A DNA stretch of 64,000 nt from a virus: positions 62,001 through 126,000 of IMG/VR virus record IMGVR_UViG_3300018022_000003, one strand, 5' to 3'. A program made the translations under genes and the position numbers. The notes under the pieces were generated by a model that had not been told where the DNA came from, did no database searches, and saw only the letters and a list, made by a program, of their open reading frames with translations. How positions within the stretch are numbered: position 1 is the first letter of the stretch; each line of letters opens with the position of its first letter. Shown here piece after piece: positions 1-64,000 of the stretch.

Positions 1-41
1 GTAGCAAGGACTTCCTCTCCGGCCCATACTTCGGCCATACA

Positions 42-78
42 AGAATCCCTGGCCTAGGCGTGTAGATTGGTGTATACT
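42..78 (+). promoter_or_regulatory. Phage promoter-like element, copy 1
   Basis: AGAATCCC at 42-49, ten bases, then GTGTAGATTGGTGTATACT at 60-78. The last six bases look like a -10 box (TATACT). It lies 21 bases before the first gene of the window. The same two-part element with the same spacing recurs eight more times. Confidence 0.75.
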
Positions 79-99
79 GTAGGTGGAGGCAATCACCAC

Positions 100-252
100 A
101 TGGCAAACGACACCAAGACCGCCGCCGAGAAAAAGGCTGCCGACCTTGAGAGGGTGAAGGCCCTCTTCCAGTTGCGTGACAGTTCCGCCCCTGGCTCTCC
201 CGAGGAGAAGGCCGCCGTGAAGGCCATTGCCGAGTGGATATTTGGAGGCTAG
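100..252 (+). CDS. Small charged protein, 50 aa, unknown function
   Basis: Start chosen at the ATG behind AGGTGGAGG (81-89), directly downstream of promoter copy 1, rather than the earlier in-frame start inside the promoter. The product is hydrophilic, Lys/Glu/Ala-rich and probably helical, with no Cys and no membrane segment. It begins MANDTKT, close to the opening of the nested scaffold product starting at 25035 (MANDSKT), which may be coincidence. It is first in a run of plus-strand genes leading to the vWA/J-domain pair. I do not recognise a family. Confidence 0.6.
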   Translation: MANDTKTAAEKKAADLERVKALFQLRDSSAPGSPEEKAAVKAIAEWIFGG

Positions 253-261
253 CAGCTAGGT

Positions 262-278
262 CCCGCCAGCGGGGCGGG
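262..278 (+). other. GC hairpin in the leader of the next gene
   Basis: CCCGCC (262-267) pairs with GGCGGG (273-278) around a five-base loop, between two genes. One of several short GC hairpins found just upstream of ribosome binding sites in this genome. Confidence 0.45.
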
Positions 279-305
279 CAGACCATCGAAAGAGAGGATA
301 CAAAG

Positions 306-524
306 ATGAAAGGCTTGCTCGTAGCTATCCTGGTCGTGCTGGTGCTTGGCTTCTGCGGCGTGCTTCCGGCCGTGCTTGGAACCCTTGCGGTCCTGTCGCT
401 TGTCGCCCTGGCCTGCTGGGGCATCTACCGTGTGCTGCGCAGCCCGGCAGTGTGGACAATCCTGGCTGCTCTGGTCATCGTCGGGATGGTCGTGGTCATC
501 GTAGGCTTTGCCCTTGGTGGATAA
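306..524 (+). CDS. Small membrane protein, 72 aa
   Basis: ATG follows AGAGAGGATACAAAG. Almost the whole product is hydrophobic, with two or three candidate membrane segments (about residues 3-18, 20-40 and 48-69) and very few charges. The size and hydrophobicity would fit a holin, but nothing specific shows this and no lysin gene is adjacent. It lies between the small charged protein and the vWA gene, so it is probably co-transcribed with them. Confidence 0.65.
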   Translation: MKGLLVAILVVLVLGFCGVLPAVLGTLAVLSLVALACWGIYRVLRSPAVWTILAALVIVGMVVVIVGFALGG

Positions 525-529
525 GACGG

Positions 530-559
530 CTACCCGTCCCCCTGCGGGGCAAGCCTCTA
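530..559 (+). repeat. Intergenic hairpin repeat, copy A
   Basis: A block reading GTCCCCCTGCGGGGC followed by AAGCCTCT recurs almost exactly at 2234-2263. It can fold as a short stem (CCCC/GGGG) and lies between the membrane gene and the vWA gene. It may be a processing or weak termination signal. Confidence 0.5.
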
Positions 560-589
560 TGGGAGGCAACTGAGACAGGAGAAAACACA

Positions 590-1291
590 ATGGCAGATGC
601 AATCGTAAGGATGGTAGGTGGGAAGCCCGTCATCACGGACAGGAACGGGCGTACTATCTCATTGAAAAAGAAAGGAATCATTTACCTGCTTATCGACGTG
701 TCCGAGAGCATGATGGCCTTTGTCGGCCCTCGGGACTGGCTGAAAAATGTTCCCCTCACAAGGCAGGCAGGCCGGGACGGCGCTTCGGTAAACATCGTTC
801 CCTGGGAACATATTGGCAACCACAAGACCAAGCTCCAGGTTGCCCTGGCGGGCGTGGCGGCATTTTCAGATACCGCCCTCAAGACCAAAGTGGTGGGAAT
901 AGCGGCATTCGCCTCGGCTGCCCGTATCTGTCAGCAGCCCACCCATGACAGGGAGAAGCTGGCCGATAGCCTATCCTCCATGGAAAGCCATCCCCTGAAT
1001 GGCGGGGGCACCAACATGGCGGATGCCCTGCGCCTGCTTTTGCAGCCTGGGCTGTCGCCTATAGAGACGGTCATTGTGGTTACCGATGGCATGCCTCAGG
1101 ACAGGGAGGGGGCATTGCTCTATGGCAAGATGCTAAAGGATGGGGGTACGGAAATCCTGGTCATCAGCACGGAGGATGCTGACCGGAATTTCCTGGGCGG
1201 GCTGGCATCGAGGCAAGACCTTTCCATCCATGCTACCGACGAGAACTTGGGGCAGGCCATCACGGACTGCGCCAGACTGCTGAGGGCATAA
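590..1291 (+). CDS. von Willebrand factor type A domain protein
   Basis: 233 residues, a single vWA (Rossmann-like) domain with a complete metal-ion-dependent adhesion site: DVSES at 36-40, Thr141 in GGGTNM and Asp166 in VTDGMP. Such domains bind Mg2+ and a partner protein. There is no signal peptide or membrane segment, so it should be cytoplasmic. The ATG at 590 follows ACAGGAGAAAAC. The longer reading frame upstream overlaps the membrane gene and was not used. Its stop overlaps the ATG of the J-domain gene (TAATG), which implies coupled translation and a shared role. The target is unknown. Family assignment is strong. Confidence 0.9.
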   Translation: MADAIVRMVGGKPVITDRNGRTISLKKKGIIYLLIDVSESMMAFVGPRDWLKNVPLTRQAGRDGASVNIVPWEHIGNHKTKLQVALAGVAAFSDTALKTKVVGIAAFASAARICQQPTHDREKLADSLSSMESHPLNGGGTNMADALRLLLQPGLSPIETVIVVTDGMPQDREGALLYGKMLKDGGTEILVISTEDADRNFLGGLASRQDLSIHATDENLGQAITDCARLLRA

Positions 1292-2220
1292 TGGCCGACG
1301 AAACCTACTACGAAATCCTTGACGTACCCAGGACGGCAGGGCAGGATAGGATACTGACAAGCTATCGCTCCCTTGCCAAGCAGTTCCACCCCGACAGGGA
1401 GCCGGGGGTCAACCCTGGGGTTCGGAAGCTGATGACCAGGAGGTTCCAGCAGGTCAGCGAGGCGTATAGCACGCTGAAAGACCCCGCCAAGCGCAGGGAG
1501 TACGATGCGGCCCTGGACATGCTGGAGTCCCCCGAGTACTACCAGCCCATGGTGGTCCAGCCTCCTCCCCATTCCTCTTCCCCTTCGCCTGTACGGAGGG
1601 CGTCGCCTAAATGGCAGCCGTTGTGGGCCTCCAACAACCTACGGGGTATGGCAATAGGGACCATATTCTGCCTTGCGGCTATCCTTCCGCTTGTTTTAAT
1701 GTGTCTCGACCCTTCTGGTAAGAAGGCTGCCGCCGCACCGACCGTCCAGGCAACGCCGACTGTACGGAAGGCCCCTGCTCCTGTTGTCGTTAAACCTGCT
1801 ACCGTAGCTCCTGCGCCTGTAGTCAGGCCCGTGAAAGACAAGGTCGTCAAGACAGCAGAGAAGCCGGTTGTCGAGGCAGCAGAGAAGCCGCCTTCTGTCA
1901 GGTTCGGATGGGCTACGATGACCCAAGACAGCAGGATTTTTGAATCATGGGGAAAGGACAGCCACGGCAACCTTCTTTTCTATGGTGCCAGTTCTGCACA
2001 TTGTCTCAGCGCAGGCGAACGGGTCGAGACAAGGGGCAGCCAGACGAATGCTTCCGGAGAGGGCTATAGGCTTGTCAGGACATCTGATGACAGGGAAGGA
2101 TGGGTGTGGAGAAACGACGTGCAGGTTGATGACATTAGCGGCAACGAGGGATGGCAGGACTATGCCCCGTCCAGTACAGAGGAAAAGAAGCGCCCCTCTG
2201 CCATTACCCCCTTACCATAG
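1291..2220 (+). CDS. Membrane-anchored J-domain protein with C-terminal SH3-like domain
   Basis: 309 residues. Residues 4-73 form a J domain with the diagnostic HPD at 33-35, the motif that stimulates the ATPase of Hsp70/DnaK. There is no Gly/Phe-rich or zinc region, so this is not a full DnaJ. A single membrane segment lies near 119-139, followed by a Pro/Ala/Val/Lys-rich linker (145-200) and a final domain (about 205-280) that resembles a bacterial SH3 domain (Gly-Trp-Val-Trp near its end). If anchored as drawn, the J domain faces one side of the membrane and the SH3-like domain the other. It is translated from a start overlapping the vWA stop. The pair may direct host DnaK to a membrane or cell-wall substrate. 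This is inference. Confidence 0.88.
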   Translation: MADETYYEILDVPRTAGQDRILTSYRSLAKQFHPDREPGVNPGVRKLMTRRFQQVSEAYSTLKDPAKRREYDAALDMLESPEYYQPMVVQPPPHSSSPSPVRRASPKWQPLWASNNLRGMAIGTIFCLAAILPLVLMCLDPSGKKAAAAPTVQATPTVRKAPAPVVVKPATVAPAPVVRPVKDKVVKTAEKPVVEAAEKPPSVRFGWATMTQDSRIFESWGKDSHGNLLFYGASSAHCLSAGERVETRGSQTNASGEGYRLVRTSDDREGWVWRNDVQVDDISGNEGWQDYAPSSTEEKKRPSAITPLP

Positions 2221-2233
2221 GCGGGGGGTCTAG

Positions 2234-2263
2234 CTACCTGTCCCCCTGCGGGACAAGCCTCTC
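2234..2263. repeat. Intergenic hairpin repeat, copy B
   Basis: Near-identical to the block at 530-559. Here GTCCC (2240-2244) pairs with GGGAC (2250-2254). It lies just after the J-domain gene and could end that operon. It also overlaps the last codons of the doubtful minus-strand ORF here. Confidence 0.5.
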
Positions 2264-2416
2264 CTCTATCTCTCCCACGGGGCAGGCGAAGTCGCCATAG
2301 CTGTCCGGGTCGCTGCGGTAGAGGACGGCGCTCTTCTGCGAGTGGCGCTCCTCTAGGTTAGGCCCCTTCGCCGAGCCTGCCAGCAGCGCCTCCACGTAGT
2401 GCCCTATGGCCTGCAT
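2234..2416 (-). CDS. Doubtful small protein, 60 aa
   Basis: A minus-strand frame with an ATG at 2416 behind AGAGAGGGACAGGCGC; an upstream GTG (2443) is also possible. The product is hydrophilic with no recognisable motif. Its last codons coincide with the repeated hairpin at 2234-2263, and its start overlaps the RNA-ligase remnant on the other strand, so it may be a chance frame in a rearranged stretch. It fills an otherwise gene-free gap of about 190 bases. Confidence 0.3.
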   Translation of the reverse strand: MQAIGHYVEALLAGSAKGPNLEERHSQKSAVLYRSDPDSYGDFACPVGEIEERLVPQGDR

Positions 2417-2636
2417 GCGCCTGTCCCTCTCTGCGGTCAGCACCCAGGCCGTCTACCGGGGCAACCTCAGCCGCCAGTTCATCGAGGACGTGAGGAAGGG
2501 CGTATACCCTGTATGGGAGGGGGTCGTTGCCAAGGGCGAAGGCTTCATGGTCAAGGTCAAGACCCTTGCCTACCTCGCCCGGCTGAAGGAGGTCTTCGGC
2601 GGCCGGGAGGAGGACTTTGGCAGGTATTGGGAGTAA
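2406..2636 (+). pseudogene. C-terminal remnant of an RNA ligase
   Basis: The frame encodes a stretch very like the end of Rnl2/T4-type phage RNA ligases: a motif IV-like EGVVAKG followed by a motif V-like MVKVKT, then the usual YLARLKE and a terminal acidic-aromatic tail. Full ligases are about 230-350 residues. Here the nucleotide-binding KxDG lysine and everything before it are missing, an in-frame stop lies at 2397-2399, and no ribosome binding site precedes the ATG at 2406. It is best read as a decayed gene truncated by a rearrangement. It could instead be a tiny expressed protein without ligase activity. Confidence 0.6.
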
Positions 2637-2663
2637 ACTAAACCAAGCAAAGGAGATACAAAG

Positions 2664-2900
2664 ATGAATATTTCTCTCAAGGTTCTCGGGGGGGTGGTGG
2701 GGATAGCTATCTTCCTGAGCATCCTGGTCGTTGTCGGCCTGCTGGTGGGGTACCCCGCCAAGTGGATTATGAACTACCTGCTTGCGCCGTCGGCCTTGCA
2801 GGCGGTCTTCGGAGTCGCCAGGATGACCTTCTGGCGGGCCTTCTGGCTCAACATCCTCTGCGGGATACTGTTCAAGGCATCGGCATCCTCGGTGAAATAG
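2664..2900 (+). CDS. Small membrane protein, 78 aa
   Basis: ATG behind AAAGGAGATACAAAG, a spacing and sequence much like that of the membrane gene at 306. The first half is a strong membrane segment (about 8-32) and a second, amphipathic stretch lies at about 52-70. It may be a holin-like or host-membrane-acting protein, with no specific evidence. It ends just before the convergent minus-strand gene cluster. Confidence 0.65.
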   Translation: MNISLKVLGGVVGIAIFLSILVVVGLLVGYPAKWIMNYLLAPSALQAVFGVARMTFWRAFWLNILCGILFKASASSVK

Positions 2901-2930
2901 GGAGGCAGCCCGAGGCGGCAAGAGGATGGG

Positions 2931-4595
2931 CTAGCTGTAGGACTGCACGAACCCCGTCACCCCGAAGGCCCTCCCTATCGGCGTAGGGGCTATCCCGTAG
3001 CCGGGCGCATAGGCGGTGTTGGTTATCTCCAGCCTGACCAGCCTGGTGACCAGCGGCACGTAGACCTTCCAGTCGGCCATGGCGGTGATGCCCACGCTGT
3101 ACACGTACTGGGGGGCGGTGCCGGACATGTCACGCTGCATCCCCTGGTAGGAGCGGCGGGCCTCGAAGACGGTCACCCCGTCCGCCTCCATGTTCTCCCT
3201 CCTCATCACGAGGAGCTGCTGCTTGAGCATCTCGCTCAGGTCCGAGGAGGTCTGGAGGTCGTTGGACCTCACGTCCAGGGTGAAGTCGATGTTCTCCTTG
3301 GAGCCGTACACCTCGTAGGTCTCGCACGTCTCGGGGGACACGATTACGGCCACCTGGTCCCCCACCACCACGTTGTCCCCTACCGCTATCCTCAGGCCTG
3401 GTATGAGGTGCTCGTTGGTGCGGTACTTCCTGGCCTCCTTCTCCGCCTGGGAGGTCTTTATCCTCACCTCCCACCTGCACCACTCCCCCGGCATCAGCAG
3501 CCTGGGGAGCGTCACCGTGCCGTCGCTGTTCACCGCCGCAGAGTAGTAGTCGCCGTAGGCGGTATGGATGAACACCTGGCCGTCGGCCAGGGACTCCCCC
3601 GGCCTGACGTCCGTCTGCAATATGTCCTCCGGGTTGGTGCCCGGGACGTCCAGGGGGTTTACCCTTACCACCATCCTGGCCGTTATGGTCATGCCGGGAG
3701 GGGTCCAGTCGGACAGCCTTACCCAGCCGTTGGAGGCGTACCAGGTGTAGTCCTTGCCTAGCTGGAGGACGTACCCTGTCTGGTCAACCAGGGAGAACGA
3801 CACGAGGGCGCTCATCTGCTGCGGGGGGCTGGAGCCTGGCACCGGCACCTTCTCCTGGGGGATGTTCGCTACCTCGGAGCCTCCCACGGTGCTGGCCACG
3901 ATGACCTGGTCAACCTCCTGCTGGTACCAGTAGTCCGCCAGCGGGCGCAGGGCCGCAGGGGGTGAGCCTGCAAAGAGGGTAAGGCCGGCGGGGGTAGGGG
4001 TGAGCAGGTAGCCGACACGGGGCGAGAGCAGCAGGTCTATGGGCACCGGGGGGCTGCCGGTGTAGGTAGGGTAGCTCCCGTCGTTCACGGCGGTCACCAG
4101 GGGGGTAGGGGGGCTTTCCCTCCCCTCCACGTATCCGGACAGCGTGGTGCCGTCTATGCCTGGGGCCAGGTAGACCACGGACCCCTGGGCGTTGCATACC
4201 TTCCCCTCCTCCCAGCGGAACTGCTGCATGGTCAGCTTTACCCCGCTGCTCTGGTCGTCCACGGAGTCCACGTTGAAGTAGTAGGTCCCGGCCACGGGGG
4301 TCTGCTTGGTGGCGTCCACCTCCTGGAGCCATTCCACGAAGGAGCCGTCGTGGTGCTCCACCTTCGCCAGGATGGCCCTCCCGTACTGCTTGGTCATGAA
4401 GTAGTCGGGGGACAGGCGGTTGCCGGCCGAGGACACGTCCTTGATGCTGACCTGGGCGTCCTTCCACTGTATCAGGTTGTTGAAGGGGGTTGACACCTCG
4501 CCGAGCGTGTCCCTGAACCGGGGGCTGCGGCTTACGGCGTCCTCTATGATGCGGCGTATGTAGGCGATGAGGTTCCCGCCCGTGAGGTCAAGCAT
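2931..4595 (-). CDS. Uncharacterised large protein, possible virion component, 554 aa
   Basis: A Pro/Gly/Ser/Thr-rich, probably beta-rich protein with a helical N terminus (residues 1-35) and no membrane segment, Cys cluster or enzyme motif that I recognise. It is the last large gene of a minus-strand run with 4648-4929, 4994-6208 and 6208-7521. The composition resembles phage baseplate, neck or capsid-accessory proteins. The virion assignment is inference from composition and neighbours only. The ATG at 4595 follows AGGGAGACGCT. Confidence 0.6.
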   Translation of the reverse strand: MLDLTGGNLIAYIRRIIEDAVSRSPRFRDTLGEVSTPFNNLIQWKDAQVSIKDVSSAGNRLSPDYFMTKQYGRAILAKVEHHDGSFVEWLQEVDATKQTPVAGTYYFNVDSVDDQSSGVKLTMQQFRWEEGKVCNAQGSVVYLAPGIDGTTLSGYVEGRESPPTPLVTAVNDGSYPTYTGSPPVPIDLLLSPRVGYLLTPTPAGLTLFAGSPPAALRPLADYWYQQEVDQVIVASTVGGSEVANIPQEKVPVPGSSPPQQMSALVSFSLVDQTGYVLQLGKDYTWYASNGWVRLSDWTPPGMTITARMVVRVNPLDVPGTNPEDILQTDVRPGESLADGQVFIHTAYGDYYSAAVNSDGTVTLPRLLMPGEWCRWEVRIKTSQAEKEARKYRTNEHLIPGLRIAVGDNVVVGDQVAVIVSPETCETYEVYGSKENIDFTLDVRSNDLQTSSDLSEMLKQQLLVMRRENMEADGVTVFEARRSYQGMQRDMSGTAPQYVYSVGITAMADWKVYVPLVTRLVRLEITNTAYAPGYGIAPTPIGRAFGVTGFVQSYS

Positions 4596-4647
4596 AGCGT
4601 CTCCCTAATAAGGGAGGGCATAGGCGGGAACCTGGGGCCTGCCGTGC

Positions 4648-4929
4648 TTAGAGCTTCTTGAGGAGCTTCTCGGCCTCTGCCTTGGCGTCGTTGTACACCT
4701 TGGCGGCTTCGGCCTTAATCTTCTCTGCCTCAGCCTTTGCCTCGTTGAGAATCTTCTCTGCCTCGGGCGTTGCCTTGGCTATGTCTGCCTTGGCAGCGGC
4801 CTCAAGCTTCTTCGCCTCGGACACTCCCCTCCTCCACCATCCTATGATGATGGCCAGGACGTGCGAGAGGAACAGGGTGATTATCCCCTTGGCTCCGAGT
4901 ATGCTGACGATGTCGCTCCAGATGGTCAT
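4648..4929 (-). CDS. Membrane-anchored coiled-coil protein, 93 aa
   Basis: One membrane segment (about residues 13-31, ending in a Trp-Trp-Arg-Arg boundary) is followed by a long, highly charged helix made of Ala-Glu-Ala-Lys repeats (about 37-92) that should form a coiled coil. The ATG follows AAGGAGAGCAAG. The layout resembles an ATP synthase b-subunit tether or some phage spanin/holin accessory proteins. No function can be assigned. A similar anchor-plus-coil protein is encoded at 51734-52282. Confidence 0.65.
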   Translation of the reverse strand: MTIWSDIVSILGAKGIITLFLSHVLAIIIGWWRRGVSEAKKLEAAAKADIAKATPEAEKILNEAKAEAEKIKAEAAKVYNDAKAEAEKLLKKL

Positions 4930-4993
4930 CTTGCTCTCCTTGTTCTAGGCGTGTGCTTCCGCCGTAGGTTAATACTGGATGCCGGACGGGTAC

Positions 4994-6208
4994 CTACCAG
5001 CTACTACCCTGCCCCAGCCTCGTGTCTGTCACCTGGTCGATGTCGCCCACGTTCGTCTCCTTGTCCATTATCTTGACGGGCAGGGCGCTGTAGTCAACGC
5101 CAGGGGGCGGGGGCGGCACGGTCTGGGTGATAGGCTCAATCCACTGGTGGATGGAGCGCCGTATGTCCCCGATGGACACGAACCAGCTAATCCTCGGGTA
5201 CCAGCGGTTCTCTATCTGTATCTTGCCTCCCCCGTCGTAGTACAGGATGTTCCACTCGCTGCCGTCATGGGCCTGGAATACGGCCCCCGGCAGCATGTAG
5301 GCGAAGAAAATCTCGTCCCCCTCGATAGGGCTTAGGGGGTTGGGGAGCTGCAACGTGCCGGGGTTGGGCTTGAACTGGGCGAAGGTGCTCGTCCGCACGT
5401 CCTCCGGGTCCCCTACCATGGCCTGTAGCCCCTGGTCGGGGTTTGGGTGGTCTTCCTCGCATAGCACCCTGGCCGTCTTGGCCAGCTCGGCCGTCATCTC
5501 CTTGGTATCCATAGCCGTTCCTCTCTTATGGGGCGGATAGTCGCCATTCTTTCCTTCCGCCTCCTGGATTCTCTCGTCCACGGCGTCGTCGTCCAGCGAC
5601 CTCATGGCCCAGTTCTTGTCCTCAAGCCTTATCTCCACCACCTGGCCGGGGGAGGGCCCTCCCCCCTGGGGCACCTTCTTGGGGTCCCCGTCCGTCAGGA
5701 TGCAGGGCAGGGCAAGCTGGAGGCGTGAATGGCTGAAGGCGGCTATGCTGCCCCCCGTCTCCTCGAACACTCTCCTCGCCCTCTCCTGGAGCCAGCGGAC
5801 TATCTTCGTTGCCCGGTCGTAGAACTCCCTGTAGGACCTGCCCCCTGGCGGGGCCTCGTCCATGCTCTGCTGGAGGGCCAGCATCTCCTCCTCGTGGTCC
5901 CGCACGTAGTCCCCGGACCACTCCCCCAGGTCCCAGGGGCGCAGGTTGGGGATGAGGTAGAGGGCGGCCCCGGTGGCCTTGGCCACCTCCCTGGCGGTCT
6001 CGGCCGCCCTGTCCAGGTCGGACGAGTATATCTCCTTCACGTTCAGGCTCTTGAACTTCTTGGCGTCCTCTTTTGCCTCCCTCTTCCCCTCTTCGTCCAG
6101 GGGGATGTTGGCCCATCCCCGGATGCGGCTGTCGAGGGAGTCCCCCGTAGTGCTGTTGTAGGGCGTGTGCCCGTGCCGGCCGAAGTATATGGTGGGCTTC
6201 CCTTCCAT
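4994..6208 (-). CDS. Histidine phosphatase domain fused to an uncharacterised C-terminal domain
   Basis: 404 residues. Residues 5-200 are a histidine phosphatase (phosphoglycerate-mutase-like) domain: the phosphoaccepting RHG is at 11-13, with later acid and second-His motifs (WDLGEW, FSHS) in place. Residues 233-404 are unrelated, Pro- and Trp-rich and probably structural. Met233 (ATG at 5512) is preceded by AGAGAGGAACGGCT, a good ribosome binding site, so a separate 172-residue C-terminal product may also be made. The start at 6208 overlaps the stop of 6208-7521 (TAATG). A longer upstream start exists but lies inside the preceding gene. The substrate is unknown. Confidence 0.78.
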   Translation of the reverse strand: MEGKPTIYFGRHGHTPYNSTTGDSLDSRIRGWANIPLDEEGKREAKEDAKKFKSLNVKEIYSSDLDRAAETAREVAKATGAALYLIPNLRPWDLGEWSGDYVRDHEEEMLALQQSMDEAPPGGRSYREFYDRATKIVRWLQERARRVFEETGGSIAAFSHSRLQLALPCILTDGDPKKVPQGGGPSPGQVVEIRLEDKNWAMRSLDDDAVDERIQEAEGKNGDYPPHKRGTAMDTKEMTAELAKTARVLCEEDHPNPDQGLQAMVGDPEDVRTSTFAQFKPNPGTLQLPNPLSPIEGDEIFFAYMLPGAVFQAHDGSEWNILYYDGGGKIQIENRWYPRISWFVSIGDIRRSIHQWIEPITQTVPPPPPGVDYSALPVKIMDKETNVGDIDQVTDTRLGQGSSW

Positions 6209-7521
6209 TATGCCTCTATCTTCCCGAAGGTCACCGTCCTGCCGATGGGTACCTCGACGGTGTTCTCCCACGGCTCCCGGTTGGGCTGCTCCCTGGCGTC
6301 GTAGAGCGGCTCCCCGTCCCCCCTGAGGTGGTGGGGGTCGATGCCCTGGTCGGGGTTGTCCCTCACTACAGGGTTGTAAAGCGTCGGCAGGCCCGTGTTG
6401 AGGGGGATGAGGTAGCGGGTGTCGCCGGGCTTCAGCAGCTCGGTGCCGAAGTCCTGCTGTAGGAGGATGCCCCTGGGCTGCTTGTAGGTCACGCCGTGTA
6501 TGACCAGCCGGTCGCCGGTCCTCCGCACCAGGAGGTCCCCGTCCTGGACGATGGGGGTGTTGGTCAGGTACGAGCGGCTCTCACGGGCCGCCTTGATGCC
6601 CCCTCCCTCGTCCAGCTCACGCACCAGGGCGGTGTCCGGGGGGACGTAGAGCAGGTCGTAGGGGCCGTAGTACCCCCCGATTATGCCGGTCTCGAAGCAC
6701 GACTTGCACCCGTGCCTGGGCGCTCCCAGCCCGGCCTCGGGGCGCACGCACCCGCACGGCTCCCCCCTCGTCCGCCTGAACAGGACATAGGCCGGCTCCC
6801 CCACCTGCTCGAACACCCACTGGTTGCGCCTTACCATCTCGGCGTACTCCCAGGTGATGGCGTCCACCTCCTGGGTGTTCACTACCTTGCTTCCCGGCGC
6901 TCCTGGCCTGTGAAGCTCCCCGTGGTCCCCGACAGGCACCACGGTATAGAACTGCCGGACCATGGAGGTATAGATGTCCACGTAGTTCGCCAGGCGCTTG
7001 TAGGTCGCCCGGAACCTCTGTATCCCGCCGTAGTTCACCTGGTTGACGTTGTCGGTATAGACCTGGGCCTGGTCCGACACCGCACCCCCCTGCGGCAGGT
7101 CGTTGTCGGCCGGCAGCCAGACGGCCTGGTCGAGCGGCACCACGGCTATGGGGCGTACGGTAATGGTGCTGTTGGAGATGTCCGTCAGGGTGACGGAGAC
7201 GTCGTCGGGGCTGGTGGCCAGCTTCGGCCTGGACGCCACTATGTCGGAGTAGGGTGCCTCGGGGAGCTTGAACCCCCACTTGCCCATCCCCCCCTTGTCA
7301 ATCCAGTCCTTGGGCCCTACCTCGTAGGTTACCTCCTCCAGGGCCGCCTGGTCACGCCAGAAGTGGCCCCTCCATACCCCCCGGTTCAGCCTCTCCCAGT
7401 TGTCCGGGTAGTCGTGTGCCCTGTAGATGTTGTACCCCTTCGTCGCCTCGGGGTCGTCCACCCACCATAGGTCACGGCTCCCTACGTAGCTGGAGTTAAG
7501 GACGAGAAGCTCGTTTACCAT
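6208..7521 (-). CDS. Uncharacterised large protein, possible virion component, 437 aa
   Basis: Rich in Trp, Tyr, Pro and Gly, with no membrane segment. One unusual patch near residues 265-287 holds four or five cysteines in a CGC...CKSC arrangement with an intervening His, which could bind zinc. It is the first gene of the minus-strand run ending at 2931 and shares a start/stop overlap with the phosphatase-fusion gene. The ATG at 7521 follows AGTAGGGGGCA. A head-tail joining or baseplate role is possible but not shown. Confidence 0.62.
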   Translation of the reverse strand: MVNELLVLNSSYVGSRDLWWVDDPEATKGYNIYRAHDYPDNWERLNRGVWRGHFWRDQAALEEVTYEVGPKDWIDKGGMGKWGFKLPEAPYSDIVASRPKLATSPDDVSVTLTDISNSTITVRPIAVVPLDQAVWLPADNDLPQGGAVSDQAQVYTDNVNQVNYGGIQRFRATYKRLANYVDIYTSMVRQFYTVVPVGDHGELHRPGAPGSKVVNTQEVDAITWEYAEMVRRNQWVFEQVGEPAYVLFRRTRGEPCGCVRPEAGLGAPRHGCKSCFETGIIGGYYGPYDLLYVPPDTALVRELDEGGGIKAARESRSYLTNTPIVQDGDLLVRRTGDRLVIHGVTYKQPRGILLQQDFGTELLKPGDTRYLIPLNTGLPTLYNPVVRDNPDQGIDPHHLRGDGEPLYDAREQPNREPWENTVEVPIGRTVTFGKIEA

Positions 7522-7571
7522 TGCCCCCTACTGATAAAGGGGCGGGTAGTCCTGCCTCGTATAAAACCCGA

Positions 7572-7608
7572 AGAATCCTGCTGTAACGTGTGTATCCTGG
7601 TGTATAAT
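7572..7608 (+). promoter_or_regulatory. Phage promoter-like element, copy 2 (Ku/ligase operon)
   Basis: AGAATCCT at 7572-7579, ten bases, then GTGTATCCTGGTGTATAAT at 7590-7608, ending in a perfect TATAAT. It sits 21 bases before the Ku start codon and lies in the divergent gap with the minus-strand run. Confidence 0.8.
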
Positions 7609-7628
7609 GTAGGTGGAGGGAAAAGGAC

Positions 7629-8636
7629 ATGCCAAAAGCAAAGCCTACCGTAGCGGACGCCGCCAGCATCGCCAGCCAGCTCAGCGCCGTGCTCAAGCCG
7701 CAGCCCGCCGTCGCCCCGCAGGCCGCAGCCAAGGAGAAGGTCTACGTCAGCAAGGCAACGTGGTCGGGCACCCTTGTCGTCGCCCCCGGCCTTGCCTTCA
7801 AGGCAAAGCTCTACAAGGCCACCAACGACCCCACGGAGGGGTTCAAGTCCAACATGGTACACCAGTGTGCCTGTGCTGACGGCACCACGCAGTACTCGCA
7901 GCTAAGGCAGGGCAGCATGAAGTGCTCCGTGTGCGGCGTCGATGTCCCCAAGGAAAGCATCCAGAAGGGCATCCCCAACGGCGACGGCACCTTCACCGTC
8001 GTCAGCGAGGACGATAAGAAGTCCTGCATGGTCCGCTCCGAGGGAGAGGCGGAAATCCTCCGCTTCGTCCCCCTTACCTCCGTTGACCCCATATACTTCG
8101 ACGGCGCATCCGAGTTCCTCGGCCCCGACAAGGGCACCGAGAAGCACTACGCCATCCTGCGTGAGATGCTGAACAAGGGCCTTGCCGCAGTCGCCATGAA
8201 CGTCCAGCGTGGGCAGGAGTACATGCTGGTCCTCCGCCCCTACGGCACGAGCGGCATCATCGCCAACTACATCCGCAGGGAGCACGAGGTCCGTGCGTGC
8301 GACAAGTTCCCCACGGTCGCCCTGAGCGTCCAGGAGAAGGCGCTTGCCTCCTCCCTTGCCGACGCCCTGACGGGACGGTTCGACACCGACGAGTTCCCCG
8401 ACACCTACGCCAGCAACCTGCGTGGGCTTATCGCCGCCAAACAGGCAGGGACGGCGGCCCCCGTGGTCGAGAAGCAGGCACCCGCCCCCCTGACGGTTGA
8501 CCTGATGGCGGCCCTCCAGGCCTCTATCAACGCCGCCAAGGCAAAGCAGGGCGGGCAGCCCGTCGCCGTCGCCGAGCAGCTTATCGCCGAGAAGGCCGCC
8601 GAGGCCTCCAGCGCCGCCAAGTTCGCCATCAACTAA
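7629..8636 (+). CDS. ku: Ku-family DNA end-binding protein
   Basis: 335 residues; bacterial Ku forms a ring on double-strand DNA ends and recruits a ligase. An Ala/Pro-rich N-terminal extension (1-38) precedes the Ku core (about 42-260). The core has the family's SGTL..P..FKAKLYKAT strand, a Cys cluster (80, 82, 99, 102), and the highly characteristic block around 146-180 reading RFVPL..VDPIYFD followed by PDKGTEKHYAILREML. The C-terminal tail (260-335) is Ala/Lys-rich, like the DNA-binding tails of many bacterial Ku proteins. It is first in its operon, behind promoter copy 2, and ten bases before a DNA ligase gene. This strongly supports an end-joining role, perhaps circularising or repairing phage DNA. 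Confidence 0.93.
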   Translation: MPKAKPTVADAASIASQLSAVLKPQPAVAPQAAAKEKVYVSKATWSGTLVVAPGLAFKAKLYKATNDPTEGFKSNMVHQCACADGTTQYSQLRQGSMKCSVCGVDVPKESIQKGIPNGDGTFTVVSEDDKKSCMVRSEGEAEILRFVPLTSVDPIYFDGASEFLGPDKGTEKHYAILREMLNKGLAAVAMNVQRGQEYMLVLRPYGTSGIIANYIRREHEVRACDKFPTVALSVQEKALASSLADALTGRFDTDEFPDTYASNLRGLIAAKQAGTAAPVVEKQAPAPLTVDLMAALQASINAAKAKQGGQPVAVAEQLIAEKAAEASSAAKFAIN

Positions 8637-8646
8637 GGAGCCGCAG

Positions 8647-9417
8647 ATGAAGGCAGAGCTTCTGACACCGATAGGCATACCGAGGCTGATGGCCCTTGCC
8701 AGGGACGACAACTACGGGTTCCAGCAGAAGCACGACGGGCACCGCACCCTGGTAGAGAAGCACGGCAATGCTATAAGGACCTACAACCGGGAGGGGGAGC
8801 CTACGCACCCCCTCCCCCCCTCCCTGCAAGGCACCCTCCTGGCGAGCGGCATCCCCGACTTCTATATCGACACGGAGCGTGTGGCCAGGCGGCTCATAGT
8901 CCTGGACGTCGTCAGCCTCCTGGGGTCAGACCTGAGGGCCCTGCCCTACAGCAGCCGTGAGCCTATCGCCCACCAGGCGTTCGACTGCCTGGGGCCCGGG
9001 GTAGAGGCCATCGGCACCATCCTGGGGACGGAGGCCAAGCTGGCCTACGTGGAGTACCTCATCAGGACCAAAGCAGAGGGGGTGGTCGTGCGTGACATGC
9101 GGAAACCCTACAGGGAGGGCGACGCCTGCCAGCACTTCAAGCTGAAGTTCGTCAAGGAGTGTGACGCCGTGGTCATAGGCCCCTCCCCTGACGGCAAGGA
9201 CAGCGTCCGCATAGGGCTGTACAGGGGCGACGGTACCCTGCACGAGATATCCGGGGTTAGCCTCAGGAACAAGTTCAGGGTCCAGCCCGGCGACGTCATA
9301 ACGGTGCGCTACCTATGCGCTACCAGGGACCTGCACATACGGGAGCCTCACCTCGTCCGCAAGCGGGACGACAAGAGGGCCTCCGACTGCTGGCTCAGCC
9401 AGCTAACCGAGGAATGA
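8647..9417 (+). CDS. ATP-dependent DNA ligase, compact
   Basis: 256 residues. Adenylation motifs are in order: motif I KHDG with Lys28, a motif III-like DTER with Glu77, motif IV EGVVVRD (144-150) and motif V FKLKF (164-168). A C-terminal OB-like domain (about 175-250) follows. This matches the catalytic core of bacterial LigD/LigC-type ATP ligases without polymerase or nuclease domains. The start follows AAGGAGCCGCAG, ten bases after the Ku stop, so the two are co-transcribed and probably form a minimal non-homologous end-joining pair. Some residues around motif III are degenerate, so activity should be regarded as likely, not certain. Confidence 0.9.
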   Translation: MKAELLTPIGIPRLMALARDDNYGFQQKHDGHRTLVEKHGNAIRTYNREGEPTHPLPPSLQGTLLASGIPDFYIDTERVARRLIVLDVVSLLGSDLRALPYSSREPIAHQAFDCLGPGVEAIGTILGTEAKLAYVEYLIRTKAEGVVVRDMRKPYREGDACQHFKLKFVKECDAVVIGPSPDGKDSVRIGLYRGDGTLHEISGVSLRNKFRVQPGDVITVRYLCATRDLHIREPHLVRKRDDKRASDCWLSQLTEE

Positions 9418-9428
9418 GGGGTAATATC

Positions 9429-9635
9429 ATGGTAGTGGTCAGCCACGGGAGAGCCGAGCTGCTCTCGGAGGCAGAGGAACAGGATATCCTATGGGAGATA
9501 GCCGGGGATGTCCTGGGGCCAGCCTATAGGGAAGCATACAAGAGGCTGTTTACGCTCACGGAGGAGGTCAGGGTGCAGTATATCCCCCCGTTCCGGCATA
9601 TGAGGAGGGCTGTCCATGTTCCTAAAGCTGCTTAA
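9429..9635 (+). CDS. Small protein, 68 aa, unknown
   Basis: Third gene of the Ku operon, with ATG behind GAGGAATGAGGGGTAATATC. Hydrophilic and probably alpha-helical, with no motif recognised. Its end overlaps the start of the next gene by 20 bases, so translation is likely coupled. Confidence 0.55.
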   Translation: MVVVSHGRAELLSEAEEQDILWEIAGDVLGPAYREAYKRLFTLTEEVRVQYIPPFRHMRRAVHVPKAA

Positions 9636-9801
9636 GCGCATGGCGTTCCATGCCGCCGTGGTCATAGGCGGCTCCTGCTCCATCATCCTGCTTGTCCTGA
9701 GGAGGCTTGTCACCTTCCAGCAGGGGGTAGGGCTGGCCATGGTCCTGGGCCTGGTCCTCGGGCTGGCAAGCATGTTCCTTGAGAGGAAAGGGGTTATCTG
9801 A
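9616..9801 (+). CDS. Small membrane protein, 61 aa
   Basis: Two membrane segments (about residues 10-28 and 36-54) joined by a short Arg-containing loop. It starts behind GAGGAGGGCTGTCC inside the previous gene and ends at 9801, overlapping the ATG of the next gene (TGATG). A passenger of the Ku operon; function unknown. Confidence 0.6.
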   Translation: MFLKLLKRMAFHAAVVIGGSCSIILLVLRRLVTFQQGVGLAMVLGLVLGLASMFLERKGVI

Positions 9802-10184
9802 TGGTCTTCGTCTTCGGCAGCAATGAGAAGGGAATCCATGGCGGGGGGGCAGCACGCACCGCCGTGGCCCGCTACGGTGCCGTATGGGGGCAGGGGGAGG
9901 GAAGGCAGGGCAACGCCTACGCCATCCCCACATGCAGCGCCCCGATGCGCTCGGACGGGGACCGGCTTCCCCTCCCCAAGGTCAGGGAGTACGTCCACAG
10001 GTTCGTCCAGTACGCCAAGGGCCACCCCGAGGAGAAGTTCAAGGTCACCCAGGTGGGGTGCGGCCTGGCGGGCCTCGCAGCGGCGGACGTCGCCCCCATG
10101 TTCGAGGACGCCCCCCGGAACTGCTACTTTGACCTGGCATGGGAGGGGTTCCTCCCCCACCATCTATTCTGGGGCACCTACTAG
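9801..10184 (+). CDS. A1S_2505-type phage non-structural protein
   Basis: 127 residues. It opens with FVFGSN, followed by HGGGAA, GEGRQGNAYAIPT and VGCGLAG blocks, the pattern of the widespread phage family often labelled A1S_2505 non-structural protein. The glycine-rich loops recall macro or nucleotide-binding folds, but the activity of the family is not known to me. It is the last gene of the Ku/ligase operon; its stop lies within promoter copy 3. Confidence 0.8.
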   Translation: MVFVFGSNEKGIHGGGAARTAVARYGAVWGQGEGRQGNAYAIPTCSAPMRSDGDRLPLPKVREYVHRFVQYAKGHPEEKFKVTQVGCGLAGLAAADVAPMFEDAPRNCYFDLAWEGFLPHHLFWGTY

Positions 10185-10219
10185 AATCCCGTCCCATCCT
10201 GTGTATCCTGGTGTATACT
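10183..10219 (+). promoter_or_regulatory. Phage promoter-like element, copy 3
   Basis: AGAATCCC at 10183-10190, ten bases, then GTGTATCCTGGTGTATACT at 10201-10219. It overlaps the end of the preceding gene and lies 20 bases before the next start. Confidence 0.8.
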
Positions 10220-10239
10220 ACAAAAGGAAGGAGAAACCC

Positions 10240-10476
10240 ATGCCATCACCCAGGAAGAGGGTCCCGGTCACCAAGGACGAGAACTTCGGCAATGCCGTCG
10301 CCGAGCTTATGGACACCCTGGAGGCGGTCGGGAAGAAGAGCCAGAGCCTACCCGACGAGCTTCTGGACGAGGTCCATGAGAGGGTCGAGGACCTTACCAT
10401 ACTTATCCAGAAGGCCCTGGTGCATGAGGGCGTCAGGGTGCAGTACCGCAGCGGCCCCACGGAGCCGGGGGACTAG
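10240..10476 (+). CDS. Small protein, 78 aa, unknown
   Basis: Follows promoter copy 3 with the binding site AAAAGGAAGGAG. The first 20 residues are basic, the rest an amphipathic helix rich in Glu, Leu and Val. It is the only gene of its transcription unit before convergent minus-strand genes, and its stop overlaps the end of the histidine phosphatase gene by four bases. Confidence 0.6.
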   Translation: MPSPRKRVPVTKDENFGNAVAELMDTLEAVGKKSQSLPDELLDEVHERVEDLTILIQKALVHEGVRVQYRSGPTEPGD

Positions 10477-11066
10477 GCCCTCATCCAGTCCCTCCTGACC
10501 TCTACCCACTCCCCTGGCTGTATCTCGCTCTCCTCGCTGTACTTGAACATGAAGTCAGGGATGTCCGGCAGCCCGGCGAACAGCCACTCCGTCCCCATCA
10601 TCACGTTCTGGAGATGGGTGCAGACCAGGACATGGCCCTCCTCGGGGGCGTCGTAGATTATCTTCTTTATGTCCTCCGTCAGCCTCTCCAGGAAGGAGTT
10701 CATGGACTCCCCGTCCTTGGGCGCAAGGTCCCTGCCAGCCCCGGTGGCCAGGATGTTCAGGACGTCCCTTATCCCCGCTATCTCCCTGCCGTTCAGGATG
10801 CCGTAGTTGCGGCTCCTCAGCCCCTCCAGCTTGGCCACCTTCAGGTCGTACTCGTGCGCCACGCTGGTGGCGAGGATGGACGCCCTCTCCAACGGGCTGC
10901 TGTACACCTGCTTGATGCAGGAGTAGGCCTCCTTCAGCCTCTTCACGATGATGGGTATCTGGGCGAACCCGTCCGGGGACAGGGGTATGTCCAGCCCTCC
11001 CCGGAGCCTGACCGGCTCCAGGTTGAAGGCCGTCTGCGGGTGGCGGAGGAAGACTATCTTCTTCAA
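10473..11066 (-). CDS. Histidine phosphatase family protein
   Basis: 197 residues, a stand-alone phosphoglycerate-mutase-like domain. The N terminus reads KKIVFLRHPQT, with Pro in place of the usual Gly of RHG (RHP occurs in some members). An SSPLERA motif and a late THLQN segment supply the expected second His. The start is a TTG at 11066, five bases after the preceding gene's stop; no other start codon gives the complete domain, and GAGGGAGC lies about 15 bases upstream. It differs in sequence from the phosphatase domain at 4994-6208. Possible roles are removal of phosphate from a host metabolite or protein. Domain assignment is strong, substrate unknown. Confidence 0.85.
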   Translation of the reverse strand: MKKIVFLRHPQTAFNLEPVRLRGGLDIPLSPDGFAQIPIIVKRLKEAYSCIKQVYSSPLERASILATSVAHEYDLKVAKLEGLRSRNYGILNGREIAGIRDVLNILATGAGRDLAPKDGESMNSFLERLTEDIKKIIYDAPEEGHVLVCTHLQNVMMGTEWLFAGLPDIPDFMFKYSEESEIQPGEWVEVRRDWMRA

Positions 11067-11070
11067 GGGC

Positions 11071-11259
11071 CTACAGCTCCCTCTTGCAGTAGGGGCACCT
11101 TCTCGGCCCCGTCGAGTCGTACTCGGGGCTGGGGTCCTGCCCGCTCGGCAGGCAGAGGAAGCCCCCGGTGCCCGTGATGACGATGCGGAAGGTGCCGTTT
11201 GCCAGCGTCTCTGCCGACACCTGCGGGCTGTCGCCGTTCTCGCCCAGTATGTGCAGCAT
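11071..11259 (-). CDS. Small protein with C-terminal CxxC, 62 aa
   Basis: ATG at 11259 behind GGAGGGGC; ends five bases before the TTG of the phosphatase gene. It contains a Gly/Thr-rich beta-like centre and a CPYC pair six residues from the C terminus. One zinc-binding half-site is not enough to name it. Confidence 0.5.
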   Translation of the reverse strand: MLHILGENGDSPQVSAETLANGTFRIVITGTGGFLCLPSGQDPSPEYDSTGPRRCPYCKREL

Positions 11260-11266
11260 GCCCCTC

Positions 11267-12190
11267 CTATCCGAGCAGCCACCTCTGCTGCCTGAGGCCG
11301 GCGCTGTAGGGCCGGATGGCGGTGACGAGGGGTGCCCACTCCTGGAACTCCTGCTGGTAGGACTGCCCCAGGCTCATGTAGAGCTGGGACTTGTTTATGT
11401 CCAGGCTTACCCCGTTGAGGCTGTAGCTGAACTCGTCCGCCGCCCACCTTGCCCCCTCGGCGGTCAGGCAGGAGGACGCCGCCCCCACCGCTGCGCACTT
11501 ACCCCAGTCCCTAGGCACGGTGTCCAGGGTGTAGTTCGTCAGGTTCTTGGGGTTCCAGGTATTGAGCTTGCTGATGCTTATGTCCAGCATCCTCAGTATG
11601 GTAGGGTCGAGCCAGATGTACCCTACCCTGGTCGTGTACCCCGCCACGACCTTGCCGGGCGTGGGGGGGCGGAAGTGGTAGTTCCTGTCCGGGTTGGTGT
11701 CCGACAGCAGCTCCCGGACGTACATGACGGCCGGGGCGTACCTGTTGGTCGTCGCTGGCCGGGGGGCGATTATGGCGCTGGGTGCCTCGAAGGAGGAGCT
11801 TGCCGGGTCTATGGGCTGGACGATGAAGTCCTCGAACACCCGGTTCTCCGGCTGCCCCTGGTACTGCACGATGTACCATACCAGGCGGAATATGCCCTTC
11901 CAGAGGGTAGGCACCACCATGGGGACGTAGTATGCCCCCTGGGAGGCCCTGGCGGGCACCATCTTGGGCTGGCTGGCCAGGATGAGGTCCTTCTCCGGCA
12001 GCACCATCATGTGGTTGGGCTGCTCCAGGTCGTAGTCGTACGCCCGCTGCCCCACCAGGGGGACCTTCTCGGTGACCTGGAATATGGAATAGGTTATAAT
12101 GGCGGGGTCTATGAGCGCCCCGTTCGAGTCCCTCACCAGGATGCTGAGGTCCCCCGGTCCTAGCCGCTTCCCCTGCGTTACGGTCTCCAT
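11267..12190 (-). CDS. Uncharacterised protein, possible virion component, 307 aa
   Basis: Start placed at ATG 12190 behind CAGGGGAGCAGC; an in-frame ATG at 12205 lacks that spacing. The protein is mixed alpha/beta, rich in Pro, Tyr and Asn, with an N-terminal beta region (10-120) and a helical C-terminal half. No enzyme motif or membrane segment. It is divergent from the tail module and resembles the proteins at 2931 and 6208 in composition. A virion role is inferred only. Confidence 0.6.
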   Translation of the reverse strand: METVTQGKRLGPGDLSILVRDSNGALIDPAIITYSIFQVTEKVPLVGQRAYDYDLEQPNHMMVLPEKDLILASQPKMVPARASQGAYYVPMVVPTLWKGIFRLVWYIVQYQGQPENRVFEDFIVQPIDPASSSFEAPSAIIAPRPATTNRYAPAVMYVRELLSDTNPDRNYHFRPPTPGKVVAGYTTRVGYIWLDPTILRMLDISISKLNTWNPKNLTNYTLDTVPRDWGKCAAVGAASSCLTAEGARWAADEFSYSLNGVSLDINKSQLYMSLGQSYQQEFQEWAPLVTAIRPYSAGLRQQRWLLG

Positions 12191-12272
12191 GCTGCTCCCC
12201 TGCATAGGATAACGGTAGCCAAAACACGACTTTTACCTGCCTCTAGTAGGGGCGTCCCTGCGGCAGAGGCGG

Positions 12273-12291
12273 CCCTGCCCCGAGGGCAGGG
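12273..12291 (+). other. Leader hairpin before the zinc-ribbon gene
   Basis: CCCTGCCC (12273-12280) and GGGCAGGG (12284-12291) pair perfectly around a three-base loop. The 3' arm runs straight into the ribosome binding site GGGGGAGGAAAG, so folding could affect translation of the gene at 12304. Confidence 0.5.
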
Positions 12292-12303
12292 GGAGGAAAG
12301 CAG

Positions 12304-12720
12304 ATGGCAGTCTATTCGTTCAGGTGCGGCAAGTGCGGTACGGTCCTGGAGGAGCTTATGCCCATGGCGACCGCCACCTTCGAGGACCGGCCCTGCCCGG
12401 TCAGGGGGTGCGGGGGCATGTGCCTCTACCAGCTCAGGGGGGCACCCTCCCTGGGCACGGAGGGCATGGCAAACGCAGCCTTCGACGTGAAGGTGGGGGC
12501 GGACGCCGAGAGGCGCTGGGCGAGGATTAGGGCCCGGCAGGAGAAGAGGAACAAGATACGGCAGGAGGCTGGGTCGGGGGCGCTGTCCGCCACTACCCAC
12601 GAGGACTGGCGGCCTGTGCCGGGGGCAAGGCTCCGGGAGCTGGAGATACCCCCCAAGGCCCAAGACCAGATAGTCATCCTGATGAAAACGGGGGAGAAAA
12701 ACAGACTTCCGTCCCCCTAA
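12304..12720 (+). CDS. FmdB-like zinc-ribbon protein
   Basis: 138 residues. The first 45 form a zinc ribbon: YSFRCGKCG and, after 27 residues, CPVRGCGG, as in the FmdB/CxxC_CxxC family of small putative regulators. The rest is a charged Arg/Glu-rich helix (65-90) and a flexible tail. It starts the plus-strand tail module, 46 bases before the sheath gene. Phages often carry such ribbons near structural genes without known role. Confidence 0.7.
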   Translation: MAVYSFRCGKCGTVLEELMPMATATFEDRPCPVRGCGGMCLYQLRGAPSLGTEGMANAAFDVKVGADAERRWARIRARQEKRNKIRQEAGSGALSATTHEDWRPVPGARLRELEIPPKAQDQIVILMKTGEKNRLPSP

Positions 12721-12734
12721 TAGAGAGAGAATCA

Positions 12735-12751
12735 GGCGGCAGCCTGCCGCC
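12735..12751 (+). other. Leader hairpin before the tail sheath gene
   Basis: GGCGGC (12735-12740) and GCCGCC (12746-12751) pair perfectly around five bases, immediately before the AAGGAG ribosome binding site of the sheath gene. Confidence 0.5.
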
Positions 12752-12765
12752 AAGGAGAACTGGCC

Positions 12766-15700
12766 ATGGCACTTTTCGGTTCCTACGCACCCCCTGGGGT
12801 ATACACCTCGGTCGTCATCAGCGGAGCGGGCATACCGCTCTTTGGGAACGTCCGCATCCCTGTCGTAATCGGGGAGGGCCAGGAGTTCTTCGAGCAGGAC
12901 AACGTGGAGCTGCACCGTGGCTCTAGCTCGGTGGCCGACGAGCAGGTCGTGAACGAGAACATCAGCGACCAGGTCACTGACATAACCAACCACCTGCACT
13001 GCACCTACTTCCCGGTAGTTATCGGGGACGGCACGGGGACGGTCACCGACGACCCGAGCAAGGTGCAGGTCGTGGTGGACGGCATCCCTGCCACGGTCAT
13101 CCAGCTCGACGGGACGACCGGCGACTTTTATACCCAGGAGCTAATCACCCCTGGCCAGAACGTCGAGATTACCTACTATTTCAAGCGGACCGACACCCTC
13201 ATCTCCAACGAGGACGAGTCCGACCAGGTCCCGAGCTTCGCTGCATGGCAGGCCTACGACACCAACCAGAACTACCTCCCCATCAGCGTCCAGCTCCCCG
13301 GTGTGACCGGCAGCAACGTCACGGTCATCGTCACGGACGACACCCTGGACTCCCCTCCGGGGACGGGCGTCCTGGACACGCAGGCCATCGGCGGGGCGGG
13401 CACGGACACCATCACCCTCGACATCGCCAAGGTAGGGGGCGGCAAGCGTACCCTCCATGACTTCTACAACCTCATCCAGGCGGGCATCCCCACCAACGAC
13501 GCTGGCTACCTGACGGCCCAGCCCCCGGTCCTGGCAGGCTCCCCCCCGGTCCTCTCCGCCATGTACCCGGCCACCTACAGGCTCCAGGGCGGATACGGCC
13601 CCAACACCAACAAGGTGTTCAAGGTTCAGCACGTCCCCATCGTGGACGGCAGCAACGGCGGCGTGGTCACCACCGACCCGACCAAGGTCGAGGCTCTGGT
13701 GAACGGCTCCAAGGCCACAGTCTCGGCGGTGGACGGCCAGCATGGCCTGGTCACCCTGGCGAACGGCGTAGTGGCGGGCAGCACGCTTACCCTTACCTAC
13801 TACACCAACACCTACCAGAACACCTACGACCTCCTCCCGGCATCCAGCGTCTCCTCCATCGTCGAGGTCGGCCTCGGCCCCAACCGGGCGGACTTTATCG
13901 AGGACACGGACTATGTCCTGGGGAAGGACTCCAGCGGCAACGACACCATCAACTGGGGTGCCAGCACCACCACCGCCGTGGGGCAGTCCACTACCGGCTA
14001 CACCCCCTTCGGCCCCGTCCAGATTAAGACTACCCTGGTGGACGAAAGGGTATGGCTGCGGCCTACCATCAGGGGTTCCTGCAACGGCACGAACCTGGTC
14101 TTCACCCTGCCGGACAGCCCTACCGACCATGGCACGGTTACGGACGACCCGACCAAGATAATGGTCTTCGTGGGCGTCAACCCCGTGGAGGCCCTGGACA
14201 ACTACCTGCCCGGCACCTCCGAGCGGGTCATCACCCTCTCTGGCAGCACAGGGGACTTCACCCTCTACAAGGCCCCCCTGCTGGGCACCCACGTCTATGC
14301 CAGCTACTACCGGAACACCCTGAACGACCACAGCTACACGGCCACGGTCGTCAACCCCGGCATACCGGGGCAGGGCACCTACACCGTCAAGGACGAGGTC
14401 AGCAGGGTGCTCCCTGTGGCCTGGTTCGATGCCCCCAGCAGCAGCGTCACCCAGTCGGGCGAGTTCGCCCAGACGGGCATCGTCTGGCCCTATGCCTTCC
14501 CGGACCTGTACGACTCCCCCGGCGAGGTGGACGAGACCGTCACCCTGACCTTCCAGGACGATGGCCTGCACCGTGACGCCAACCCAGGGGCGCAGGCCTA
14601 CCTCACGACCCAGGGCATCCTGTTCTTCTGCACCACGCCCGGAGTGGGGGGCGACGCTATCAGCGTGGCCTTCAACACCACTGGCACCTATGGGGTAGTG
14701 GTCGCAGGCAACGGCATCACCTTCAACGGCGTCACCACTACCACCCAGGTACTCGCCCTGGCCGGGGCAGGCATCAGCACCACCTTCGGCACCGTCCTTG
14801 CCCAGCTCGTCACGGTAGGCTCCGTCAGCACGGCGGCGGCCCTCAACCTGGACGGCGGCGTTGACCCGAGCGACCCCGAGCCGTACTCCATCCGCTACAT
14901 CGTCACCTCCTCCAGCCCCAAGGGGTCCAGCGGCATGGGCTACCTCGACCAGACCTACATCGACCAGAACACAGGGTTCAAGCTCACCGTCGTCAGCCCG
15001 CAGGACGCCCTGGACTACGGGTACCAGTCCCTCCCCGACCCGCAGTACACCTTCGAGCCGGGGGACACGCTGGTGTTCCAGGTCAGCAGCGAGCAGGCCC
15101 GCTACACGGGCACTACCTACTCCCCGTACAGCCTGTCCCAGCCCAACAACCTGGTCTGCATCGCCGGCCTCCAGACCGAGGTCATCACCACCTTCGGTGC
15201 CAACACCGGGGACACCGCTATCATCCAGACCTTCAACAAGTCCGGGAACGAGCCGGCCATCGGCGAGTACTACTTCGTCTCCTTCCAGACCGACAAGACG
15301 CCCGCCGACATGGCCATCAAGCTGTACAGCAAGGCCTCCGACGCCTATGCCGCCTACGGGCAGCCCACTACCGTCAACCGCCTGTCCCTGGGCGTCCAGT
15401 TCCTCACCCAGAACGGGGCGCAGCAGTTCGGGTGCATCCAGGTCCCGAAGCAGCCCGGCATGAACACCGGCTCGGACGCCAACTTCATCGCAGCCATCCA
15501 GACGCTAACCACGGCGCTCCCCGGCAGCACCCAGAAGGCCAACGTCATCGTGCCGCTGAGCACCAGCACCACGGTCCACCAGTTCCTCAGCAGGCAGCTC
15601 ATCACCCAGGCCAACGTGAGGAACAAGGGGGAGGCAATCGGGTTCGTGGGGTACAGCACCTACACCGACCCGAACACCGCCAGGGCTAACGCCCGTGCCC

Positions 15701-16314
15701 TCAAGAACGCCCGCATGATTGCCATAGGCATGCCTGCGGCCGCCGTCCTCCTGACCGACTCCCAGACCGGGCTGTCGCTGGAGTACGCCGTCAGCGGCGA
15801 GTTCATGGCAGCGGCGATGGCAGGGCTTAACACCAACCCGGCCAACGACGTGGCGACCACCCTGACCAACCAGGACCTCGTCGGGTTCAGCAGGCTGCTC
15901 GTGCAGTACGACGACGCAACCATGAACCTGATGGCCTCGGACGGGCTGGTCTGCCTCACCAACAACAACGGGGCGCTCTACATCCGCCACTACAAGAGCA
16001 CGGACCCGAGCAACCCCATCACCTCGGAGCCGACCTGCACCACGGTCACCGACTACGTCTGCCAGCAGTTCCGCATCGACCTCCAGCAGTTCATCGGGAG
16101 GAAGATGGTGGACGGCCTGACCACGGACATCCAGGTGGTAAGCGACGCCAGGCTGAAGTCCTTGCAGAACAACCAGATAATCTCTGGCTACAAGAACCTC
16201 GTTGTGGTCCAGGACCCGACGGACCCGACCACGGTGGACGTGACGGTCACGTTCAAGCCGATGTTCAGCCTGCTCTACATCTCGGTCACCTTCACCGTGA
16301 CCACGACACTGTAA
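12766..16314 (+). CDS. Contractile tail sheath protein with three inserted repeat domains
   Basis: 1182 residues, roughly twice the usual sheath length (about 400-700). The N terminus (MALFGSYAPPGVYTS) and the C-terminal 350 residues (QFLSRQLI, LKNARMI, a long VCQQFRIDLQQFIGRK helix and a final beta strand) fit sheath proteins. The excess comes from repeated beta domains near residues 76-145, 278-355 and 429-525, each with a (G)TVTDDPxK-like start, a V..V.G core and an ending like YY.NT. They probably decorate the sheath exterior. The start follows AAGGAGAACTGGCC. The sheath contracts to drive the tail tube into the cell. A strong hairpin follows the stop. Confidence 0.88.
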   Translation: MALFGSYAPPGVYTSVVISGAGIPLFGNVRIPVVIGEGQEFFEQDNVELHRGSSSVADEQVVNENISDQVTDITNHLHCTYFPVVIGDGTGTVTDDPSKVQVVVDGIPATVIQLDGTTGDFYTQELITPGQNVEITYYFKRTDTLISNEDESDQVPSFAAWQAYDTNQNYLPISVQLPGVTGSNVTVIVTDDTLDSPPGTGVLDTQAIGGAGTDTITLDIAKVGGGKRTLHDFYNLIQAGIPTNDAGYLTAQPPVLAGSPPVLSAMYPATYRLQGGYGPNTNKVFKVQHVPIVDGSNGGVVTTDPTKVEALVNGSKATVSAVDGQHGLVTLANGVVAGSTLTLTYYTNTYQNTYDLLPASSVSSIVEVGLGPNRADFIEDTDYVLGKDSSGNDTINWGASTTTAVGQSTTGYTPFGPVQIKTTLVDERVWLRPTIRGSCNGTNLVFTLPDSPTDHGTVTDDPTKIMVFVGVNPVEALDNYLPGTSERVITLSGSTGDFTLYKAPLLGTHVYASYYRNTLNDHSYTATVVNPGIPGQGTYTVKDEVSRVLPVAWFDAPSSSVTQSGEFAQTGIVWPYAFPDLYDSPGEVDETVTLTFQDDGLHRDANPGAQAYLTTQGILFFCTTPGVGGDAISVAFNTTGTYGVVVAGNGITFNGVTTTTQVLALAGAGISTTFGTVLAQLVTVGSVSTAAALNLDGGVDPSDPEPYSIRYIVTSSSPKGSSGMGYLDQTYIDQNTGFKLTVVSPQDALDYGYQSLPDPQYTFEPGDTLVFQVSSEQARYTGTTYSPYSLSQPNNLVCIAGLQTEVITTFGANTGDTAIIQTFNKSGNEPAIGEYYFVSFQTDKTPADMAIKLYSKASDAYAAYGQPTTVNRLSLGVQFLTQNGAQQFGCIQVPKQPGMNTGSDANFIAAIQTLTTALPGSTQKANVIVPLSTSTTVHQFLSRQLITQANVRNKGEAIGFVGYSTYTDPNTARANARALKNARMIAIGMPAAAVLLTDSQTGLSLEYAVSGEFMAAAMAGLNTNPANDVATTLTNQDLVGFSRLLVQYDDATMNLMASDGLVCLTNNNGALYIRHYKSTDPSNPITSEPTCTTVTDYVCQQFRIDLQQFIGRKMVDGLTTDIQVVSDARLKSLQNNQIISGYKNLVVVQDPTDPTTVDVTVTFKPMFSLLYISVTFTVTTTL

Positions 16315-16324
16315 GGAAAGACAT

Positions 16325-16352
16325 GGGGGAGAAGGCAGGCACCTTCTCCCCC
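16325..16352 (+). terminator. Perfect 11-bp hairpin after the sheath gene
   Basis: GGGGGAGAAGG (16325-16335) pairs with CCTTCTCCCCC (16342-16352) around a six-base loop, 11 bases after the sheath stop. There is no T-run, so it may stabilise the message or reduce read-through rather than terminate fully. Confidence 0.7.
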
Positions 16353-16371
16353 GTGACGACAAGGTGGCAGA

Positions 16372-16836
16372 ATGCAGATAAATCCAGTCGTTACACAGGC
16401 AGGCGGGGTAATCAGCGTCCGCCTCCAGGCCTTGTTCATCGGCGACCCCACGGACGCCACGGACAAGACCCTGATTGCGGCGTATGGGGACCCGCAGATA
16501 TCGCTGGTCGGGAACGGCACCTTCGTAGGGCCGGTGCCCAATGCCAGCCCCCCGGCCACCTTCAGCTTCACCTTCCCCAGCAGCGAGTACTACGTGGGGA
16601 TAACGACCAAGATGTCCTCCCAGAGCCTCCGGTTCATGACGTCGCTGCCGACCGTACCCCCGCTCGGCAACCCCAATGCACCGGCACCCATGCAGGGGCC
16701 GCTGGACTGCATCACCATCTACCCTGCGGCCGCACTGGACATCTGGTACACAGCGATGGTCAATGCCATCACTACGGCCATGACGGCCCTGAGGAACCTT
16801 GCCCCCGTGCCGCCCCTGCCGCCAGTGGACGTTTAG
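16372..16836 (+). CDS. Putative tail-associated structural protein, 154 aa
   Basis: Beta-rich, Pro/Ala/Thr-rich protein between the sheath and tail tube genes. The ATG follows AAGGTGGCAGA. No motif recognised. A longer overlapping frame at 16323 runs through the hairpin and was not chosen. Position suggests a tail or tube-completion part, by inference. Confidence 0.62.
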   Translation: MQINPVVTQAGGVISVRLQALFIGDPTDATDKTLIAAYGDPQISLVGNGTFVGPVPNASPPATFSFTFPSSEYYVGITTKMSSQSLRFMTSLPTVPPLGNPNAPAPMQGPLDCITIYPAAALDIWYTAMVNAITTAMTALRNLAPVPPLPPVDV

Positions 16837-16846
16837 AGGAGCCAAG

Positions 16847-18466
16847 ATGAAGTCGAACCTCATAGCTCGCCGCAAGAAGGCCGCCCTGGCATCCGCAGGG
16901 AACGACCCCTGGGTAACCGACCGGGACGAGAAGGCGGACGCCAAGGCCCCGGAGACCGCAGAGGTCCCCAGGCTGGCCGCCGAGTCCAAGACCGCCCAGC
17001 CCGTCCCAGGAGCGCCCCCTGCTGCCCCTGCCCCTGCCGCAGCCCCGGCTCCTCCCCCTGCATCCCCGGCCCCTCACGGAGGGGGGGCGGTTGACCTCAC
17101 CCAGATATCCAGCGAGGGGCTTGCCAAGATGATAAAGGCCCTTTCCGGCGTCAACGACCTGCTGAACGACAAGGCCCTCCTGGCGGTCATCGAGAAGGCT
17201 ACGGAGCTTCTCAAGGGCCGCCCCGCCGAGCCTGAGGCACCTGCCCAGGCACCCGCCCCCAGGGCGGCATCGGCGAAGAAGGCCTGGAGCGGGGAGGACA
17301 TGGAGATGGCCGACCGCCCCTGGGAGCAGGATAACTACGACCAGAACAACATGAACGAGCCGTCCGTCCCCTCCTGTAACCAGTGCGAGATGCTCAGTAT
17401 CAACGGCGTCAACTGCCACGAGACCGGGTGCCCGAACGAGGGCAAGACGTGGTCCCCGGAGCGCCAGGAGTGGGTGCGCTACAACAAGTGCCCCGAGTGC
17501 GGCAGCGAGGTCGAGGAAGGACAGGCGTGCGACTGTATGGCACCTAGCATGGAGCACTTCTGCCTCGGGGGCCTGAACGTCGCCTCCTTCGAGAAGGAGG
17601 CAGTGACACCCCCAGGCATCAGCGAGGAGACGATGCACGAGCTTAAGGCCGACCCCGGCATCGACGAGCCTTACGCCGTGGCCTGGAGCATCCACAACAA
17701 GAAGAAGGAGGGCAGCTTCCTGGTCACCGCCGTGACCCCGCCCGGCATCAGCGAGGGGAAGATGCACGAGCTGAAGGACCAGTACCCCGGCAACCCCGAG
17801 GCGGCATACGCCACTGCCTGGAAGATTCACAACGAGAAGGAGGGCAGCGACAGGACCGCTGCCGGTGCCGAGGGTAGCTGGTGGGTGAACGTGAAGGACC
17901 AGACCGGCAAGGTAGAGGAGTCCGGGGGCAGGACCCCGGAGGTCGAGGAGGCCCACGGCAAGGTGGACGAGAAGCCCGCCAAGCTGGACCGCCCCGAGAC
18001 CACCCTCCCCGAGAAGCTGGCGGCAGAAAGGCAGTACTGCACGAACTGCCACAAGGATATGGACACAAAGACAGCCCATGGGGTAACCCACTGCACGGGC
18101 TGCGACAAGGTCCTGTTCACCAGCCCCTCGGCCCAGGGAGGCTCGCTGTCGGGCACGGGGAAGAAGGCCGCAGACGGCCCCATGAAGGCCAGCACGGCGC
18201 TCAAGAGGGTCGAGACCCTGGCCGACCGCCTCAAGGAGATGTACCTGGACGCCAAGGAGGTATGCGACGCCAACGACTCCCGGCCCGTCCGGGAGGCGGT
18301 AGAGGCGATATACCGGGCGTACGACCTGCTCGGGACCGCCGCCAAGGTGCTGGGGAAGCAGGACATGCAGGAGAAGGCCGAGGCCGACGCCATCGAGGCG
18401 AAGGGCAAGGCGAAGAAGAAGAAGGGGGGCCTGCTGGACAGCCTGGTGCTGGCCGCCGCCGAGTAG
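16847..18466 (+). CDS. Large multi-Cys protein with two PPGISE repeats, 539 aa
   Basis: ATG behind GAGGAGCCAAG. A Pro/Ala-rich region (35-75) and a helix follow, then Cys pairs that look like zinc knuckles (SCNQCEML, CHETGC, KCPECG, ACDC, near 180-235). Two tandem copies of a 40-residue unit come next, each with VTPPGISE, MHELKD and a YA.AW.IHN ending (about 255-345). This unit occurs widely in phage proteins of unknown role. Another CxxC...CxxC ribbon (about 395-420) and a Lys-rich helical tail follow. It sits in the tail module but could be a DNA- or protein-binding factor. Confidence 0.68.
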   Translation: MKSNLIARRKKAALASAGNDPWVTDRDEKADAKAPETAEVPRLAAESKTAQPVPGAPPAAPAPAAAPAPPPASPAPHGGGAVDLTQISSEGLAKMIKALSGVNDLLNDKALLAVIEKATELLKGRPAEPEAPAQAPAPRAASAKKAWSGEDMEMADRPWEQDNYDQNNMNEPSVPSCNQCEMLSINGVNCHETGCPNEGKTWSPERQEWVRYNKCPECGSEVEEGQACDCMAPSMEHFCLGGLNVASFEKEAVTPPGISEETMHELKADPGIDEPYAVAWSIHNKKKEGSFLVTAVTPPGISEGKMHELKDQYPGNPEAAYATAWKIHNEKEGSDRTAAGAEGSWWVNVKDQTGKVEESGGRTPEVEEAHGKVDEKPAKLDRPETTLPEKLAAERQYCTNCHKDMDTKTAHGVTHCTGCDKVLFTSPSAQGGSLSGTGKKAADGPMKASTALKRVETLADRLKEMYLDAKEVCDANDSRPVREAVEAIYRAYDLLGTAAKVLGKQDMQEKAEADAIEAKGKAKKKKGGLLDSLVLAAAE

Positions 18467-18509
18467 GCGACTGCGAGCAAAAGGACTTCCGGGGCTTTGA
18501 TTAGGAACG

Positions 18510-18526
18510 CCGGCCAGCAGGGCCGG
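18510..18526 (+). other. Leader hairpin before the tail tube gene
   Basis: CCGGCC and GGCCGG pair perfectly around AGCAG, followed within five bases by the ribosome binding site AGGAGGAAAG. Same arrangement as before the sheath gene. Confidence 0.5.
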
Positions 18527-18540
18527 ACAGGAGGAAAGAC

Positions 18541-19233
18541 ATGGCGCAGGGCGGTTACATCTACCAGCAGGGGGCAAGCCCCCAGACTGAGTCCGTCATC
18601 TCCAGCCGCTTCAAGATTTTCACCGACGTCGTCGGCGTCGGCAAGTTCGTGAAGCTCGGGGTGACGTCCCAGTTCAACATCTCCGAGACCAGGACGGTCG
18701 AGGCGATACGTGGCCTCGGGTACGGCGACCAGGTCGCCGAGCTGGTGCCCGGCGTCACCGAGCCGCTGAGCGTCACCATCCAGCGCACATGCCTCTACCT
18801 TGCCAACATCATGCAGGTGCTCGGCTACAAGGCGGGCGTCTCGGGCGGGGTGCGGTCCATCCGTCACCACAGGTGGCCGTTCGACATCAAGACCGAGATT
18901 GTGTTCAGCCAGCTAGCCTCCGAGGACCCGGCGAACGCCGCAGGCACGGGCGGGGGCACCCCCGACCTGACGAAGGCCGACATCCCGAATGAGGGCGGCT
19001 TCAACAACCTCGGCAACCCTGGCCTGTACGCCGTGGCCACGGTGTACGAGGGCTGCTGGATTAGCAACTACACCACGGGGTACGTCATCGAGACGGCGGC
19101 CGTCAACGAGAACGTGACCATCTCGGTCACCGACATCTTCGACGTGTCCGGGACCGTCTACGGCGAGTTCCTCGACAGCGGCCTGAACAGCGGCGACGCC
19201 ACCGGGCGCAGCCTGCTGTACTCGATATCCTAA
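18541..19233 (+). CDS. Putative tail tube protein
   Basis: 230 residues, beta-rich and without membrane segment or Cys clusters, placed shortly downstream of the sheath gene as tube genes usually are. It has the size and Gly/Thr/Val-rich strand pattern of tube proteins, which stack as hexamers around the DNA channel. The start follows GGAGGAAAGAC. The assignment rests on order, length and composition. Confidence 0.72.
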   Translation: MAQGGYIYQQGASPQTESVISSRFKIFTDVVGVGKFVKLGVTSQFNISETRTVEAIRGLGYGDQVAELVPGVTEPLSVTIQRTCLYLANIMQVLGYKAGVSGGVRSIRHHRWPFDIKTEIVFSQLASEDPANAAGTGGGTPDLTKADIPNEGGFNNLGNPGLYAVATVYEGCWISNYTTGYVIETAAVNENVTISVTDIFDVSGTVYGEFLDSGLNSGDATGRSLLYSIS

Positions 19234-19288
19234 GCAAAAGCTAGTATTTAAGCTCTGGCTCTTGAATCCTTTGCGGAGGTGCGGGCGG

Positions 19289-19546
19289 ATGCCAGGGAAG
19301 GTGGTCCGTGAGCAGGCCTGGGTGAACGTGTCCCCGGCCCGCAAGTGCTGGAGGCTGGTCTACAACACCAAGACCAGGAGAGTGTTCATCCTCTTCGAGA
19401 AGGAGGGGCTGACCAAGACCTTCCAGGCCATGTTCTGCTCCGACCCCACCGACGACGAGCCAGGCTCCGTCACTAGCAGGGAGGGCAGGGAGCAGTGCCT
19501 AGAGCATGCCAGGAGGCTGGGCCTGGACATCCGCAGCCGCCGATAG
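19289..19546 (+). CDS. Small basic protein, 85 aa, unknown
   Basis: ATG behind TTTGCGGAGGTGCGGGCGG. Basic, with two Trp residues in the first third and a beta-hairpin-like Arg-Val-Phe-Ile centre. An AT-rich signal (AAAAGCTAGTATTTAAGC, about 19237-19254) lies upstream. The end overlaps promoter copy 4. No family recognised. Confidence 0.55.
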   Translation: MPGKVVREQAWVNVSPARKCWRLVYNTKTRRVFILFEKEGLTKTFQAMFCSDPTDDEPGSVTSREGREQCLEHARRLGLDIRSRR

Positions 19547-19581
19547 AATCCCCCCGCCAATAGTGTATCCCGATGTATACT
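19545..19581 (+). promoter_or_regulatory. Phage promoter-like element, copy 4
   Basis: AGAATCCC at 19545-19552, ten bases, then GTGTATCCCGATGTATACT at 19563-19581. It lies 23 bases before the gene at 19605 and overlaps the stop of the previous gene. Confidence 0.78.
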
Positions 19582-19604
19582 ACCCGTAGGAGGATACACC
19601 CGAT

Positions 19605-20168
19605 ATGGCGACCATCACTATAGGCAAGGCCCCCCGGCTGGCAATATCCAACATCAAGTCGCACCGTGGCATGGAGGGCCCTACCCTGGACTGCGACCTC
19701 TACCTCGACGGCAGGAAGGTCGGCTACTGCATCGACGACGGGAACGGCGGCGGGATGTACTTCAACTGGGCAGGGTACAGCCCCGACCTGTCCCCCGAGG
19801 AGTCGGGACGCAGGGAACGGGAGAACGAGGAGGCCGTGGAGCAGTACATCACCAGCCTCAGCCTGCCCCCGGAGGTAGTCACCGGCATAGGCCCCGAGCC
19901 GTTCGAGATGAAGCAGGACCTTGAGCACCTCGTCAACGAGGCGGCTGGCAAGTGGGAGGAGGAGAAGACGCAGCAGGCGCAGTTCGCACGCCTTGCCAAG
20001 GGCAAGGTCCTCTTTCGCATGCCCGGCGAGCCAACGGACAAGTTCTGGACGATGGCGCTCAAGAGCAGGGGCAAGGTATGGACGGTGGAGCAGGTGAAGG
20101 CCGCCGTTGTCAAGCGCTACCCTGGGGCCATCTTCATCGAGACCTTCGAGCAGTTTATCGGAAAATAA
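19605..20168 (+). CDS. Unknown protein, 187 aa, under promoter copy 4
   Basis: Begins behind GTAGGAGGATACACCCGAT. An N-terminal beta region with a DDGNGGGMYFNW loop (about 44-55) is followed by a charged helical half ending in an aromatic tail. No known domain. A single-gene transcription unit facing a convergent minus-strand gene, whose end it overlaps by 14 bases. Confidence 0.6.
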   Translation: MATITIGKAPRLAISNIKSHRGMEGPTLDCDLYLDGRKVGYCIDDGNGGGMYFNWAGYSPDLSPEESGRRERENEEAVEQYITSLSLPPEVVTGIGPEPFEMKQDLEHLVNEAAGKWEEEKTQQAQFARLAKGKVLFRMPGEPTDKFWTMALKSRGKVWTVEQVKAAVVKRYPGAIFIETFEQFIGK

Positions 20169-20532
20169 CACTTCCTCGGGCTTGGTAGTATACCCTGCCT
20201 AGCAGTCTCCTGCATCTCCTGGAGGGACGCTGCGTCAGGAAGGCACAGCGCCTCCCCCTCTCGTAGGGAATCCTCTTCCCACCCCACTGGCCCGACGTCG
20301 GGTCGGCTATCCTGCCGTCCTGGTGCTCCAGGAACCAGTGGGTCCACCCCCTCCCGCTTATCACCTTAGGGTAGAATCCCCTCTTCTTCCCCCATAGGTA
20401 CCAGAGTGTCTCTGCCCCCAGGTAGCAGTGCCCGAAGGTTGGGTGGTCAGACGCCTTCTTCCTCCCCCTCCACTCTCTGCTCAGCAGGTCGTCCGACAGG
20501 GAGGCGTGTATCAGGCCCATCACCGTCCTCAT
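20155..20532 (-). CDS. Conserved phage-type protein with HxxWF motif, 125 aa
   Basis: Contains HPTFGHCYLGAET (about 30-42), THWFLEH.DGRI.DPT (about 64-80) and a GRRCAFLTQRPSRR end. I recall a family of short phage proteins with the same order: HCY...SEA, a HWFL strand, DPT, then FLT..PS. Conserved Cys, His and Asp are suggestive of a papain-like or transglutaminase-like fold, but this is a guess. It is the only minus-strand gene between the tail and head modules. Confidence 0.65.
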   Translation of the reverse strand: MRTVMGLIHASLSDDLLSREWRGRKKASDHPTFGHCYLGAETLWYLWGKKRGFYPKVISGRGWTHWFLEHQDGRIADPTSGQWGGKRIPYERGRRCAFLTQRPSRRCRRLLGRVYYQARGSVIFR

Positions 20533-20545
20533 ACTCCTGGAATAC

Positions 20546-20562
20546 CCGAAAACCCGCTATAC
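20546..20562 (+). promoter_or_regulatory. Possible second-class promoter before the 993-aa gene
   Basis: CCGAAAACCCGCTATAC, 22 bases before the start at 20585. A similar GAAAAC-then-TAT arrangement occurs before the genes at 28859 and 35984. None of the AGAATCCC elements is present here. Confidence 0.35.
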
Positions 20563-20584
20563 GCTGCTTTAATTGAGGAGAACC

Positions 20585-23566
20585 ATGCCACACTCGCCCC
20601 TGCTAGACAAGAAAGGCACCATGCTCCCGACCCCAGGAGGCGGGGTAGGAGGGTTCGACAAGGCCGAGCTTTACGACGACCCCGGCTTCGCCACGGAGCA
20701 GCACCATGCCAGGCCGGGGGAGGACGACGACTACAACATGCCGTTCGGGGAGAAGGGGACGGAGCCGGAACGTACCAAGCATGGTGCAGCCGAGGGATGG
20801 CTTAAGGGCAAGGAGAAGTTCAGAAAGCATCTTGACGAGTGGGGATGCCATTTCCTAGTCGCCCCGAACGGGGATGTGCAGTCCTCTAAGGAGACGGGGG
20901 CCACCGAGCATCGGGAGATGCTTACCCCCGTCAACTGGAACAAGGAAAAAGACGGGGAGTATGACTGGGAGTCCGCAGAGAGGGACTTCTTTAGCCAGGG
21001 CGGGATAGAAGTTCATATCGGACGCATCCTTGGCAAGGGGTATGTCGAAGGTGTCATACGGCTTGGGAAGTTTAGCCCAGAGTCGGTTCAAAGGGTAAAT
21101 GCTATCATAGATGAGCTTCCTGTCAAGGAAGTGCAGGTTGCAGACCTGACCAGTGCCCTAATTTCAGGAGAGCCAAGGGCCGTGAAGGGTAAGTTAATGC
21201 GCTATGTCAACAGCCCTGCCCACCTTGCATCCCGTAAGTGCGAGTGCCACGGCTTCACGGAGAGCGGGGAGGACAAGTCCGTATGCACGTGCGGCCACCA
21301 GTGGCACGAGCACTGGCACGGGGGGAGCCTTGGGTGCAGGTTCGGGAAGACGGCCGTAGGGGCGTCCGGCCCCTCCGAGCCCGCCTTCCGGGCGGCCCAG
21401 GTGCTCGCCCAGTTTGGGAAGATAGGGGAGACCGATGTCAGGAGGGTGGCCAAGGGGATAGACGACCTGGTCTCCCATATGCCGGTCTTCTCCCTGTCCA
21501 GGGGAAGGCCAGGGGCAGAGGCGCAGCCCTGGGCAGGCAAGCAGGCGGTGTCCGAGACCCCCATCAAGGTGGTGGAGGACCTGGAGGACGCTCCCCCCCT
21601 GCTCAAGTCTGCCCATACGGACGCCGAGAGATTCCGGGAAGACCTCAAGGAGGAGGCACCGGGCCTCGACGCCTACCTCTACCGGTCCGAGGTCTACTGC
21701 CCCACCTGCGGGCAGGACATCATCGACGAGCTGGTGGACAAGCACCTTGTCCTCCCGCCCGCCCCCGGCACGGACGCCCCCTGGGCCACGGACTCCGAGC
21801 ATGTCCCGCAGCCCCTCTTCTTCATGGAGCAGGACGAGTCCTGCACGAGGTGCGGGGACGACATCGGCAGGGGCAGGAGGGAGCCTGCGGAGCTGGAGGA
21901 GGACAGGGGATTCCTGGGGGGCATGGGCATATCCGCCTCCCTGAAGGGGCTTACCCAGCAGGTGCTTCCCTCCAACCCCCTCCTCGTCCCCAAGGAGCCT
22001 GACCCGGAGACGGCCACGTTCTTCAAGGAGAGCGAGGGGGACAAGCCCTGCTGCCCGTACTGCGGCTCCGACGACTATGGCCTGATGCCGGCCGACTTTG
22101 AGACCGCCAAGTGCAACAAGTGCGGAAGGAACTGGCACCACGGGATTGTCAAGGGGATAAACGACCCAAAGACTGCCACCGAGAAGTCATACGGCACAGG
22201 CACCCCGATAGGCGGCACTGACTCTGGCCTCCCTGCCTCCAAGGAGGACCCCTCCCATCCACGCTGGACCCCCCCTACCCCCCCTAGCCCCATGATGCCC
22301 CCGCAGCAGCCCCAGGCCGAGCCTGGCCAGGCTGCCCAGCCATCCCCTACCCCTCAGTCCCAGGCCAAGCAGGTGGTCAACGAGGTGGCCCAGGACAACC
22401 CCCAGGCGGACAGGAAGGCATTGGAGCAGGTGGTGGAGGGCCTCCAGGAGAAGACGGGTGCCGTGCCCGTCCCCGACATCGACCCGCACGAGGCCCCGGA
22501 GTTCCTCCCCCCCAAGCCCCGCAAGCACCTCGACGACTCCCTTATCGACGAGACCGGCAACCCCCCTATCCCCCTGCACAAGGGGGCAGGCACGGCGGAG
22601 GACGAGCCTGAGGAGGAGGACGTGACCGACCTCGGGACCGTGTACGGAAGGCCGCTGAGAAGGAGCGCTCCCCCTGACGACCCCCCTCCCCCCGCCATCG
22701 ACCTCAGCCGCAGGCCCGTGCCGAAGTGGCTCCAGGAGAAGGGGGAGCCGCCCCTCGACCTCACCGAGGAGGACAGGCAGGAGCTTAGGGCCATGGGCAT
22801 CCAGGCGAGGAGGAAGACAGCGGAGGACGCCGCCTCCTGGTGGGGCAGCACCCCTGCCGACACCAGGCGCAGCATGGCGGACAGGCTGGGGATAGACAAG
22901 TACTGGACCCACTTCAGGTGGACCTCCCTGCCCCCCGGCGTGCAGGACACGGTGAGGATACGCATCCAAGAGCCCCCCCTGGAGCTTACGGAGGAGGACA
23001 GGAGGCACCTTAAGGAGATGGGGGTGCAGGCAGCCGGGGGCAAGGGAGACCCCCTATTGGCCAAGAAGCTCTACGAGGAGGGCAAGGAGGCCTTCGAGCA
23101 CGGCAAGCCGGACGAGGCAGCGGACCTCCTGAAGAAGTCCCTGGACAGCAACCCCTACAACGGCCCGGCGCACTTCATGCTGGGCATCGCCCTGGCGCAG
23201 GAGGGGGAGGTGGGGGGGGCGATATACGAGCTGGAGAGGGCGCTGAGGATAAGGCCCCAGGACAGCTACGCCTACCACTCCCTCATCAGGGACATGGAGA
23301 AGGGGGGGCTGCTGGACTCCCTCCCGAGGGAGGTCTCGGACCTCCTCCGTGACAAGATGGTGTCCAAGGAGGCGGCTTCCTCTCCGGGAAAGGCGGCCCC
23401 GGCCAGCACCTATGGGAAGGCCGGGCAGCCCCCCGAGGACCCATGCCCCCCCACCCCGGCATGCCCGAACTGCAAGGGCCAGGACACGCACCCTGTCCAG
23501 GACCCTGACTCAGATGGGGGAAGCCTAGTGGAATGCAGGGGATGCGGGGCATTCTTCGCCCGCTAG
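20585..23566 (+). CDS. Giant zinc-ribbon and TPR protein, 993 aa, unknown function
   Basis: ATG behind TTGAGGAG; an upstream TTG is less likely. Reading along: an N-terminal region (1-200) with no recognised motif; a Cys/His cluster (about 215-255); CPTCGQ and CTRCGD pairs (about 375-440) and CPYCGS/CNKCGR (about 485-515), all zinc-ribbon-like; a long Pro/Gln/Glu-rich linker (about 540-760); a repeat beginning PLDLTEEDRQEL and again PLELTEEDRRHL; two or three TPR units (about 825-900); and a final CPNCKGQ...CRGCG ribbon. It immediately precedes the head maturation genes. It could be a portal-associated, scaffold-like or DNA-binding protein. Confidence 0.65.
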   Translation: MPHSPLLDKKGTMLPTPGGGVGGFDKAELYDDPGFATEQHHARPGEDDDYNMPFGEKGTEPERTKHGAAEGWLKGKEKFRKHLDEWGCHFLVAPNGDVQSSKETGATEHREMLTPVNWNKEKDGEYDWESAERDFFSQGGIEVHIGRILGKGYVEGVIRLGKFSPESVQRVNAIIDELPVKEVQVADLTSALISGEPRAVKGKLMRYVNSPAHLASRKCECHGFTESGEDKSVCTCGHQWHEHWHGGSLGCRFGKTAVGASGPSEPAFRAAQVLAQFGKIGETDVRRVAKGIDDLVSHMPVFSLSRGRPGAEAQPWAGKQAVSETPIKVVEDLEDAPPLLKSAHTDAERFREDLKEEAPGLDAYLYRSEVYCPTCGQDIIDELVDKHLVLPPAPGTDAPWATDSEHVPQPLFFMEQDESCTRCGDDIGRGRREPAELEEDRGFLGGMGISASLKGLTQQVLPSNPLLVPKEPDPETATFFKESEGDKPCCPYCGSDDYGLMPADFETAKCNKCGRNWHHGIVKGINDPKTATEKSYGTGTPIGGTDSGLPASKEDPSHPRWTPPTPPSPMMPPQQPQAEPGQAAQPSPTPQSQAKQVVNEVAQDNPQADRKALEQVVEGLQEKTGAVPVPDIDPHEAPEFLPPKPRKHLDDSLIDETGNPPIPLHKGAGTAEDEPEEEDVTDLGTVYGRPLRRSAPPDDPPPPAIDLSRRPVPKWLQEKGEPPLDLTEEDRQELRAMGIQARRKTAEDAASWWGSTPADTRRSMADRLGIDKYWTHFRWTSLPPGVQDTVRIRIQEPPLELTEEDRRHLKEMGVQAAGGKGDPLLAKKLYEEGKEAFEHGKPDEAADLLKKSLDSNPYNGPAHFMLGIALAQEGEVGGAIYELERALRIRPQDSYAYHSLIRDMEKGGLLDSLPREVSDLLRDKMVSKEAASSPGKAAPASTYGKAGQPPEDPCPPTPACPNCKGQDTHPVQDPDSDGGSLVECRGCGAFFAR

Positions 23567-23610
23567 AGGCACAAATACATACTAGGGGACACCTTTAGTA
23601 GGCAGGACAA

Positions 23611-24510
23611 ATGGCCTTTCCCAAGACGGCGAATGCGGTGGTCAGAGAGCCGGTGCTCTCCTCCCATGACTGGGAGAGGGCGTGGGGGAGCCTCGCCTTC
23701 CATATCCCCCTGTCCCCGGAGGCCAGGGGTTTCTGGAAGACCGCCTCGTCCGCCCAGAGCAAGTACCTGCTGAGCCACTGCACCATCATGTCCTCCGTGG
23801 CCACGGAGGAGGAGCCCTACGACTACCTCATCCGCCCTGCCAGCGCCCACCTGGTGAACAACAACGACGACGCCTGGTCCAACGAGGTCATGAGGATGTC
23901 CCACCGTACCTTCGTGGGGGCGTTCAACTTCGTGGAGCACTTCCAGAACTCGAAGTACGCCAAGGGGCATATTATCGACAGCATCCTGCGGAGGATACAC
24001 CTTACCCAGGACCCCAGGGACAGCGTCTACTTCGTGGACATCCTGGTCGCCACGGACCTCTCCCACAGGAAGCTGGCGAACGACATACGGACCGGCAGGG
24101 TCAAGTACCTCAGCATGGGGTGCGTGACGGACCTCGTCATCTGCTCCTTCTGCGGCCAGAGGGTGGCCGACGCAGGCTCCTACTGCCACCACCTCCAGTT
24201 CAACAAGGGGGCCTTCCTGCCCGACGACGACGGCGTGCCGAGGCGGATAGCCGAGCTTTGCGGCCACAAGTCCCTGCCAGGAGGCGGGGTACGGTTCGTG
24301 GAGGCGTCCTGGGTACAGACCCCGGCGTTCCCAGGGGCGGTCAAAAGGTCCATAGTGGCGGAGGAGTGGCTCGGCCCTGCCACCCAGTACACCCGGCAGG
24401 TGGCCTCGGACGAGGAGTTCGCCAAGGCAGCCTCGGAGAACGACAACTACCAGGGCCTTAATGTGGGAGAGTACCTCCTCTCCATGGACGACGGGAGGAA
24501 CCTAAGATAA
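23611..24510 (+). CDS. Putative prohead maturation protease
   Basis: 299 residues. The central block contains SKGxI-like spacing, YFVDILVATDL, YLSMGCVTD, CSFCG, a YCHHL pair and FVEASWV.TPAFPGA. I recall this pattern, with GVPRRIAELCGH and SWV.TPAFPGA, in capsid-region proteins of large phages annotated as prohead proteases. The Cys/His pairs may bind zinc. Its stop overlaps the ATG of the scaffold-like gene (TAATG), and the major capsid gene lies 3 kb downstream, the usual protease-scaffold-capsid order. Catalytic residues cannot be assigned with confidence. Confidence 0.65.
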   Translation: MAFPKTANAVVREPVLSSHDWERAWGSLAFHIPLSPEARGFWKTASSAQSKYLLSHCTIMSSVATEEEPYDYLIRPASAHLVNNNDDAWSNEVMRMSHRTFVGAFNFVEHFQNSKYAKGHIIDSILRRIHLTQDPRDSVYFVDILVATDLSHRKLANDIRTGRVKYLSMGCVTDLVICSFCGQRVADAGSYCHHLQFNKGAFLPDDDGVPRRIAELCGHKSLPGGGVRFVEASWVQTPAFPGAVKRSIVAEEWLGPATQYTRQVASDEEFAKAASENDNYQGLNVGEYLLSMDDGRNLR

Positions 24511-26702
24511 TGGCAGGACCCAACCCCCTAATCGCCGCCTACCAGCGCAAGCTGGCCGAGCTGGGCGAGCTTGACAGCGAGATAAACAGGCTGGACATGA
24601 CCCTCCCCGAGGGCGAGGGGGGGAAGACCTTCGACTACCTTGCCCAGAAGCGCCAGGAGATAGAGCGTGAGATACGGGGCATGAAGGAGAAGATTGACCT
24701 CCTGTCCGCCTGGCAGAGGCTCAAGGAGGGCATGCACTGGTCCGAGGGCCTCCGCTCCCAGCTAGACGGCCTGGACGAGAGCATAGGGGAGATAGCCACC
24801 AGCAGGTCCGCCGAGGGCGGGGCCGGGGAGGCCGGGGCACTACCCCCGGAGCAGCCCCCTGCCGAGGCCCCGGAGCAGCCTGCGCCTGCGCCAGAGGCAC
24901 CCCCCGAGCCTTCCCCCACCGAGGAAACACCGCCTCCGCCACCCCCAGCGCCCGTCCAGGCGGCCAAGAAAGACAACTATCCGATTCCTGATAAGAAGGG
25001 CAGTAGTGGCCCTAACCCTGAGAGAGGAAAGACTATGGCAAACGATTCCAAGACCTCGCTGAAGACAGCGCTAGCCGACATGAAGGCCAGCAGGGAGGCG
25101 GTAACCAGGGAGGCCAAGACCCGTGTCGCAGCCGCCTGGACCATCGCCAAGACCATGCTGCCCACAGCGCCCCCGGAGGCGCAGAAGGCCTTTGCGCAAA
25201 CGCTGCTGGCGAACGGCACCAAGGCGCTGATTGCGGCCCTGAAGCAGACCGCCGTCAATGCCCACTATACCAAGGTGGCCGAAGAGTTCAAGAAGGTCCA
25301 CAAGGTCGAGCTGAACGACCTGCTTGAGGACCCCTCCGTCCTGACCAAGGAGAAGGGAGCTGTCAAGTCCGAGGTCAAGGGCGACCCGAAGAGCGCCACC
25401 GGGAAGCAGGCAGACGACCGTAAGGACTCCGGCCCCCAGCCCTCGACCTACAACGACGGCCGTGGCTGCGGCGGCGGCACCCACTCCGAGCCGAAGGAAG
25501 TCGATGCAGGCAAGGCTGCGGAGCGCCCAGGGGCAGGAGAGCGCCCCGGCGACACCGTGAACCTGTCCGAGGGCAAGTCCGCTGGCAAGGAGAGCGACAA
25601 GGCGGACGAGAAGCTGGAGAAGGCCAAGGCGAAGCAGGAGGTCAAGGACGCCAAGAAGGACGCCTCTGCCAAGACGGCCCAGCCCGTTCCTCCCCCGGCA
25701 CCGCCCGCAGCACCGCTCGCACCGCCCGCCGAGGGCGGGGCAGCACCGCCAGCGGAGCCTCCTGTCGAGGAGACGCCCGCTGAGGAGCCTCCCGCCGACA
25801 TCCCGCCCGTCGAGGGCGAGGGCGCACTCCCGCCCGCACCCCCTGCCGAGGGGGGGGCGGCCGAGATGGTGACCGAGGAGAAGATTAAGGACATCGTCGA
25901 GAAGGTCGAGGAGGTCGCCGAGGAGATTAAGGAGCTTGAGAAGGACATCTCTACGGAGACCAGGGAGGGCGAGGAGGTCCCTGAGGGCGTCCTTGAGACC
26001 GAGGGCAAGGAGCTGGAGGAGACCGGAGAGCAGCTTGAGGGGGAGGGCGAGTCCCTGGAAGGAGAGGGGGAGGCGCTCAACCTCGACAGCATCTTCAACG
26101 AGGAGGCCATCGACGACAAGACCTCCGCACTCGCCAACGAGGGGGACAACTCCGGGGCAGAGTTCTTTGCACCCTCTGCCGCCGTGGAGCTGGAGGCCGC
26201 CATCGACGACAGCGGCATGGGCAGCATCCAGGACATGTTCTCCGTCGTAGGCTCCGACGCCGACCCGCTGGCAGCCCTGCTCGACGTCAAGACGGCTGCC
26301 CAGGTGGCAGGCATAGACGTGGTCCCCAGCTTCACCGGGGAGGCGGCCAAGAAGTTCCAGAGCGACACGGCCGGCAGCGACGGCAGGGACTTCGAGGACG
26401 ACCACTCCGCCACCCTGTGGGCAGAGGTTATCAAGACCTCCGACCTGCCGGAGTTCAAGGACTCTGGCCCTGGCAAGGGCCCCGTCCGGGTCCCGCAGGA
26501 CTCCCAGCCCAAGCTGGAGTCCCCCAAGGACGGCGAGGCACCCTCTTCCCAGGGCAAGGCGGCCGCCAAGCCCGCTGACAAGAAGGCCCCGGCTACCCTG
26601 AGGAAGATAAAGCCGGTTATCGCCTCCGACAAGGACGCCGTCCGCAGCATCGACCTCGCCGACGCCCTGTTCGGGGACGGCGGTGCCGGAGAGGGCCGGT
26701 AG
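24510..26702 (+). CDS. Putative capsid scaffold protein with a nested internal start
   Basis: 730 residues, acidic and low in complexity. A helical N terminus (1-100), a Pro/Glu/Ala-rich linker (110-150), a helical core (176-290), a second Pro-rich stretch (385-445), a long Glu/Lys coiled coil (450-530) and an acidic end. Such composition and position, between protease and capsid genes, are typical of scaffolds. Codon 176 is an ATG (25035) preceded by GAGAGAGGAAAGACT, a strong ribosome binding site, so a shorter in-frame product (555 residues) is likely, as in lambda C/Nu3. The first start overlaps the protease stop. Confidence 0.68.
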   Translation: MAGPNPLIAAYQRKLAELGELDSEINRLDMTLPEGEGGKTFDYLAQKRQEIEREIRGMKEKIDLLSAWQRLKEGMHWSEGLRSQLDGLDESIGEIATSRSAEGGAGEAGALPPEQPPAEAPEQPAPAPEAPPEPSPTEETPPPPPPAPVQAAKKDNYPIPDKKGSSGPNPERGKTMANDSKTSLKTALADMKASREAVTREAKTRVAAAWTIAKTMLPTAPPEAQKAFAQTLLANGTKALIAALKQTAVNAHYTKVAEEFKKVHKVELNDLLEDPSVLTKEKGAVKSEVKGDPKSATGKQADDRKDSGPQPSTYNDGRGCGGGTHSEPKEVDAGKAAERPGAGERPGDTVNLSEGKSAGKESDKADEKLEKAKAKQEVKDAKKDASAKTAQPVPPPAPPAAPLAPPAEGGAAPPAEPPVEETPAEEPPADIPPVEGEGALPPAPPAEGGAAEMVTEEKIKDIVEKVEEVAEEIKELEKDISTETREGEEVPEGVLETEGKELEETGEQLEGEGESLEGEGEALNLDSIFNEEAIDDKTSALANEGDNSGAEFFAPSAAVELEAAIDDSGMGSIQDMFSVVGSDADPLAALLDVKTAAQVAGIDVVPSFTGEAAKKFQSDTAGSDGRDFEDDHSATLWAEVIKTSDLPEFKDSGPGKGPVRVPQDSQPKLESPKDGEAPSSQGKAAAKPADKKAPATLRKIKPVIASDKDAVRSIDLADALFGDGGAGEGR

Positions 26703-26725
26703 CCAGGTAGGCATGCGCAGTCAAC

Positions 26726-26748
26726 GCCCCCCGGGCCAGCCGGGGGGC
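26726..26748 (+). terminator. Perfect 9-bp GC hairpin after the scaffold gene
   Basis: GCCCCCCGG (26726-26734) and CCGGGGGGC (26740-26748) pair around five bases, 24 bases past the scaffold stop. Confidence 0.65.
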
Positions 26749-27088
26749 TATCCCCTTGCCCCTATGCAACCCAACCCATCCTACGGCCCCATCATGGGGG
26801 ACCTTATAACATATACGGGGGAAGGCCTTCCCTCCCTCGTCCCTGTCCCCTCCGTCCTCCTTCCCGTACCCAAGATGCCAGCGAGTCGGGCTTACACGGC
26901 TGGAACCCCGCCAAACAAGCGCCCGGAGCCGACTTCCGGGCGTCCCTTCTAGCCGGAATTTCCCAAGTTCCACAACTACGGACCCCCTTATATGTAGGCG
27001 TGTGTGGCATGCTATAGCCCCGGATGTCCCTCCCTGGACGACGGGCTGGCTGGCCGCATAATCCAACCGCCTACGATGGAGTAGTCAA
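26749..27088. other. Gene-free stretch between scaffold and capsid genes
   Basis: About 340 bases without a convincing gene. It holds a second hairpin at 26920-26942, AT-rich patches (CTTATAACATATACGG near 26800, CCCTTATATGTAGGCGTG near 26985 and GCATGCTATAGCC near 27008) that could be promoters for the head genes, and a short frame (26683-26952) of low-complexity Pro/Gly composition that overlaps the scaffold gene and both hairpins and is unlikely to be real. Confidence 0.55.
26920..26942 (+). terminator. Hairpin in the pre-capsid gap
   Basis: CGCCCGGA (26920-26927) and TCCGGGCG (26935-26942) pair perfectly around a seven-base loop and are followed by TCCCTTCT. Confidence 0.6.
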
Positions 27089-27736
27089 ATGGGTCTAAAG
27101 CTCATCTACTACGGGCAGAACGACTCGGTGAACTGCACGCCCGACGTGCTCCTGACCGGCGACCCCGGCACCGACCAGCAAACGCTGATTAGCGCCGGAT
27201 ACCTGGGCGGGCGCATCATGGCGCTGGCAGGGGACCCCCAGAACGCAGTCGGGGTCAGCACTGTCATCGTGCCCTGCGACGTGGACTCTACCCCCGGTGT
27301 CTCGGGGATGGAGACCGCCAAGGCAGGCATCGTCGGCCCTGGCCCGTACAACCCGAACGACAATTACTACACCTCGACGGCGACCACCACCGTGGCGGCG
27401 GGCAACATCCCCTTCGGGACGCTGCTCAACGGCCCTGGCGAGTTCTCTGGCGCAGTCGGGCCTGCCGGTTCCAAGAAGGCCCCGATTGTCCGGGCGCTTT
27501 GGCAGGGGAACCTCAACCAGGAGTCGTACGACACGAACTCCTATGCCCTGGCGGCCTATGCAGTAGGACAGTACGTCTACGCCGGGGGCAGCAACAGCGC
27601 TCACGCCTCCAACGTGGGACTGTACACCTCGTCTGGAAACTACTCCCAGACGGCGGGCAACCGCATCCCCGTGGGAATCTGCACTCACGTGCCGACCACC
27701 CAGGAGCCTTGGCTCGGCGTAGCCAGCCTGCTATAA
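27089..27736 (+). CDS. Putative head decoration or stabilisation protein, 215 aa
   Basis: Gly/Ala/Thr/Val-rich beta protein with no charge clusters, placed 22 bases before the capsid gene. Position and composition match head decoration proteins that clamp the capsid. The start at 27089 is preceded by only a weak binding site (TGGAGTAGTCAA). Assignment is inferred. Confidence 0.62.
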   Translation: MGLKLIYYGQNDSVNCTPDVLLTGDPGTDQQTLISAGYLGGRIMALAGDPQNAVGVSTVIVPCDVDSTPGVSGMETAKAGIVGPGPYNPNDNYYTSTATTTVAAGNIPFGTLLNGPGEFSGAVGPAGSKKAPIVRALWQGNLNQESYDTNSYALAAYAVGQYVYAGGSNSAHASNVGLYTSSGNYSQTAGNRIPVGICTHVPTTQEPWLGVASLL

Positions 27737-27758
27737 GGCAGCGAGAGGAGACAAACAG

Positions 27759-28760
27759 ATGGCAAACCTTTCCCGCACTCAACAGCAGACGGCAATGCTA
27801 GGCCAACTGCTGAAGACGGCCGGCGGCCGGCAGAAGCTAGCCGCTAGCCTCGGACCGTCCCTCCGCAGGCGTCGTGACTACATGAGCATCGCACGCAAGG
27901 CGCTCATGGTCGAGACCCTGCCGGACGGCGCTCTGCCCATCTACGACAAGGAGTTCGACATTGCCGCCCAGACCGTTTCCGGTCCTGCGGGCGGGTCCTT
28001 TGTCGAGGCCTTCGTGGTGGGCGAGGAGGGCGGCGACATCGTTCGGGTCACCAAGCCGAAGCGTGTCACCGTTCCGACGTTTGAAATCGTGTCGAACCCG
28101 ATGATTCCCATCACGCAGATTAAGGAGCGTCGGTTCGACCTGGTCGCCCGCTCCCTCAACCTGGCGAAGGCCGAGGTTGGGGCAGCCGAGGACGGGTACG
28201 TCTTCGGGCTGTTCGACGCCGTGGCAGCCGCAGCCAACGCCCAGGTGGTGCTGGACAACGCAGCCAGGGCCGGCAGCGGCCTGTTCGACCCCGTCTACAA
28301 CGGGGACATAGCCATCAGCCCGCCCATCGACCTCAACTCGATGGCTGACGGCTTCGGGCAGGTGCAGCGGCACGACCTGTCTGTGGCGTTCTGCTTCTTC
28401 AACCCGAGGGACTACACGGACCTCCTGAAGTGGACGCAGCAGAACATCGACCGTGAGACGCAGCGCAAGCTGCTCAAGACCGGCGTCATGGGATACCTGT
28501 GGGGAGCCACCCTCCTCCAGTCCCGTAAGGTCGGCTTCGGGTGCGTCTACATCCTGGCGGACGCCGAGTTCCTGGGCGTCATCCCGGAGCGTATCCCGCT
28601 CACCGTCATGTCCGCCGACAGGCCGGACCTCAGGCAGATTGGGTTCAGCATCTTCGAGAGCCTGGGCTTCCTGGTGTTCAACCCCTCCGGCGTGCAGCGG
28701 CTCACCGTCACCGGGCGCTACAAGGCCTGGGACGGCTCGACCAACCAGGGCGAGAACTAA
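27759..28760 (+). CDS. Major capsid protein candidate (HK97-like)
   Basis: 333 residues. A basic, helical N-terminal arm (1-45) is followed by an alpha/beta body with a YDKEFDIAA strand, an IKERRFDLVARSL helix region and a Gly-rich C-terminal beta domain (FGCVYILADAEF, then an ESLGFLVFNP strand). Length and layout fit phage capsid proteins of the HK97 fold. It follows protease-, scaffold- and decoration-like genes and is followed by a 13-bp hairpin, as expected of a very highly expressed gene. The start is behind GCGAGAGGAGACAAACAG. Confidence 0.78.
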   Translation: MANLSRTQQQTAMLGQLLKTAGGRQKLAASLGPSLRRRRDYMSIARKALMVETLPDGALPIYDKEFDIAAQTVSGPAGGSFVEAFVVGEEGGDIVRVTKPKRVTVPTFEIVSNPMIPITQIKERRFDLVARSLNLAKAEVGAAEDGYVFGLFDAVAAAANAQVVLDNAARAGSGLFDPVYNGDIAISPPIDLNSMADGFGQVQRHDLSVAFCFFNPRDYTDLLKWTQQNIDRETQRKLLKTGVMGYLWGATLLQSRKVGFGCVYILADAEFLGVIPERIPLTVMSADRPDLRQIGFSIFESLGFLVFNPSGVQRLTVTGRYKAWDGSTNQGEN

Positions 28761-28782
28761 AGCCCTTCATCGACAGTCCTCC

Positions 28783-28812
28783 AAGGCGGGGGCCCAACAG
28801 GGCCCTCGCCTT
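28783..28812 (+). terminator. Strong 13-bp hairpin after the capsid gene
   Basis: Bases 28783-28795 pair with 28800-28812 (one G-T pair) around the tetraloop AACA, 22 bases past the capsid stop and followed by a pyrimidine-rich run. A good terminator or message-stabilising end. Confidence 0.78.
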
Positions 28813-28833
28813 CCTGTCTCTTCCCCCCGACAC

Positions 28834-28858
28834 ACCGAAAACCTCAGTATTATGGGGC
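28834..28858 (+). promoter_or_regulatory. Promoter-like signal giving a leaderless start
   Basis: ACCGAAAACCTCAGTATTAT followed by GGGGC and then the ATG at 28859. The TATTAT box (28848-28853) stands only five bases before the start codon, so transcription would begin at or near the ATG. The same spacing is seen at 61210-61221. Confidence 0.45.
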
Positions 28859-29338
28859 ATGAGCCTGCCTATACGCTTCGAGAAGGTGGACTCCCGCTAC
28901 TACCGCAGCGGACGCCCCGCCCTCAGGGACTACGAGGAGCTGGCCACCAAGGTCAGGTCCATCGTCAACCTGGAGGGGCACGGCCCTGCCTCCGCCGAGG
29001 TAGAGGCCTGCCTCCCCTACATCATCGAGCACCTCTGGTTCCCTATCAGCGTGGAGCAGATATACATGGAGGGGGTGCCGCAGCCGCTCCTGGACTGGGC
29101 GCTGAACTCCATGGATAGCCTCCCGGCCCCGGTGCTCATCCACTGCCAGCACGGGGAGGACCGTACCGGGATGGTGGTGGCCATAATACGCATCCGCTCG
29201 GGATGGAGCTACGGGGATGCTATTAAGGAGGCTGTCTCCCACGGCTACCGCCAGCTACTCAACCGGGGGCTGGACGAGGTCCTGGAGAGGTATGCCGCTT
29301 GCCTTGGGGACAAGGCCAAGGACGGGGAGCAGGGATGA
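28859..29338 (+). CDS. Tyrosine/dual-specificity phosphatase family protein
   Basis: 159 residues. The active-site loop HCQHGEDRTG carries the CX5R signature (Cys96, Arg102). An SGRP segment near 17-20 and IVNLEG near 35-40 match the N-terminal part of these enzymes. Phosphate would be removed from a protein Tyr/Ser/Thr or from a small phosphorylated ligand. It starts directly behind the capsid terminator, apparently without a ribosome binding site. Its stop overlaps the next ATG (ATGA). Placing it among structural genes is unusual, and it could be packaged or expressed late to act on the host. Confidence 0.82.
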   Translation: MSLPIRFEKVDSRYYRSGRPALRDYEELATKVRSIVNLEGHGPASAEVEACLPYIIEHLWFPISVEQIYMEGVPQPLLDWALNSMDSLPAPVLIHCQHGEDRTGMVVAIIRIRSGWSYGDAIKEAVSHGYRQLLNRGLDEVLERYAACLGDKAKDGEQG

Positions 29339-29970
29339 CGAACTATGTGGCCAGCACGACCATAAACTTCGAGAAGTCAAGGTTCTACGTCCGCCCAGGG
29401 GACATGCTCTCCTACGACCCCCAGCACAGCGGCGGGTCGCTTGCCATATACCGGAACGGACAGCTTGTCAAGGTCCTCAGGGTAGAGTCCCTGGCCATCG
29501 AGGCGTTCCTGAAGAGCAGGTTCATATCCGAGGTCAGGGTACCTGCCAAGCCCGGCCCCCCGGCGACCAAGGAGGCTCCTCCCAGGGAGAATGCCGGGAC
29601 AATCACCATAGATACCCTCGCCAGCGGGTATGCCAGCCCGCTCAAGGCGGCCGAGCCTGCCCCCGACCCGCACGGCCTGCTTACCCCGCCAAGCGACCCC
29701 CCTCTTACCAGCCCGCACCTTACCGGCTTCAAGCGCCTGCTCCCTGACTACAATGCATTCCCCTCCGACCTGGGCGTGGCGCTCGTGGACGGCCAGGCAA
29801 GAGTCGGGCCTCCAGGGGAGACCCCCAAGAGGGAGAGGAAGAGGAAGAAGCCTGCCCCCGCAGGCGAGATTGACTTCGCCGTGCATCCTCCCGACCCTCC
29901 CCCGTCCCAGGTACAAGGCCCTAGTGACCCGCCAGAGCAACCCGAGCATAACCGAATAAGCGAACCATAG
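29335..29970 (+). CDS. Pro-rich unknown protein, 211 aa
   Basis: Starts at an ATG overlapping the phosphatase stop. The first 60 residues look folded (beta strands around YVRPGDMLSYD); the remainder is Pro/Ala/Lys-rich and probably disordered, with a basic KRERKRKKP patch near residue 165. No homology recognised. Translational coupling suggests a shared role with the phosphatase. Confidence 0.55.
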   Translation: MTNYVASTTINFEKSRFYVRPGDMLSYDPQHSGGSLAIYRNGQLVKVLRVESLAIEAFLKSRFISEVRVPAKPGPPATKEAPPRENAGTITIDTLASGYASPLKAAEPAPDPHGLLTPPSDPPLTSPHLTGFKRLLPDYNAFPSDLGVALVDGQARVGPPGETPKRERKRKKPAPAGEIDFAVHPPDPPPSQVQGPSDPPEQPEHNRISEP

Positions 29971-29982
29971 ATTGAGGGGTCT

Positions 29983-30966
29983 ATGGCCTTTGCAAGCCTC
30001 CCATCCAGCCTGGACACTAGGCTCTGGGTACAGGTTCCCGTAATCGTCCTCCACCCTCCGTACACGAAGGTGGCGATAAGCCTCCCGGAGCTGGTGAGGC
30101 AGACGAACGCCTTCAGCGTGAAGCGGAGGGCAGGGTGCCAGCCTACCCTGAAGCGGAGCCGTCCCAAGGAGCTTTACCTGGAGTACAACGTGGTGTGCCA
30201 CGAGAGCTACTCCGACCCCCGTGGCCATGACGTGCAGGTCCAGTTCGACCTCTCCCAGGTGGAGGAGACCCAGGACGCCAAGAGGCTGGACGTAAGGGTA
30301 AGCTGCTCCTGCCCGGCGTTCCTCTACTGGGGGGCGCAGTGGAACCTCCATCAGCGGGACGGGCTGCACGGGCAGGCCCGCCCCCTCCTCCAGGCACCGA
30401 CTCAGAGGCTCGACCTGCGGGGGAACTTCGTCATCTGCAAGCACGTCAAGGCCGTGTTCGAGCGCATACTGCCGGCCATCCAGCACAACATCACCAAGGT
30501 CGTGCGTGAGCGGGAGGTGAAGCGCACCAAGGAGCGCATGCTGAAGGAGGAGCGCCCGACCGAGAAGGAGAAGCGCCTGCACCGGGAGCAGATGGAGATG
30601 AGGATGAAGAAGGACATCGACCGCATCCTCAGGACCAGGGACCCGGACGAGAGGGAGAGGCTGATAAAGGAGCTGGTGGAGAAGGAGAAGAAGCGCCTCT
30701 ACAAGCAGGTGGAGACGGAGCGGGGGGAGAGGCCCAGGAGGAAGCCCCCTGCCGTGCCCCGGCCATCCCCCCCGGCGGCCCCAGGCCCTCCCCCCGAGGA
30801 GAAGAAGAAGGTCGTCAAGAGGGACGAGCCTGCCACTGCCCCCCCCAAGCCCCCCGTGCCTCCCAGGCCCCCCAGGGAGGAGCCTGGCCTGGAGGACCTG
30901 GTCAAGGAGGAGGAGAGGAAGCTGCGGGCCAGGAAGCCCCCCGAGAAGGGAGGGGTGCGCAAGTGA
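29983..30966 (+). CDS. SWIM-like zinc-finger protein with charged coiled coil
   Basis: 327 residues. A beta-rich first half carries VRVSCSCPAFLYWG (about 107-120) and, 35 residues on, ICKHVKAVF: together a CxC...CxH arrangement like SWIM zinc fingers, which bind DNA or protein. Then comes a very charged helix (about 165-250) and a Pro/Lys-rich tail. It follows AGATTGAGGGGTCT, and its stop overlaps the GTG of the NHL-repeat gene (GTGA). It could be a virion protein with DNA contact or a regulator. Confidence 0.68.
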   Translation: MAFASLPSSLDTRLWVQVPVIVLHPPYTKVAISLPELVRQTNAFSVKRRAGCQPTLKRSRPKELYLEYNVVCHESYSDPRGHDVQVQFDLSQVEETQDAKRLDVRVSCSCPAFLYWGAQWNLHQRDGLHGQARPLLQAPTQRLDLRGNFVICKHVKAVFERILPAIQHNITKVVREREVKRTKERMLKEERPTEKEKRLHREQMEMRMKKDIDRILRTRDPDERERLIKELVEKEKKRLYKQVETERGERPRRKPPAVPRPSPPAAPGPPPEEKKKVVKRDEPATAPPKPPVPPRPPREEPGLEDLVKEEERKLRARKPPEKGGVRK

Positions 30967-33098
30967 TTACAGCGATAGTGAACGCCCCGTACTCCAACCG
31001 TATCCAGCTCGCCCTGGAGGGATGGGTAGGGCCCTTCGTGCGCCCGCTCAGCCCCCCTGTCCCCTTCGACCCCACGGACCCCAAGGTCCTGGAGGTGTAC
31101 ATAGACGGCAGGCCCGCCAGGGTCAGCACCTTCTCCTTCGACAGCATCAACAACCGCTACCTGCTCTTCATGGAGGACGCCTTCGACCCCTCCACGGCGG
31201 TGGTCCAGACCATACACCACATGCCCAAGCCCCCGTACCAGTACGGGGTGCCCGTGCCGGCCAACCCCATCCCAGCCATCACCAGCCTCGACCCCCCGTC
31301 GGCCCCCTCCGGCCACAGCGCCCAAGTGCTGACCATAGACGGCGCAGACTTTATGCCTACCTCCACTGCCACCTACAACGGCGTCCCCCACACCTTTACC
31401 TACGCCTCCGCTGGCCAGGGGGCCATACCCCTTACCTCGGGCGACCAGGCGGCGGCGGGCAGCTACCCCGTGGTGGTCACCAACCCCCCTCCCGGAGGGG
31501 GGGCGTCCAACGCCGTGGACTTCAGCGTCGTCTCGTCCCTGCTGCCCGCCCTCTACATAGGCGACGCCGACAACGGGGCAGTCCGCCTCGTTGACCAGGC
31601 CGGGGACATCCACACCCCCGTGTTCGCCAGCGCCGACCCGCTGCTCTCCTATACCCAGGGCATATGGGCACCGCTCAACTTCGCAGCCGGGGCAGGCGGA
31701 AGCCTCTATATCCTTGACGCCAACACAGTAGGCATATGGCAGGTAAGCACGTCCTATGTAATGACCAGGGTGGCCGGCACCGCTACCGGGACGACCGGCA
31801 CCCCCATCCCCGGCCCTGCCACGAGCAGCCCGCTCCCCACCGAGCCTTGGCTGGCCGCCGACCCCTCGGGCAACCTGTTCGTCGGGGACTTCCAGCACCA
31901 CAAGGTCTATGCCGTCAACATGCAGGCCTCCCCCCAGACCATCCTCGGGGTGAGCATCGCCGCAGGCGACATCGCCCTGGTGGCAGGCACGGGCACGGCA
32001 GGGTTCAGCGGCGACGGCGGGCCGGCGCTCAGCGCCACCTTCCGCTACCCGCAGGGCCTTGCCTGCGACTCCTCCGGCAGCCTGTACGTGTGCGACGAGC
32101 AGAACTACTGCGTGAGGAAGATTGACACCTCGGGCAACATCAGCACAGTGGCGGGGCAGGGGCATGTCTACGGGCAGGCAGGGGACGGCGGCCTGGCTAC
32201 CCTGGCCACCATGACGGAGCTTTACGGCCTGGGGATAGACCCCAGCGGCAACCTCTACATAGCGGACATGGACTCCCCCAAGATACGGGCCGTCAACATG
32301 ACGGGCGGGCCTGCCGTCATCTGCGGCATAGCCATAGCGGCCGGGCACATCGACACCGTGGCAGGCACGGGGACGGCGGGGGATACCGGCGACGAGGGCC
32401 CCGCCATCTCGGCGGAGATAGGCGCAAACATACTACAGCTCTGCACCGACGCTTCCGGCAGCCTCTACCTCACGGACTTCTACAACAACCGTGCCAGGAG
32501 GGTGGACTCGGGCGGCACGATACATGCCTTCGCAGGCACGGGGACGGCGGGGTACAGCGGGGACGGGGGCGCAGCCACGGCCGCCGACCTGGGGGAGGCA
32601 GAGGGCATAATATACCTCCCTGCCCCCGTGCAGAGCACCCCGACCTTCACGGTCGGCCTGGTGCCCAGCACCCCCCTGCCCCACACCCTGTCCTATGCCA
32701 CCGAGAACAGCCTGACGGCGTCCCTGGCGTCCCTGGGCGGGAACTCCGTGCCAGCCGCCAAGACCAACGTAGGCTACCTGGAGGAGAGGGGCGGGGACGC
32801 CGACATCCTGAGCCTGGACATGGCCTCCTTCCCGCAGCTATTCTACCTGGACTGCCACGGGTACTCGGGCATGGCGTCCCTCGCCCTGGCGGGAACCTAC
32901 GTGACATACCTCAACGCCAACTCCTGTGCCCTAGGCCAGGCGTCCGTGGACGCCGTGCTGGTGGCCCTGGACGGGAACGGCCTGCTCAACGGGACCGTCA
33001 ACCTCGGCGGGGCAGGGAACTCCGCCCCCTCCGCCACGGGGCTTGCCGCTGCCAGCAGCCTGCAAACCAGCAAGGGATGGAGCGTGACCCACAACTAG
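30963..33098 (+). CDS. IPT/TIG plus NHL-repeat protein, probable adhesin or tail fibre
   Basis: 711 residues, GTG start overlapping the previous stop. Residues about 105-190 form an IPT/TIG-type Ig fold (opening ITSLDPPSAPSGH). From about 195 to 550 come five or more NHL-type propeller blades, recognisable by G.IS/D.AG.G.AG.SGDGG.A..A, followed by a strand such as GNLYIADM. Such propellers bind sugars or proteins. The C-terminal 150 residues are beta-rich with leucine-rich-repeat-like spacing. No enzyme motif. Probably a surface-exposed receptor-binding or decoration protein. It lies next to an Ig-repeat gene. Confidence 0.78.
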   Translation: MITAIVNAPYSNRIQLALEGWVGPFVRPLSPPVPFDPTDPKVLEVYIDGRPARVSTFSFDSINNRYLLFMEDAFDPSTAVVQTIHHMPKPPYQYGVPVPANPIPAITSLDPPSAPSGHSAQVLTIDGADFMPTSTATYNGVPHTFTYASAGQGAIPLTSGDQAAAGSYPVVVTNPPPGGGASNAVDFSVVSSLLPALYIGDADNGAVRLVDQAGDIHTPVFASADPLLSYTQGIWAPLNFAAGAGGSLYILDANTVGIWQVSTSYVMTRVAGTATGTTGTPIPGPATSSPLPTEPWLAADPSGNLFVGDFQHHKVYAVNMQASPQTILGVSIAAGDIALVAGTGTAGFSGDGGPALSATFRYPQGLACDSSGSLYVCDEQNYCVRKIDTSGNISTVAGQGHVYGQAGDGGLATLATMTELYGLGIDPSGNLYIADMDSPKIRAVNMTGGPAVICGIAIAAGHIDTVAGTGTAGDTGDEGPAISAEIGANILQLCTDASGSLYLTDFYNNRARRVDSGGTIHAFAGTGTAGYSGDGGAATAADLGEAEGIIYLPAPVQSTPTFTVGLVPSTPLPHTLSYATENSLTASLASLGGNSVPAAKTNVGYLEERGGDADILSLDMASFPQLFYLDCHGYSGMASLALAGTYVTYLNANSCALGQASVDAVLVALDGNGLLNGTVNLGGAGNSAPSATGLAAASSLQTSKGWSVTHN

Positions 33099-33099
33099 C

Positions 33100-35913
33100 A
33101 TGAGCCTACTGCGCCCCAGCATCGTCTACCTGTCGAGCAGCGAGAACCCCTCCCTGACCGGCGACAACGTGACCTTCACGGCCGACGTGTACCCCAGCGT
33201 CACGGTGGTGCAGAGCACCAGCGGCACCAACGGGCTGTACTCCCCCTCCGTGACCCTCACCCTCGGGAGCTTCCCCACCCTGGGCAACACCCTCCTGGTG
33301 TTCGGCGGCATCCCCATCTCGGCGGCCGGCGCTGCCTCCGCCCTAGGGTTCACGGCGGCGGCGACGTACTACGGCTCCGGAGGCTCGTCCTTCGTCCTTA
33401 CGAGGACCGTCCTGCCGGGGGACGGCAAGAGCTGGACGGTGTCCGGCCTCCCCTTCAACAACGTGGCCAACCAGGGTAGGGTATTCCTGCTGGAGATACA
33501 GGGCACCCCCAGCATCCTCGCCGACGCAGGGGTGACGGCAGGCAGCCAGTACTACTACACCGCCCCGCTGTCCACCTCGGCCGTCTTCGGCGGGCCGGGG
33601 CTTGCCATAGCAGGGTTCTGGCACTACTTCCTCGGCAACGTGGAGAACATCCTCCCCACGGCCTACTCCTACCCCTCCTGGCTAGGGGGTACAGGGGCCG
33701 GGTATGATATCGTGGCCTGCAACGGGGACGTCCCCGCCAGCACCGCCGTGACGGCCACGCTCCTCTCCACGGTGGACAGCGGCATCATAGGGCAGGCGGT
33801 GTACGTGGACATCATGCTGCCCATCCCTACCGTCCCTACCGGGCACGTGGACTTCTACGACAGCTCCAGCCCCCCTGGGTACATGGGCACCGGCACGCTG
33901 TCCGGCAGGCAGACCTCCATATCCTCCTCCTCCCTGCCGGTAGGCAGCCAGACTATCACCGCTGCCTACAGCGGCGACTCCGGCTTCCTGCCCGGCAGCG
34001 GCAGCCTGGTGCAGACGGTCAGCTCCGGCACCTCCCCGACGACGACCTCCGTCGCCAGCAGCCAGGACCCCTCCGTGCAGGGGCAGGCGGTCAAGTTCAC
34101 CGCCACGGTCTCCCTTGCGCCCGAGCTGGTCCAGTACAAGGGGGCATACTCCAGCCAGGCTGGGCGGTACGGCTTCCCCGTCTCCGTTACCCTCACCAGC
34201 AGCCCTACGGCCGGCAACACCCTCATAGCCCTGGCCAGCCTGTCGGAGCCGTACAGCGACTACTACTTCGACCTCCCTGCGGGGTTTACCGAGCTAGCCT
34301 CCTATAGGCCGGGCGTCAACATACGCAACAGCGAGATAGTAGGCTACCGCATAGCCCAGGGCGGGGACCCGGCGACATGGAGCTTCCCCTGCAACACGGG
34401 GTCGGACGTGGCCCCGGGCCAGGTCTACATCTTCGAGTTCCTGGGGCAGCCCACGGTGCAGGCATCGTGCGGGGCGGCAGGCACCCAGGGCACATACCCG
34501 ACCCCTCCCCCCCTCCCGGTCACCACCGGCTCCATCGGCTCCAGCAGCCCCTTCATAGCCATCTGCCAGTTCATGAAGTGGATGATGGCCGCCCCCTACG
34601 ACTGGAACCCGGCCTTCTCGGAGATGGGGGGACCGTACGAGCCTTACACGGACGCCCATCCCTGGGAGCTGGTGGGGGCGTCCCTTGCCAGCGGCCCTGT
34701 GACCGCCATGATGGGCGCAGGCTCGGCGGAGACGGTAGGGTACGCCCTCATCCTGCTCAACTACAGCAGCCAGGTCAGCGGCACGGTGAACTTCTTTGAC
34801 AGCTCTAGCCCTCCCGGCTACCTGGGGAGCGCCGACGTCTTCAATAGCCAGGCATCCGTCTCGACCTCCCTGCTCCCCGTGGGGCTTCAGACCATAACGG
34901 CGGACTACCTGGGCAACGCCGTCTTCCTGGCCAGCAGCGGGAGCACGCCGCAGACCGTCACCGCCGCCCCGCTGGTAGCGGTGGACGGCACCCCCAACCC
35001 GAGCTACGTGGGCAGCCCCGTCACCATCGACGTGTCCGTCTCGGGCAGCAGCGGCACCCCCACCGGCACCGTGACCATCGCCGACGGCCTCGGCTCCCCT
35101 CCCTATGTCATAGGCACCATTACCCTGTCGGGGGGGAGCGGCTCCCTCGTCACCTCCTCCCTGTCGGCCGGCAGCCACACCATCTGGGCGCTGTACAACG
35201 GGGACGTCAACTACCCCGCCGCCTCCAGCTACTACATCCAGGTGGTGGTGGACAAGTACGCCCCCGTGGTGGGCATCGCCAGCGACCACAACCCCCAGTT
35301 CTTCGGGCAGGAGCTTACGCTGACCGCCACGGTATCCCCCCCCGCAGGGGTGCTTACCCTCCCTACCGGCACGGTCACCCTGACGGATTCCGTGACGGGC
35401 GGCATGGGCACCTATGCCCTCCCCCCCTCGGGCACCGTGCAGTGGACCATGGACCCCTCCAGCCCGTGGGCCGTGGGGACGCACCTGGTGACGGCGTCCT
35501 ACAGCGGGGACGCTCACTACTACCCCGGCACGGCCACCCTCTCCCAGCTCATAGTCGCAGAGGGGGGCATATACGCCGACCTGCCGGGGTTCGCCCTGGT
35601 GGCCTACTGCTCACCGGGGGGGGACGACAGCCTCCCCCCCTGGGCGTCCTTCGTCGCCGACCCCTCCACAGCAGCGGCGGGGCAGCCCGTCTACCTGCTG
35701 TGGACCGGCCTCAACATCGCCTCTGTCAGGATGTACGGCGACAACGGGGTGGGGGACTCCCTGGACACGGGGGTGCTCCAGACCAGCGGCTCCGGCATCT
35801 ATACTGTTTCCAACGGCTTCCAGCATAGCATAACCCTTAGCTGCGTCGCCTACGACTCCTCCGCCCCCCCGGACGTGGTGGCGTCCCAGGCCTTGGCCAT
35901 CACCGTCACGTAG
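33100..35913 (+). CDS. Ig-like repeat protein, probable adhesin or tail fibre
   Basis: 937 residues. It is built from several bacterial Ig-like modules of the type that ends in YSGD.GF.P.SG...QTV, seen near residues 285-305, 600-620, 700-720 and 800-820. Similar modules (PTVPTGHVDFYDSSSPPGY and SGTVNFFDSSSPPGY) recur, so the protein arose by internal duplication. No transmembrane segment or signal peptide. The start has no clear ribosome binding site and is two bases after the previous stop, so coupling is likely. These folds are common in phage fibres and bind surface glycans weakly. Confidence 0.77.
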   Translation: MSLLRPSIVYLSSSENPSLTGDNVTFTADVYPSVTVVQSTSGTNGLYSPSVTLTLGSFPTLGNTLLVFGGIPISAAGAASALGFTAAATYYGSGGSSFVLTRTVLPGDGKSWTVSGLPFNNVANQGRVFLLEIQGTPSILADAGVTAGSQYYYTAPLSTSAVFGGPGLAIAGFWHYFLGNVENILPTAYSYPSWLGGTGAGYDIVACNGDVPASTAVTATLLSTVDSGIIGQAVYVDIMLPIPTVPTGHVDFYDSSSPPGYMGTGTLSGRQTSISSSSLPVGSQTITAAYSGDSGFLPGSGSLVQTVSSGTSPTTTSVASSQDPSVQGQAVKFTATVSLAPELVQYKGAYSSQAGRYGFPVSVTLTSSPTAGNTLIALASLSEPYSDYYFDLPAGFTELASYRPGVNIRNSEIVGYRIAQGGDPATWSFPCNTGSDVAPGQVYIFEFLGQPTVQASCGAAGTQGTYPTPPPLPVTTGSIGSSSPFIAICQFMKWMMAAPYDWNPAFSEMGGPYEPYTDAHPWELVGASLASGPVTAMMGAGSAETVGYALILLNYSSQVSGTVNFFDSSSPPGYLGSADVFNSQASVSTSLLPVGLQTITADYLGNAVFLASSGSTPQTVTAAPLVAVDGTPNPSYVGSPVTIDVSVSGSSGTPTGTVTIADGLGSPPYVIGTITLSGGSGSLVTSSLSAGSHTIWALYNGDVNYPAASSYYIQVVVDKYAPVVGIASDHNPQFFGQELTLTATVSPPAGVLTLPTGTVTLTDSVTGGMGTYALPPSGTVQWTMDPSSPWAVGTHLVTASYSGDAHYYPGTATLSQLIVAEGGIYADLPGFALVAYCSPGGDDSLPPWASFVADPSTAAAGQPVYLLWTGLNIASVRMYGDNGVGDSLDTGVLQTSGSGIYTVSNGFQHSITLSCVAYDSSAPPDVVASQALAITVT

Positions 35914-35983
35914 GGGCCTGGAGGGGGCCTGAAAACGCACTATGGCATACCTTAGTAGGGCAACACTGCCCAAGGAGAGGAAA

Positions 35984-36211
35984 ATGGCCAAGAAGATAGC
36001 ACGCATCGACGCAGAGAACATGAACTCCCTCTACGCCGCCGAGCTGGAGAAGCTGGGTGCCAAGGTCGCTGCCAAGGACGACACCGGGCAGCCCAAGGAC
36101 ATCCAGGCCTTCAAGGACCACGAGGAGTACCTCAGCACCCTGGAGGCCGCCTTCAAGGAGGACAAGAAGGCAGAAGGCTCCACCGACCCCAACGACGTGG
36201 TCCTCGACTAA
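35984..36211 (+). CDS. Small charged protein, 75 aa
   Basis: Start chosen at 35984 behind AAGGAGAGGAAA; an in-frame ATG at 35942 lacks such a site. Helical and Lys/Asp/Glu-rich, no Cys, no motif known. Upstream lies a second-class AT-rich signal (GAAAACGCACTATGGCATA, 35931-35949). Confidence 0.55.
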   Translation: MAKKIARIDAENMNSLYAAELEKLGAKVAAKDDTGQPKDIQAFKDHEEYLSTLEAAFKEDKKAEGSTDPNDVVLD

Positions 36212-36224
36212 GGAGGGCAAGCCG

Positions 36225-37586
36225 ATGTTCACCTGCAAGGCGGCGGACGCCCGCCTGCTCGTCCCAGGCAGGCTTGTCGGCTCGACCGACGGCCAGCCGT
36301 GGGTAGTTGTCTCTGCCGTCAGGACCGAGGACGGCGTCCTCGTGAGCCTTGCCGACATCACGGGGGAGCCTGCCCCGCCCTGGACCCACTTCGACCCCGT
36401 CCCCCTGGGCATGTCCCGCTTCGCCGCCCTGCTGCGGCGGCTCGCCTACAACAAGGACTACGACCTCTATGTCAAGGGGGCCATCCGGGAGGCGGGCCTC
36501 CCGGTGGACCAGTCCATGGACTGGTCGAAGTACCTCTTCAACATCATGAGCAAGGGCCTGGGGCCCGCCGAGGACGAGGACATCGACGAGGTTACCCACT
36601 GGGCCATCACCAAGGAGCTGTACGAGCTTAAGAAGCTCAACCCCAACAACCCCTCCGGCTTCCAGCAGACCATAGACAGGTTCAAGTGGGGGCCGGGCCA
36701 GACGGAGGAGCTGCCGCTGGAGAAGCAGGTCACGGAGTTCCTGAAGAAGACCTTCCTGTACTCGGTGGACAAGGGCAAGAAGTACCTCAGGCGGATTATC
36801 AGGGGCCTGCCGAAGGGCTGGAAGCAGGAGGACGTGGTAAGCCTGGACCCGGTCGAGATAGGGGGGGAGGAGGCATATGGCCCGATAGACTACCTGGAGC
36901 ATCCCGAGTCGGGCAAGGAGTTCCGTGAGGCCGAGGAGACCGCCGAGCTGGGCGACTACAGCCTCCGGCGCAAGAAGGTCATCAAGGGCAGGTTCACCGA
37001 GGGCCTGTACCACTGGCTCCTGGAGCAGAAGAAGCGGCCGGAGGGCAGGAAGAGGTACCCCTACTCCCCGAGCCAGTACGTGCGGCTGCTGCGCCTGATG
37101 CACGAGCATGCCCAGACCTACGGGGCCAAGCCCTCCCTCCCCGACATAGAGGGGCGCTGGAGGTCCCTCCAGCAGGAGGTGGGGAGCCACAAGCGCCTGG
37201 GGCACGACGACTTCGCCAAGCTCTTCGCCATGTTCCCCGAGACCATGGAGACATACGTCAGGACCTTCCTGCGCCTCCCCCCCGAGGAGCACCACGTGCT
37301 GCCCAACATCGTCCGCCTCCTGGTGAGGGAGGGGGAGATGAGGCGTCAGAGGAGGCTGGAGGAGTCCGACAAGGACAGGGAGTCCCGCAGGACGGGGCCG
37401 GAGCCGGGCGGGCCGCAGGACGCCCCCGAGGCGGGCAAGACCTCCGCCAAGCAGGTAGAGGTGCCCCGCTGCGCAACCTGCAAGACGGCGAGGGAGGTCA
37501 GCAGGTGCCCAGGCTGCGAGCAGAGCTACTGCGCCCTGTGCGTGAGGGACCACTTCGCCAACAACCCAGGGCACGACAGGACATAG
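36225..37586 (+). CDS. Large helical protein with C-terminal B-box-like zinc finger, 453 aa
   Basis: ATG behind GGAGGGCAAGCCG. Mostly alpha-helical, Lys/Glu-rich, with a linker rich in Arg/Asp (370-400) and a final 40-residue Cys/His cluster: CATCK, CPGCEQ, CALCV and a terminal H..NN.GH, similar to B-box or HIT zinc fingers. The segment near DEDIDEVTHWAITKELYEL has the acidic-helix character of sigma-factor region 2, but the rest does not follow a sigma factor. It may be a DNA- or protein-binding factor. It is in the same run as 35984 and 37588. Confidence 0.55.
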   Translation: MFTCKAADARLLVPGRLVGSTDGQPWVVVSAVRTEDGVLVSLADITGEPAPPWTHFDPVPLGMSRFAALLRRLAYNKDYDLYVKGAIREAGLPVDQSMDWSKYLFNIMSKGLGPAEDEDIDEVTHWAITKELYELKKLNPNNPSGFQQTIDRFKWGPGQTEELPLEKQVTEFLKKTFLYSVDKGKKYLRRIIRGLPKGWKQEDVVSLDPVEIGGEEAYGPIDYLEHPESGKEFREAEETAELGDYSLRRKKVIKGRFTEGLYHWLLEQKKRPEGRKRYPYSPSQYVRLLRLMHEHAQTYGAKPSLPDIEGRWRSLQQEVGSHKRLGHDDFAKLFAMFPETMETYVRTFLRLPPEEHHVLPNIVRLLVREGEMRRQRRLEESDKDRESRRTGPEPGGPQDAPEAGKTSAKQVEVPRCATCKTAREVSRCPGCEQSYCALCVRDHFANNPGHDRT

Positions 37587-37587
37587 C

Positions 37588-38196
37588 ATGGCCGACGTAG
37601 AGGTGAAGAACGAGGGGTCAGTCGTCCTCCTCATCCCCATGAGCGACAGGGGGAAGGACTGGATTGACGAGAACCTCCAGCTTGAGAGCTGGCAGTGGTA
37701 CGGCAACGCTGCGGCCGTCGAGGCACGCTATGCCGACCCTATCGTGGACGGCATGATGGACGACGGCCTGGAGGTGAAGGGGACCACGAGGGTCATACCC
37801 GAGGAGTCCGACCTCACCCCCGAGCAGGAGGAGGACATGGTCAGGAGGGGCCAGCTCCCCCCCATGGAGATGCGCTCCTCCAGGACGGCCGCCCTCCCCG
37901 CCCAGCAGCGGCCCCCTGAGGGCACCCCCGCCGCAGACATGAGGGAGGACCCCTGGGCGGCCGCCTCCCAGGCCATATCCCAGCCGGACGACCAGGCCGC
38001 CCGCCGGAGGCTGAGGCACACCGTGGAGCCTGAGATACCCGGAGGCCCCTACCACATGGTATCGTCCGGCAGGGGGTTCAGGTCAGCCTTCCTGCGCCAG
38101 CCGAGGAGGGATGGCTACTGCGACGCCTGCGACCGCCCCGAGGCGCAGTGCGTGTGCAGCCCCGAGGACTGCGACCTGACAAGGGAGAGGGCATAG
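37588..38196 (+). CDS. Unknown protein, 202 aa
   Basis: Start one base after the previous stop. An N-terminal folded region (1-70, with VLLIPMSDRGKDWI) precedes a Pro/Arg-rich disordered middle and a C-terminal Cys-rich piece (CDACDRPEAQCVCSPEDC) that could bind metal. No family recognised. Confidence 0.55.
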   Translation: MADVEVKNEGSVVLLIPMSDRGKDWIDENLQLESWQWYGNAAAVEARYADPIVDGMMDDGLEVKGTTRVIPEESDLTPEQEEDMVRRGQLPPMEMRSSRTAALPAQQRPPEGTPAADMREDPWAAASQAISQPDDQAARRRLRHTVEPEIPGGPYHMVSSGRGFRSAFLRQPRRDGYCDACDRPEAQCVCSPEDCDLTRERA

Positions 38197-38246
38197 AGAC
38201 TACAGGAACCATTTTAAGAGCCGCCAGGAAGGCGGCGGAGGAGAAC

Positions 38247-38951
38247 ATGGCAAAGACGTCGAGGGAAGCCCTAAGGGAGAAGATAGCGGCGATAGCCGAG
38301 GACAGGAAGGCCCAGGAGTACGGCCTGCTGAGGGAGGTGGCCGCCAGGGAGCCTGAGAAGGTCGGGGAGGCCCTCGGGGAGCTGGCGCACGCCGCCAGCG
38401 CATGGGGGGCGTCCGCCGCCGCCCTGCGTGAGAACCTGGACCTGGTGAGCGCCCCGCATGCGGCGTCCCTGAGGGCCAGGACAGCGGCCAGGAGGAAGTA
38501 CGCCGCCGAGTTCCGGCGCATCGCCGAGGTGGCCCCGGAGCAGGTCGAGGACGCCGTGGTCGAGCTTTACCGCTCCATCGACGAGATTGCCGCAGGGCTG
38601 GAGAACCTGGCGTCCCACCTGGGGATAGACCTTGCGGAGGCCGGCGAGGAGGAGCTTCCCCCTGCGGAGGGCGCAGGGGACGGGGACGAGGGCCTGCACG
38701 GCGAGATGCCTGTCGGGGGGACCGAGCCTGCCGAGGAGGACGACCTTGCCAAGGAGGCCGGCGGCGAGGGGGCGTTCACGACCGACCGTGACGAGGAGGG
38801 CAAGCCCAAGCCCCCTTCCAGGATGGAGAACCGGACGGCCACCGGGAGCGGGGCCTTCGTCACCGACCGTGACCAGGGGGCAGAGCCTAAGCCCGTGGAG
38901 AAGGCCGAGATTCCCGTCTCCCAGGGCGAGGCCGCCATCAAGCAGAAGTAA
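38247..38951 (+). CDS. Helical protein with two FxTDRD motifs, 234 aa
   Basis: ATG behind GGCGGAGGAGAAC. The first 150 residues are an Ala/Glu/Arg-rich helical bundle; the last third is acidic and disordered with a repeated unit, GAFTTDRDEE and GAFVTDRDQG. The second Cys-rich protein at 16847 has a similar WVTDRDEK near its start, so this short motif may be a shared binding tag within the phage. Confidence 0.55.
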   Translation: MAKTSREALREKIAAIAEDRKAQEYGLLREVAAREPEKVGEALGELAHAASAWGASAAALRENLDLVSAPHAASLRARTAARRKYAAEFRRIAEVAPEQVEDAVVELYRSIDEIAAGLENLASHLGIDLAEAGEEELPPAEGAGDGDEGLHGEMPVGGTEPAEEDDLAKEAGGEGAFTTDRDEEGKPKPPSRMENRTATGSGAFVTDRDQGAEPKPVEKAEIPVSQGEAAIKQK

Positions 38952-38983
38952 CCCTGCCGCCGCTGCCAGCATCTAAAAGCCAA

Positions 38984-38999
38984 GGTATTGTATAGGTGG
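38984..38999 (+). promoter_or_regulatory. Possible promoter before the secreted-protein gene
   Basis: CCAAGGTATTGTATAG followed by GTGGAGG and the ATG at 39008. A similar CCAAGGTATAGTA stands before the minus-strand start at 45894. Confidence 0.4.
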
Positions 39000-39007
39000 A
39001 GGTGCGT

Positions 39008-39784
39008 ATGAGCAAGATACTGCTCTCTGCTCTCGTGTTCCTGCTTCTCTCCCTGCCTGCCCCTGCCCAGCGCCACGGCGGGCCGGCTGCGGGAGGAAGG
39101 TCCCCTTCCCCTGCTGCCGCCCCCAGGCCGGGCGGAGGGGGTACCCATGCCCAGGCACCTGCCAGGGCGGGAGGGCGCTCCTACGGGCGTCCTGGCGCTC
39201 CTGCGGGGCATCCTGGCGAGGCCCACGGCAGTATACGGGCACCCGGCCAGTCTTCCTACCATAGCCCCTACCATGCCTCTATCCCAGGGGGACGCTACAG
39301 CGCCTACTTCGGGAGGGGGCACCGGTTCGTCCCCTGGCACGGGTCCCCCTACTTCCATGGCGGACGGGGATGGCACGGGCACCGGGGGTTCCGGTACGGC
39401 GGGTTCTACTGGGGGTTCGACATCTGGCCCTACGGCGTAGGGCCCTGGTGGTGGGGCTACGACGACCCGGTATACATCATAATCGAGGGGGGCTGCTACT
39501 ATGCCTACGACGACCTGCACCCTGGGCAGAGGGTAGAGGTGACCCCGCAGCCCGATAGGGAAGAGACAGGCACGGTGGTCATCAGGGGCGGGGCCAGGGG
39601 TGACCAGGTCCTCGTGGACAAGGCGCTTGCCGGGTATATAGGCGAGCTGGGTGCGTTCTCCCTCCCGGCAGGCCCCCATGCCCTTGAGGTCAAGGGCAGG
39701 GGGCCGTACTTCGGGGAGGACATAATGGTCCTTGCAGGGCACGAGCTTGACATCGACGTGCCGGGCGCTCCGCCCTCCGACTAG
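39008..39784 (+). CDS. Secreted Gly/His/Tyr-rich protein with PEGA-like end
   Basis: 258 residues. A clear signal peptide (MSKILLSALVFLLLSLPAPAQ) is likely cut near Ala-Gln at 20-21. Then come Pro/Gly/Ala-rich residues (22-90), a segment dense in Gly, His, Trp, Phe and Tyr (95-165), and a final beta domain (190-255) with a PEGA-like pattern: a tethered VLVDKALAGYIGEL.AFSLPAG segment and a LEVKG turn. Such proteins are chromosomal in several Gram-negative groups. This looks like a host-derived gene. It lies at the junction between the plus-strand structural genes and the minus-strand accessory genes. Confidence 0.7.
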   Translation: MSKILLSALVFLLLSLPAPAQRHGGPAAGGRSPSPAAAPRPGGGGTHAQAPARAGGRSYGRPGAPAGHPGEAHGSIRAPGQSSYHSPYHASIPGGRYSAYFGRGHRFVPWHGSPYFHGGRGWHGHRGFRYGGFYWGFDIWPYGVGPWWWGYDDPVYIIIEGGCYYAYDDLHPGQRVEVTPQPDREETGTVVIRGGARGDQVLVDKALAGYIGELGAFSLPAGPHALEVKGRGPYFGEDIMVLAGHELDIDVPGAPPSD

Positions 39785-40254
39785 CCGTTGATGGGCTGTA
39801 GCCCGTGCGGCCACTTCTCGACAGCGGGGGCATCGGGGGCCTTCTTGCGCCCCGGCTCCTGCTGCTCCAGGGCACGCCGCACGCCGTCCACGGGGAGGCA
39901 GAACACCTTGCCGTCCTTCGCACGCTTCGCCAGGATGGGGAAGCGTGTAGCCTTGGGGCGCATGCCTGTGATGGTGTACCTCTCGAAGCTGAAGGTGATG
40001 GTCTTGCCGAGGTCGTCCGCCTGGAGGTCGTAGAGGGTGGCGTAGCTCTTGAAGTCCTCCGCCTCCTTGCTGTTCACGGTCCCGTCCTGGGACACGGTGC
40101 TGCACTCGACCTTGAGGGTGAAGTGCCCGCCCGAGAACGTCCCCCTCCCCGGCCTGATTACGATTCCGTGCTTGGCCGCTATCGCCTGCAACGCCTCCTC
40201 GATGTCCCTGCTGAGGATACGGCACGACGTCCTGTCGAAGCCCGTGATAGCCAT
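39781..40254 (-). CDS. Conserved phage hypothetical protein, 157 aa
   Basis: Begins MAITGFDRTSCRILSRDIEEAL, then AAKHGI...GTFSGGHFTLKVE, KEAEDFKSYA, DLGKTITF and KRAKDGKVFCLP. I recognise this order from a widespread family of phage hypothetical proteins (ITxFDR...FS...KVE...GLK), function unknown. It follows the small gene 40258-40428 closely and ends in a four-base overlap with the plus-strand secreted-protein gene. Confidence 0.68.
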   Translation of the reverse strand: MAITGFDRTSCRILSRDIEEALQAIAAKHGIVIRPGRGTFSGGHFTLKVECSTVSQDGTVNSKEAEDFKSYATLYDLQADDLGKTITFSFERYTITGMRPKATRFPILAKRAKDGKVFCLPVDGVRRALEQQEPGRKKAPDAPAVEKWPHGLQPING

Positions 40255-40257
40255 AGG

Positions 40258-40428
40258 TTACCCTTCCTCCTGGTTTAGCATCCGCCTTACCGCCCGGTTC
40301 GCCGACACCCCTGCCTTGCCCTGCGGGTGCTCCTCCAGCGGCCTGCCGCAGACGGCGCATCCGGGGCCCGTATAGGTGGGGTTCTCGGTATAGGGGTGGT
40401 TCTCCGGCTTGAAGAAGTCTCTGTCCAT
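40258..40428 (-). CDS. Small CxxC protein, 56 aa, leaderless
   Basis: ATG at 40428, only seven bases after the TATACT box of promoter copy 5, with no ribosome binding site, so transcript and reading frame begin at almost the same base. The product has CAVCGRPLEEH, the kind of single-knuckle segment seen in small phage zinc-binding proteins. It ends three bases before the next start (40254). Confidence 0.6.
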   Translation of the reverse strand: MDRDFFKPENHPYTENPTYTGPGCAVCGRPLEEHPQGKAGVSANRAVRRMLNQEEG

Positions 40429-40435
40429 CGGGTAT

Positions 40436-40473
40436 AGTATACACCGTCCTACACGGAGCAGGCAGGGGATTCT
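40436..40473 (-). promoter_or_regulatory. Phage promoter-like element, copy 5
   Basis: On the minus strand AGAATCCC (40473-40466), 11 bases, then GTGTAGGACGGTGTATACT (40454-40436). It is followed within seven bases by a start codon. Confidence 0.78.
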
Positions 40474-40622
40474 GCCCGGCTGTAGTAGTTCTTCACCAGG
40501 CTCCTCATCGTCTCGTCCACCGACATGTGCCAGGAGAGGTACCCGTCCTGCCCCTCCCGGAGCAGCGCCACGAGGCGCTCGGCGTCCCTCAGCATCTCCT
40601 CCCTGCGGGCCTTCTCTGCCAT
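40449..40622 (-). CDS. Small helical protein, 57 aa
   Basis: ATG at 40622 behind GGGAGGAGGAAGTG, with TGATG overlap to the gene upstream. Glu/Arg-rich helix. Its last codons run into promoter copy 5. Unknown function. Confidence 0.55.
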   Translation of the reverse strand: MAEKARREEMLRDAERLVALLREGQDGYLSWHMSVDETMRSLVKNYYSRAESPACSV

Positions 40623-40711
40623 CACTTCCTCCTCCCTGCCCCCCATATCACCAGGGCATTGGGCACCAGCATGGCCAGGAACAGGCCTATGACCGCTAGC
40701 CCTGCGCTCAC
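40622..40711 (-). CDS. Very small membrane peptide, 29 aa
   Basis: GTG start at 40711 overlapping the stop of the previous gene (GTGA), preceded by GAGGAGGGGCAG; its stop overlaps the next ATG (TGATG). The 29 residues form one hydrophobic helix with a Gly-Arg-Arg-Lys end, like single-pass phage peptides. The coupling on both sides supports it. Confidence 0.55.
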   Translation of the reverse strand: MSAGLAVIGLFLAMLVPNALVIWGAGRRK

Positions 40712-40917
40712 CTGCCCCTCCTCGGGAAGTCCGCCTCGAAGTCCCGGTCGTTGAGGTCATGGTAAAGCTCCCATACCCGGCAGCCTACCTCCTTCTCCCA
40801 TCCCAGGGCCTCCCGGTCCGTCTCCAGCCTGGGCTTCTCCAGCAGCCCCAGCAGGGCCCTGGCGTGCCCGAGCATGGACTCCCTGCGGGTCCCTGGGTGC
40901 AGTATCCTCTCGTCCAT
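40708..40917 (-). CDS. Small protein, 69 aa, unknown
   Basis: ATG at 40917 behind GGTTAGGAGGAGGT. Helical and charged, with a conserved-looking WELYHDLNDRDFEADF stretch near the C terminus. Function unknown. Confidence 0.55.
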   Translation of the reverse strand: MDERILHPGTRRESMLGHARALLGLLEKPRLETDREALGWEKEVGCRVWELYHDLNDRDFEADFPRRGR

Positions 40918-40937
40918 ACCTCCTCCTAACCGGCAGG

Positions 40938-41528
40938 CTATACCCCCCTGCCCCTGAGCACATGGGAGACGGTGACCGCCAGCAGCAGCAGGTCGTAGGC
41001 AAGCCCCCTGCGGCGGCGGTAGCAGCGGTGCAGGCGCACCTCGTACCCCCTCCCCAGCGAGTTGACCCTCTCCCGCCCCACGAGCTGGGACAGCCCTGTG
41101 ATGCCGGGGGGCATGTCCAGGCAGTCGGAGTAGCCGGGCACCGTCCTGGACAGGTGCTCGGCTATGCCGTACTCGTCCGGCCGTGGGCCGACCATGCTCA
41201 TGTCGCCCACGAGGACGTTCCAGAGCTGCGGCAGCTCGTCCAGGTGGGTGCGCCGCAGCAGCCACCCCAGCGGGGTCACCCTGGGGTCGCCCCTCTCCAC
41301 CAGGTCCAGCCTGCGGGCCGAGCCGTTGCGCATGGTCCGCAGCTTGTACATGGTGAAGGGCCTGCCGTGCCTGCCCATCCGCTTCTGCCTGAACAGGGCG
41401 GGCCCGGGGGAGGTCAGGCGCACGGCGGCGGCCAGGGCGGCAAGGAGCGGGGACACGGCCGCCAGCAGCAGCACGGCCAGGGCCACGTCGAGCGCCCGCT
41501 TGGCATGGTAGTACCTGGCGTCCGCCAC
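40938..41528 (-). CDS. Phosphoglycosyl transferase (bacterial sugar transferase)
   Basis: 196 residues from the GTG at 41528, which follows GGGGGAGGGATA; an ATG at 41573 would overlap the preceding gene. It begins YYHAKRALDVALAV, with one membrane segment (about 12-35) and the family's signature order: FRQKRMGRHGRPFTMYKLRTM, RRTHLDELPQLWNVL, GDMSMVGPRP, then PGITGLSQL. PglC/WbaP-type enzymes move a sugar phosphate from a nucleotide sugar to undecaprenyl phosphate, the first step of surface polysaccharide assembly. It is unexpected in a phage and lies far from the glycan cluster at 52946-58367. Key catalytic residues appear intact. Confidence 0.9.
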   Translation of the reverse strand: MADARYYHAKRALDVALAVLLLAAVSPLLAALAAAVRLTSPGPALFRQKRMGRHGRPFTMYKLRTMRNGSARRLDLVERGDPRVTPLGWLLRRTHLDELPQLWNVLVGDMSMVGPRPDEYGIAEHLSRTVPGYSDCLDMPPGITGLSQLVGRERVNSLGRGYEVRLHRCYRRRRGLAYDLLLLAVTVSHVLRGRGV

Positions 41529-41539
41529 TATCCCTCCCC

Positions 41540-41806
41540 CTAGCGTGGGTGCGGCCCCCCTGCGCAGTAGCATATGGCCCTGCCGCTCGCCCTCGCCTTC
41601 CTCAGGCGCTCCTCCCTGCGGGCCTCGGCCGCAATCTGGTTCGCCCGGTTCCACATCTGCGCCCAGGATATGCTGACCTCGTGCCTGCACCCCTTGGGGC
41701 GCAGCCTCAGCCCCCATGCCTCCACGTGGGCCACCATCAGGCGCTTCCCCACGAGGAGCGGCGTCTCCAGGCACAGCTTGGTCTTGCGCCTCAGTATGCT
41801 GGTCAT
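41540..41806 (-). CDS. Small phage-type protein with a conserved Trp core, 88 aa
   Basis: The segment VEAWGLRLRPKGCRHEVSISWAQMWNRA recalls a family of short phage proteins with a PLVVEL...LRERGRR..YE.SW..IY pattern. ATG at 41806 (ATGA overlap with the upstream gene) follows GGGAAGGTACCG. Confidence 0.55.
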   Translation of the reverse strand: MTSILRRKTKLCLETPLLVGKRLMVAHVEAWGLRLRPKGCRHEVSISWAQMWNRANQIAAEARREERLRKARASGRAICYCAGGPHPR

Positions 41807-41967
41807 CGGTACCTTCCCCTCCTTGGCCCCTGCCCTGCCACGTGCCCTGCGATAGCGCCCATGTTCCCTGCGATGCCCAGGATGGCGGCCACCGCTACGA
41901 GGAGCACTGCCGCTACCGCCGACAGGAGCGCCACCTCCAGCCAGTCTACCGCATACCAGTTCACCAT
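41803..41967 (-). CDS. Small single-pass membrane protein, 54 aa
   Basis: One long membrane segment (about residues 9-36) and a basic tail, ATG at 41967 behind AGGAAGGGCAGCC. Its stop overlaps the next start by four bases. Function unknown. Confidence 0.6.
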   Translation of the reverse strand: MVNWYAVDWLEVALLSAVAAVLLVAVAAILGIAGNMGAIAGHVAGQGPRRGRYR

Positions 41968-41978
41968 GGCTGCCCTTC

Positions 41979-42278
41979 CTACTCTATGGTCATCACCACG
42001 AGGCCCCTGTCCTCCAGCGACACGGTGACCACCGTGCCGGGCGGGAGGGGGCCTGCGCAGTGCCATACCGACACGTGGTAGCGCCCCTTGGGGAACTCCA
42101 TGTCCCTCGTCCATGCCGTCCCCCCGCCGTCCGTGAGGCATGCCACGGGGGCACGGCTCCTGAGCACCAGGACGGTTGCGTCCTGCGGCCCCTGGTGCTT
42201 CCACCACTCGACCTTCACGCCCGCCCCGCTGTCCTCCATGTGCCCCCAGGACACGAGGCGGTTGCCGTTGCTAGGCAT
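41979..42278 (-). CDS. Small unknown protein, 99 aa
   Basis: Trp- and Val-rich and probably all-beta, with no membrane segment. Overlaps the end of the previous gene by eight bases and ends 11 bases before the membrane gene. No family recognised. Confidence 0.55.
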   Translation of the reverse strand: MPSNGNRLVSWGHMEDSGAGVKVEWWKHQGPQDATVLVLRSRAPVACLTDGGGTAWTRDMEFPKGRYHVSVWHCAGPLPPGTVVTVSLEDRGLVVMTIE

Positions 42279-42657
42279 CCTTGCGGTCCCCCGGTGCCTC
42301 CCCTGGGAAGTATACCCCCAGGTCCCTGACCATCTGCACGATTGCCTCGCACATGTCGATGTCGAACCACCCCTCGTCCGGCACGGGCCTGACGGAGTAG
42401 CTGCGCAGCTTGCCGGACTCCTTGAGGCGCTGGAGGCCTGCCGTGAACTCCTGGTAGTCGTCGTAGCTGAGCATGGCCCTGAAGGCCCGCTCCTCGTCCG
42501 GCACGGCGACCTTCGCCCTGGAGCCGAGCAGCATCCTTACCTCGAAGAGGCAGGTGTTGTCGGTCACCCTTATGGCCTCCAGGATAAGCTCGTCCATCCC
42601 CTGCCTCCCCCCCGTGAAGGGGAAGCCTGCCTTGTCGTCCCGCTCCCTCTTGTGCAT
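42271..42657 (-). CDS. Unknown protein, 128 aa
   Basis: ATG at 42657 behind GGGGGGCAGGG. Mixed alpha/beta, acidic C-terminal half with a YSVRPVPDEGWFDIDMCEAI stretch. Shares an overlap with the next gene and follows 42669-42995. No family recognised. Confidence 0.52.
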   Translation of the reverse strand: MHKRERDDKAGFPFTGGRQGMDELILEAIRVTDNTCLFEVRMLLGSRAKVAVPDEERAFRAMLSYDDYQEFTAGLQRLKESGKLRSYSVRPVPDEGWFDIDMCEAIVQMVRDLGVYFPGEAPGDRKDA

Positions 42658-42668
42658 CCCTGCCCCCC

Positions 42669-42995
42669 TCAGTACCAGTGCTCCGTCAGCTCGCTGACCA
42701 GCTTCCTTATCTCCCCGCCGATGACGGAGGCGTATGCGGGGGAGATTACCTCCCCCTCGGGGTAGTCCTGCCCGTTCATCAGCCTGTAGAGCCGCTTGAT
42801 GATGCGGATGGTCGTGGCATCGACGTGCTCCTCCCACTCCGGCTCGAAGCCGTCGCTGGGCCTGCGCACGTCTATCCATCCCATGCCGTCGCCGATGGTG
42901 CCGGTCAGCATGTCCGTCTTCCTGCCTTCCTCCCTGGGCACGCCGCACCTTACCGTTCCGCATGGTACACAGTTGAACTCGCTATGGGTTTTCAC
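42669..42995 (-). CDS. Unknown protein with N-terminal Cys triplet, 108 aa
   Basis: GTG at 42995 lies inside the end of the nucleotidyltransferase gene. The N terminus carries CVPCGTVRCG, a possible half-zinc site, then a folded, Glu-rich domain. An internal ATG is possible if the Cys segment is not translated. Confidence 0.5.
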   Translation of the reverse strand: MKTHSEFNCVPCGTVRCGVPREEGRKTDMLTGTIGDGMGWIDVRRPSDGFEPEWEEHVDATTIRIIKRLYRLMNGQDYPEGEVISPAYASVIGGEIRKLVSELTEHWY

Positions 42996-43539
42996 TGGTC
43001 TCCTTCTCCGCCAGCCGGTATGCCCCCAGGTACCTGTCCCTTACCGACGCATCGACTCCGTATCCCCTCGGCAGCCGGTTCAGCTTTATCAGCTCTACCA
43101 CGTCCGCAAGGTCCTTCTGCCTTCCCGAGGACAGCTTGGTGGATACGAGGTCTTCGAGGGTGAGCAGCAGGGGCCTTCCCGATACCTTCGTGGGCATAGG
43201 CAGGGAGAACTTCCCCCCCTTGGACACCGTGCTCCCCCCTTGCAGGAGGTCTACCGGCACCCTGGTCTCCCTGTCCGTCACGGTCATCCCCGACCCCTGG
43301 TTCTTCCTGAACAGCCCGCTCTGCTGGAGACGCCAGATTGCCTCCGCAGGGTCCGGCACGATGATGTCCACGTCGATGGTCATCCTGGGGTACCCGTGCT
43401 CCTGCACGGCGAACCCGCCACAGACGTAGTGCGGTATGCCCCACCCTGCCAGGACGCCCACGGCCTTCCTCAGGGTCCTGGTCAGGGCGGTCGTGCCCGT
43501 CGCCCTCCTCAGGAACTCCGCCTTGAGGTTCATCGGCAT
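42982..43539 (-). CDS. Nucleotidyltransferase-fold protein
   Basis: 185 residues. The core VCGGFAVQEHGYPRMTIDVDIIV holds the GGxAV/DxD pattern of the minimal nucleotidyltransferase superfamily (MNT, AbiEii and related). These enzymes transfer nucleotides to proteins, RNA or small molecules; many act as antitoxins or antibiotic adenylyl-transferases. No HEPN-type partner is visible next to it, so a toxin-antitoxin role is only one possibility. ATG at 43539 behind GGGAGATGAC; it overlaps the ends of both neighbours. Confidence 0.75.
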   Translation of the reverse strand: MPMNLKAEFLRRATGTTALTRTLRKAVGVLAGWGIPHYVCGGFAVQEHGYPRMTIDVDIIVPDPAEAIWRLQQSGLFRKNQGSGMTVTDRETRVPVDLLQGGSTVSKGGKFSLPMPTKVSGRPLLLTLEDLVSTKLSSGRQKDLADVVELIKLNRLPRGYGVDASVRDRYLGAYRLAEKETSENP

Positions 43540-43772
43540 GTCATCTCCCACAGGCCCTTCGCCTGCACTGCCCTGATGGTGCGCCTGAGCGCCTCTGCCT
43601 CGCTGCGCCCCCTGCGCCGTACCAGCACCCCGTGGTAGGGGGCCTTCGGGTCGGGGTGCGGGGTCAGGAGCGCCTCGGCCGCCCACCGCCAGCACCTCCC
43701 CCACCTGGCAAGGCGCTCCGTGCTGAGCGACAGCCGCCTGTCCCCCCTCCGTAGCCGGGCACGCTCCCTCAT
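43530..43772 (-). CDS. Small very basic protein, 80 aa
   Basis: About a quarter of its residues are Arg, in a Trp-rich helical context, so it may bind nucleic acid. ATG at 43772 behind GGATGGAGAC. Ends ten bases inside the nucleotidyltransferase gene. Unknown function. Confidence 0.52.
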   Translation of the reverse strand: MRERARLRRGDRRLSLSTERLARWGRCWRWAAEALLTPHPDPKAPYHGVLVRRRGRSEAEALRRTIRAVQAKGLWEMTCR

Positions 43773-43984
43773 GTCTCCATCCTTAGCCGCTTCCTCTGGT
43801 ACTTCCGGTAGCATCCAGGGCAGTCCTTCTCCGGCTCGAACCTGTCCCGCAGGTAGGGCATCCGCCCCGCTCCCTTGCCGCACAGGGTGGTGCTCTCCCC
43901 GAACGGCACCAGGTGCCCCCTTCTGCCGCCTGTGCTCACCACGGAGTAGCCTTGCAGGTCTACCTCTTCTCCGGCTTCAGCCAT
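43769..43984 (-). CDS. Small protein with CPGCY, 71 aa
   Basis: ATG at 43984, within the end of the previous gene. Contains a lone Cys and CPGCYRKYQ near the C terminus. Ends in an overlap (ATGA) with the next start. Confidence 0.52.
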   Translation of the reverse strand: MAEAGEEVDLQGYSVVSTGGRRGHLVPFGESTTLCGKGAGRMPYLRDRFEPEKDCPGCYRKYQRKRLRMET

Positions 43985-44124
43985 TCCCTGTACTCCTGGT
44001 CGTACCTCTCGCAGGCCTTGCAGCAGTAGGGGCTTCCCCCCTTCGCTGTGTTTATGCCGCAGTAGAGGCATACCGGTATTTCCCTCTTCTTGCGCTTCTT
44101 CTCACGTGGGTCCCTGTCTCTCAT
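43960..44124 (-). CDS. Small zinc-knuckle protein, 54 aa
   Basis: ATG at 44124 behind CAGGAGAGTGT. Basic N terminus, then VCLYCGIN and YCCKACERY: a compact four-Cys zinc-binding arrangement, as in small phage transcription or anti-host factors. Too short for the ORF list used in most gene calling. Confidence 0.58.
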   Translation of the reverse strand: MRDRDPREKKRKKREIPVCLYCGINTAKGGSPYCCKACERYDQEYREWLKPEKR

Positions 44125-44142
44125 ACACTCTCCTGTCAGTGC

Positions 44143-44340
44143 TTAGCGGTCATACCTGAAGACCAGCGGGACCTTTTCGTCCAGGTGGTACATGGGTCGG
44201 TCCAACTTCCTTACCCGGTCCTTTGCCCCGAGCGGGGGGCCGTCCCCCACAAAGTCCCTCGTGATGCAGTACCCTAGCTGTATCCCGGAGACGTAGGCAT
44301 GTTGCAGGGCGTTCCTGAACTCTGTCTCGCTCAGCCTCAC
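44143..44340 (-). CDS. Small unknown protein, 65 aa
   Basis: GTG at 44340; an AGGAGG lies 19 bases upstream, so the start is uncertain. Mixed alpha/beta, no motif recognised. Confidence 0.5.
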   Translation of the reverse strand: MRLSETEFRNALQHAYVSGIQLGYCITRDFVGDGPPLGAKDRVRKLDRPMYHLDEKVPLVFRYDR

Positions 44341-44368
44341 CCCCCCGTGCGGGTCAACCTCCTGGCTG

Positions 44369-44428
44369 TTATAGTAGTCCGAGAAGGCGCTGGGTATGCT
44401 CCTTCAGCCCTTTCGCTAGCTTTTTCAT
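44369..44428 (-). CDS. Possible 19-residue peptide
   Basis: ATG at 44428 behind GGAGGAACA, overlapping the stop of the preceding gene (ATGA). Basic, amphipathic, with no other frame in the gap. The ribosome binding site and coupling argue for expression; the length argues against. Confidence 0.35.
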   Translation of the reverse strand: MKKLAKGLKEHTQRLLGLL

Positions 44429-44784
44429 TGTTCCTCCCGGTAGATGTCGATGAAGGTGGGCTGCGAGGGGGCGTCGGTGCCGCCGCTCCAGCCCAGGGCG
44501 TTCGCCATGGCCACTATCCTGGGGAAGGATGCGGCATGCCGCCTGCCCCTGCCGTCTACCCTGTGCATCAGCGCCAGCGGCAGGGCACGGTGGTCCTTGA
44601 ACACCATCCTGCCCGTCAGGGAGTTGTAGGCCACCCATCCTGGGAGCAGCCAGAAGCACTGGTGGGCGCAGACGCCGCTCCCGGGGACCATCTCACGGGC
44701 GCACCCGCACACGGCGCAGCAGGGGCGGCCTACGCCCCGCCGCCCGACCGCCCTTACCGTATAGCGCTGCGACTGGCTCTTCAT
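44425..44784 (-). CDS. Cys-rich protein, 119 aa
   Basis: ATG at 44784 behind GGGGAGACCG. An N-terminal cluster (PCCAVCGCA, then CAHQC about 12 residues on) could bind zinc, followed by an alpha/beta region with a WVAYNSLTGR turn. Coupled with the gene upstream by an ATGA overlap. Confidence 0.55.
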   Translation of the reverse strand: MKSQSQRYTVRAVGRRGVGRPCCAVCGCAREMVPGSGVCAHQCFWLLPGWVAYNSLTGRMVFKDHRALPLALMHRVDGRGRRHAASFPRIVAMANALGWSGGTDAPSQPTFIDIYREEQ

Positions 44785-45056
44785 CGGTCTCCCCTTGCCG
44801 TGCCCCTCTTCCTGCGGGGCCCCCTCTTCCTGTCCAGGCACTTGAGGAGGTCCTCCTCCTCCCATACCATGGACTCCTGGAAGCAGCCCAGGAACCTGAC
44901 CTCGGCCCTCCCCTTGCCCTTGAAGGTGTCGCCAATGGCCCTCTGGATGTCGTCGAACTGCGGTATGCTTATCAGCCACTCCCCACGCACCCCGACCAGG
45001 AAGTCCTGGGATGCGTCCCCGTCCGTCAGCGTCACCTTGAATGCCCTTACTGCCAT
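44781..45056 (-). CDS. Small unknown protein, 91 aa, first in its operon
   Basis: Start behind GGGAGGGATTACCC, 20 bases after promoter copy 9. Compact alpha/beta with a basic tail. It leads a chain of coupled genes that runs to about 40449. No family recognised. Confidence 0.58.
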   Translation of the reverse strand: MAVRAFKVTLTDGDASQDFLVGVRGEWLISIPQFDDIQRAIGDTFKGKGRAEVRFLGCFQESMVWEEEDLLKCLDRKRGPRRKRGTARGDR

Positions 45057-45076
45057 GGGTAATCCCTCCCGCTACT

Positions 45077-45114
45077 ACTATACACCAGGATACACAGGGC
45101 GCTGGCGGGATTCT
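45077..45114 (-). promoter_or_regulatory. Phage promoter-like element, copy 9
   Basis: Minus strand: AGAATCCC (45114-45107), 11 bases, then GTGTATCCTGGTGTATAGT (45095-45077). It lies inside the end of the gene at 45078-45299. Confidence 0.75.
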
Positions 45115-45299
45115 CTCCGTAGCTGCCTCCGCAGGTTCCTCCTGGCGCTGGCCACGGCGTCCGCCTTGAAGGGACCTTCCCCCCTGGCGGTATGGTACAT
45201 GCCGCTGCGGTCGGACCTGGAGGCATAGGCATGCCACCACCCGCCCGCAAAGTAGGTGAGGCGCACCCTGTAGGCGCTTATGGAGGTCCTCTCCCTCAT
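45078..45299 (-). CDS. Small basic protein, 73 aa
   Basis: ATG at 45299 overlaps the preceding stop (ATGA). Arg-rich with two Trp and Tyr-rich strands; the last codons run into promoter copy 9. No family recognised. Confidence 0.5.
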   Translation of the reverse strand: MRERTSISAYRVRLTYFAGGWWHAYASRSDRSGMYHTARGEGPFKADAVASARRNLRRQLRRESRQRPVYPGV

Positions 45300-45670
45300 G
45301 CCGCTGCCTGTGCCGCCCCCTCTTCCTTCTTCCCGCTCCAGAGCTTGCTCCACTCCCGCTGGCGCTGCACCTCCTGGCGCAGCCCCCTGGCGGAGAAGTG
45401 CTCGATGCCCCGGTACTGCCATGCGTCCCCCAGCGGGATGTGTATCAGGACTGCCGGGCTGAGGCTGTACACCATGTAGATGGCGTGCCCGTCCGCCACG
45501 GGGAAGGTGATTGTCTCCCCCTTGCAGTCGCCGCTGCCGTGCTCCGTGCAGTACTGCCGGAGCTTTCCTATGTACTCCGCCTCGGTCCTCTGCCATGCCT
45601 TCCAGTCGAAGTGCTCGAAGTCCATCTCCGGGACGGGCAGTTCCCTGGGCGGTCCGTAAACCTTGGCCAT
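45296..45670 (-). CDS. Unknown protein, 124 aa
   Basis: ATG at 45670 behind GGGAGGGAAGCAGA, downstream of promoter copy 6. Mixed alpha/beta with one Cys pair (QYC...GDC) and an amphipathic C-terminal helix rich in Gln/Arg. No family recognised. Confidence 0.55.
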   Translation of the reverse strand: MAKVYGPPRELPVPEMDFEHFDWKAWQRTEAEYIGKLRQYCTEHGSGDCKGETITFPVADGHAIYMVYSLSPAVLIHIPLGDAWQYRGIEHFSARGLRQEVQRQREWSKLWSGKKEEGAAQAAA

Positions 45671-45710
45671 TCTGCTTCCCTCCTCCTGCCTGGTATTGTC
45701 TTCCAGGCAT

Positions 45711-45747
45711 AGTATACACCGTCCTACACGGGGCAGGCGGGGATTCT
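45711..45747 (-). promoter_or_regulatory. Phage promoter-like element, copy 6
   Basis: Minus strand: AGAATCCC (45747-45740), ten bases, then GTGTAGGACGGTGTATACT (45729-45711). The 19-base block is identical to that of copy 5. Confidence 0.8.
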
Positions 45748-45750
45748 ACG

Positions 45751-45894
45751 TCACATCCTGGGGCCCAGCATCTCTCCCAGCCTTTCCTTGTAGCGCTCGA
45801 AGCGGAAGGACTCCCTCGCCCACCGCCTTATCCAGGCAGGGGCCATCCTCCAGGCGGTCCGAGGGTTCCTTGGGAACAGCCTTCTCTTCCTCAT
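45751..45894 (-). CDS. Small very basic protein, 47 aa
   Basis: ATG at 45894, six bases after a TATAGT box (CCAAGGTATAGTA) with no ribosome binding site, hence a probable leaderless start. Arg/Trp-rich. It lies between promoter copy 6 and the gene at 45941. Confidence 0.42.
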   Translation of the reverse strand: MRKRRLFPRNPRTAWRMAPAWIRRWARESFRFERYKERLGEMLGPRM

Positions 45895-45940
45895 GGCTCT
45901 ACTATACCTTGGTCTTCGGCGGGCGGGGGGTAATACCGGT

Positions 45941-46636
45941 CTAGTTCATGGTGTTCAGGAGTTCCAGGGCCTTCCTGCGCCTCTCGTCCCCGTGGGGGAT
46001 GCGGGCCCTGGCCCCCCTTGGGGTACGGCATGGCAGGCCAGCAGCCTGCCCGCACTTGGGGCATTCTGAGAAGCGGGTACTGTCCGTGAACAGCCAGCCC
46101 GAGAACAGGGCGGCCGTGACCGGCAGGTCCAGGCTGGTCGGGTCGGGGTCTAGCCCCCTCCAGTCGTCGTCAAGGGGCTGCGGAGTGCCGTCCAGGAGGA
46201 AAGCAGCAAGGGAGGACATACGCATCTTTGACGGCTTCGATACCTGCCAGTTGGGGGGCCTCGTCTCCGGGCTGCTGAGGTGGCCCCACCATACGGCAAG
46301 CTCCCTCCCAGCCCTCATGCGCCTCCCGATGATGGTCTTTACCCCGTCATGGATGCCAACAAGCTGCGCCCCGTCCCGGAGCCTCCAGCTCCACTCCTCG
46401 TGGGCCGGGGCCCAGACAGGGAACAGGTCAGGGATACTGAGCCAGAGCCGAACCTCTGCGAAGCCCTCCGTTGTCACCCTGACATGGGCGGGGTCTACGA
46501 TGTTCAGCCCCTCATCCCTTCCTTCTCTGTAGGCATCCCACAGGTGGTCCATTCGCCATTCTTCTAGCTTCTTCTCTATGGGGACAATAAGGCCTTTCTG
46601 TCTTAGTGATTCGAGCTTGGCGGGAGAAAGCGGCAT
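45941..46636 (-). CDS. Unknown protein with C-terminal zinc-like motif, 231 aa
   Basis: ATG at 46636. Mixed alpha/beta, Trp-rich, with a C-terminal ECPKCGQAAGLPCRTPRG. This is very close to the CP.C....G.PC.TP.G..R.PH motif common at the ends of phage and actinobacterial small proteins that bind zinc. Fused here to 180 residues of unrecognised sequence. Confidence 0.6.
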   Translation of the reverse strand: MPLSPAKLESLRQKGLIVPIEKKLEEWRMDHLWDAYREGRDEGLNIVDPAHVRVTTEGFAEVRLWLSIPDLFPVWAPAHEEWSWRLRDGAQLVGIHDGVKTIIGRRMRAGRELAVWWGHLSSPETRPPNWQVSKPSKMRMSSLAAFLLDGTPQPLDDDWRGLDPDPTSLDLPVTAALFSGWLFTDSTRFSECPKCGQAAGLPCRTPRGARARIPHGDERRRKALELLNTMN

Positions 46637-46641
46637 AGGGG

Positions 46642-46800
46642 CTACGCCTTGTTGCAGACGACCGCCATGAACTTGCGCCAGTCCGCCAGGGTACGGGGGG
46701 ACTTCCGGTAGACGTCCTCCGCTGCTGTGACCTTGCGGACGGCTTCCTTTTTGGCGGCGGCTAGCTTTGTGGCGGCTTCCTTTTTGGTCTGCTTTGCCAT
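46642..46800 (-). CDS. Small basic helical protein, 52 aa
   Basis: First gene after promoter copy 7; ATG at 46800 behind GGTGGAGGGAAAAACACCC. Made of repeated Lys/Ala/Glu segments (KKEA repeated), a possible nucleic-acid-binding or histone-like peptide. Too short to classify. Confidence 0.52.
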   Translation of the reverse strand: MAKQTKKEAATKLAAAKKEAVRKVTAAEDVYRKSPRTLADWRKFMAVVCNKA

Positions 46801-46822
46801 GGGTGTTTTTCCCTCCACCTAT

Positions 46823-46859
46823 ATAATACACCGGAAAGCCTCTTTCCGGGAGGGATTCT
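46823..46859 (-). promoter_or_regulatory. Phage promoter-like element, copy 7 (divergent core)
   Basis: Minus strand: AGAATCCC (46859-46852), ten bases, nine unmatched bases, then GGTGTATTAT (46832-46823). The total span of 37 bases equals that of copies 1-4 and 6, although the GTGTA portion is lost. Confidence 0.65.
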
Positions 46860-46877
46860 ACACGTAGATACATATTT

Positions 46878-47018
46878 CTACATGTTTTTCTTGGCAGGCT
46901 TATCCCGCTTCTTATCAGGCACTTCCGCTTCCGGCCGCCTGTAGCACTTCGGGCAGCGCTCCAGCTTTGCGATGCTGTTCCCGCACCCTGGGCAGACGCT
47001 CCCTATCGAGTATGCCAT
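46878..47018 (-). CDS. Small zinc-ribbon protein, 46 aa
   Basis: ATG at 47018 behind GAGGGAGGCAGTG. Four cysteines in CPGCG and CPKCY pairs about 12 residues apart, followed by a Lys-rich tail: a minimal zinc ribbon. Start overlaps the preceding stop (TGATG). Confidence 0.6.
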   Translation of the reverse strand: MAYSIGSVCPGCGNSIAKLERCPKCYRRPEAEVPDKKRDKPAKKNM

Positions 47019-47251
47019 CACTGCCTCCCTCTGCATGGGTCCCTCGGGGGCACCATGCCCCCCCTCTCGCATACGTCATGGAGGTACAGCACCCTGTGCC
47101 TGGCCCCCCGCCTGCCCACCAGGGTTATCCCCCGGCGTGGGACGCCGGCCCCGTAGAGCCTGTTGCAAGGGGGCCTTCCACGCAGCAGGTGGCCCACTAC
47201 CACCTGCCTGCACCTGGTGCATAGCCCCAGGAAGTACGGTACCCTCTTCAT
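47018..47251 (-). CDS. Small Cys/Arg-rich protein, 77 aa
   Basis: ATG at 47251 behind GAGGGAGCGCTGCC. LCTRC and later lone Cys residues, with about one fifth Arg. A weak zinc or nucleic-acid-binding candidate. Confidence 0.5.
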   Translation of the reverse strand: MKRVPYFLGLCTRCRQVVVGHLLRGRPPCNRLYGAGVPRRGITLVGRRGARHRVLYLHDVCERGGMVPPRDPCRGRQ

Positions 47252-47264
47252 GGCAGCGCTCCCT

Positions 47265-48191
47265 CTAGTCATACCAGCACCTTGCATAGCGCTTCCCTAC
47301 CTCGAACTCGTCGGCCCTCCCGAAGGCCTCCCTGAACGCCTTCCCCTCCCTGGTGCCGACCCTCCCCTCCTTCTCCAGCCCCTCGATGGTAAGGCGGACG
47401 TCGCCCCTGTCGGGGGAGACAGCGTAGCCGTGCGCCGTCCAGGAGGGGTGCTTGCGCATGAACCCCAGGAAGGCGGCGTTGCCGGGGCAGTTGTTCCAGG
47501 GTCCCTCTGAGGCGACCCCCAGGCGGGTCAGCCTCTCCAGCGCCCTCAGGCTCAGCCCCTTGAAGTTCCGGGTGCCGCCGCAGGGGAACCCGCTGGGGCT
47601 GGAGCCGAAGCGCTCCTTCCAGTAGGCGTCGGACTTGGCGAAGAAGGGGGCGAGTATCAGGTCCCTCTTGTCGTATACCCCGTTGCCCAGGGCCTTCCTC
47701 ACCTGCCTGTCCAGGGCGATGTCCCAGAACGGCATCGCCCGGACCAGCCTCTCCGTCCTCGGGCTGTTGAACCGGTAGGTGTCCATGTCGGGCAGGGCCA
47801 GGGGGCCGTCGGAGTTGCCGGGGGTCGTCATCACGCAGCGCTCGCACTGGCGCATGCACCACTTGTTCATCTTCTCCCCGGTCCTGGGCCTCCAGTCGGG
47901 CTTGCCGTGCCCCCCCTCGTAGGTGCCGAGGTCCGTAGGGGCCTTTCCCAGGAGGCGGTCCGGGATATAGGCGTGGTTGTCGGGGTCTACCTCCTCGTCC
48001 CTCTTGAGGAACGGGAGCGTCCCCTCCTCTATCTCCTGCATGTCGCTGGTACTGGTGCCGATGCCCACCAGGCTCCCCCCTGCGTCGAAGTACACACGGG
48101 GGCGGCACTGGATGCCCCATGCCTTGCGGCAGTCGTTGTCGCACCCCACCCTTGCGCCCTGTGCGAAGTACACGATGCGCTTCTCAATCAT
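47265..48191 (-). CDS. Conserved phage hypothetical with CxxxCxKAWG segment, 308 aa
   Basis: The first 125 residues resemble phage proteins with CDNDCRKAWG, GKAPTDLGTYEGGHGKP and NKWCMRQCERC (two Cys/His clusters, probably zinc). The remaining 180 residues form a separate, unrecognised domain with FNSPRTERLV and WNNCPGNAAFLGF blocks, so this may be a fusion. ATG at 48191 is preceded by TGGGAGGCCGTGGC. Function unknown. Confidence 0.62.
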   Translation of the reverse strand: MIEKRIVYFAQGARVGCDNDCRKAWGIQCRPRVYFDAGGSLVGIGTSTSDMQEIEEGTLPFLKRDEEVDPDNHAYIPDRLLGKAPTDLGTYEGGHGKPDWRPRTGEKMNKWCMRQCERCVMTTPGNSDGPLALPDMDTYRFNSPRTERLVRAMPFWDIALDRQVRKALGNGVYDKRDLILAPFFAKSDAYWKERFGSSPSGFPCGGTRNFKGLSLRALERLTRLGVASEGPWNNCPGNAAFLGFMRKHPSWTAHGYAVSPDRGDVRLTIEGLEKEGRVGTREGKAFREAFGRADEFEVGKRYARCWYD

Positions 48192-48213
48192 GCCACGGCC
48201 TCCCATGCCAGCT

Positions 48214-48468
48214 TTAGCAGCGTGCGTTCCACCAGTCCCAGATGCCCTTGCCGTAGATGGCCTCCAGGACGGCCTCGAAGCACCAGTGTGCCTGGTCGTC
48301 GTCGTCCTTCCCCTCGGCATGCGCCTCGACTATCTCCTTCGCCAGGCGCACGACGCCGTCGAAGCTCGGGCTGGCAAGCGCCTCCGGGGGCGCACTGGCC
48401 TCCTTCTGCCGCCGCTCCAGCTCGGCCTTCAGCTCCTCGTCGCTTACCCCCCTCAGCCTGCTTGCCAT
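48214..48468 (-). CDS. Small unknown protein, 84 aa
   Basis: ATG at 48468 behind GGAGGGATACGC. Helical and acidic, with a C-terminal Trp-rich patch (DWWNARC). Confidence 0.52.
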   Translation of the reverse strand: MASRLRGVSDEELKAELERRQKEASAPPEALASPSFDGVVRLAKEIVEAHAEGKDDDDQAHWCFEAVLEAIYGKGIWDWWNARC

Positions 48469-48507
48469 GCGTATCCCTCCGTTTCAGGGGAGGAGCAGGC
48501 CAGGCGC

Positions 48508-48696
48508 TTACAGCCCCGCCAGCCCCTCCCGGATTCTCAGCGCCAGAACGGCGCACTTGCCGGCCTCCTGCCTGTTGAACTCTACCTGGACGGTGCTCCA
48601 CCCCCCTGCCTCTATCCGCCCGTTCCACTCCTCCAGGTCCAGCGAGAGCCTCTCCAGCTTCCCTGCCGTCTCCTCCATCAAGGCCTTCATGTTCAT
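48508..48696 (-). CDS. Small helical protein, 62 aa
   Basis: Starts behind GGAGGATACAGC. Coiled-coil-like Leu/Glu pattern in the first half, one Cys. Unknown. Confidence 0.5.
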   Translation of the reverse strand: MNMKALMEETAGKLERLSLDLEEWNGRIEAGGWSTVQVEFNRQEAGKCAVLALRIREGLAGL

Positions 48697-48720
48697 GCTG
48701 TATCCTCCGTATGCCTCCGC

Positions 48721-48927
48721 TCAGCCTCCTGCTCGGCAAGCCGTGCCATCGCCCGTTGCTCGCCGCCACAGGTCCAGCTCGTCCAGCAGGCCCGGCAGCT
48801 CGGGAGGAACACCTTCTCCATCGGTGCGCCTGGGGCCGCACTCGAAGCAGCAGTGGGCGCACTGGTAGCAGCACCTTGTGGTCAGGCGGACCGTGATGAC
48901 ACGCCCCTCCGGGGTCTTCTTACCCAC
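48721..48927 (-). CDS. Truncated radical-SAM-like N terminus, 68 aa
   Basis: The sequence RLTTRCCYQCAHCCFECGP contains the CX3CX2C cluster motif of radical SAM enzymes with the usual TxxC context, but the product ends after 68 residues and no continuation is found in another frame. Radical SAM proteins are normally 200 residues or longer. It may be a decayed gene or a tiny iron-sulfur or zinc peptide. GTG at 48927 lies inside the end of the neighbour. Confidence 0.5.
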   Translation of the reverse strand: MGKKTPEGRVITVRLTTRCCYQCAHCCFECGPRRTDGEGVPPELPGLLDELDLWRRATGDGTACRAGG

Positions 48928-49264
48928 TCTTGTCCCCCTGCCACATCTCCTCCGTGTGCCCGCACTCCCTGCACTGCCAGGAGTCGCCCATCACGTCGTG
49001 GACCTCCTCCATCCTCTTGCCGCACCCTGGACAGACGCCAAAGCGGGCGTCCGCCTCCTTGAGTAGCTGCCGCAGGGCCTTACTGACCCTGTATACCCTT
49101 TCCTCGGGCTTCTTCTTCCTCCTGGGGGCCTGGAGGCGGGCCACCACCTCGACATAGACGTCCCCGCTGTCAATGCCCAGAGCCTTTGCCACCCCCCCGC
49201 CTACCAGGAGGTCCAGCTTCCCCTGGCGCAGGGGGACATATCCCTTGTAGCTGAACCGCTTCAC
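48920..49264 (-). CDS. Zinc-ribbon protein, 114 aa
   Basis: GTG at 49264 overlaps the preceding stop (GTGA). A basic, beta-type N-terminal half is followed by CPGCGKR and CRECGH, a classic zinc ribbon (about 78-103). It may bind DNA or RNA polymerase; no family recognised. Confidence 0.6.
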   Translation of the reverse strand: MKRFSYKGYVPLRQGKLDLLVGGGVAKALGIDSGDVYVEVVARLQAPRRKKKPEERVYRVSKALRQLLKEADARFGVCPGCGKRMEEVHDVMGDSWQCRECGHTEEMWQGDKSG

Positions 49265-49566
49265 TGCCCCTCCAGTGCCTTGATTTTCTCGGGGTCCGCC
49301 GCCCTGGCTATGGCTATGAGGTCGGCCAGGTTGACGTTCAGCAGGCCGGAGGCCCCCTTCACGATAGTCAGGAAGAGGTTGTATCCCCCTACCATGTTGG
49401 GGGTCATGCTGGCGTCGCTCAAGCGGAGGTGGGGCACGCAGCCGTTGTCCAGGCCGTGCCCGTGGACGCACCCGAACACCCCCTGCTTGTCCGGGGTGCG
49501 CATGTCGGGCCAGCAGTCCTTGGTTATCTCCACCAGGGCCTCGTGAAGGTCGGCGAGCCTGCTCAT
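49261..49566 (-). CDS. Small unknown protein, 101 aa, first in its operon
   Basis: ATG at 49566, just after promoter copy 8. A Cys/His patch (FGCVHGHGLDNGC, about 31-43) and a hydrophobic C-terminal half. Head of a minus-strand chain that runs to about 46878. Confidence 0.55.
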   Translation of the reverse strand: MSRLADLHEALVEITKDCWPDMRTPDKQGVFGCVHGHGLDNGCVPHLRLSDASMTPNMVGGYNLFLTIVKGASGLLNVNLADLIAIARAADPEKIKALEGQ

Positions 49567-49588
49567 CGGGGTTGGTCCCTCCGCTATA

Positions 49589-49626
49589 AGAATACACCGG
49601 GCGGGCCTGCCTTCCCCTGGGATTCC
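49589..49626 (-). promoter_or_regulatory. Phage promoter-like element, copy 8
   Basis: Minus strand: GGAATCCC (49626-49619), then, after about 20 bases, GGTGTATTCT (49598-49589). Weaker than the others but at the same place before an operon. It faces away from the terminase gene. Confidence 0.6.
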
Positions 49627-49653
49627 TCTATTGCTCTCTCATATAGGAGGGGT

Positions 49654-51678
49654 ATGCCCAGCGCAGGCAGGTTCAGGAGGGGAGAGGGCTTCATCAGCAA
49701 GTCGGTGGAGGAGAGGGGGATATCCGTCCCCCACGAGACCCTCAACGCCGTGGACTTCATAGAGTCCCACCGTGGCCTGAGCGTCAGGCTCTTCCCCGTC
49801 CAGCGCCTCATCATAAAGTGCGTGTTCGGCGTCCCGATGGATTACAAGGAGAAGAAGGTCCCCCTCTACGACGTCTTCCGGGAGCGCCTGCTCACCACGG
49901 TCACGGAGTCCGAGGCCCTGCATATCTTCCACGAGGAGGGGCGCTGCAACATAGGGGACTGGCGGGACATCCCCGAGAGGGGGTACAACGAGGCCTGCAT
50001 CATCGCTGGCCGCAGGGGGGGCAAGTCCCAGCTAGTCAGCGCCATGGCGGCATACAAGCTCTACCTCCTCCTCAACTTCCGCAGCCCCCAGGAGTACTTC
50101 GACCTCGTCCCGAACTCCCACATAGACTTCACCTTCCTGGCCCAGGACGAGGAGGGGTCGGACCGCCTCTACGACAAGCTGCGTGAGGACGTCAACCGGG
50201 CCCCCTTCTTCGCCCCCTTCTTCAAGGCAGGCACCGGCACCTGGATGGGGTTCATCACCGAGTCCGACCGTGGCAAGAGGGATGTCACCCCCACCGTCAA
50301 CGTGGACTCCCACCCCTGCACCACCCGCTCCGTGCGCAGCCCCAGCAGCCTTATGCTGGCCCTGGACGAGTTCGCCCACTTCCGGTCGGAGAAGGGTTCC
50401 ACCTCGGACGAGGTCTACCAGGCGGCCACGCCCAGCACCCTCAACTTCCACCATGCCGAGCTGCTGAACGGCTCCTGGATAAGCCAGGAGCAGATGAAGC
50501 ACCTCGACCCCCCGCAGTACAGGGAGTTCCAGGACTCGCTCATCGTCAGCATCAGCTCCCCCTGGACCAAGGTCGGCAAGATGTACGACCTCCACAGGCT
50601 GGCCCTGGACAAGGGGAAGGACTCCAGCATCTTCACCCTGAGGGTATCGACGGCGGAGATGAACCCCACCGTCCTCCCCAAGATACTCCACGAGGAGCAC
50701 GAGAAGAGTCCGATGACGTTCAGGGCGGAGTACGGGGGGCAGTTCCTCGACTCCTCCGAGACCTACGTCACCGAGGCCACTATCCGGGCATGCACGGACG
50801 TCAGGTACACCGAGGGGCCCGACCCCAAGCCCATCCCCGAGACCGCCCGCCTCAACCTGACGGTCTTCGCCCCCTCCTGCATCGGCCGGCAGTACTTCTG
50901 GGGCCTGGACCTGGGCATGATGAGGAACGCCACGGCGGTCGCCATCGGGCACCTGGAGCACGTCGGGGGCAAGAACCCCCTGATGCTGGTGTACGACTAC
51001 ATCGACCGCATGATGGTCGGGGAGAGGTTCGAGGGGCCCGGGGTGGAGGCGGTGCCCGGCGCTACCAAGTACGTCGGCTACCGGGCGCTGCCCCTGGAGG
51101 ACATCGTCCTCTGGCTGCGGGCGCTCAACCGGGTCATGCCCTGCTTCCGTGGGGCCACCGACCAGCACGGCGGGCAGCAGCTCGTCCAGCTATTGGAGAT
51201 AAACGAGATATACAATATCGAGCTGCTCAACCTCACTACCATTATAAACTCCCAGATGGCCTTCGCCCTCAAGGGGTACATGGACAACACCAGGTGCAGG
51301 TTCCCCTACGTCCCCAGGTTCATGCACGAGCTGAGGACGGTGGAGGCGGAGTACGTCGGCAAGTACCAGATTAGGGTCCAGGCACCCCCGGAGAAGGGGG
51401 CCACGGACGACATGTGCGACGCCGCCGAGGAGGTCGCCTACGTCGCCCAGAAGTGGCTGATGGACGAGGGGGGCCTGCACGTGGACCCCTCCGGGGCCAG
51501 CCTCGCCATCCAGGAGCAGATGCAGAAGCCGCCCGCCCCCCTCATGTCCCTGGACGGGGTAAGCATGACGGACATCAAGGTCATAGAGCGGATGCGCAGG
51601 CTACAGAGGGGGCTGATGATGTCCCCCGGCACGGTGGTGGTGGCCAACCCCTTCCACCGGAGGACGAGGCTGAGGTAA
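49654..51678 (+). CDS. terL: Large terminase subunit
   Basis: 674 residues. The ATPase has a Walker A-like AGRRGGKS (118-125) and a Walker B MLALDE with acidic pair 238-239. The C-terminal nuclease has an RNase-H-like core with FWGLDLGM (Asp419) and a late DDMCDAAE acid segment. The enzyme cuts and pumps DNA into the prohead. The start at 49654, chosen over an earlier frame, follows ATATAGGAGGGGT and an AT-rich patch in the divergent gap with promoter copy 8. No small terminase gene is recognisable beside it. Confidence 0.92.
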   Translation: MPSAGRFRRGEGFISKSVEERGISVPHETLNAVDFIESHRGLSVRLFPVQRLIIKCVFGVPMDYKEKKVPLYDVFRERLLTTVTESEALHIFHEEGRCNIGDWRDIPERGYNEACIIAGRRGGKSQLVSAMAAYKLYLLLNFRSPQEYFDLVPNSHIDFTFLAQDEEGSDRLYDKLREDVNRAPFFAPFFKAGTGTWMGFITESDRGKRDVTPTVNVDSHPCTTRSVRSPSSLMLALDEFAHFRSEKGSTSDEVYQAATPSTLNFHHAELLNGSWISQEQMKHLDPPQYREFQDSLIVSISSPWTKVGKMYDLHRLALDKGKDSSIFTLRVSTAEMNPTVLPKILHEEHEKSPMTFRAEYGGQFLDSSETYVTEATIRACTDVRYTEGPDPKPIPETARLNLTVFAPSCIGRQYFWGLDLGMMRNATAVAIGHLEHVGGKNPLMLVYDYIDRMMVGERFEGPGVEAVPGATKYVGYRALPLEDIVLWLRALNRVMPCFRGATDQHGGQQLVQLLEINEIYNIELLNLTTIINSQMAFALKGYMDNTRCRFPYVPRFMHELRTVEAEYVGKYQIRVQAPPEKGATDDMCDAAEEVAYVAQKWLMDEGGLHVDPSGASLAIQEQMQKPPAPLMSLDGVSMTDIKVIERMRRLQRGLMMSPGTVVVANPFHRRTRLR

Positions 51679-51733
51679 ACCCCTAGCTACACGGCCCATA
51701 TATGAGGGAACCTACCCTCTAGGAGAAGACTGG

Positions 51734-52282
51734 ATGCTGTTCTTCCTGGACCCCAGCGCAGCGCAGCCCGGCCCGTGGACCTGGCTGATAAAGTACGCCC
51801 TCCCCGGCCTGGGATGGCCTACCCTTATCCTAATCGCCTGGAAGATAAGCAGATACCTTGCCAAGGCGGAGGACAAGGCCAAGGAGGTCCTCACCTCCGC
51901 CGTGAAGGACATCGAGGCCAACACCAAGACCATCAAGTCGGCCGACGAGAGCCTGTCCAGGCTTGCAGGCACCTTTGAGCAGCACACCAAGGACGACGAC
52001 CGCAACTTCAAGGACATCTATGACACCCTGAAGGACCACCGGGAGCAGTCCAGGGCCATGCTGGAACTCCTGAACAGCCGTACGACGCTCTTCGGGGACG
52101 TCTCCAAGGCCATCCAGTCCCTTGCCGAGGCGATACACCACCAGTCGGACGTGCATGCCTCGCAGTTCGAGATTATCCGGGGGATAGCCGAGAGGCAGGC
52201 CACGCTTGCCGCCAACCAGGAGCATATCACGCAGGGCTTCCAGAGGGTGGTCGAGCAGCTCATCTCCCTGATGAAGGAGTAG
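51734..52282 (+). CDS. Membrane-anchored coiled-coil protein, 182 aa
   Basis: ATG behind CTAGGAGAAGACTGG. A single membrane segment (about 17-37) is followed by a long Lys/Asp/Glu-rich coiled coil (45-180). The layout matches the smaller protein at 4648-4929. A holin, spanin-like or membrane-tether role is possible, but a lysis function is not shown. It follows the terminase by 55 bases. Confidence 0.62.
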   Translation: MLFFLDPSAAQPGPWTWLIKYALPGLGWPTLILIAWKISRYLAKAEDKAKEVLTSAVKDIEANTKTIKSADESLSRLAGTFEQHTKDDDRNFKDIYDTLKDHREQSRAMLELLNSRTTLFGDVSKAIQSLAEAIHHQSDVHASQFEIIRGIAERQATLAANQEHITQGFQRVVEQLISLMKE

Positions 52283-52291
52283 CGGGACGGT

Positions 52292-52552
52292 ATGGGTACA
52301 GAGGACAAGGACGACAAGGGGAAGGGCAGCGGCCTCCCTATGGGGAAGCTTGAGGACGCCCTGGTCCGGTTCGAGAACACGGGCCTGGCGGGCCCCGTGC
52401 TTGCCTCCCCCATGGAGAAGCTGGAGGATACCCTGGTCCGGTTCGAGACCATGTGCCTGAACGGGACAGGGCAGCATTTCAGGAACAGGCTGAAGGCAAG
52501 GGTGGGCACCAGGCTCCATACCATGCTGGCCCGGCTGGGAAGCCTGTCGTAG
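52292..52552 (+). CDS. Small protein with internal duplication, 86 aa
   Basis: Contains MGKLEDALVRFENTGLAGP and, 24 residues on, MEKLEDTLVRFETMCLNG: two copies of an amphipathic helix. Start behind AGCGGGACGGT. Unknown function; the duplicate helices suggest a dimer or oligomer interface. Confidence 0.55.
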   Translation: MGTEDKDDKGKGSGLPMGKLEDALVRFENTGLAGPVLASPMEKLEDTLVRFETMCLNGTGQHFRNRLKARVGTRLHTMLARLGSLS

Positions 52553-52562
52553 GGGAGAGCAG

Positions 52563-52949
52563 ATGATTATAAAGCACTTGACAGCACTCGACACCAAGGC
52601 GGCCGCCGATGGCACCTGGACCTGGGTAGGCAACTGGTCGGCCATGTCCGTCCATATCGTAGGGCTGGAGGGGGACGTCTGGGTGGAGGTCTCGAACGAC
52701 CCGGCCGCCGACCCGGCCCGCTATGCCAGCCCCCCCACCATACCGGAGGGGTGCGACATCACCGGCAACCTCACCTCCGGCGGCTCCCCCCCGGCCATCG
52801 TCGAGGAGGTCAGCATCGCCTACAGCCGGGACGGCACGCAGGTCATGGTCAGCCCCTCTGCCCTGGTATGGAAGTGGCTCCGTGTGTGCAAGAGCGGGGG
52901 GGGCGCTACCGATACCGTCGCCTACCTGATGGGCCAGGTGGAGGCCTAG
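52563..52949 (+). CDS. Possible beta-sandwich virion protein, 128 aa
   Basis: ATG behind AGGGGAGAGCAG. Beta-rich, Trp/Val-heavy, with a WNWV-like N-terminal strand and a SIAYSRDGTQVMV centre. Typical of small decoration or fibre-tip proteins. Assignment by composition only. Confidence 0.55.
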   Translation: MIIKHLTALDTKAAADGTWTWVGNWSAMSVHIVGLEGDVWVEVSNDPAADPARYASPPTIPEGCDITGNLTSGGSPPAIVEEVSIAYSRDGTQVMVSPSALVWKWLRVCKSGGGATDTVAYLMGQVEA

Positions 52950-53788
52950 CCCGTGAAGGGGTGCATGGCGCACTCCAGGAACCGCAGGTAGTCCTCCCGC
53001 AGCCTCGGGGCACCTACCGGCTCCGGCCTTCCCAGGGCGGCAGGCGGCAGGCCCCCTTCCCTCCCTACCACCTTGACTCCTACCTCGCCGAGGATGCTGG
53101 TACGGTCGTCGTCCGGGCCGACGTACACGACCGGCGTCCCGAACGCCACGCAGGGTAGGGCCGCATGCAGGCGGGACGTGAACACCAGCTCCGCCCTGCG
53201 GTACCGTGCGAGGAGGCCGTAGGCCTCCCTGTACTGCCCTGCCACCGTCTCCTCGCTGGCCTCCTCGTAGGAGAAGGGGGGGAGGGTATGGGACACGGCG
53301 ACGGCGTCCCCGTAGGCCCCGGACACCGCCCTGTAGACCTCCTCCCCCGTGTCAACGCAGAACACCCCCTCCCTCTTCCCCTGGTACGGCGGCAGGGTAA
53401 GGGTGGCGCACCCCACCAGGACGGAGGGGAGGCCGTGCCTGCGGAGGAACCCCTCCGTGGCCGGGTCCCTGCACCCGACTATGCCGCAGGGCCTTACCGC
53501 CTCGGCCGTCTCCGTGGTCCGGCAGAAGGGGGCTATATGGATGCCCACGTACCTGACGTCACGGAACCAGTCCCTCCTGGGCATGCCGTAGAACGCCATC
53601 CACCCGTTCGCCAGCAGGACCAGGTCCCCCTGCTCCGTCAGGTGGTCCCGTGGCACGAGCCTCCGTGGGGCCACGTGCTGGAGCAGGGCAAGGGTCTGGA
53701 TATGGTCCCCCAGGTTGTGGTTGAAGTACGAGAGCACGCAGAAGGGCGAGTCGTCGTCCAGGGCCATCAGTTCTTCGAGGCTTTTCAT
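52946..53788 (-). CDS. Polysaccharide pyruvyl transferase family protein
   Basis: 280 residues. The N-terminal NHNLGDHIQTLAL segment and the C-terminal TSRLHAALPCVAFGTPVVYVG block are hallmark motifs of pyruvyl transferases (CsaB/WcaK type), which add pyruvate ketals to surface sugars. An intact second domain and VGCRDPATEGFLRRHG are also present. It is the last gene of the glycan cluster. Start at 53788; the binding site GGGCGGG is weak. Confidence 0.83.
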   Translation of the reverse strand: MKSLEELMALDDDSPFCVLSYFNHNLGDHIQTLALLQHVAPRRLVPRDHLTEQGDLVLLANGWMAFYGMPRRDWFRDVRYVGIHIAPFCRTTETAEAVRPCGIVGCRDPATEGFLRRHGLPSVLVGCATLTLPPYQGKREGVFCVDTGEEVYRAVSGAYGDAVAVSHTLPPFSYEEASEETVAGQYREAYGLLARYRRAELVFTSRLHAALPCVAFGTPVVYVGPDDDRTSILGEVGVKVVGREGGLPPAALGRPEPVGAPRLREDYLRFLECAMHPFTG

Positions 53789-53899
53789 CTACCCGCCCCT
53801 TTCTTAGAGGTCCCCGGTGCCCATCCAAGAGGGGGGCTTTAGCTCCCCTGGGCCACGAGCCATAGGGACTGCCACTGAACTGGCTCCCGCACCGTGGCA

Positions 53900-53942
53900 G
53901 GGGAGGAGGGGCCGGGACCGGGGAAAGTCGGTCCTCCTCCCC
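53900..53942 (-). terminator. Large hairpin ending the glycosyltransferase gene
   Basis: GGGGAGGA (53900-53907) pairs with TCCTCCCC (53935-53942), and inside it GGACCG (53915-53920) with CGGTCC (53929-53934). It begins four bases after the stop of the gene at 53946. The rest of the gap to 53789 holds nothing recognisable. Confidence 0.68.
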
Positions 53943-53945
53943 AAC

Positions 53946-55643
53946 TTACCTCACCAGGAACAGCACCTTCTTGCCCTGCGGCGTATCTACCACCTCCTCC
54001 AGGTGCTCCGGCATCGTCTTGCGTAGCTGCATATGGTAGGACGACCCCATAGGGCATACCGCTGCCACCCTGAACCCCCTGGATACCGCATGGTTGACCT
54101 TGTTCCCCAGTATGGTGCTCTGCCAGTCCGACCTCGGCGGGGGGGCAGGAGGGCGCTGCGGCACGGGGCGCTGGGGGATAGTGGGGCGCTGGGCTGGCGG
54201 CCGCTGGACCTGCACGGGGCGCTGGGGCCCGGGGACGGGCATGATTATCGGGACTGGCCGGGGCGGCACGGCCGGGGGCCTGGGCGGGAAGGGCTTCCTC
54301 CCCGTCAGCATGTCGTGGCACTCCTCCATGTCCCCGGCGCTCGGGAGCTGTGTCACCACCACCGTATCCTTGCTGATTATCTTCTGGAAGGGGACCTGGT
54401 TCCTGTGCGGGTCGAGGAACGGGGGGATAAGGTACCCAGGGAGGGGCTTCAGCCTTATGCCCGCCTTCCCTAGCACCTGCCCTACCCACCTGTCCTCCGC
54501 CCAGTCCCCGTAGAAGGGGGCGTCGGCCACCATCCCCATCGCCTTCCTGGAGAGCCAGTATGCCCCGCCGCTGGCGTAGTCGTACCTGATGGTCCCGTTG
54601 GGCAGCGGCGGGATTCCCATCGCCACGCTGCCGCAGTCGTTCCTGGGCAGGAACAGCCCGGCATAGTCCTCCCTCGGCACCGCCAGGTTGGCGACGTTCA
54701 CGTAGCAGTCGTCGTCCGTCTTCATCATGCTGTCGTAGCCCTTCCCCAGCGCCCACCCGCACAGGGCCTTGGTCTTGAGCGGCAGGGACAGGTAGTCGTC
54801 CGGTACCCCCAGCTTCTCCCCGTCGAAGGCCACGACGTCGTAGCCCGCCGCCTCGGCGGCCGGCACCCACGTCTTCCTCTGTATGGCGAGCCTCTCCCTG
54901 TACCTCGGCTGGCCGCAGGTCACGATGGCTATGAGGGCGTTCTTGCGTGCCTTCCACCTTGCCTGGTCGGGCTTCTCCAGGTGCTTTATCTTCGGGGAGA
55001 AGGCGGCAGGGCTTACGGTCATCCAGCGCTCCGGGTGCCTTATGGCCCTGGGGTCCGGGTAGGCGTATGCGGGGGTCAGGGCCCTTGCCGGGGGATGGTC
55101 CAGGAGGTAGCGGTTGAGGTGCGACTCGTCGTGCCATACCGCCGTTATGCCCTTGGCCTTGTCGGCGTCTATGCTCGCCGCCAGCACCCTGCACATCTCC
55201 AGGAAGGGGTCTGTCCTCCCCCCTTGCAGGCACCCCTGGTAGTAGGCGGGGTCCCCCTCCACATAGGCCGTGGACTCCCTCCTCCTCTCGAAGGTCCCTG
55301 GGTACCCTGGGTGGATGACGGCCGTTATGCCGTCCGAGAAAAGCTCCTCCTCCGTCACCCTCTGGCATGCCAGCATGTCCACGTCCAGGTACAGGAGGTG
55401 CTCGTAGCCCCGCAGCGCCTCCTCCTGCGACAGGAAGGCATGGTAGCGCATCAGGGAGGCCCCCGGCCACCCCAGGTCCGCCCAGGGGGCCTTCGTGACG
55501 CCCCCGAACTCCTCCTCGCTGTCCGTGAACAGGATGACGTCGTGGGGGGGGAAGTTCTCCCTCAGGGAGGCCACGAGGGGGGCCACGAACTTGGTGTACC
55601 TCTCTCCCCCGGTCGCAATCAGCAGTATCGCCAGCTTATGCAT
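53946..55643 (-). CDS. Two-domain glycosyltransferase (GT6-like plus GT31-like)
   Basis: 565 residues. Residues 1-225 resemble family 6 (ABO/alpha-1,3) transferases: YLDVDM with DVD at 87-89 and a WHDESHLNRYLL block near 170-180. Residues 235-440 resemble family 31 beta-1,3-transferases: RLAIQRKTW, a metal-binding KTDDD at 308-312 and EDRWVGQ. A long Pro/Arg linker (about 450-510) leads to a 60-residue end. Two transferases in one chain could add two sugars in succession. It overlaps the methyltransferase gene by eight bases. Confidence 0.8.
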   Translation of the reverse strand: MHKLAILLIATGGERYTKFVAPLVASLRENFPPHDVILFTDSEEEFGGVTKAPWADLGWPGASLMRYHAFLSQEEALRGYEHLLYLDVDMLACQRVTEEELFSDGITAVIHPGYPGTFERRRESTAYVEGDPAYYQGCLQGGRTDPFLEMCRVLAASIDADKAKGITAVWHDESHLNRYLLDHPPARALTPAYAYPDPRAIRHPERWMTVSPAAFSPKIKHLEKPDQARWKARKNALIAIVTCGQPRYRERLAIQRKTWVPAAEAAGYDVVAFDGEKLGVPDDYLSLPLKTKALCGWALGKGYDSMMKTDDDCYVNVANLAVPREDYAGLFLPRNDCGSVAMGIPPLPNGTIRYDYASGGAYWLSRKAMGMVADAPFYGDWAEDRWVGQVLGKAGIRLKPLPGYLIPPFLDPHRNQVPFQKIISKDTVVVTQLPSAGDMEECHDMLTGRKPFPPRPPAVPPRPVPIIMPVPGPQRPVQVQRPPAQRPTIPQRPVPQRPPAPPPRSDWQSTILGNKVNHAVSRGFRVAAVCPMGSSYHMQLRKTMPEHLEEVVDTPQGKKVLFLVR

Positions 55644-56199
55644 TTCTCTTCTCCTGGAACGGGCGGTGCGCCCTTGCTATGTCGTCCTGCACGTAGAAGG
55701 ACCAGTCCGGATGGGCGTCCAGCAGCCTCCTCCTTATGTCCTCCACGGGGGGATAGTCCTTCGCCGTGCCGAAGGCCCGCATGTCGTCTATGACGACCAC
55801 GATGTCGTCCCTCCCCCACCCCAGGATGGCGTCCAGCTCCCCCTGGATGGCGCTGTCCTGCGGGCCACGTGCCGTCCTCCCCTCCGACCAGTGGGCGTCC
55901 AGCCAGAACACCGCTGGCCTTCCTATGCCGTGCAGGATGCAGGGCAGGACCACGGCGCTGTCCCCGTGGAAGAGGTGGACGTTGGGGCACCCTGCGAACC
56001 TTTGCAGGCAGAGGCCGTAGAAGAAGTCGGACAGCTCTATGGAGTAGACGTCCCTGAAGAACCACCTGGTGTACTCTATCGTGTCCCCGTCGCAGGAGCC
56101 TGTCTCCACCAGGGTGTCTATGCCCGCCCTGAGGGCGTACTCCACGAGGGTCCACCGCTTGTACTCGCCTGGGGGCGAGGGGTTATGCCATGCTCCCAT
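55636..56199 (-). CDS. SAM-dependent methyltransferase-like protein
   Basis: 187 residues. A Rossmann-type start LVETGSCDGDTIEYT (motif I-like), VYSIELS, LFHGDS and AVFWLDAHW follow the pattern of class I methyltransferases of the FkbM/CmcI type. These methylate sugars, lipids or peptides. Genomic context supports sugar O-methylation. It overlaps the preceding gene by 17 bases. Confidence 0.75.
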   Translation of the reverse strand: MGAWHNPSPPGEYKRWTLVEYALRAGIDTLVETGSCDGDTIEYTRWFFRDVYSIELSDFFYGLCLQRFAGCPNVHLFHGDSAVVLPCILHGIGRPAVFWLDAHWSEGRTARGPQDSAIQGELDAILGWGRDDIVVVIDDMRAFGTAKDYPPVEDIRRRLLDAHPDWSFYVQDDIARAHRPFQEKRNA

Positions 56200-56890
56200 C
56201 TTTCCCCCTCCTGAAGCCCAGCACCCTCTCGGGGTCCAGGCCCTTGCCGTGCCCGAGGTGGGACAGCTCTGCCACCCATGCCCCCATCCCCGTTATGCGG
56301 TGGTAGTTTATGCCGTTCCTCCGCATGATGTCCCCCACCCACCAGTCCTCTGCCCACAGGTCCATGGGGGCGTCCAGCAGCAGCCCTGCGGCGGCGGCGG
56401 TCAGCCAGTAGCCGTGCGCCCCCCAGATGGCCTCGTCGCCTGGGTTGCACGTCCCGGCGTACTGGTGCCCCTCAAAGCCGCTGCCCCTTATGCCCTCCCA
56501 GTCCAGCACGTAGCTGTCGGCCACGAACTGGAGGCAGTGGGTGTACCCCCGCTCTAGCTGGAACCTGGTAATCTCCTTCTTCTTCCACGGGAGGGCGATA
56601 TAGGCGTCGCAGCAGCCCACCTCCACCTCGTCGGGCAGGAGGGGCCTCCCCATCTCCTCCCTGGAGAAGAACCCGTGGAACCTCCTCCCCCTCTCGTCTA
56701 TGAACCCGTGCTTCTTGCAGTCGTCCAGGAAGCGGTCGGTGAGAGGCTCCAGCGGCACCTCCCCCGGCCTGCCCACGAAGAGGAACAGCGGCCAGGGGCA
56801 CCCCCTCCCCCATGTGTCCCTTATCGCCTGGTGTACCCCGGTCATGGCGAACTTCACGCAGGAATGCACTGCTACGAACGGTCTCAGCAC
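56183..56890 (-). CDS. GT31-like glycosyltransferase
   Basis: 235 residues from a GTG at 56890, overlapping the preceding stop. FVAVHSCVK and AIRDTWG lie at the N terminus, a CLQFVADSYV region stands where DxD would be (metal site degenerate), and AEDWWVGDIMRR is near the C terminus. This mirrors the second half of the gene at 53946, so one may have arisen from the other. Likely transfers galactose or N-acetylgalactosamine. The degenerate DxD leaves activity uncertain. Confidence 0.72.
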   Translation of the reverse strand: MLRPFVAVHSCVKFAMTGVHQAIRDTWGRGCPWPLFLFVGRPGEVPLEPLTDRFLDDCKKHGFIDERGRRFHGFFSREEMGRPLLPDEVEVGCCDAYIALPWKKKEITRFQLERGYTHCLQFVADSYVLDWEGIRGSGFEGHQYAGTCNPGDEAIWGAHGYWLTAAAAGLLLDAPMDLWAEDWWVGDIMRRNGINYHRITGMGAWVAELSHLGHGKGLDPERVLGFRRGKDGSMA

Positions 56891-57717
56891 TTTAGCCACC
56901 TCTCCGGCACGATGTCCCCGGTGTCGAGCCTGGCCATCGGCCCCATCCATACGGCGGGGGCCACTACGGTCCTCCCCGCCGCCCAGTCCCCCAGCCATGC
57001 GCCCCACCACGAGAAGGAGCTGTTGGCGACGACGGCGTGCCTGCACAGGGACATCAGCCACAGGTCCTCGTTCTCCCTGCCCGGCATGCCGGAGCCGAAC
57101 AGCCTCCCTCCCGGCCTGTTGTGCCCGACCACCCTGAGGCCCGGGAACGCCTCCCTGCACCACTCCGGCTCGTCCGAGAAGACGAAGAAGCGGGCGTCCT
57201 CCACCCTCTCCCTCACCAGGGCCATGGCGGGGGGGTAGTACCCGGTGTCCCAGAGGTTGCGGTGGTACTCCGCCTGCTTCAGGTAGTCCGTCCTGCGCAC
57301 GTGCAGGAAGGCGCTCCTCCTCCCGGCCGCTGCAATCTCGTCCGCCGCCCTCCTGGAGGCCTCGCTCGGGCTGCGGCACGTGGAGAACCAGGACCTTACC
57401 AGCGGGGGGTCGTCGTAGTACCTCTCCGTCTGCCAGTAGCCGTCGAACAGCACCCCGTCCGGCACCGTGTAGACCTGGGGGTTGAAGGAGAAGGGGTCCT
57501 CGTGGTAGACGCCCGTGCCCGCCCTCCCGCCCGCCCCGAACACCGCCGTGAACTCCACGGGGATGTCGAACACCCCCAGCATGTAGCAGCGCTTGTGGTC
57601 CGAGTCCGCCCCGTCCCTGGCGAAGCACAGCCTCTCCCCCCTCCTCGCCGCCACGGAGCGCCCGAAGGCGTACTGGAACATCTGGTTCCCCAGCCCCCCC
57701 ACCAGCCTTACTATCAC
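56884..57717 (-). CDS. GT11-type alpha-1,2-fucosyltransferase
   Basis: 277 residues. GGLGNQMFQYAFG at the N terminus, FLHVRRTDYL in the middle (HxRRxD motif) and ANSSFSWWGAWL near the end are the three diagnostic GT11 motifs. It adds fucose from GDP-fucose to galactose. GTG at 57717 overlaps the preceding stop. Length equals that of normal bacterial enzymes and key residues are intact. Confidence 0.93.
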   Translation of the reverse strand: MIVRLVGGLGNQMFQYAFGRSVAARRGERLCFARDGADSDHKRCYMLGVFDIPVEFTAVFGAGGRAGTGVYHEDPFSFNPQVYTVPDGVLFDGYWQTERYYDDPPLVRSWFSTCRSPSEASRRAADEIAAAGRRSAFLHVRRTDYLKQAEYHRNLWDTGYYPPAMALVRERVEDARFFVFSDEPEWCREAFPGLRVVGHNRPGGRLFGSGMPGRENEDLWLMSLCRHAVVANSSFSWWGAWLGDWAAGRTVVAPAVWMGPMARLDTGDIVPERWLKC

Positions 57718-58367
57718 AGCAGCGTCCCCCCCGTGGCCCCCTCTACCTCCTCCCACGGCACCTCCACGAAGGAGGGCGAGGGCACCCGCTTGGGGGCGGC
57801 GTTCCTGGGGTGTATGGTGGACACCAGCAGCCCCAGGTCGTTCAGGTCCCTGTGCCTCTCGGGGGGAATCCTGCGCTGGAAGCTGGTGTCCGCCCCCTGC
57901 GGCAGGTCGTCGAACCTGCCGGCCTCCCATACGGAGCGCCTGAAGGCCGGGGCGGCCAGCCACCACCCCTTGGTCATGTTCCTGTACACGAACGCCCGCC
58001 GCTGCCCGTGGAGGTAGTAGTACAGCCTCCCCGTGCCGCAGATGTCTACCCCCGCCTCGTTCAGGGGCGCTGCCTGCCTCGACACCCTGTCCGGGGCGTA
58101 CCAGTCGTCGTCGTCCCATACTATGGCCGCCAGGCCCGTGGAGGACTCCATGGCACGGTTCATCAGCGCCCCGTGCCTGAGCCTGGGCCCGGGCAGCCTT
58201 ATGTACCTTATGCGGGGGTCCTGCGGCAGGAGGTCCTGGATAGGGTCCGAGCCGTTGTCCACTATCACCCACTCCAGGCTGGGATAGTCCTGCGAGAGGA
58301 AGCACCTCAGGCACCGGGGCCAGAACTCCCTGCGGTCCGCCGTTGGGGTGATGCAGGATACGAGCAT
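57714..58367 (-). CDS. GT2-type glycosyltransferase
   Basis: 217 residues. MLVSCITPTADRR start, WVIVDNGSDP and a DDDDWY motif (85-90) are typical of GT-A family 2 enzymes. The length is short for the family but spans the catalytic core. ATG at 58367; the preceding gene ends two bases upstream. Confidence 0.85.
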   Translation of the reverse strand: MLVSCITPTADRREFWPRCLRCFLSQDYPSLEWVIVDNGSDPIQDLLPQDPRIRYIRLPGPRLRHGALMNRAMESSTGLAAIVWDDDDWYAPDRVSRQAAPLNEAGVDICGTGRLYYYLHGQRRAFVYRNMTKGWWLAAPAFRRSVWEAGRFDDLPQGADTSFQRRIPPERHRDLNDLGLLVSTIHPRNAAPKRVPSPSFVEVPWEEVEGATGGTLL

Positions 58368-58369
58368 CG

Positions 58370-58795
58370 CTACCCCCCTGCCCCCCTTCTCCTCCGCTCG
58401 AACGCTTGCAGGTACCCAAGCAGCTCCCTTATGACTATCTGGTTCCCCTGGAAGCACCCGACTCCTGCCTTGCACCTGGAGCACAGCAGGCCCCTTACCT
58501 CCCGAGTAGCGGGGTCGTGGTCCACGTGCGACGCCCTGCGGTCTCCGTGGGGGATAGGCTCGTGGCATACGGCGCACCTCCTCCTCTGCGCCTCCCAGAG
58601 GGCCAGCAGCTCGCTGTCGGCCATGCCCTGGCGGTACTTCCGGGTATAGGCGGTGCCCTGCTTCCTGGAGCATTCCCGGCAGCGGCTCCTCCTGCCGCTC
58701 GGGTGGTAGGATGACCCTCCGAACCTGCCCAGGTCCAGCCACGCCCGGCATCCGGGGCACCACTTCTCCCTGTCCGTATAGAGGCGCTTCCTCAT
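58370..58795 (-). CDS. HNH endonuclease VII-type protein
   Basis: 141 residues. Two zinc ribbons (CPGC...CREC) are followed by a C-terminal HNH core: CAVC, HVDHD, VRGLLCSRCKAGVGCF. This is the recombination endonuclease VII pattern; T4 gp49 resolves branched DNA before packaging. It heads the glycan operon. ATG at 58795 lacks a good binding site. Confidence 0.85.
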   Translation of the reverse strand: MRKRLYTDREKWCPGCRAWLDLGRFGGSSYHPSGRRSRCRECSRKQGTAYTRKYRQGMADSELLALWEAQRRRCAVCHEPIPHGDRRASHVDHDPATREVRGLLCSRCKAGVGCFQGNQIVIRELLGYLQAFERRRRGAGG

Positions 58796-58926
58796 GCTAA
58801 TGCATCCGGAAGTCAGTTTGCCTTGCAGGGGCACCGGGCAGCTAATCTGGCAGGGGGGGCTGAATGTTCAGTCTACCGGCCCCCTATTTAGAGGCATGCC
58901 CCGCTAGGGCACAGGAGAGGATTGAC
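58796..58926. other. Divergent gap before the virion-like gene
   Basis: 131 bases. An AT-poor patch with CCCCCTATTTAGAGGC (about 58881-58896) could be a second-class promoter for 58927. No AGAATCCC element and no gene seen. Confidence 0.45.
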
Positions 58927-59700
58927 ATGGCACTAAGCATCTTGCAGTTTGCACGCAACTACACCGTATACCCCGAGGTCCCGCTCCAGGTATCCCTTCC
59001 CAGTCCCACGACTGCCAAGAGCCTCCTGGCGCTGCTGGTCTTCGGACACCGCACCAACTATGGCTTCAACATCGGAAGGGAGAGCGCAGAGACAGTGGCC
59101 CCCGTCATCACCGACGACAAGGCCAACACCTGGACCCTCCTTGAGTACATCCTCAACATCGCACAGGACTACGGAACCAGCCCGCCTGTCATCTCTCCTG
59201 ACGCCTCTGGGAACTTCCCGAGCGTCTACCTGTACGTGGCCCCGTCCAGCGGCAGCCTCAAGAGCGGCGGCGTCACTGCCTGGGTCACCGACGCCGGGCT
59301 GAGCAACGCCAGCGTCTCCCCGCCCATAGAGTACGGGAGGCCCGTCTTCGACAGCGGCATCAGGGCGGTCCTCCTGGAGTGCGCAGGCACCACGGGGGCA
59401 CCGGGCACGCAGACGGCGGTGGACGTCCACGGCAACACCATCACCGCCAATGCCAAGCTGGGCTACCAGCTCATCAACCCCAGCAACAACAACGAGCTTA
59501 TCATCGAGGCGGGGGCGCTCATCGACAGCTCCGCCCTGGGCCTGGGCACGGGGGCCAGCTACGTCACCTCCGCCTCCTACCCGGCAGGAAGCTCCTACTG
59601 GCTCGTCCAGCAGACCCTACAGGGGACCAAGGCCAAGAGCGCCGGGTTCTCCAACCCCATAGGGTACATGGGCGCAGCAGCCGCCGTGGCGCTGAGCTAG
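58927..59700 (+). CDS. Putative virion decoration or fibre protein, 257 aa
   Basis: Gly/Ala/Ser/Thr-rich beta protein with no membrane segment; ends in a repeated Ala/Gly stretch. ATG behind CAGGAGAGGATTGAC. Composition matches the head decoration candidate at 27089. It is followed by an 11-bp terminator, suggesting strong expression. Assignment inferred. Confidence 0.6.
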   Translation: MALSILQFARNYTVYPEVPLQVSLPSPTTAKSLLALLVFGHRTNYGFNIGRESAETVAPVITDDKANTWTLLEYILNIAQDYGTSPPVISPDASGNFPSVYLYVAPSSGSLKSGGVTAWVTDAGLSNASVSPPIEYGRPVFDSGIRAVLLECAGTTGAPGTQTAVDVHGNTITANAKLGYQLINPSNNNELIIEAGALIDSSALGLGTGASYVTSASYPAGSSYWLVQQTLQGTKAKSAGFSNPIGYMGAAAAVALS

Positions 59701-59720
59701 GGCCCGGCAAGCATACACGG

Positions 59721-59750
59721 GGAGGGCACGGCCGCAGGACCGTGCCCTCC
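59721..59750 (+). terminator. Perfect 11-bp hairpin after the virion-like gene
   Basis: GGAGGGCACGG (59721-59731) pairs with CCGTGCCCTCC (59740-59750) around eight bases, 21 bases past the stop. The remaining 200 bases to 59953 are AT-richer, with ATACACC and GCATAATATAGG patches that may promote 59954. Confidence 0.75.
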
Positions 59751-59953
59751 TGCTATATCCGTATGTCCCCCCGTGTTTTCTGGTATTTATCCGTATGAGG
59801 CTTGTAGAACGTCTTCCGGATACACTCCCCCTTAATACTAAACATACACCAAAATTACCAACAGGACTGCTAAAATCCTCCTGCATAGGGCATGGCCCCG
59901 GTGCGGCAGCCGGGCATAGGCCAGCATAATATAGGCTTGGCCAGGGAGCTAGG

Positions 59954-60685
59954 ATGGAGTCAACACCCTACATGAACTCGGTGACCTCTGCCCGTGCCCT
60001 CCTCCTGGGGGAGGAAGAGGCGCTGGTAGGTGCCACCACCATAAGCCTGGAGACCCAGCAGGACCTCCAGGAGGACGACGTCTTCACCTACATCCAGGAG
60101 AACTTCGTGTCCTTCATAAGGATGCTGAGGTACCTGTCCCCCGAGGACCAGGACATGCTCCTGTCCTACTACCTCCTGGGGAAGACCCAGACCACGCTCG
60201 CCTCCATATTTAGGAGCACCCAGACGGTCTGCTCCTTCCGCATCAGGATGGCGGTGCGGGTTATCGGGGCCTTCCTGCTCTTCGGCGAGCCTACCGTGGA
60301 GGTGCTGGCCAGGGTGCTGGGCAAGGCCGGGCTGGAGGAATCGCTCAAGGGGGGCCTGTCCAGGGCGGTAATAGAGTATGCGAGGTGCCGCTCCTTCCAG
60401 GAGGTGGCCGACGTCCTGGGGCTGCACCGGCCGGACGTGCGCCGGGCGATGAGCCGGGCGGCACGGGCGCTCATGGGTTCCAAGGACAGCCGGGAGGCCG
60501 CCTTGGCGGCATGGATACACTCCCTGGTGGACAAGTCCAACCCCGTGGGCCCCGGCTACAGCAAGCGGAAGATGCAGAAGGAGGGGCATATCTACCGCAA
60601 GGACCCCGACATCCTGGGGGAGTTCTCCGCCAGGATAGAGGACCCCGCCTTCGACTCCCTGTTCGTTTCGAGGGCAAACAGGTAA
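59954..60685 (+). CDS. Helix-turn-helix protein, possible sigma-like regulator
   Basis: 243 residues. Two candidate HTH segments: YLSPEDQDMLLSYYLLGKTQ..LASIFRST (about 55-85), with the look of sigma region 4, and FQEVADVLGLHRPDVRRAMSRAARAL (about 150-175). A basic Lys/Arg tail follows. It may direct transcription of a promoter class, for example the AGAATCCC elements, though no link is shown. Start follows GGGAGCTAGG; upstream is a GCATAATATAGG patch. Confidence 0.62.
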   Translation: MESTPYMNSVTSARALLLGEEEALVGATTISLETQQDLQEDDVFTYIQENFVSFIRMLRYLSPEDQDMLLSYYLLGKTQTTLASIFRSTQTVCSFRIRMAVRVIGAFLLFGEPTVEVLARVLGKAGLEESLKGGLSRAVIEYARCRSFQEVADVLGLHRPDVRRAMSRAARALMGSKDSREAALAAWIHSLVDKSNPVGPGYSKRKMQKEGHIYRKDPDILGEFSARIEDPAFDSLFVSRANR

Positions 60686-60695
60686 AGGAGGGGCA

Positions 60696-61205
60696 ATGGC
60701 CGCCGTGTGGAAGAGGTCGAGGTCGTCGGGCGGGGCAGATTACTGGGTGTCCAGCTTCTCCCCCAGGCTCGGCCTCAGGGAGAGGATAAGGGGTACCGTG
60801 GAGGGGCCTCTCAAGGCGGTGTGGATAGCCTCCCTGGCCCTCCTCATCGCCGACTCCCTGGACGTGCTGTCCTCCTGGCTCGCCGACAGGTACGTCCCTA
60901 TCTGGCAGGAGGGCAACTTCATCGCCCGCATCCCCCTGGTCCACAGGCTCATGCCTGGGGCGCTGCTCGCCGCCAAGGGGGAGGAGTACGTCCTCCTGGC
61001 CTGCTTCCTGCTCCTCCTCTACAGGGCGCTGCGCACCCGCCTGGACGCCGGTGCCTCCGCCCTCCTGGCGTCCCTGCCCATATGGCTGTCGGCGTGGATG
61101 TCGGCCTATGCTGCCTACGGCAACATATGCTTCACCGTCTCCTGGTTCGGGTGGATGCGGCACTACGAGGTCCTGTACCTGCTGGAGTCGCTCGTCCGGC
61201 GCTAG
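60696..61205 (+). CDS. Multi-pass membrane protein, 169 aa
   Basis: Three or four membrane segments (about 40-60, 85-110, 118-140 and 145-160), basic N terminus, start behind AAAGGAGGGGCA. No family recognised. Confidence 0.6.
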   Translation: MAAVWKRSRSSGGADYWVSSFSPRLGLRERIRGTVEGPLKAVWIASLALLIADSLDVLSSWLADRYVPIWQEGNFIARIPLVHRLMPGALLAAKGEEYVLLACFLLLLYRALRTRLDAGASALLASLPIWLSAWMSAYAAYGNICFTVSWFGWMRHYEVLYLLESLVRR

Positions 61206-61220
61206 CCAGTATTACCCCCT

Positions 61221-62057
61221 ATGGGCCTCAGGCACGGCAGCCTCTTCAGCGGCATCGGGATGATTGACTACGGCCTGGAGCTTGCGGGCTTCAGGACCGC
61301 ATGGCAGGTAGAGATAGACCCCTACTGCCAGGCGGTGCTGCGCAAGCACTGGCCGGGGGTCCCCCTCTACGGGGACGTGAAGGAGTGCGGGAGTGGGAGA
61401 GAGCACGAGCTTGAGCGGGTTGACCTCGTCAGCGGGGGGTTCCCCTGCACAGACATCAGTATCGCCGGTCACGGGCCGGGAATCGGCACCCCCGACAACC
61501 CGACGAAGAGAAGTGGCCTCTGGTACGAGTTCCACCGAATCGTGCGGGAGATGCGCCCTAGGTGGGCAGTCATTGAAAACGTGGCTAGACTCCTGCATAC
61601 GGACGATGGTGCCGGGGTCATCTTTGACATGGAGAAGGAGGGATATGCGTGCTGGCCCTTCCTACTGGGAAGCCATGTCATCGGAGCGCCCCACGAGAGG
61701 CGGAGGGCTTGGATTGTCTGCCGTGACAACCACTCCCACGGCGACTGCGATACTGGTGCAGGAGTGGGACAGGGGCAGCTTCCCGATAACCTCCGGCGGG
61801 CGTTTGAGGAAGCGGTCGAAAAGGAACATCACTGGAAGTGCGAACTGGCCGCAGGAGATGATGGCACGCATGGTCCTCCAGAGGAACCCGAGCCTGCTGC
61901 CTACAGCCGAGGCGTGCGAAGAGTTCATGATGATTCCCACTGGGTGGACCGACTTAGGTGCTGCGGGAACAGCGTCATATGGTTCTTCCCCGCAGTCATC
62001 GGAGCCTACATCGCCCAGGCCGGGGAAGGAGGGGAAGATGGAGACAGAGGAGACTAG
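61221..62057 (+). CDS. DNA cytosine-C5 methyltransferase
   Basis: 278 residues. Motif I SLFSGIGMIDYGLELAGF (8-24), motif IV SGGFPCTDIS with catalytic Cys76, motif VI ENV (119-121), motif VIII GAPHERRRAWIV and C-terminal GNSVIWFFPAVIG (motifs IX/X). Target-recognition part is short (about 170-240). ATG at 61221 is only five bases after a TATTAC box (61210-61215), so leaderless. A second reading frame on the same DNA also looks conserved. Confidence 0.88.
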   Translation: MGLRHGSLFSGIGMIDYGLELAGFRTAWQVEIDPYCQAVLRKHWPGVPLYGDVKECGSGREHELERVDLVSGGFPCTDISIAGHGPGIGTPDNPTKRSGLWYEFHRIVREMRPRWAVIENVARLLHTDDGAGVIFDMEKEGYACWPFLLGSHVIGAPHERRRAWIVCRDNHSHGDCDTGAGVGQGQLPDNLRRAFEEAVEKEHHWKCELAAGDDGTHGPPEEPEPAAYSRGVRRVHDDSHWVDRLRCCGNSVIWFFPAVIGAYIAQAGEGGEDGDRGD

Positions 62058-62376
62058 GACGGGGGCAGAGGCAGGGGGGCAGGCAGCGCCGCCTGCGCCG
62101 GCCGGGCAGGCCCAGGCAGTGCCCAGGGCCAGGAGGCCGAGGGCCAAGGGGGAGTGGGCCTTCATCTCCAAGCGGGTCCTTGCCCGCCTCGACAGGCAGC
62201 CCAGCAACCTCCAGTCGTTGGAGAAACGGCTGGTGGAGGTAAAGCATATAGTCAAGGAGGGGCTGACCGAGCAGGCGGAGCTGGAGGAGGCTATCGCAGC
62301 TTTCAAGGGCGTGCGTGCCAAGGGCGGCCCCCAGCCACCTGAGAGGCGGCCGGCAAAGGCCAAGACCCTGTCCTAG
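62038..62376 (+). CDS. Helical protein, 112 aa, coupled to the methyltransferase
   Basis: ATG at 62038 within the end of the methyltransferase gene, behind GGAAGGAGGGGAAG. An Ala/Pro/Gln-rich N terminus, then basic helices (KEW.FISKRVLARLDRQP and a Leu-zipper-like EEAIAAFKG). Its frame runs upstream without a stop through the methyltransferase gene. A possible accessory or regulatory subunit. Confidence 0.55.
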   Translation: METEETRTGAEAGGQAAPPAPAGQAQAVPRARRPRAKGEWAFISKRVLARLDRQPSNLQSLEKRLVEVKHIVKEGLTEQAELEEAIAAFKGVRAKGGPQPPERRPAKAKTLS

Positions 62377-62383
62377 GGGCATA

Positions 62384-63265
62384 GTGAGAGTCTACTACAA
62401 CGACAACGACAAGTTCTGCTGCGGGTGGGTGGAAAAGCTCATCGAGGCAGGGCTTGTCCCCCCTGGGGACATCGACGACAGGAGCATATGCGATATAGGG
62501 CCCGAAGAGGTCAGGAGGTACGACCAGTGCCACTTCTTCAACGGGATTGGGGGATGGCCCCTGGCCCTCCTCCAGGCAGGGTGGGGGGACAGGCCCGTAT
62601 GGACAGGCTCGTGCCCGTGCCAGCCGTTCAGCTCGGCAGGGAGGAAGGAGGGGGTCAAGGATGAAAGGCACCTCTGGCCAGCCTTCTTCGGCCTCATCCA
62701 GGAGTGCCGCCCTCCAGTCGTGCTTGGAGAGCAGGTTGCGACAGCGGTTGGAAGGGGCTGGCTCGACATTGTACTCGGAGACCTGGAGGCGGAAGGCTAC
62801 GCCTGCGGGGCGACCGTACTTGGCGCACACAGCGTCGGCGGCCCCCACATCAGGCAGCGGATATACTGGTGGGGCGACAGGGATTTCAGGGTACCCTACC
62901 CCGCAGGCACGGGACTACAAGGGCCCGCAGGGGAGGGCCTACGAGACCAAGCGTGCGACCTGCTCGACGACGAGCAGGGTGGTCGGGAAGAAGAAGCAGC
63001 AGGCGCTCGACCTCCCGGCAGTGGCGCTGATGGTGGAGGGAGTGGGGCAGCGCTTCCCGGAGGCAAGGGTTTCTGGAAGGGCTGGGAATGGCTTCTGTTC
63101 CGTGACGGCACGAGGCGTCCAGTTGAACCCGGCGCTTTCCCGCTGGCTCATGGGGTTCCCCAGGGAGTGGGACGACTGCGTGGCTACGGTAACGCTCTCT
63201 GCGTCCCGACCGCCAAGGCGTTCATAGGGTCCTACATGGAGGCCGTCAGCCCAGCAGTTCCCTGA
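62384..63265 (+). CDS. Second DNA cytosine-C5 methyltransferase (phage type)
   Basis: 293 residues from GTG at 62384 (after TAGGGGCATA). Motif I-like FFNGIGGWPLAL, catalytic GSCPCQPFS (Cys79), GEQVA in place of ENV and GPHIRQRIYW are the phage-type Dcm pattern. A poorly conserved Gly/Glu-rich middle follows, and a C-terminal GYGNALCVPTAKAFIGSYMEA. The same DNA read in the +1 frame gives other methylase-like strings (see findings). Overlaps the convergent gene by 20 bases. Confidence 0.82.
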   Translation: MRVYYNDNDKFCCGWVEKLIEAGLVPPGDIDDRSICDIGPEEVRRYDQCHFFNGIGGWPLALLQAGWGDRPVWTGSCPCQPFSSAGRKEGVKDERHLWPAFFGLIQECRPPVVLGEQVATAVGRGWLDIVLGDLEAEGYACGATVLGAHSVGGPHIRQRIYWWGDRDFRVPYPAGTGLQGPAGEGLRDQACDLLDDEQGGREEEAAGARPPGSGADGGGSGAALPGGKGFWKGWEWLLFRDGTRRPVEPGAFPLAHGVPQGVGRLRGYGNALCVPTAKAFIGSYMEAVSPAVP

Positions 63266-64000
63266 ACTTGTCGGGCAGCCTGCCCGCCAGGCCCTCGTCG
63301 AAGTCCTGTAGGTACTCGGGGGGCACCCTGCCCCTTATCCGCCCCACGTCCTGCGGCTGGTCCCAGTAGCGGAACCCTGCGTCCATGAGCTGGTAGAACA
63401 GGTCCTTGCGGTGGCCCTTCATGCGGATTACGTCGGTGTCGTCCTGCCCGTAGTTCGGCCCGAACTCCTCCATCCCCAGGGCGACGAGGAGGCCCGGCAT
63501 GTCCACCCCTGCCTCTGGGCATACCTTGATGTTCACCTCGTAGGAACCCCAGCTCTCCTCCGACTTCCTGCTTATCACCCCGTCCCCCTTGGCCTGGGGT
63601 TCTTCCATGAAGCCCTCGTAGGTCTGTGGCATCTTGTAGTCCTGCGCTGTCTCTATCTCGGCCCTGGTCTTTTCCCAGTCCTTGGGGGTCTCCCAGACCC
63701 GCAGGTACAGGACCCCGTCCCTTGCCATCCAGCCGTACAGCCAGTCCAGCATGCCGGGCTTGAAGGCGACCTGGTTGTACGTCCTGCCGCCCAGGTACAG
63801 GGAGTACCGTGTCCGCTCTTTCTTGGGCCTGGGGTTCCTGTGCTCGGCGGCTCTCTCGGCGGCCCTCTCGGCCGCTTCCCTCCTGGCCTCGGCCTCCTCG
63901 GCTTCCTTCTCGGCCTTCTCGGCCGCTGCCTTCCTGGCCTCGGCCCAGTGCTCCGGGCTGACGTAGGGTAGGCCCGATGCCTCTAGCTCCGCCCATGCCC
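63246..64000 (-). CDS. Partial gene, Ala/Glu coiled coil plus unknown domain
   Basis: The frame is open to the window edge, so the start lies beyond it. Visible are about 250 residues: a Glu/Ala/Lys/Arg-rich coiled coil near the window edge, RYSLYLGGRTYNQVAF, a Trp/Glu-rich alpha/beta domain (VLYLRVWETPKDW) and a C-terminal acidic end. Function unknown. Confidence 0.6.
   Translation of the reverse strand, partial: AWAELEASGLPYVSPEHWAEARKAAAEKAEKEAEEAEARREAAERAAERAAEHRNPRPKKERTRYSLYLGGRTYNQVAFKPGMLDWLYGWMARDGVLYLRVWETPKDWEKTRAEIETAQDYKMPQTYEGFMEEPQAKGDGVISRKSEESWGSYEVNIKVCPEAGVDMPGLLVALGMEEFGPNYGQDDTDVIRMKGHRKDLFYQLMDAGFRYWDQPQDVGRIRGRVPPEYLQDFDEGLAGRLPDKFRELLG

What the first reader, a model, noticed from the sequence alone, without database searches (positions are those of the whole stretch)
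7629..9417. Phage-encoded two-gene end-joining module: Ku next to ATP-dependent ligase
Ku has its diagnostic VDPIYFD...PDKG blocks and a Cys cluster; the ligase has all adenylation motifs. They are ten bases apart under one phage promoter. Ku genes occur in a few phages (for example mycobacteriophages Omega and Corndog), which I recall use the host LigD. Carrying a private ligase as well could make the phage independent of host repair, for genome circularisation or repair of nuclease damage.
Basis: partly seen in the sequence, partly recalled or inferred. Interest (0 to 1): 0.8.

Follow-up and report, generated by a model that had tools for sequence, protein, structure and literature searches.

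The report
Phage Ku gene paired with ligase
A soil bacteriophage related to an Acidobacteriota giant phage carries, side by side under its own promoter, a DNA-end-binding Ku protein and a small DNA ligase, so it may be able to rejoin its own broken DNA; phages known to carry Ku were thought to borrow the host's ligase, and the same pairing turns up here in at least one other, unrelated phage lineage.

Summary
Confirmed: window 7629-8636 encodes a Ku protein and 8647-9417 a single-domain ATP-dependent DNA ligase, ten bases apart on one strand, behind a conserved phage promoter motif. Ku passes the Pfam cut-off and keeps the C-terminal motif that recruits LigD in bacteria (VDLMAALQASINAAKAK), but lacks the basic tail. 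The ligase has the catalytic motifs and its model best matches the LigD ligase domain, yet it is not a LigD: no polymerase or phosphoesterase domain, and it clusters with phage ligases such as Tunturi_5 gp61. Both genes are under purifying selection and kept together in all related contigs that cover the locus. The cassette sits on the opposite strand inside a structural-gene block shared with Tunturi_5, which has no Ku. Isolate phages with Ku (81, all mycobacteriophages) had no such ligase where tested. A survey of metagenomic viruses found Ku followed directly by a ligase in one unrelated lineage, and within about 3 kb in two more. Best reading: a private, polymerase-free end-joining pair. 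Joining activity, physical interaction and biological use (break repair, circularisation) are untested; recruitment of host LigD remains possible. New variant of a known kind.

The parts
7573..7611 (+). phage promoter-like element: GAATCC box (7573-7578) and GTGTATCCTGGTGTATAATG with TATAAT at 7603-7608
   Evidence: pattern search 5 hits vs 0.02 expected; seven sites upstream of phage ORFs; conserved upstream of Ku in L002 and L004
7629..8636 (+). Ku, 335 aa; beta-barrel core about residues 42-275, LigD-type minimal C-terminal motif 290-307, short non-basic tail, N-terminal 40-aa extension
8647..9417 (+). single-domain ATP-dependent DNA ligase, 256 aa (adenylation domain plus OB fold with motif VI)
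9429..9635 (+). possible small ORF (68 aa) after the ligase, same strand; unassigned
   Evidence: in-frame ATG inside ORF 9315-9635; inference only
9616..9801 (+). 61-aa membrane-like ORF, probably the same transcript
   Evidence: retained in relatives at 53-58% identity
9801..10184 (+). 127-aa protein of phrog_2072 (unknown function), probably the same transcript; next promoter-like motif at 10203-10222

Best explanation
The two genes form a private, polymerase-free end-joining module. A Ku homodimer threads onto double-stranded ends of phage DNA, protects and brings ends together, and delivers the phage's own one-domain ATP ligase, which seals blunt or directly compatible ends. The likeliest use is rescue of phage DNA cut by host nucleases during infection; circularisation of incoming ends is the second possibility. 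Shown: gene identity, catalytic motifs, shared promoter-like element and tight spacing, joint conservation, and an independent Ku-ligase pair elsewhere. Inferred: physical Ku-ligase contact, joining activity, biological use.
For: Ku and ligase identity. Co-transcription architecture: 10-base gap and own phage-type promoter motif. The pair is kept in all four related contigs that cover both genes, which include two divergent variants (a fifth contig is cut within Ku), with dN/dS 0.14-0.33. A second lineage (G022/G024: Ku, then a ligase 290 bases on, then a sliding clamp) and two looser cases (G014, G021; about 3 kb) also join Ku with a one-domain ligase, and none has a LigD polymerase. The ligase phylogeny puts the window ligase apart from those, so the pairing arose more than once on the ligase side. 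Literature: a bacterial Ku core and minimal C-terminus bind and stimulate the LigD ligase domain alone (PMC9638933, PMC13201618). T7 ligase 1.3 supports end joining at Cas9 breaks (PMC11294054).
Against: No biochemical evidence. The Ku minimal C-terminus is the LigD-recruiting type, and in M. tuberculosis the isolated ligase domain joins ends poorly, with wild-type Ku not stimulating its nick sealing (PMC9638933). No polymerase partner was found, so only clean ends could be joined. The relative Tunturi_5 has this ligase type without Ku, so the ligase has a Ku-independent role in at least one phage.
Confidence: 0.6

Rival explanations
1. The phage Ku recruits host LigD, as in mycobacteriophages Omega and Corndog; the neighbouring ligase is a general nick sealer for replication or repair that shares the transcript.
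For: Ku residues 291-299 match the motif found in 79 of 80 bacterial Ku proteins examined. The ligase belongs with Tunturi_5 gp61-type phage ligases, which occur without Ku.
Against: Tunturi_5 carries an NAD ligase besides gp61, so gp61-type enzymes are not obviously the replicative ligase. Ku next to a ligase recurs in an unrelated phage. Presence of LigD in the host is unknown.
Confidence: 0.22
2. Ku acts mainly as an end-protection factor, like Mu Gam, shielding phage DNA from host exonucleases; ligation is secondary.
For: Ku rings protect ends; Gam precedent (PMC1378119).
Against: Retained ligase-recruitment motif, which protection alone does not require, and the adjacent ligase on the same transcript.
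Confidence: 0.13
3. The module circularises incoming linear phage DNA with short or no cohesive ends, as proposed for Corndog. This is a different use of the same chemistry as the best explanation, so the two are not exclusive.
For: Corndog has 4-base 3' ends and a Ku (PMC4351075).
Against: End structure and packaging mode of this phage are unknown. The terminase match is weak. A myovirus related to Tunturi_5 may package redundant ends and circularise by recombination (inference).
Confidence: 0.25

Closest known systems
Ku of mycobacteriophages Omega (cluster J) and Corndog (cluster O)
   Same: phage-encoded bacterial-type Ku with the minimal C-terminal motif
   Different: no PF01068 ligase in the members tested; reported to use host LigD; their Ku nests with Mycobacteriaceae Ku, the window Ku does not
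Bacterial two-component NHEJ (Ku plus LigD, e.g. M. tuberculosis, B. subtilis)
   Same: Ku plus an ATP ligase; Foldseek best hits are Mtb/Bsu Ku and the LigD ligase domain 1vs0
   Different: ligase has no polymerase or phosphoesterase domain and falls outside the LigD group in the tree
Methanocella paludicola NHEJ with separately encoded parts (separate genes: from own knowledge; its NHEJ polymerase and phosphoesterase are cited in PMC4797286 and PMC8656161)
   Same: ligase as a separate polypeptide working with Ku
   Different: the archaeal set also has stand-alone polymerase and phosphoesterase; no LigD-type polymerase found here
Tunturiibacter phage Tunturi_5 gp61 ATP ligase
   Same: nearest ligase group; same structural-gene block in the phage
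   Different: carries an extra N-terminal, WGR-like domain (by eye, and one sub-threshold Pfam hit in its relative L039); no Ku in that phage; 26% identity
G022/G024 (IMG/VR 3300038417_000475, 3300018015_000425)
   Same: Ku followed directly by a one-domain ligase on the same strand
   Different: different ligase lineage, distant Ku, next recognisable gene a sliding clamp

Membership tests
Ku (Pfam PF02735 / bacterial Ku) | Ku beta-barrel domain above the Pfam gathering score | tested here: met
   69.1 bits vs 25
Ku (Pfam PF02735 / bacterial Ku) | NCBIfam Ku_bact equivalog cut-off | tested here: not met
   131.8 vs 150; relatives 120.5 and 128.2
Ku (Pfam PF02735 / bacterial Ku) | minimal C-terminal ligase-recruiting motif D[LI]x..L..S | tested here: met
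   residues 291-299; 79 of 80 bacterial Ku have it; 0 of 5000 shuffles of the C-terminus
Ku (Pfam PF02735 / bacterial Ku) | basic extended C-terminal tail (variable among bacteria) | tested here: not met
   36 residues, net charge +1, against median 71 residues and +13
Ku (Pfam PF02735 / bacterial Ku) | Ku fold in a predicted structure | tested here: met
   best Foldseek hits Mtb and Bsu Ku, E about 1e-14; model confidence only 68.5 and TM about 0.38 to the query length, so support rests on the E-value and local matches
Ku (Pfam PF02735 / bacterial Ku) | homodimer encircling DNA ends | not testable with these tools
   needs a dimer model or biochemistry
ATP-dependent DNA ligase | nucleotidyltransferase motifs I, III, IV, V and OB-fold motif VI | tested here: met
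   PF01068 29.6 vs 26.2
LigD | NHEJ ligase equivalog cut-off (TIGR02779) | tested here: not met
   55 vs 227.75 bits
LigD | polymerase and phosphoesterase domains in cis | tested here: not met
   256-aa protein, ligase hits only; no LigD polymerase in the record
LigD | groups with LigD ligase domains | tested here: not met
   AU p 0.031 against; long branches
Two-component NHEJ system | Ku-dependent stimulation of the partner ligase | not testable with these tools
   joining assay needed
Two-component NHEJ system | Ku and ligase genes linked | tested here: met
   10-base gap, one strand, kept in relatives

The most novel reading that the evidence does not exclude
Phages have repeatedly assembled their own minimal end-joining machines from Ku plus one-domain phage ligases of different origins. 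In this lineage a Ku acquired in trans took over the end-binding role of the WGR-like domain carried in cis by the related Tunturi_5-type ligases.
Probability: 0.3. Interest if true: 0.75.

Novelty: new variant of a known kind. Interest (0 to 1): 0.58.

Why it matters
Phage Ku has been regarded as a way to borrow host LigD. A phage-borne Ku-ligase pair would be a very small end-joining system in a virus, could explain survival after double-strand cutting by CRISPR or restriction enzymes, and would give a natural Ku-dependent ligase-only system in which the roles of Ku and of the polymerase domain can be separated.

Tried and rejected
The fecal 'Bacteriophage sp.' Ku hit (L013) looks bacterial (Ku beside formamidopyrimidine-glycosylase-like and Clp-like ORFs, read by eye) and was not counted as a phage. 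L030/G012 (Ku and ligase on opposite strands) comes from an isolate-genome record with Streptomyces-like flanks and was discounted. The WGR reading of the extra ligase domain rests on one sub-threshold hit (17.3 vs 22 bits) and similarity by eye, so it is kept as a hypothesis. Single origin of Ku in the Ku-plus-ligase phages is not formally rejected (AU p 0.052). The generic sigma-70 consensus scan found nothing on the coding strand at this promoter. No paper found in the searched library reports a phage Ku paired with its own ligase, but most subscription papers are not held.

Full report
Observation. The window is bases 62001-126000 of a 127,426-base virus record. ORF 7629-8636 (+) encodes a 335-aa protein with the Ku beta-barrel domain (Pfam 69.1 bits, cut-off 25), phrog_4873 'Ku-like DNA end binding' and a nearly full-length match to M. 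tuberculosis Ku (E 4e-20). ORF 8647-9417 (+) encodes a 256-aa ATP-dependent DNA ligase (PF01068 29.6 bits, cut-off 26.2) with motifs I, III, IV, V and VI. Ten bases separate them. These are the only Ku and the only ATP-ligase matches in the record, and no NAD-dependent ligase was found in it.

Structure. AlphaFold2 on natural homologues gave a Ku model of modest confidence (pLDDT 68.5) whose best Foldseek matches are the M. tuberculosis and B. subtilis Ku structures (E about 1e-14; TM only about 0.38). The ligase model (pLDDT 79.3) matched first the LigD ligase domain 1vs0 (E 1.3e-13, TM 0.66).

Sequence anatomy of Ku. Core identity to bacterial Ku is about 30-38%, yet the C-terminus VDLMAALQASINAAKAK is almost identical to the minimal C-terminus of bacterial Ku, whose motif is present in 79 of 80 examined. 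In bacteria this region recruits LigD and stimulates ligation (PMC9638933, PMC13201618). The basic extended tail is missing (net charge +1 against a median of +13). NCBIfam Ku_bact scores 131.8, below its cut-off of 150: a divergent Ku.

Sequence anatomy of the ligase. It is a catalytic core only, without polymerase or phosphoesterase domains, and scores 55 bits against a cut-off of 227.75 on the NHEJ ligase model. In trees it groups with Tunturi_5 gp61 and two viral-contig ligases, apart from LigD (support 97/95 for the larger group; AU p 0.031 against grouping with LigD; long branches call for caution). Those relatives carry an extra N-terminal domain that looks like WGR (17.3 bits, cut-off 22, in L039); the window ligase lacks it.

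Expression. The element GTATCCTGnTGTATAnTnTA lies at 7592-7611. It has 5 matches in the window against 0.02 expected; with variants there are seven sites, upstream of phage ORFs and preceded by a GAATCC box. The element is conserved upstream of Ku in relatives whose flanking sequence differs. The next element is at 10203. Ku, ligase and two or three small ORFs thus probably form one transcript.

Context. Window 2931-30966 matches the structural block of Tunturiibacter phage Tunturi_5, a 309-kb myovirus of Acidobacteriota (PMC11924767): tail sheath 45%, major head protein 67% and others. The Ku-ligase cassette lies on the opposite strand between homologues of Tunturi_5 ORF319 and ORF322, where Tunturi_5 has different genes. 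Tunturi_5 has no Ku and carries both a gp61-type ATP ligase and an NAD ligase. The cassette looks like an added, self-expressed unit.

Conservation. Four related viral contigs carry both genes, and a fifth is cut within Ku but keeps the ligase. In the two divergent variants compared, Ku is 83-86% and the ligase 87-91% identical to the window's, with dN/dS 0.14-0.33 and 0.20-0.27. Gene order around them is largely the same.

How unusual. In 50,697 phage records four Ku queries hit mycobacteriophages only, up to 81 records, plus one probably bacterial scaffold. PF01068 was absent in all tested members of clusters J and O and in Nebkiss. Ligase-carrying phages tested had no Ku. In the metagenomic set, Ku-positive contigs from other lineages were checked: G022/G024 have Ku, a ligase 290 bases on, and then a sliding clamp, on one strand; G014 and G021 have a one-domain ligase about 3 kb from Ku on the same strand; G020 has one 53 kb away; G006/G007, G013, G017, G018, G019 and G023 have none. 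No LigD polymerase was found in any of those searched. The ligases of G014, G021 and G022 are not close to the window ligase, so pairing occurred more than once on the ligase side; a single Ku origin is not excluded (AU p 0.052).

Mechanism. The best-supported reading is a private, polymerase-free end-joining pair: Ku on the end, the ligase as sealer. Support in the literature is that Ku core and minimal C-terminus bind and stimulate the LigD ligase domain alone, though stimulation of the isolated domain by full-length M. tuberculosis Ku was not seen (PMC9638933). T7's ligase alone contributes to end joining at Cas9 breaks (PMC11294054). Interaction, activity and the infection step served are inferred. 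Host LigD recruitment, Gam-like end protection and circularisation of incoming ends remain open.

Limits. The record is probably a fragment, so other repair genes may be missing. Host is inferred only through Tunturi_5 kinship. Trees have long branches. No background rate for ligases in viral contigs was measured, so recurrence is described, not tested statistically. The literature library is open-access only.

Noticed in passing
window 62-81, 7592-7611, 10203-10222, 19565-19584 (+); 40436, 45074-45093, 45711 (-): A recurrent promoter-like motif (GAATCC, then GTGTATCCTGGTGTATAcT) upstream of phage ORFs; far above chance.
   Followed up: partly
record G000 58280-60785 (L159 1280-3785), just left of the window: NAMPT-type nicotinamide phosphoribosyltransferase beside a nucleotidyltransferase-NUDIX protein: a likely NAD+ salvage pair.
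   Followed up: no
record G000 60782-61843 (L159 3782-4843): Tyrosine recombinase (phage integrase family), unexpected beside a jumbo-phage-like structural block.
   Followed up: no
window 4994-6208 (-) and 10473-11066 (-): Two histidine-phosphatase-superfamily genes flank the Ku-ligase cassette; the first is fused to a C-terminal part homologous to Tunturi_5 ORF323.
   Followed up: no
window 452-1291 and 1291-2220 (+): Overlapping pair: VWA-domain protein and DnaJ-domain protein in a lower-GC stretch.
   Followed up: no
window 52946-58367 (-): Cluster of glycosyltransferase-like genes (GT6/galactosyltransferase at 53946-55643).
   Followed up: no
L177 7911-12209: Ku, ligase and a DNA polymerase processivity factor (sliding clamp) in a row in an unrelated viral contig.
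   Followed up: partly
L016 7653-8795, L039 7704-8795, L040 616-1377: Phage ATP ligases with an N-terminal WGR-like domain; possible end-binding ligases.
   Followed up: partly
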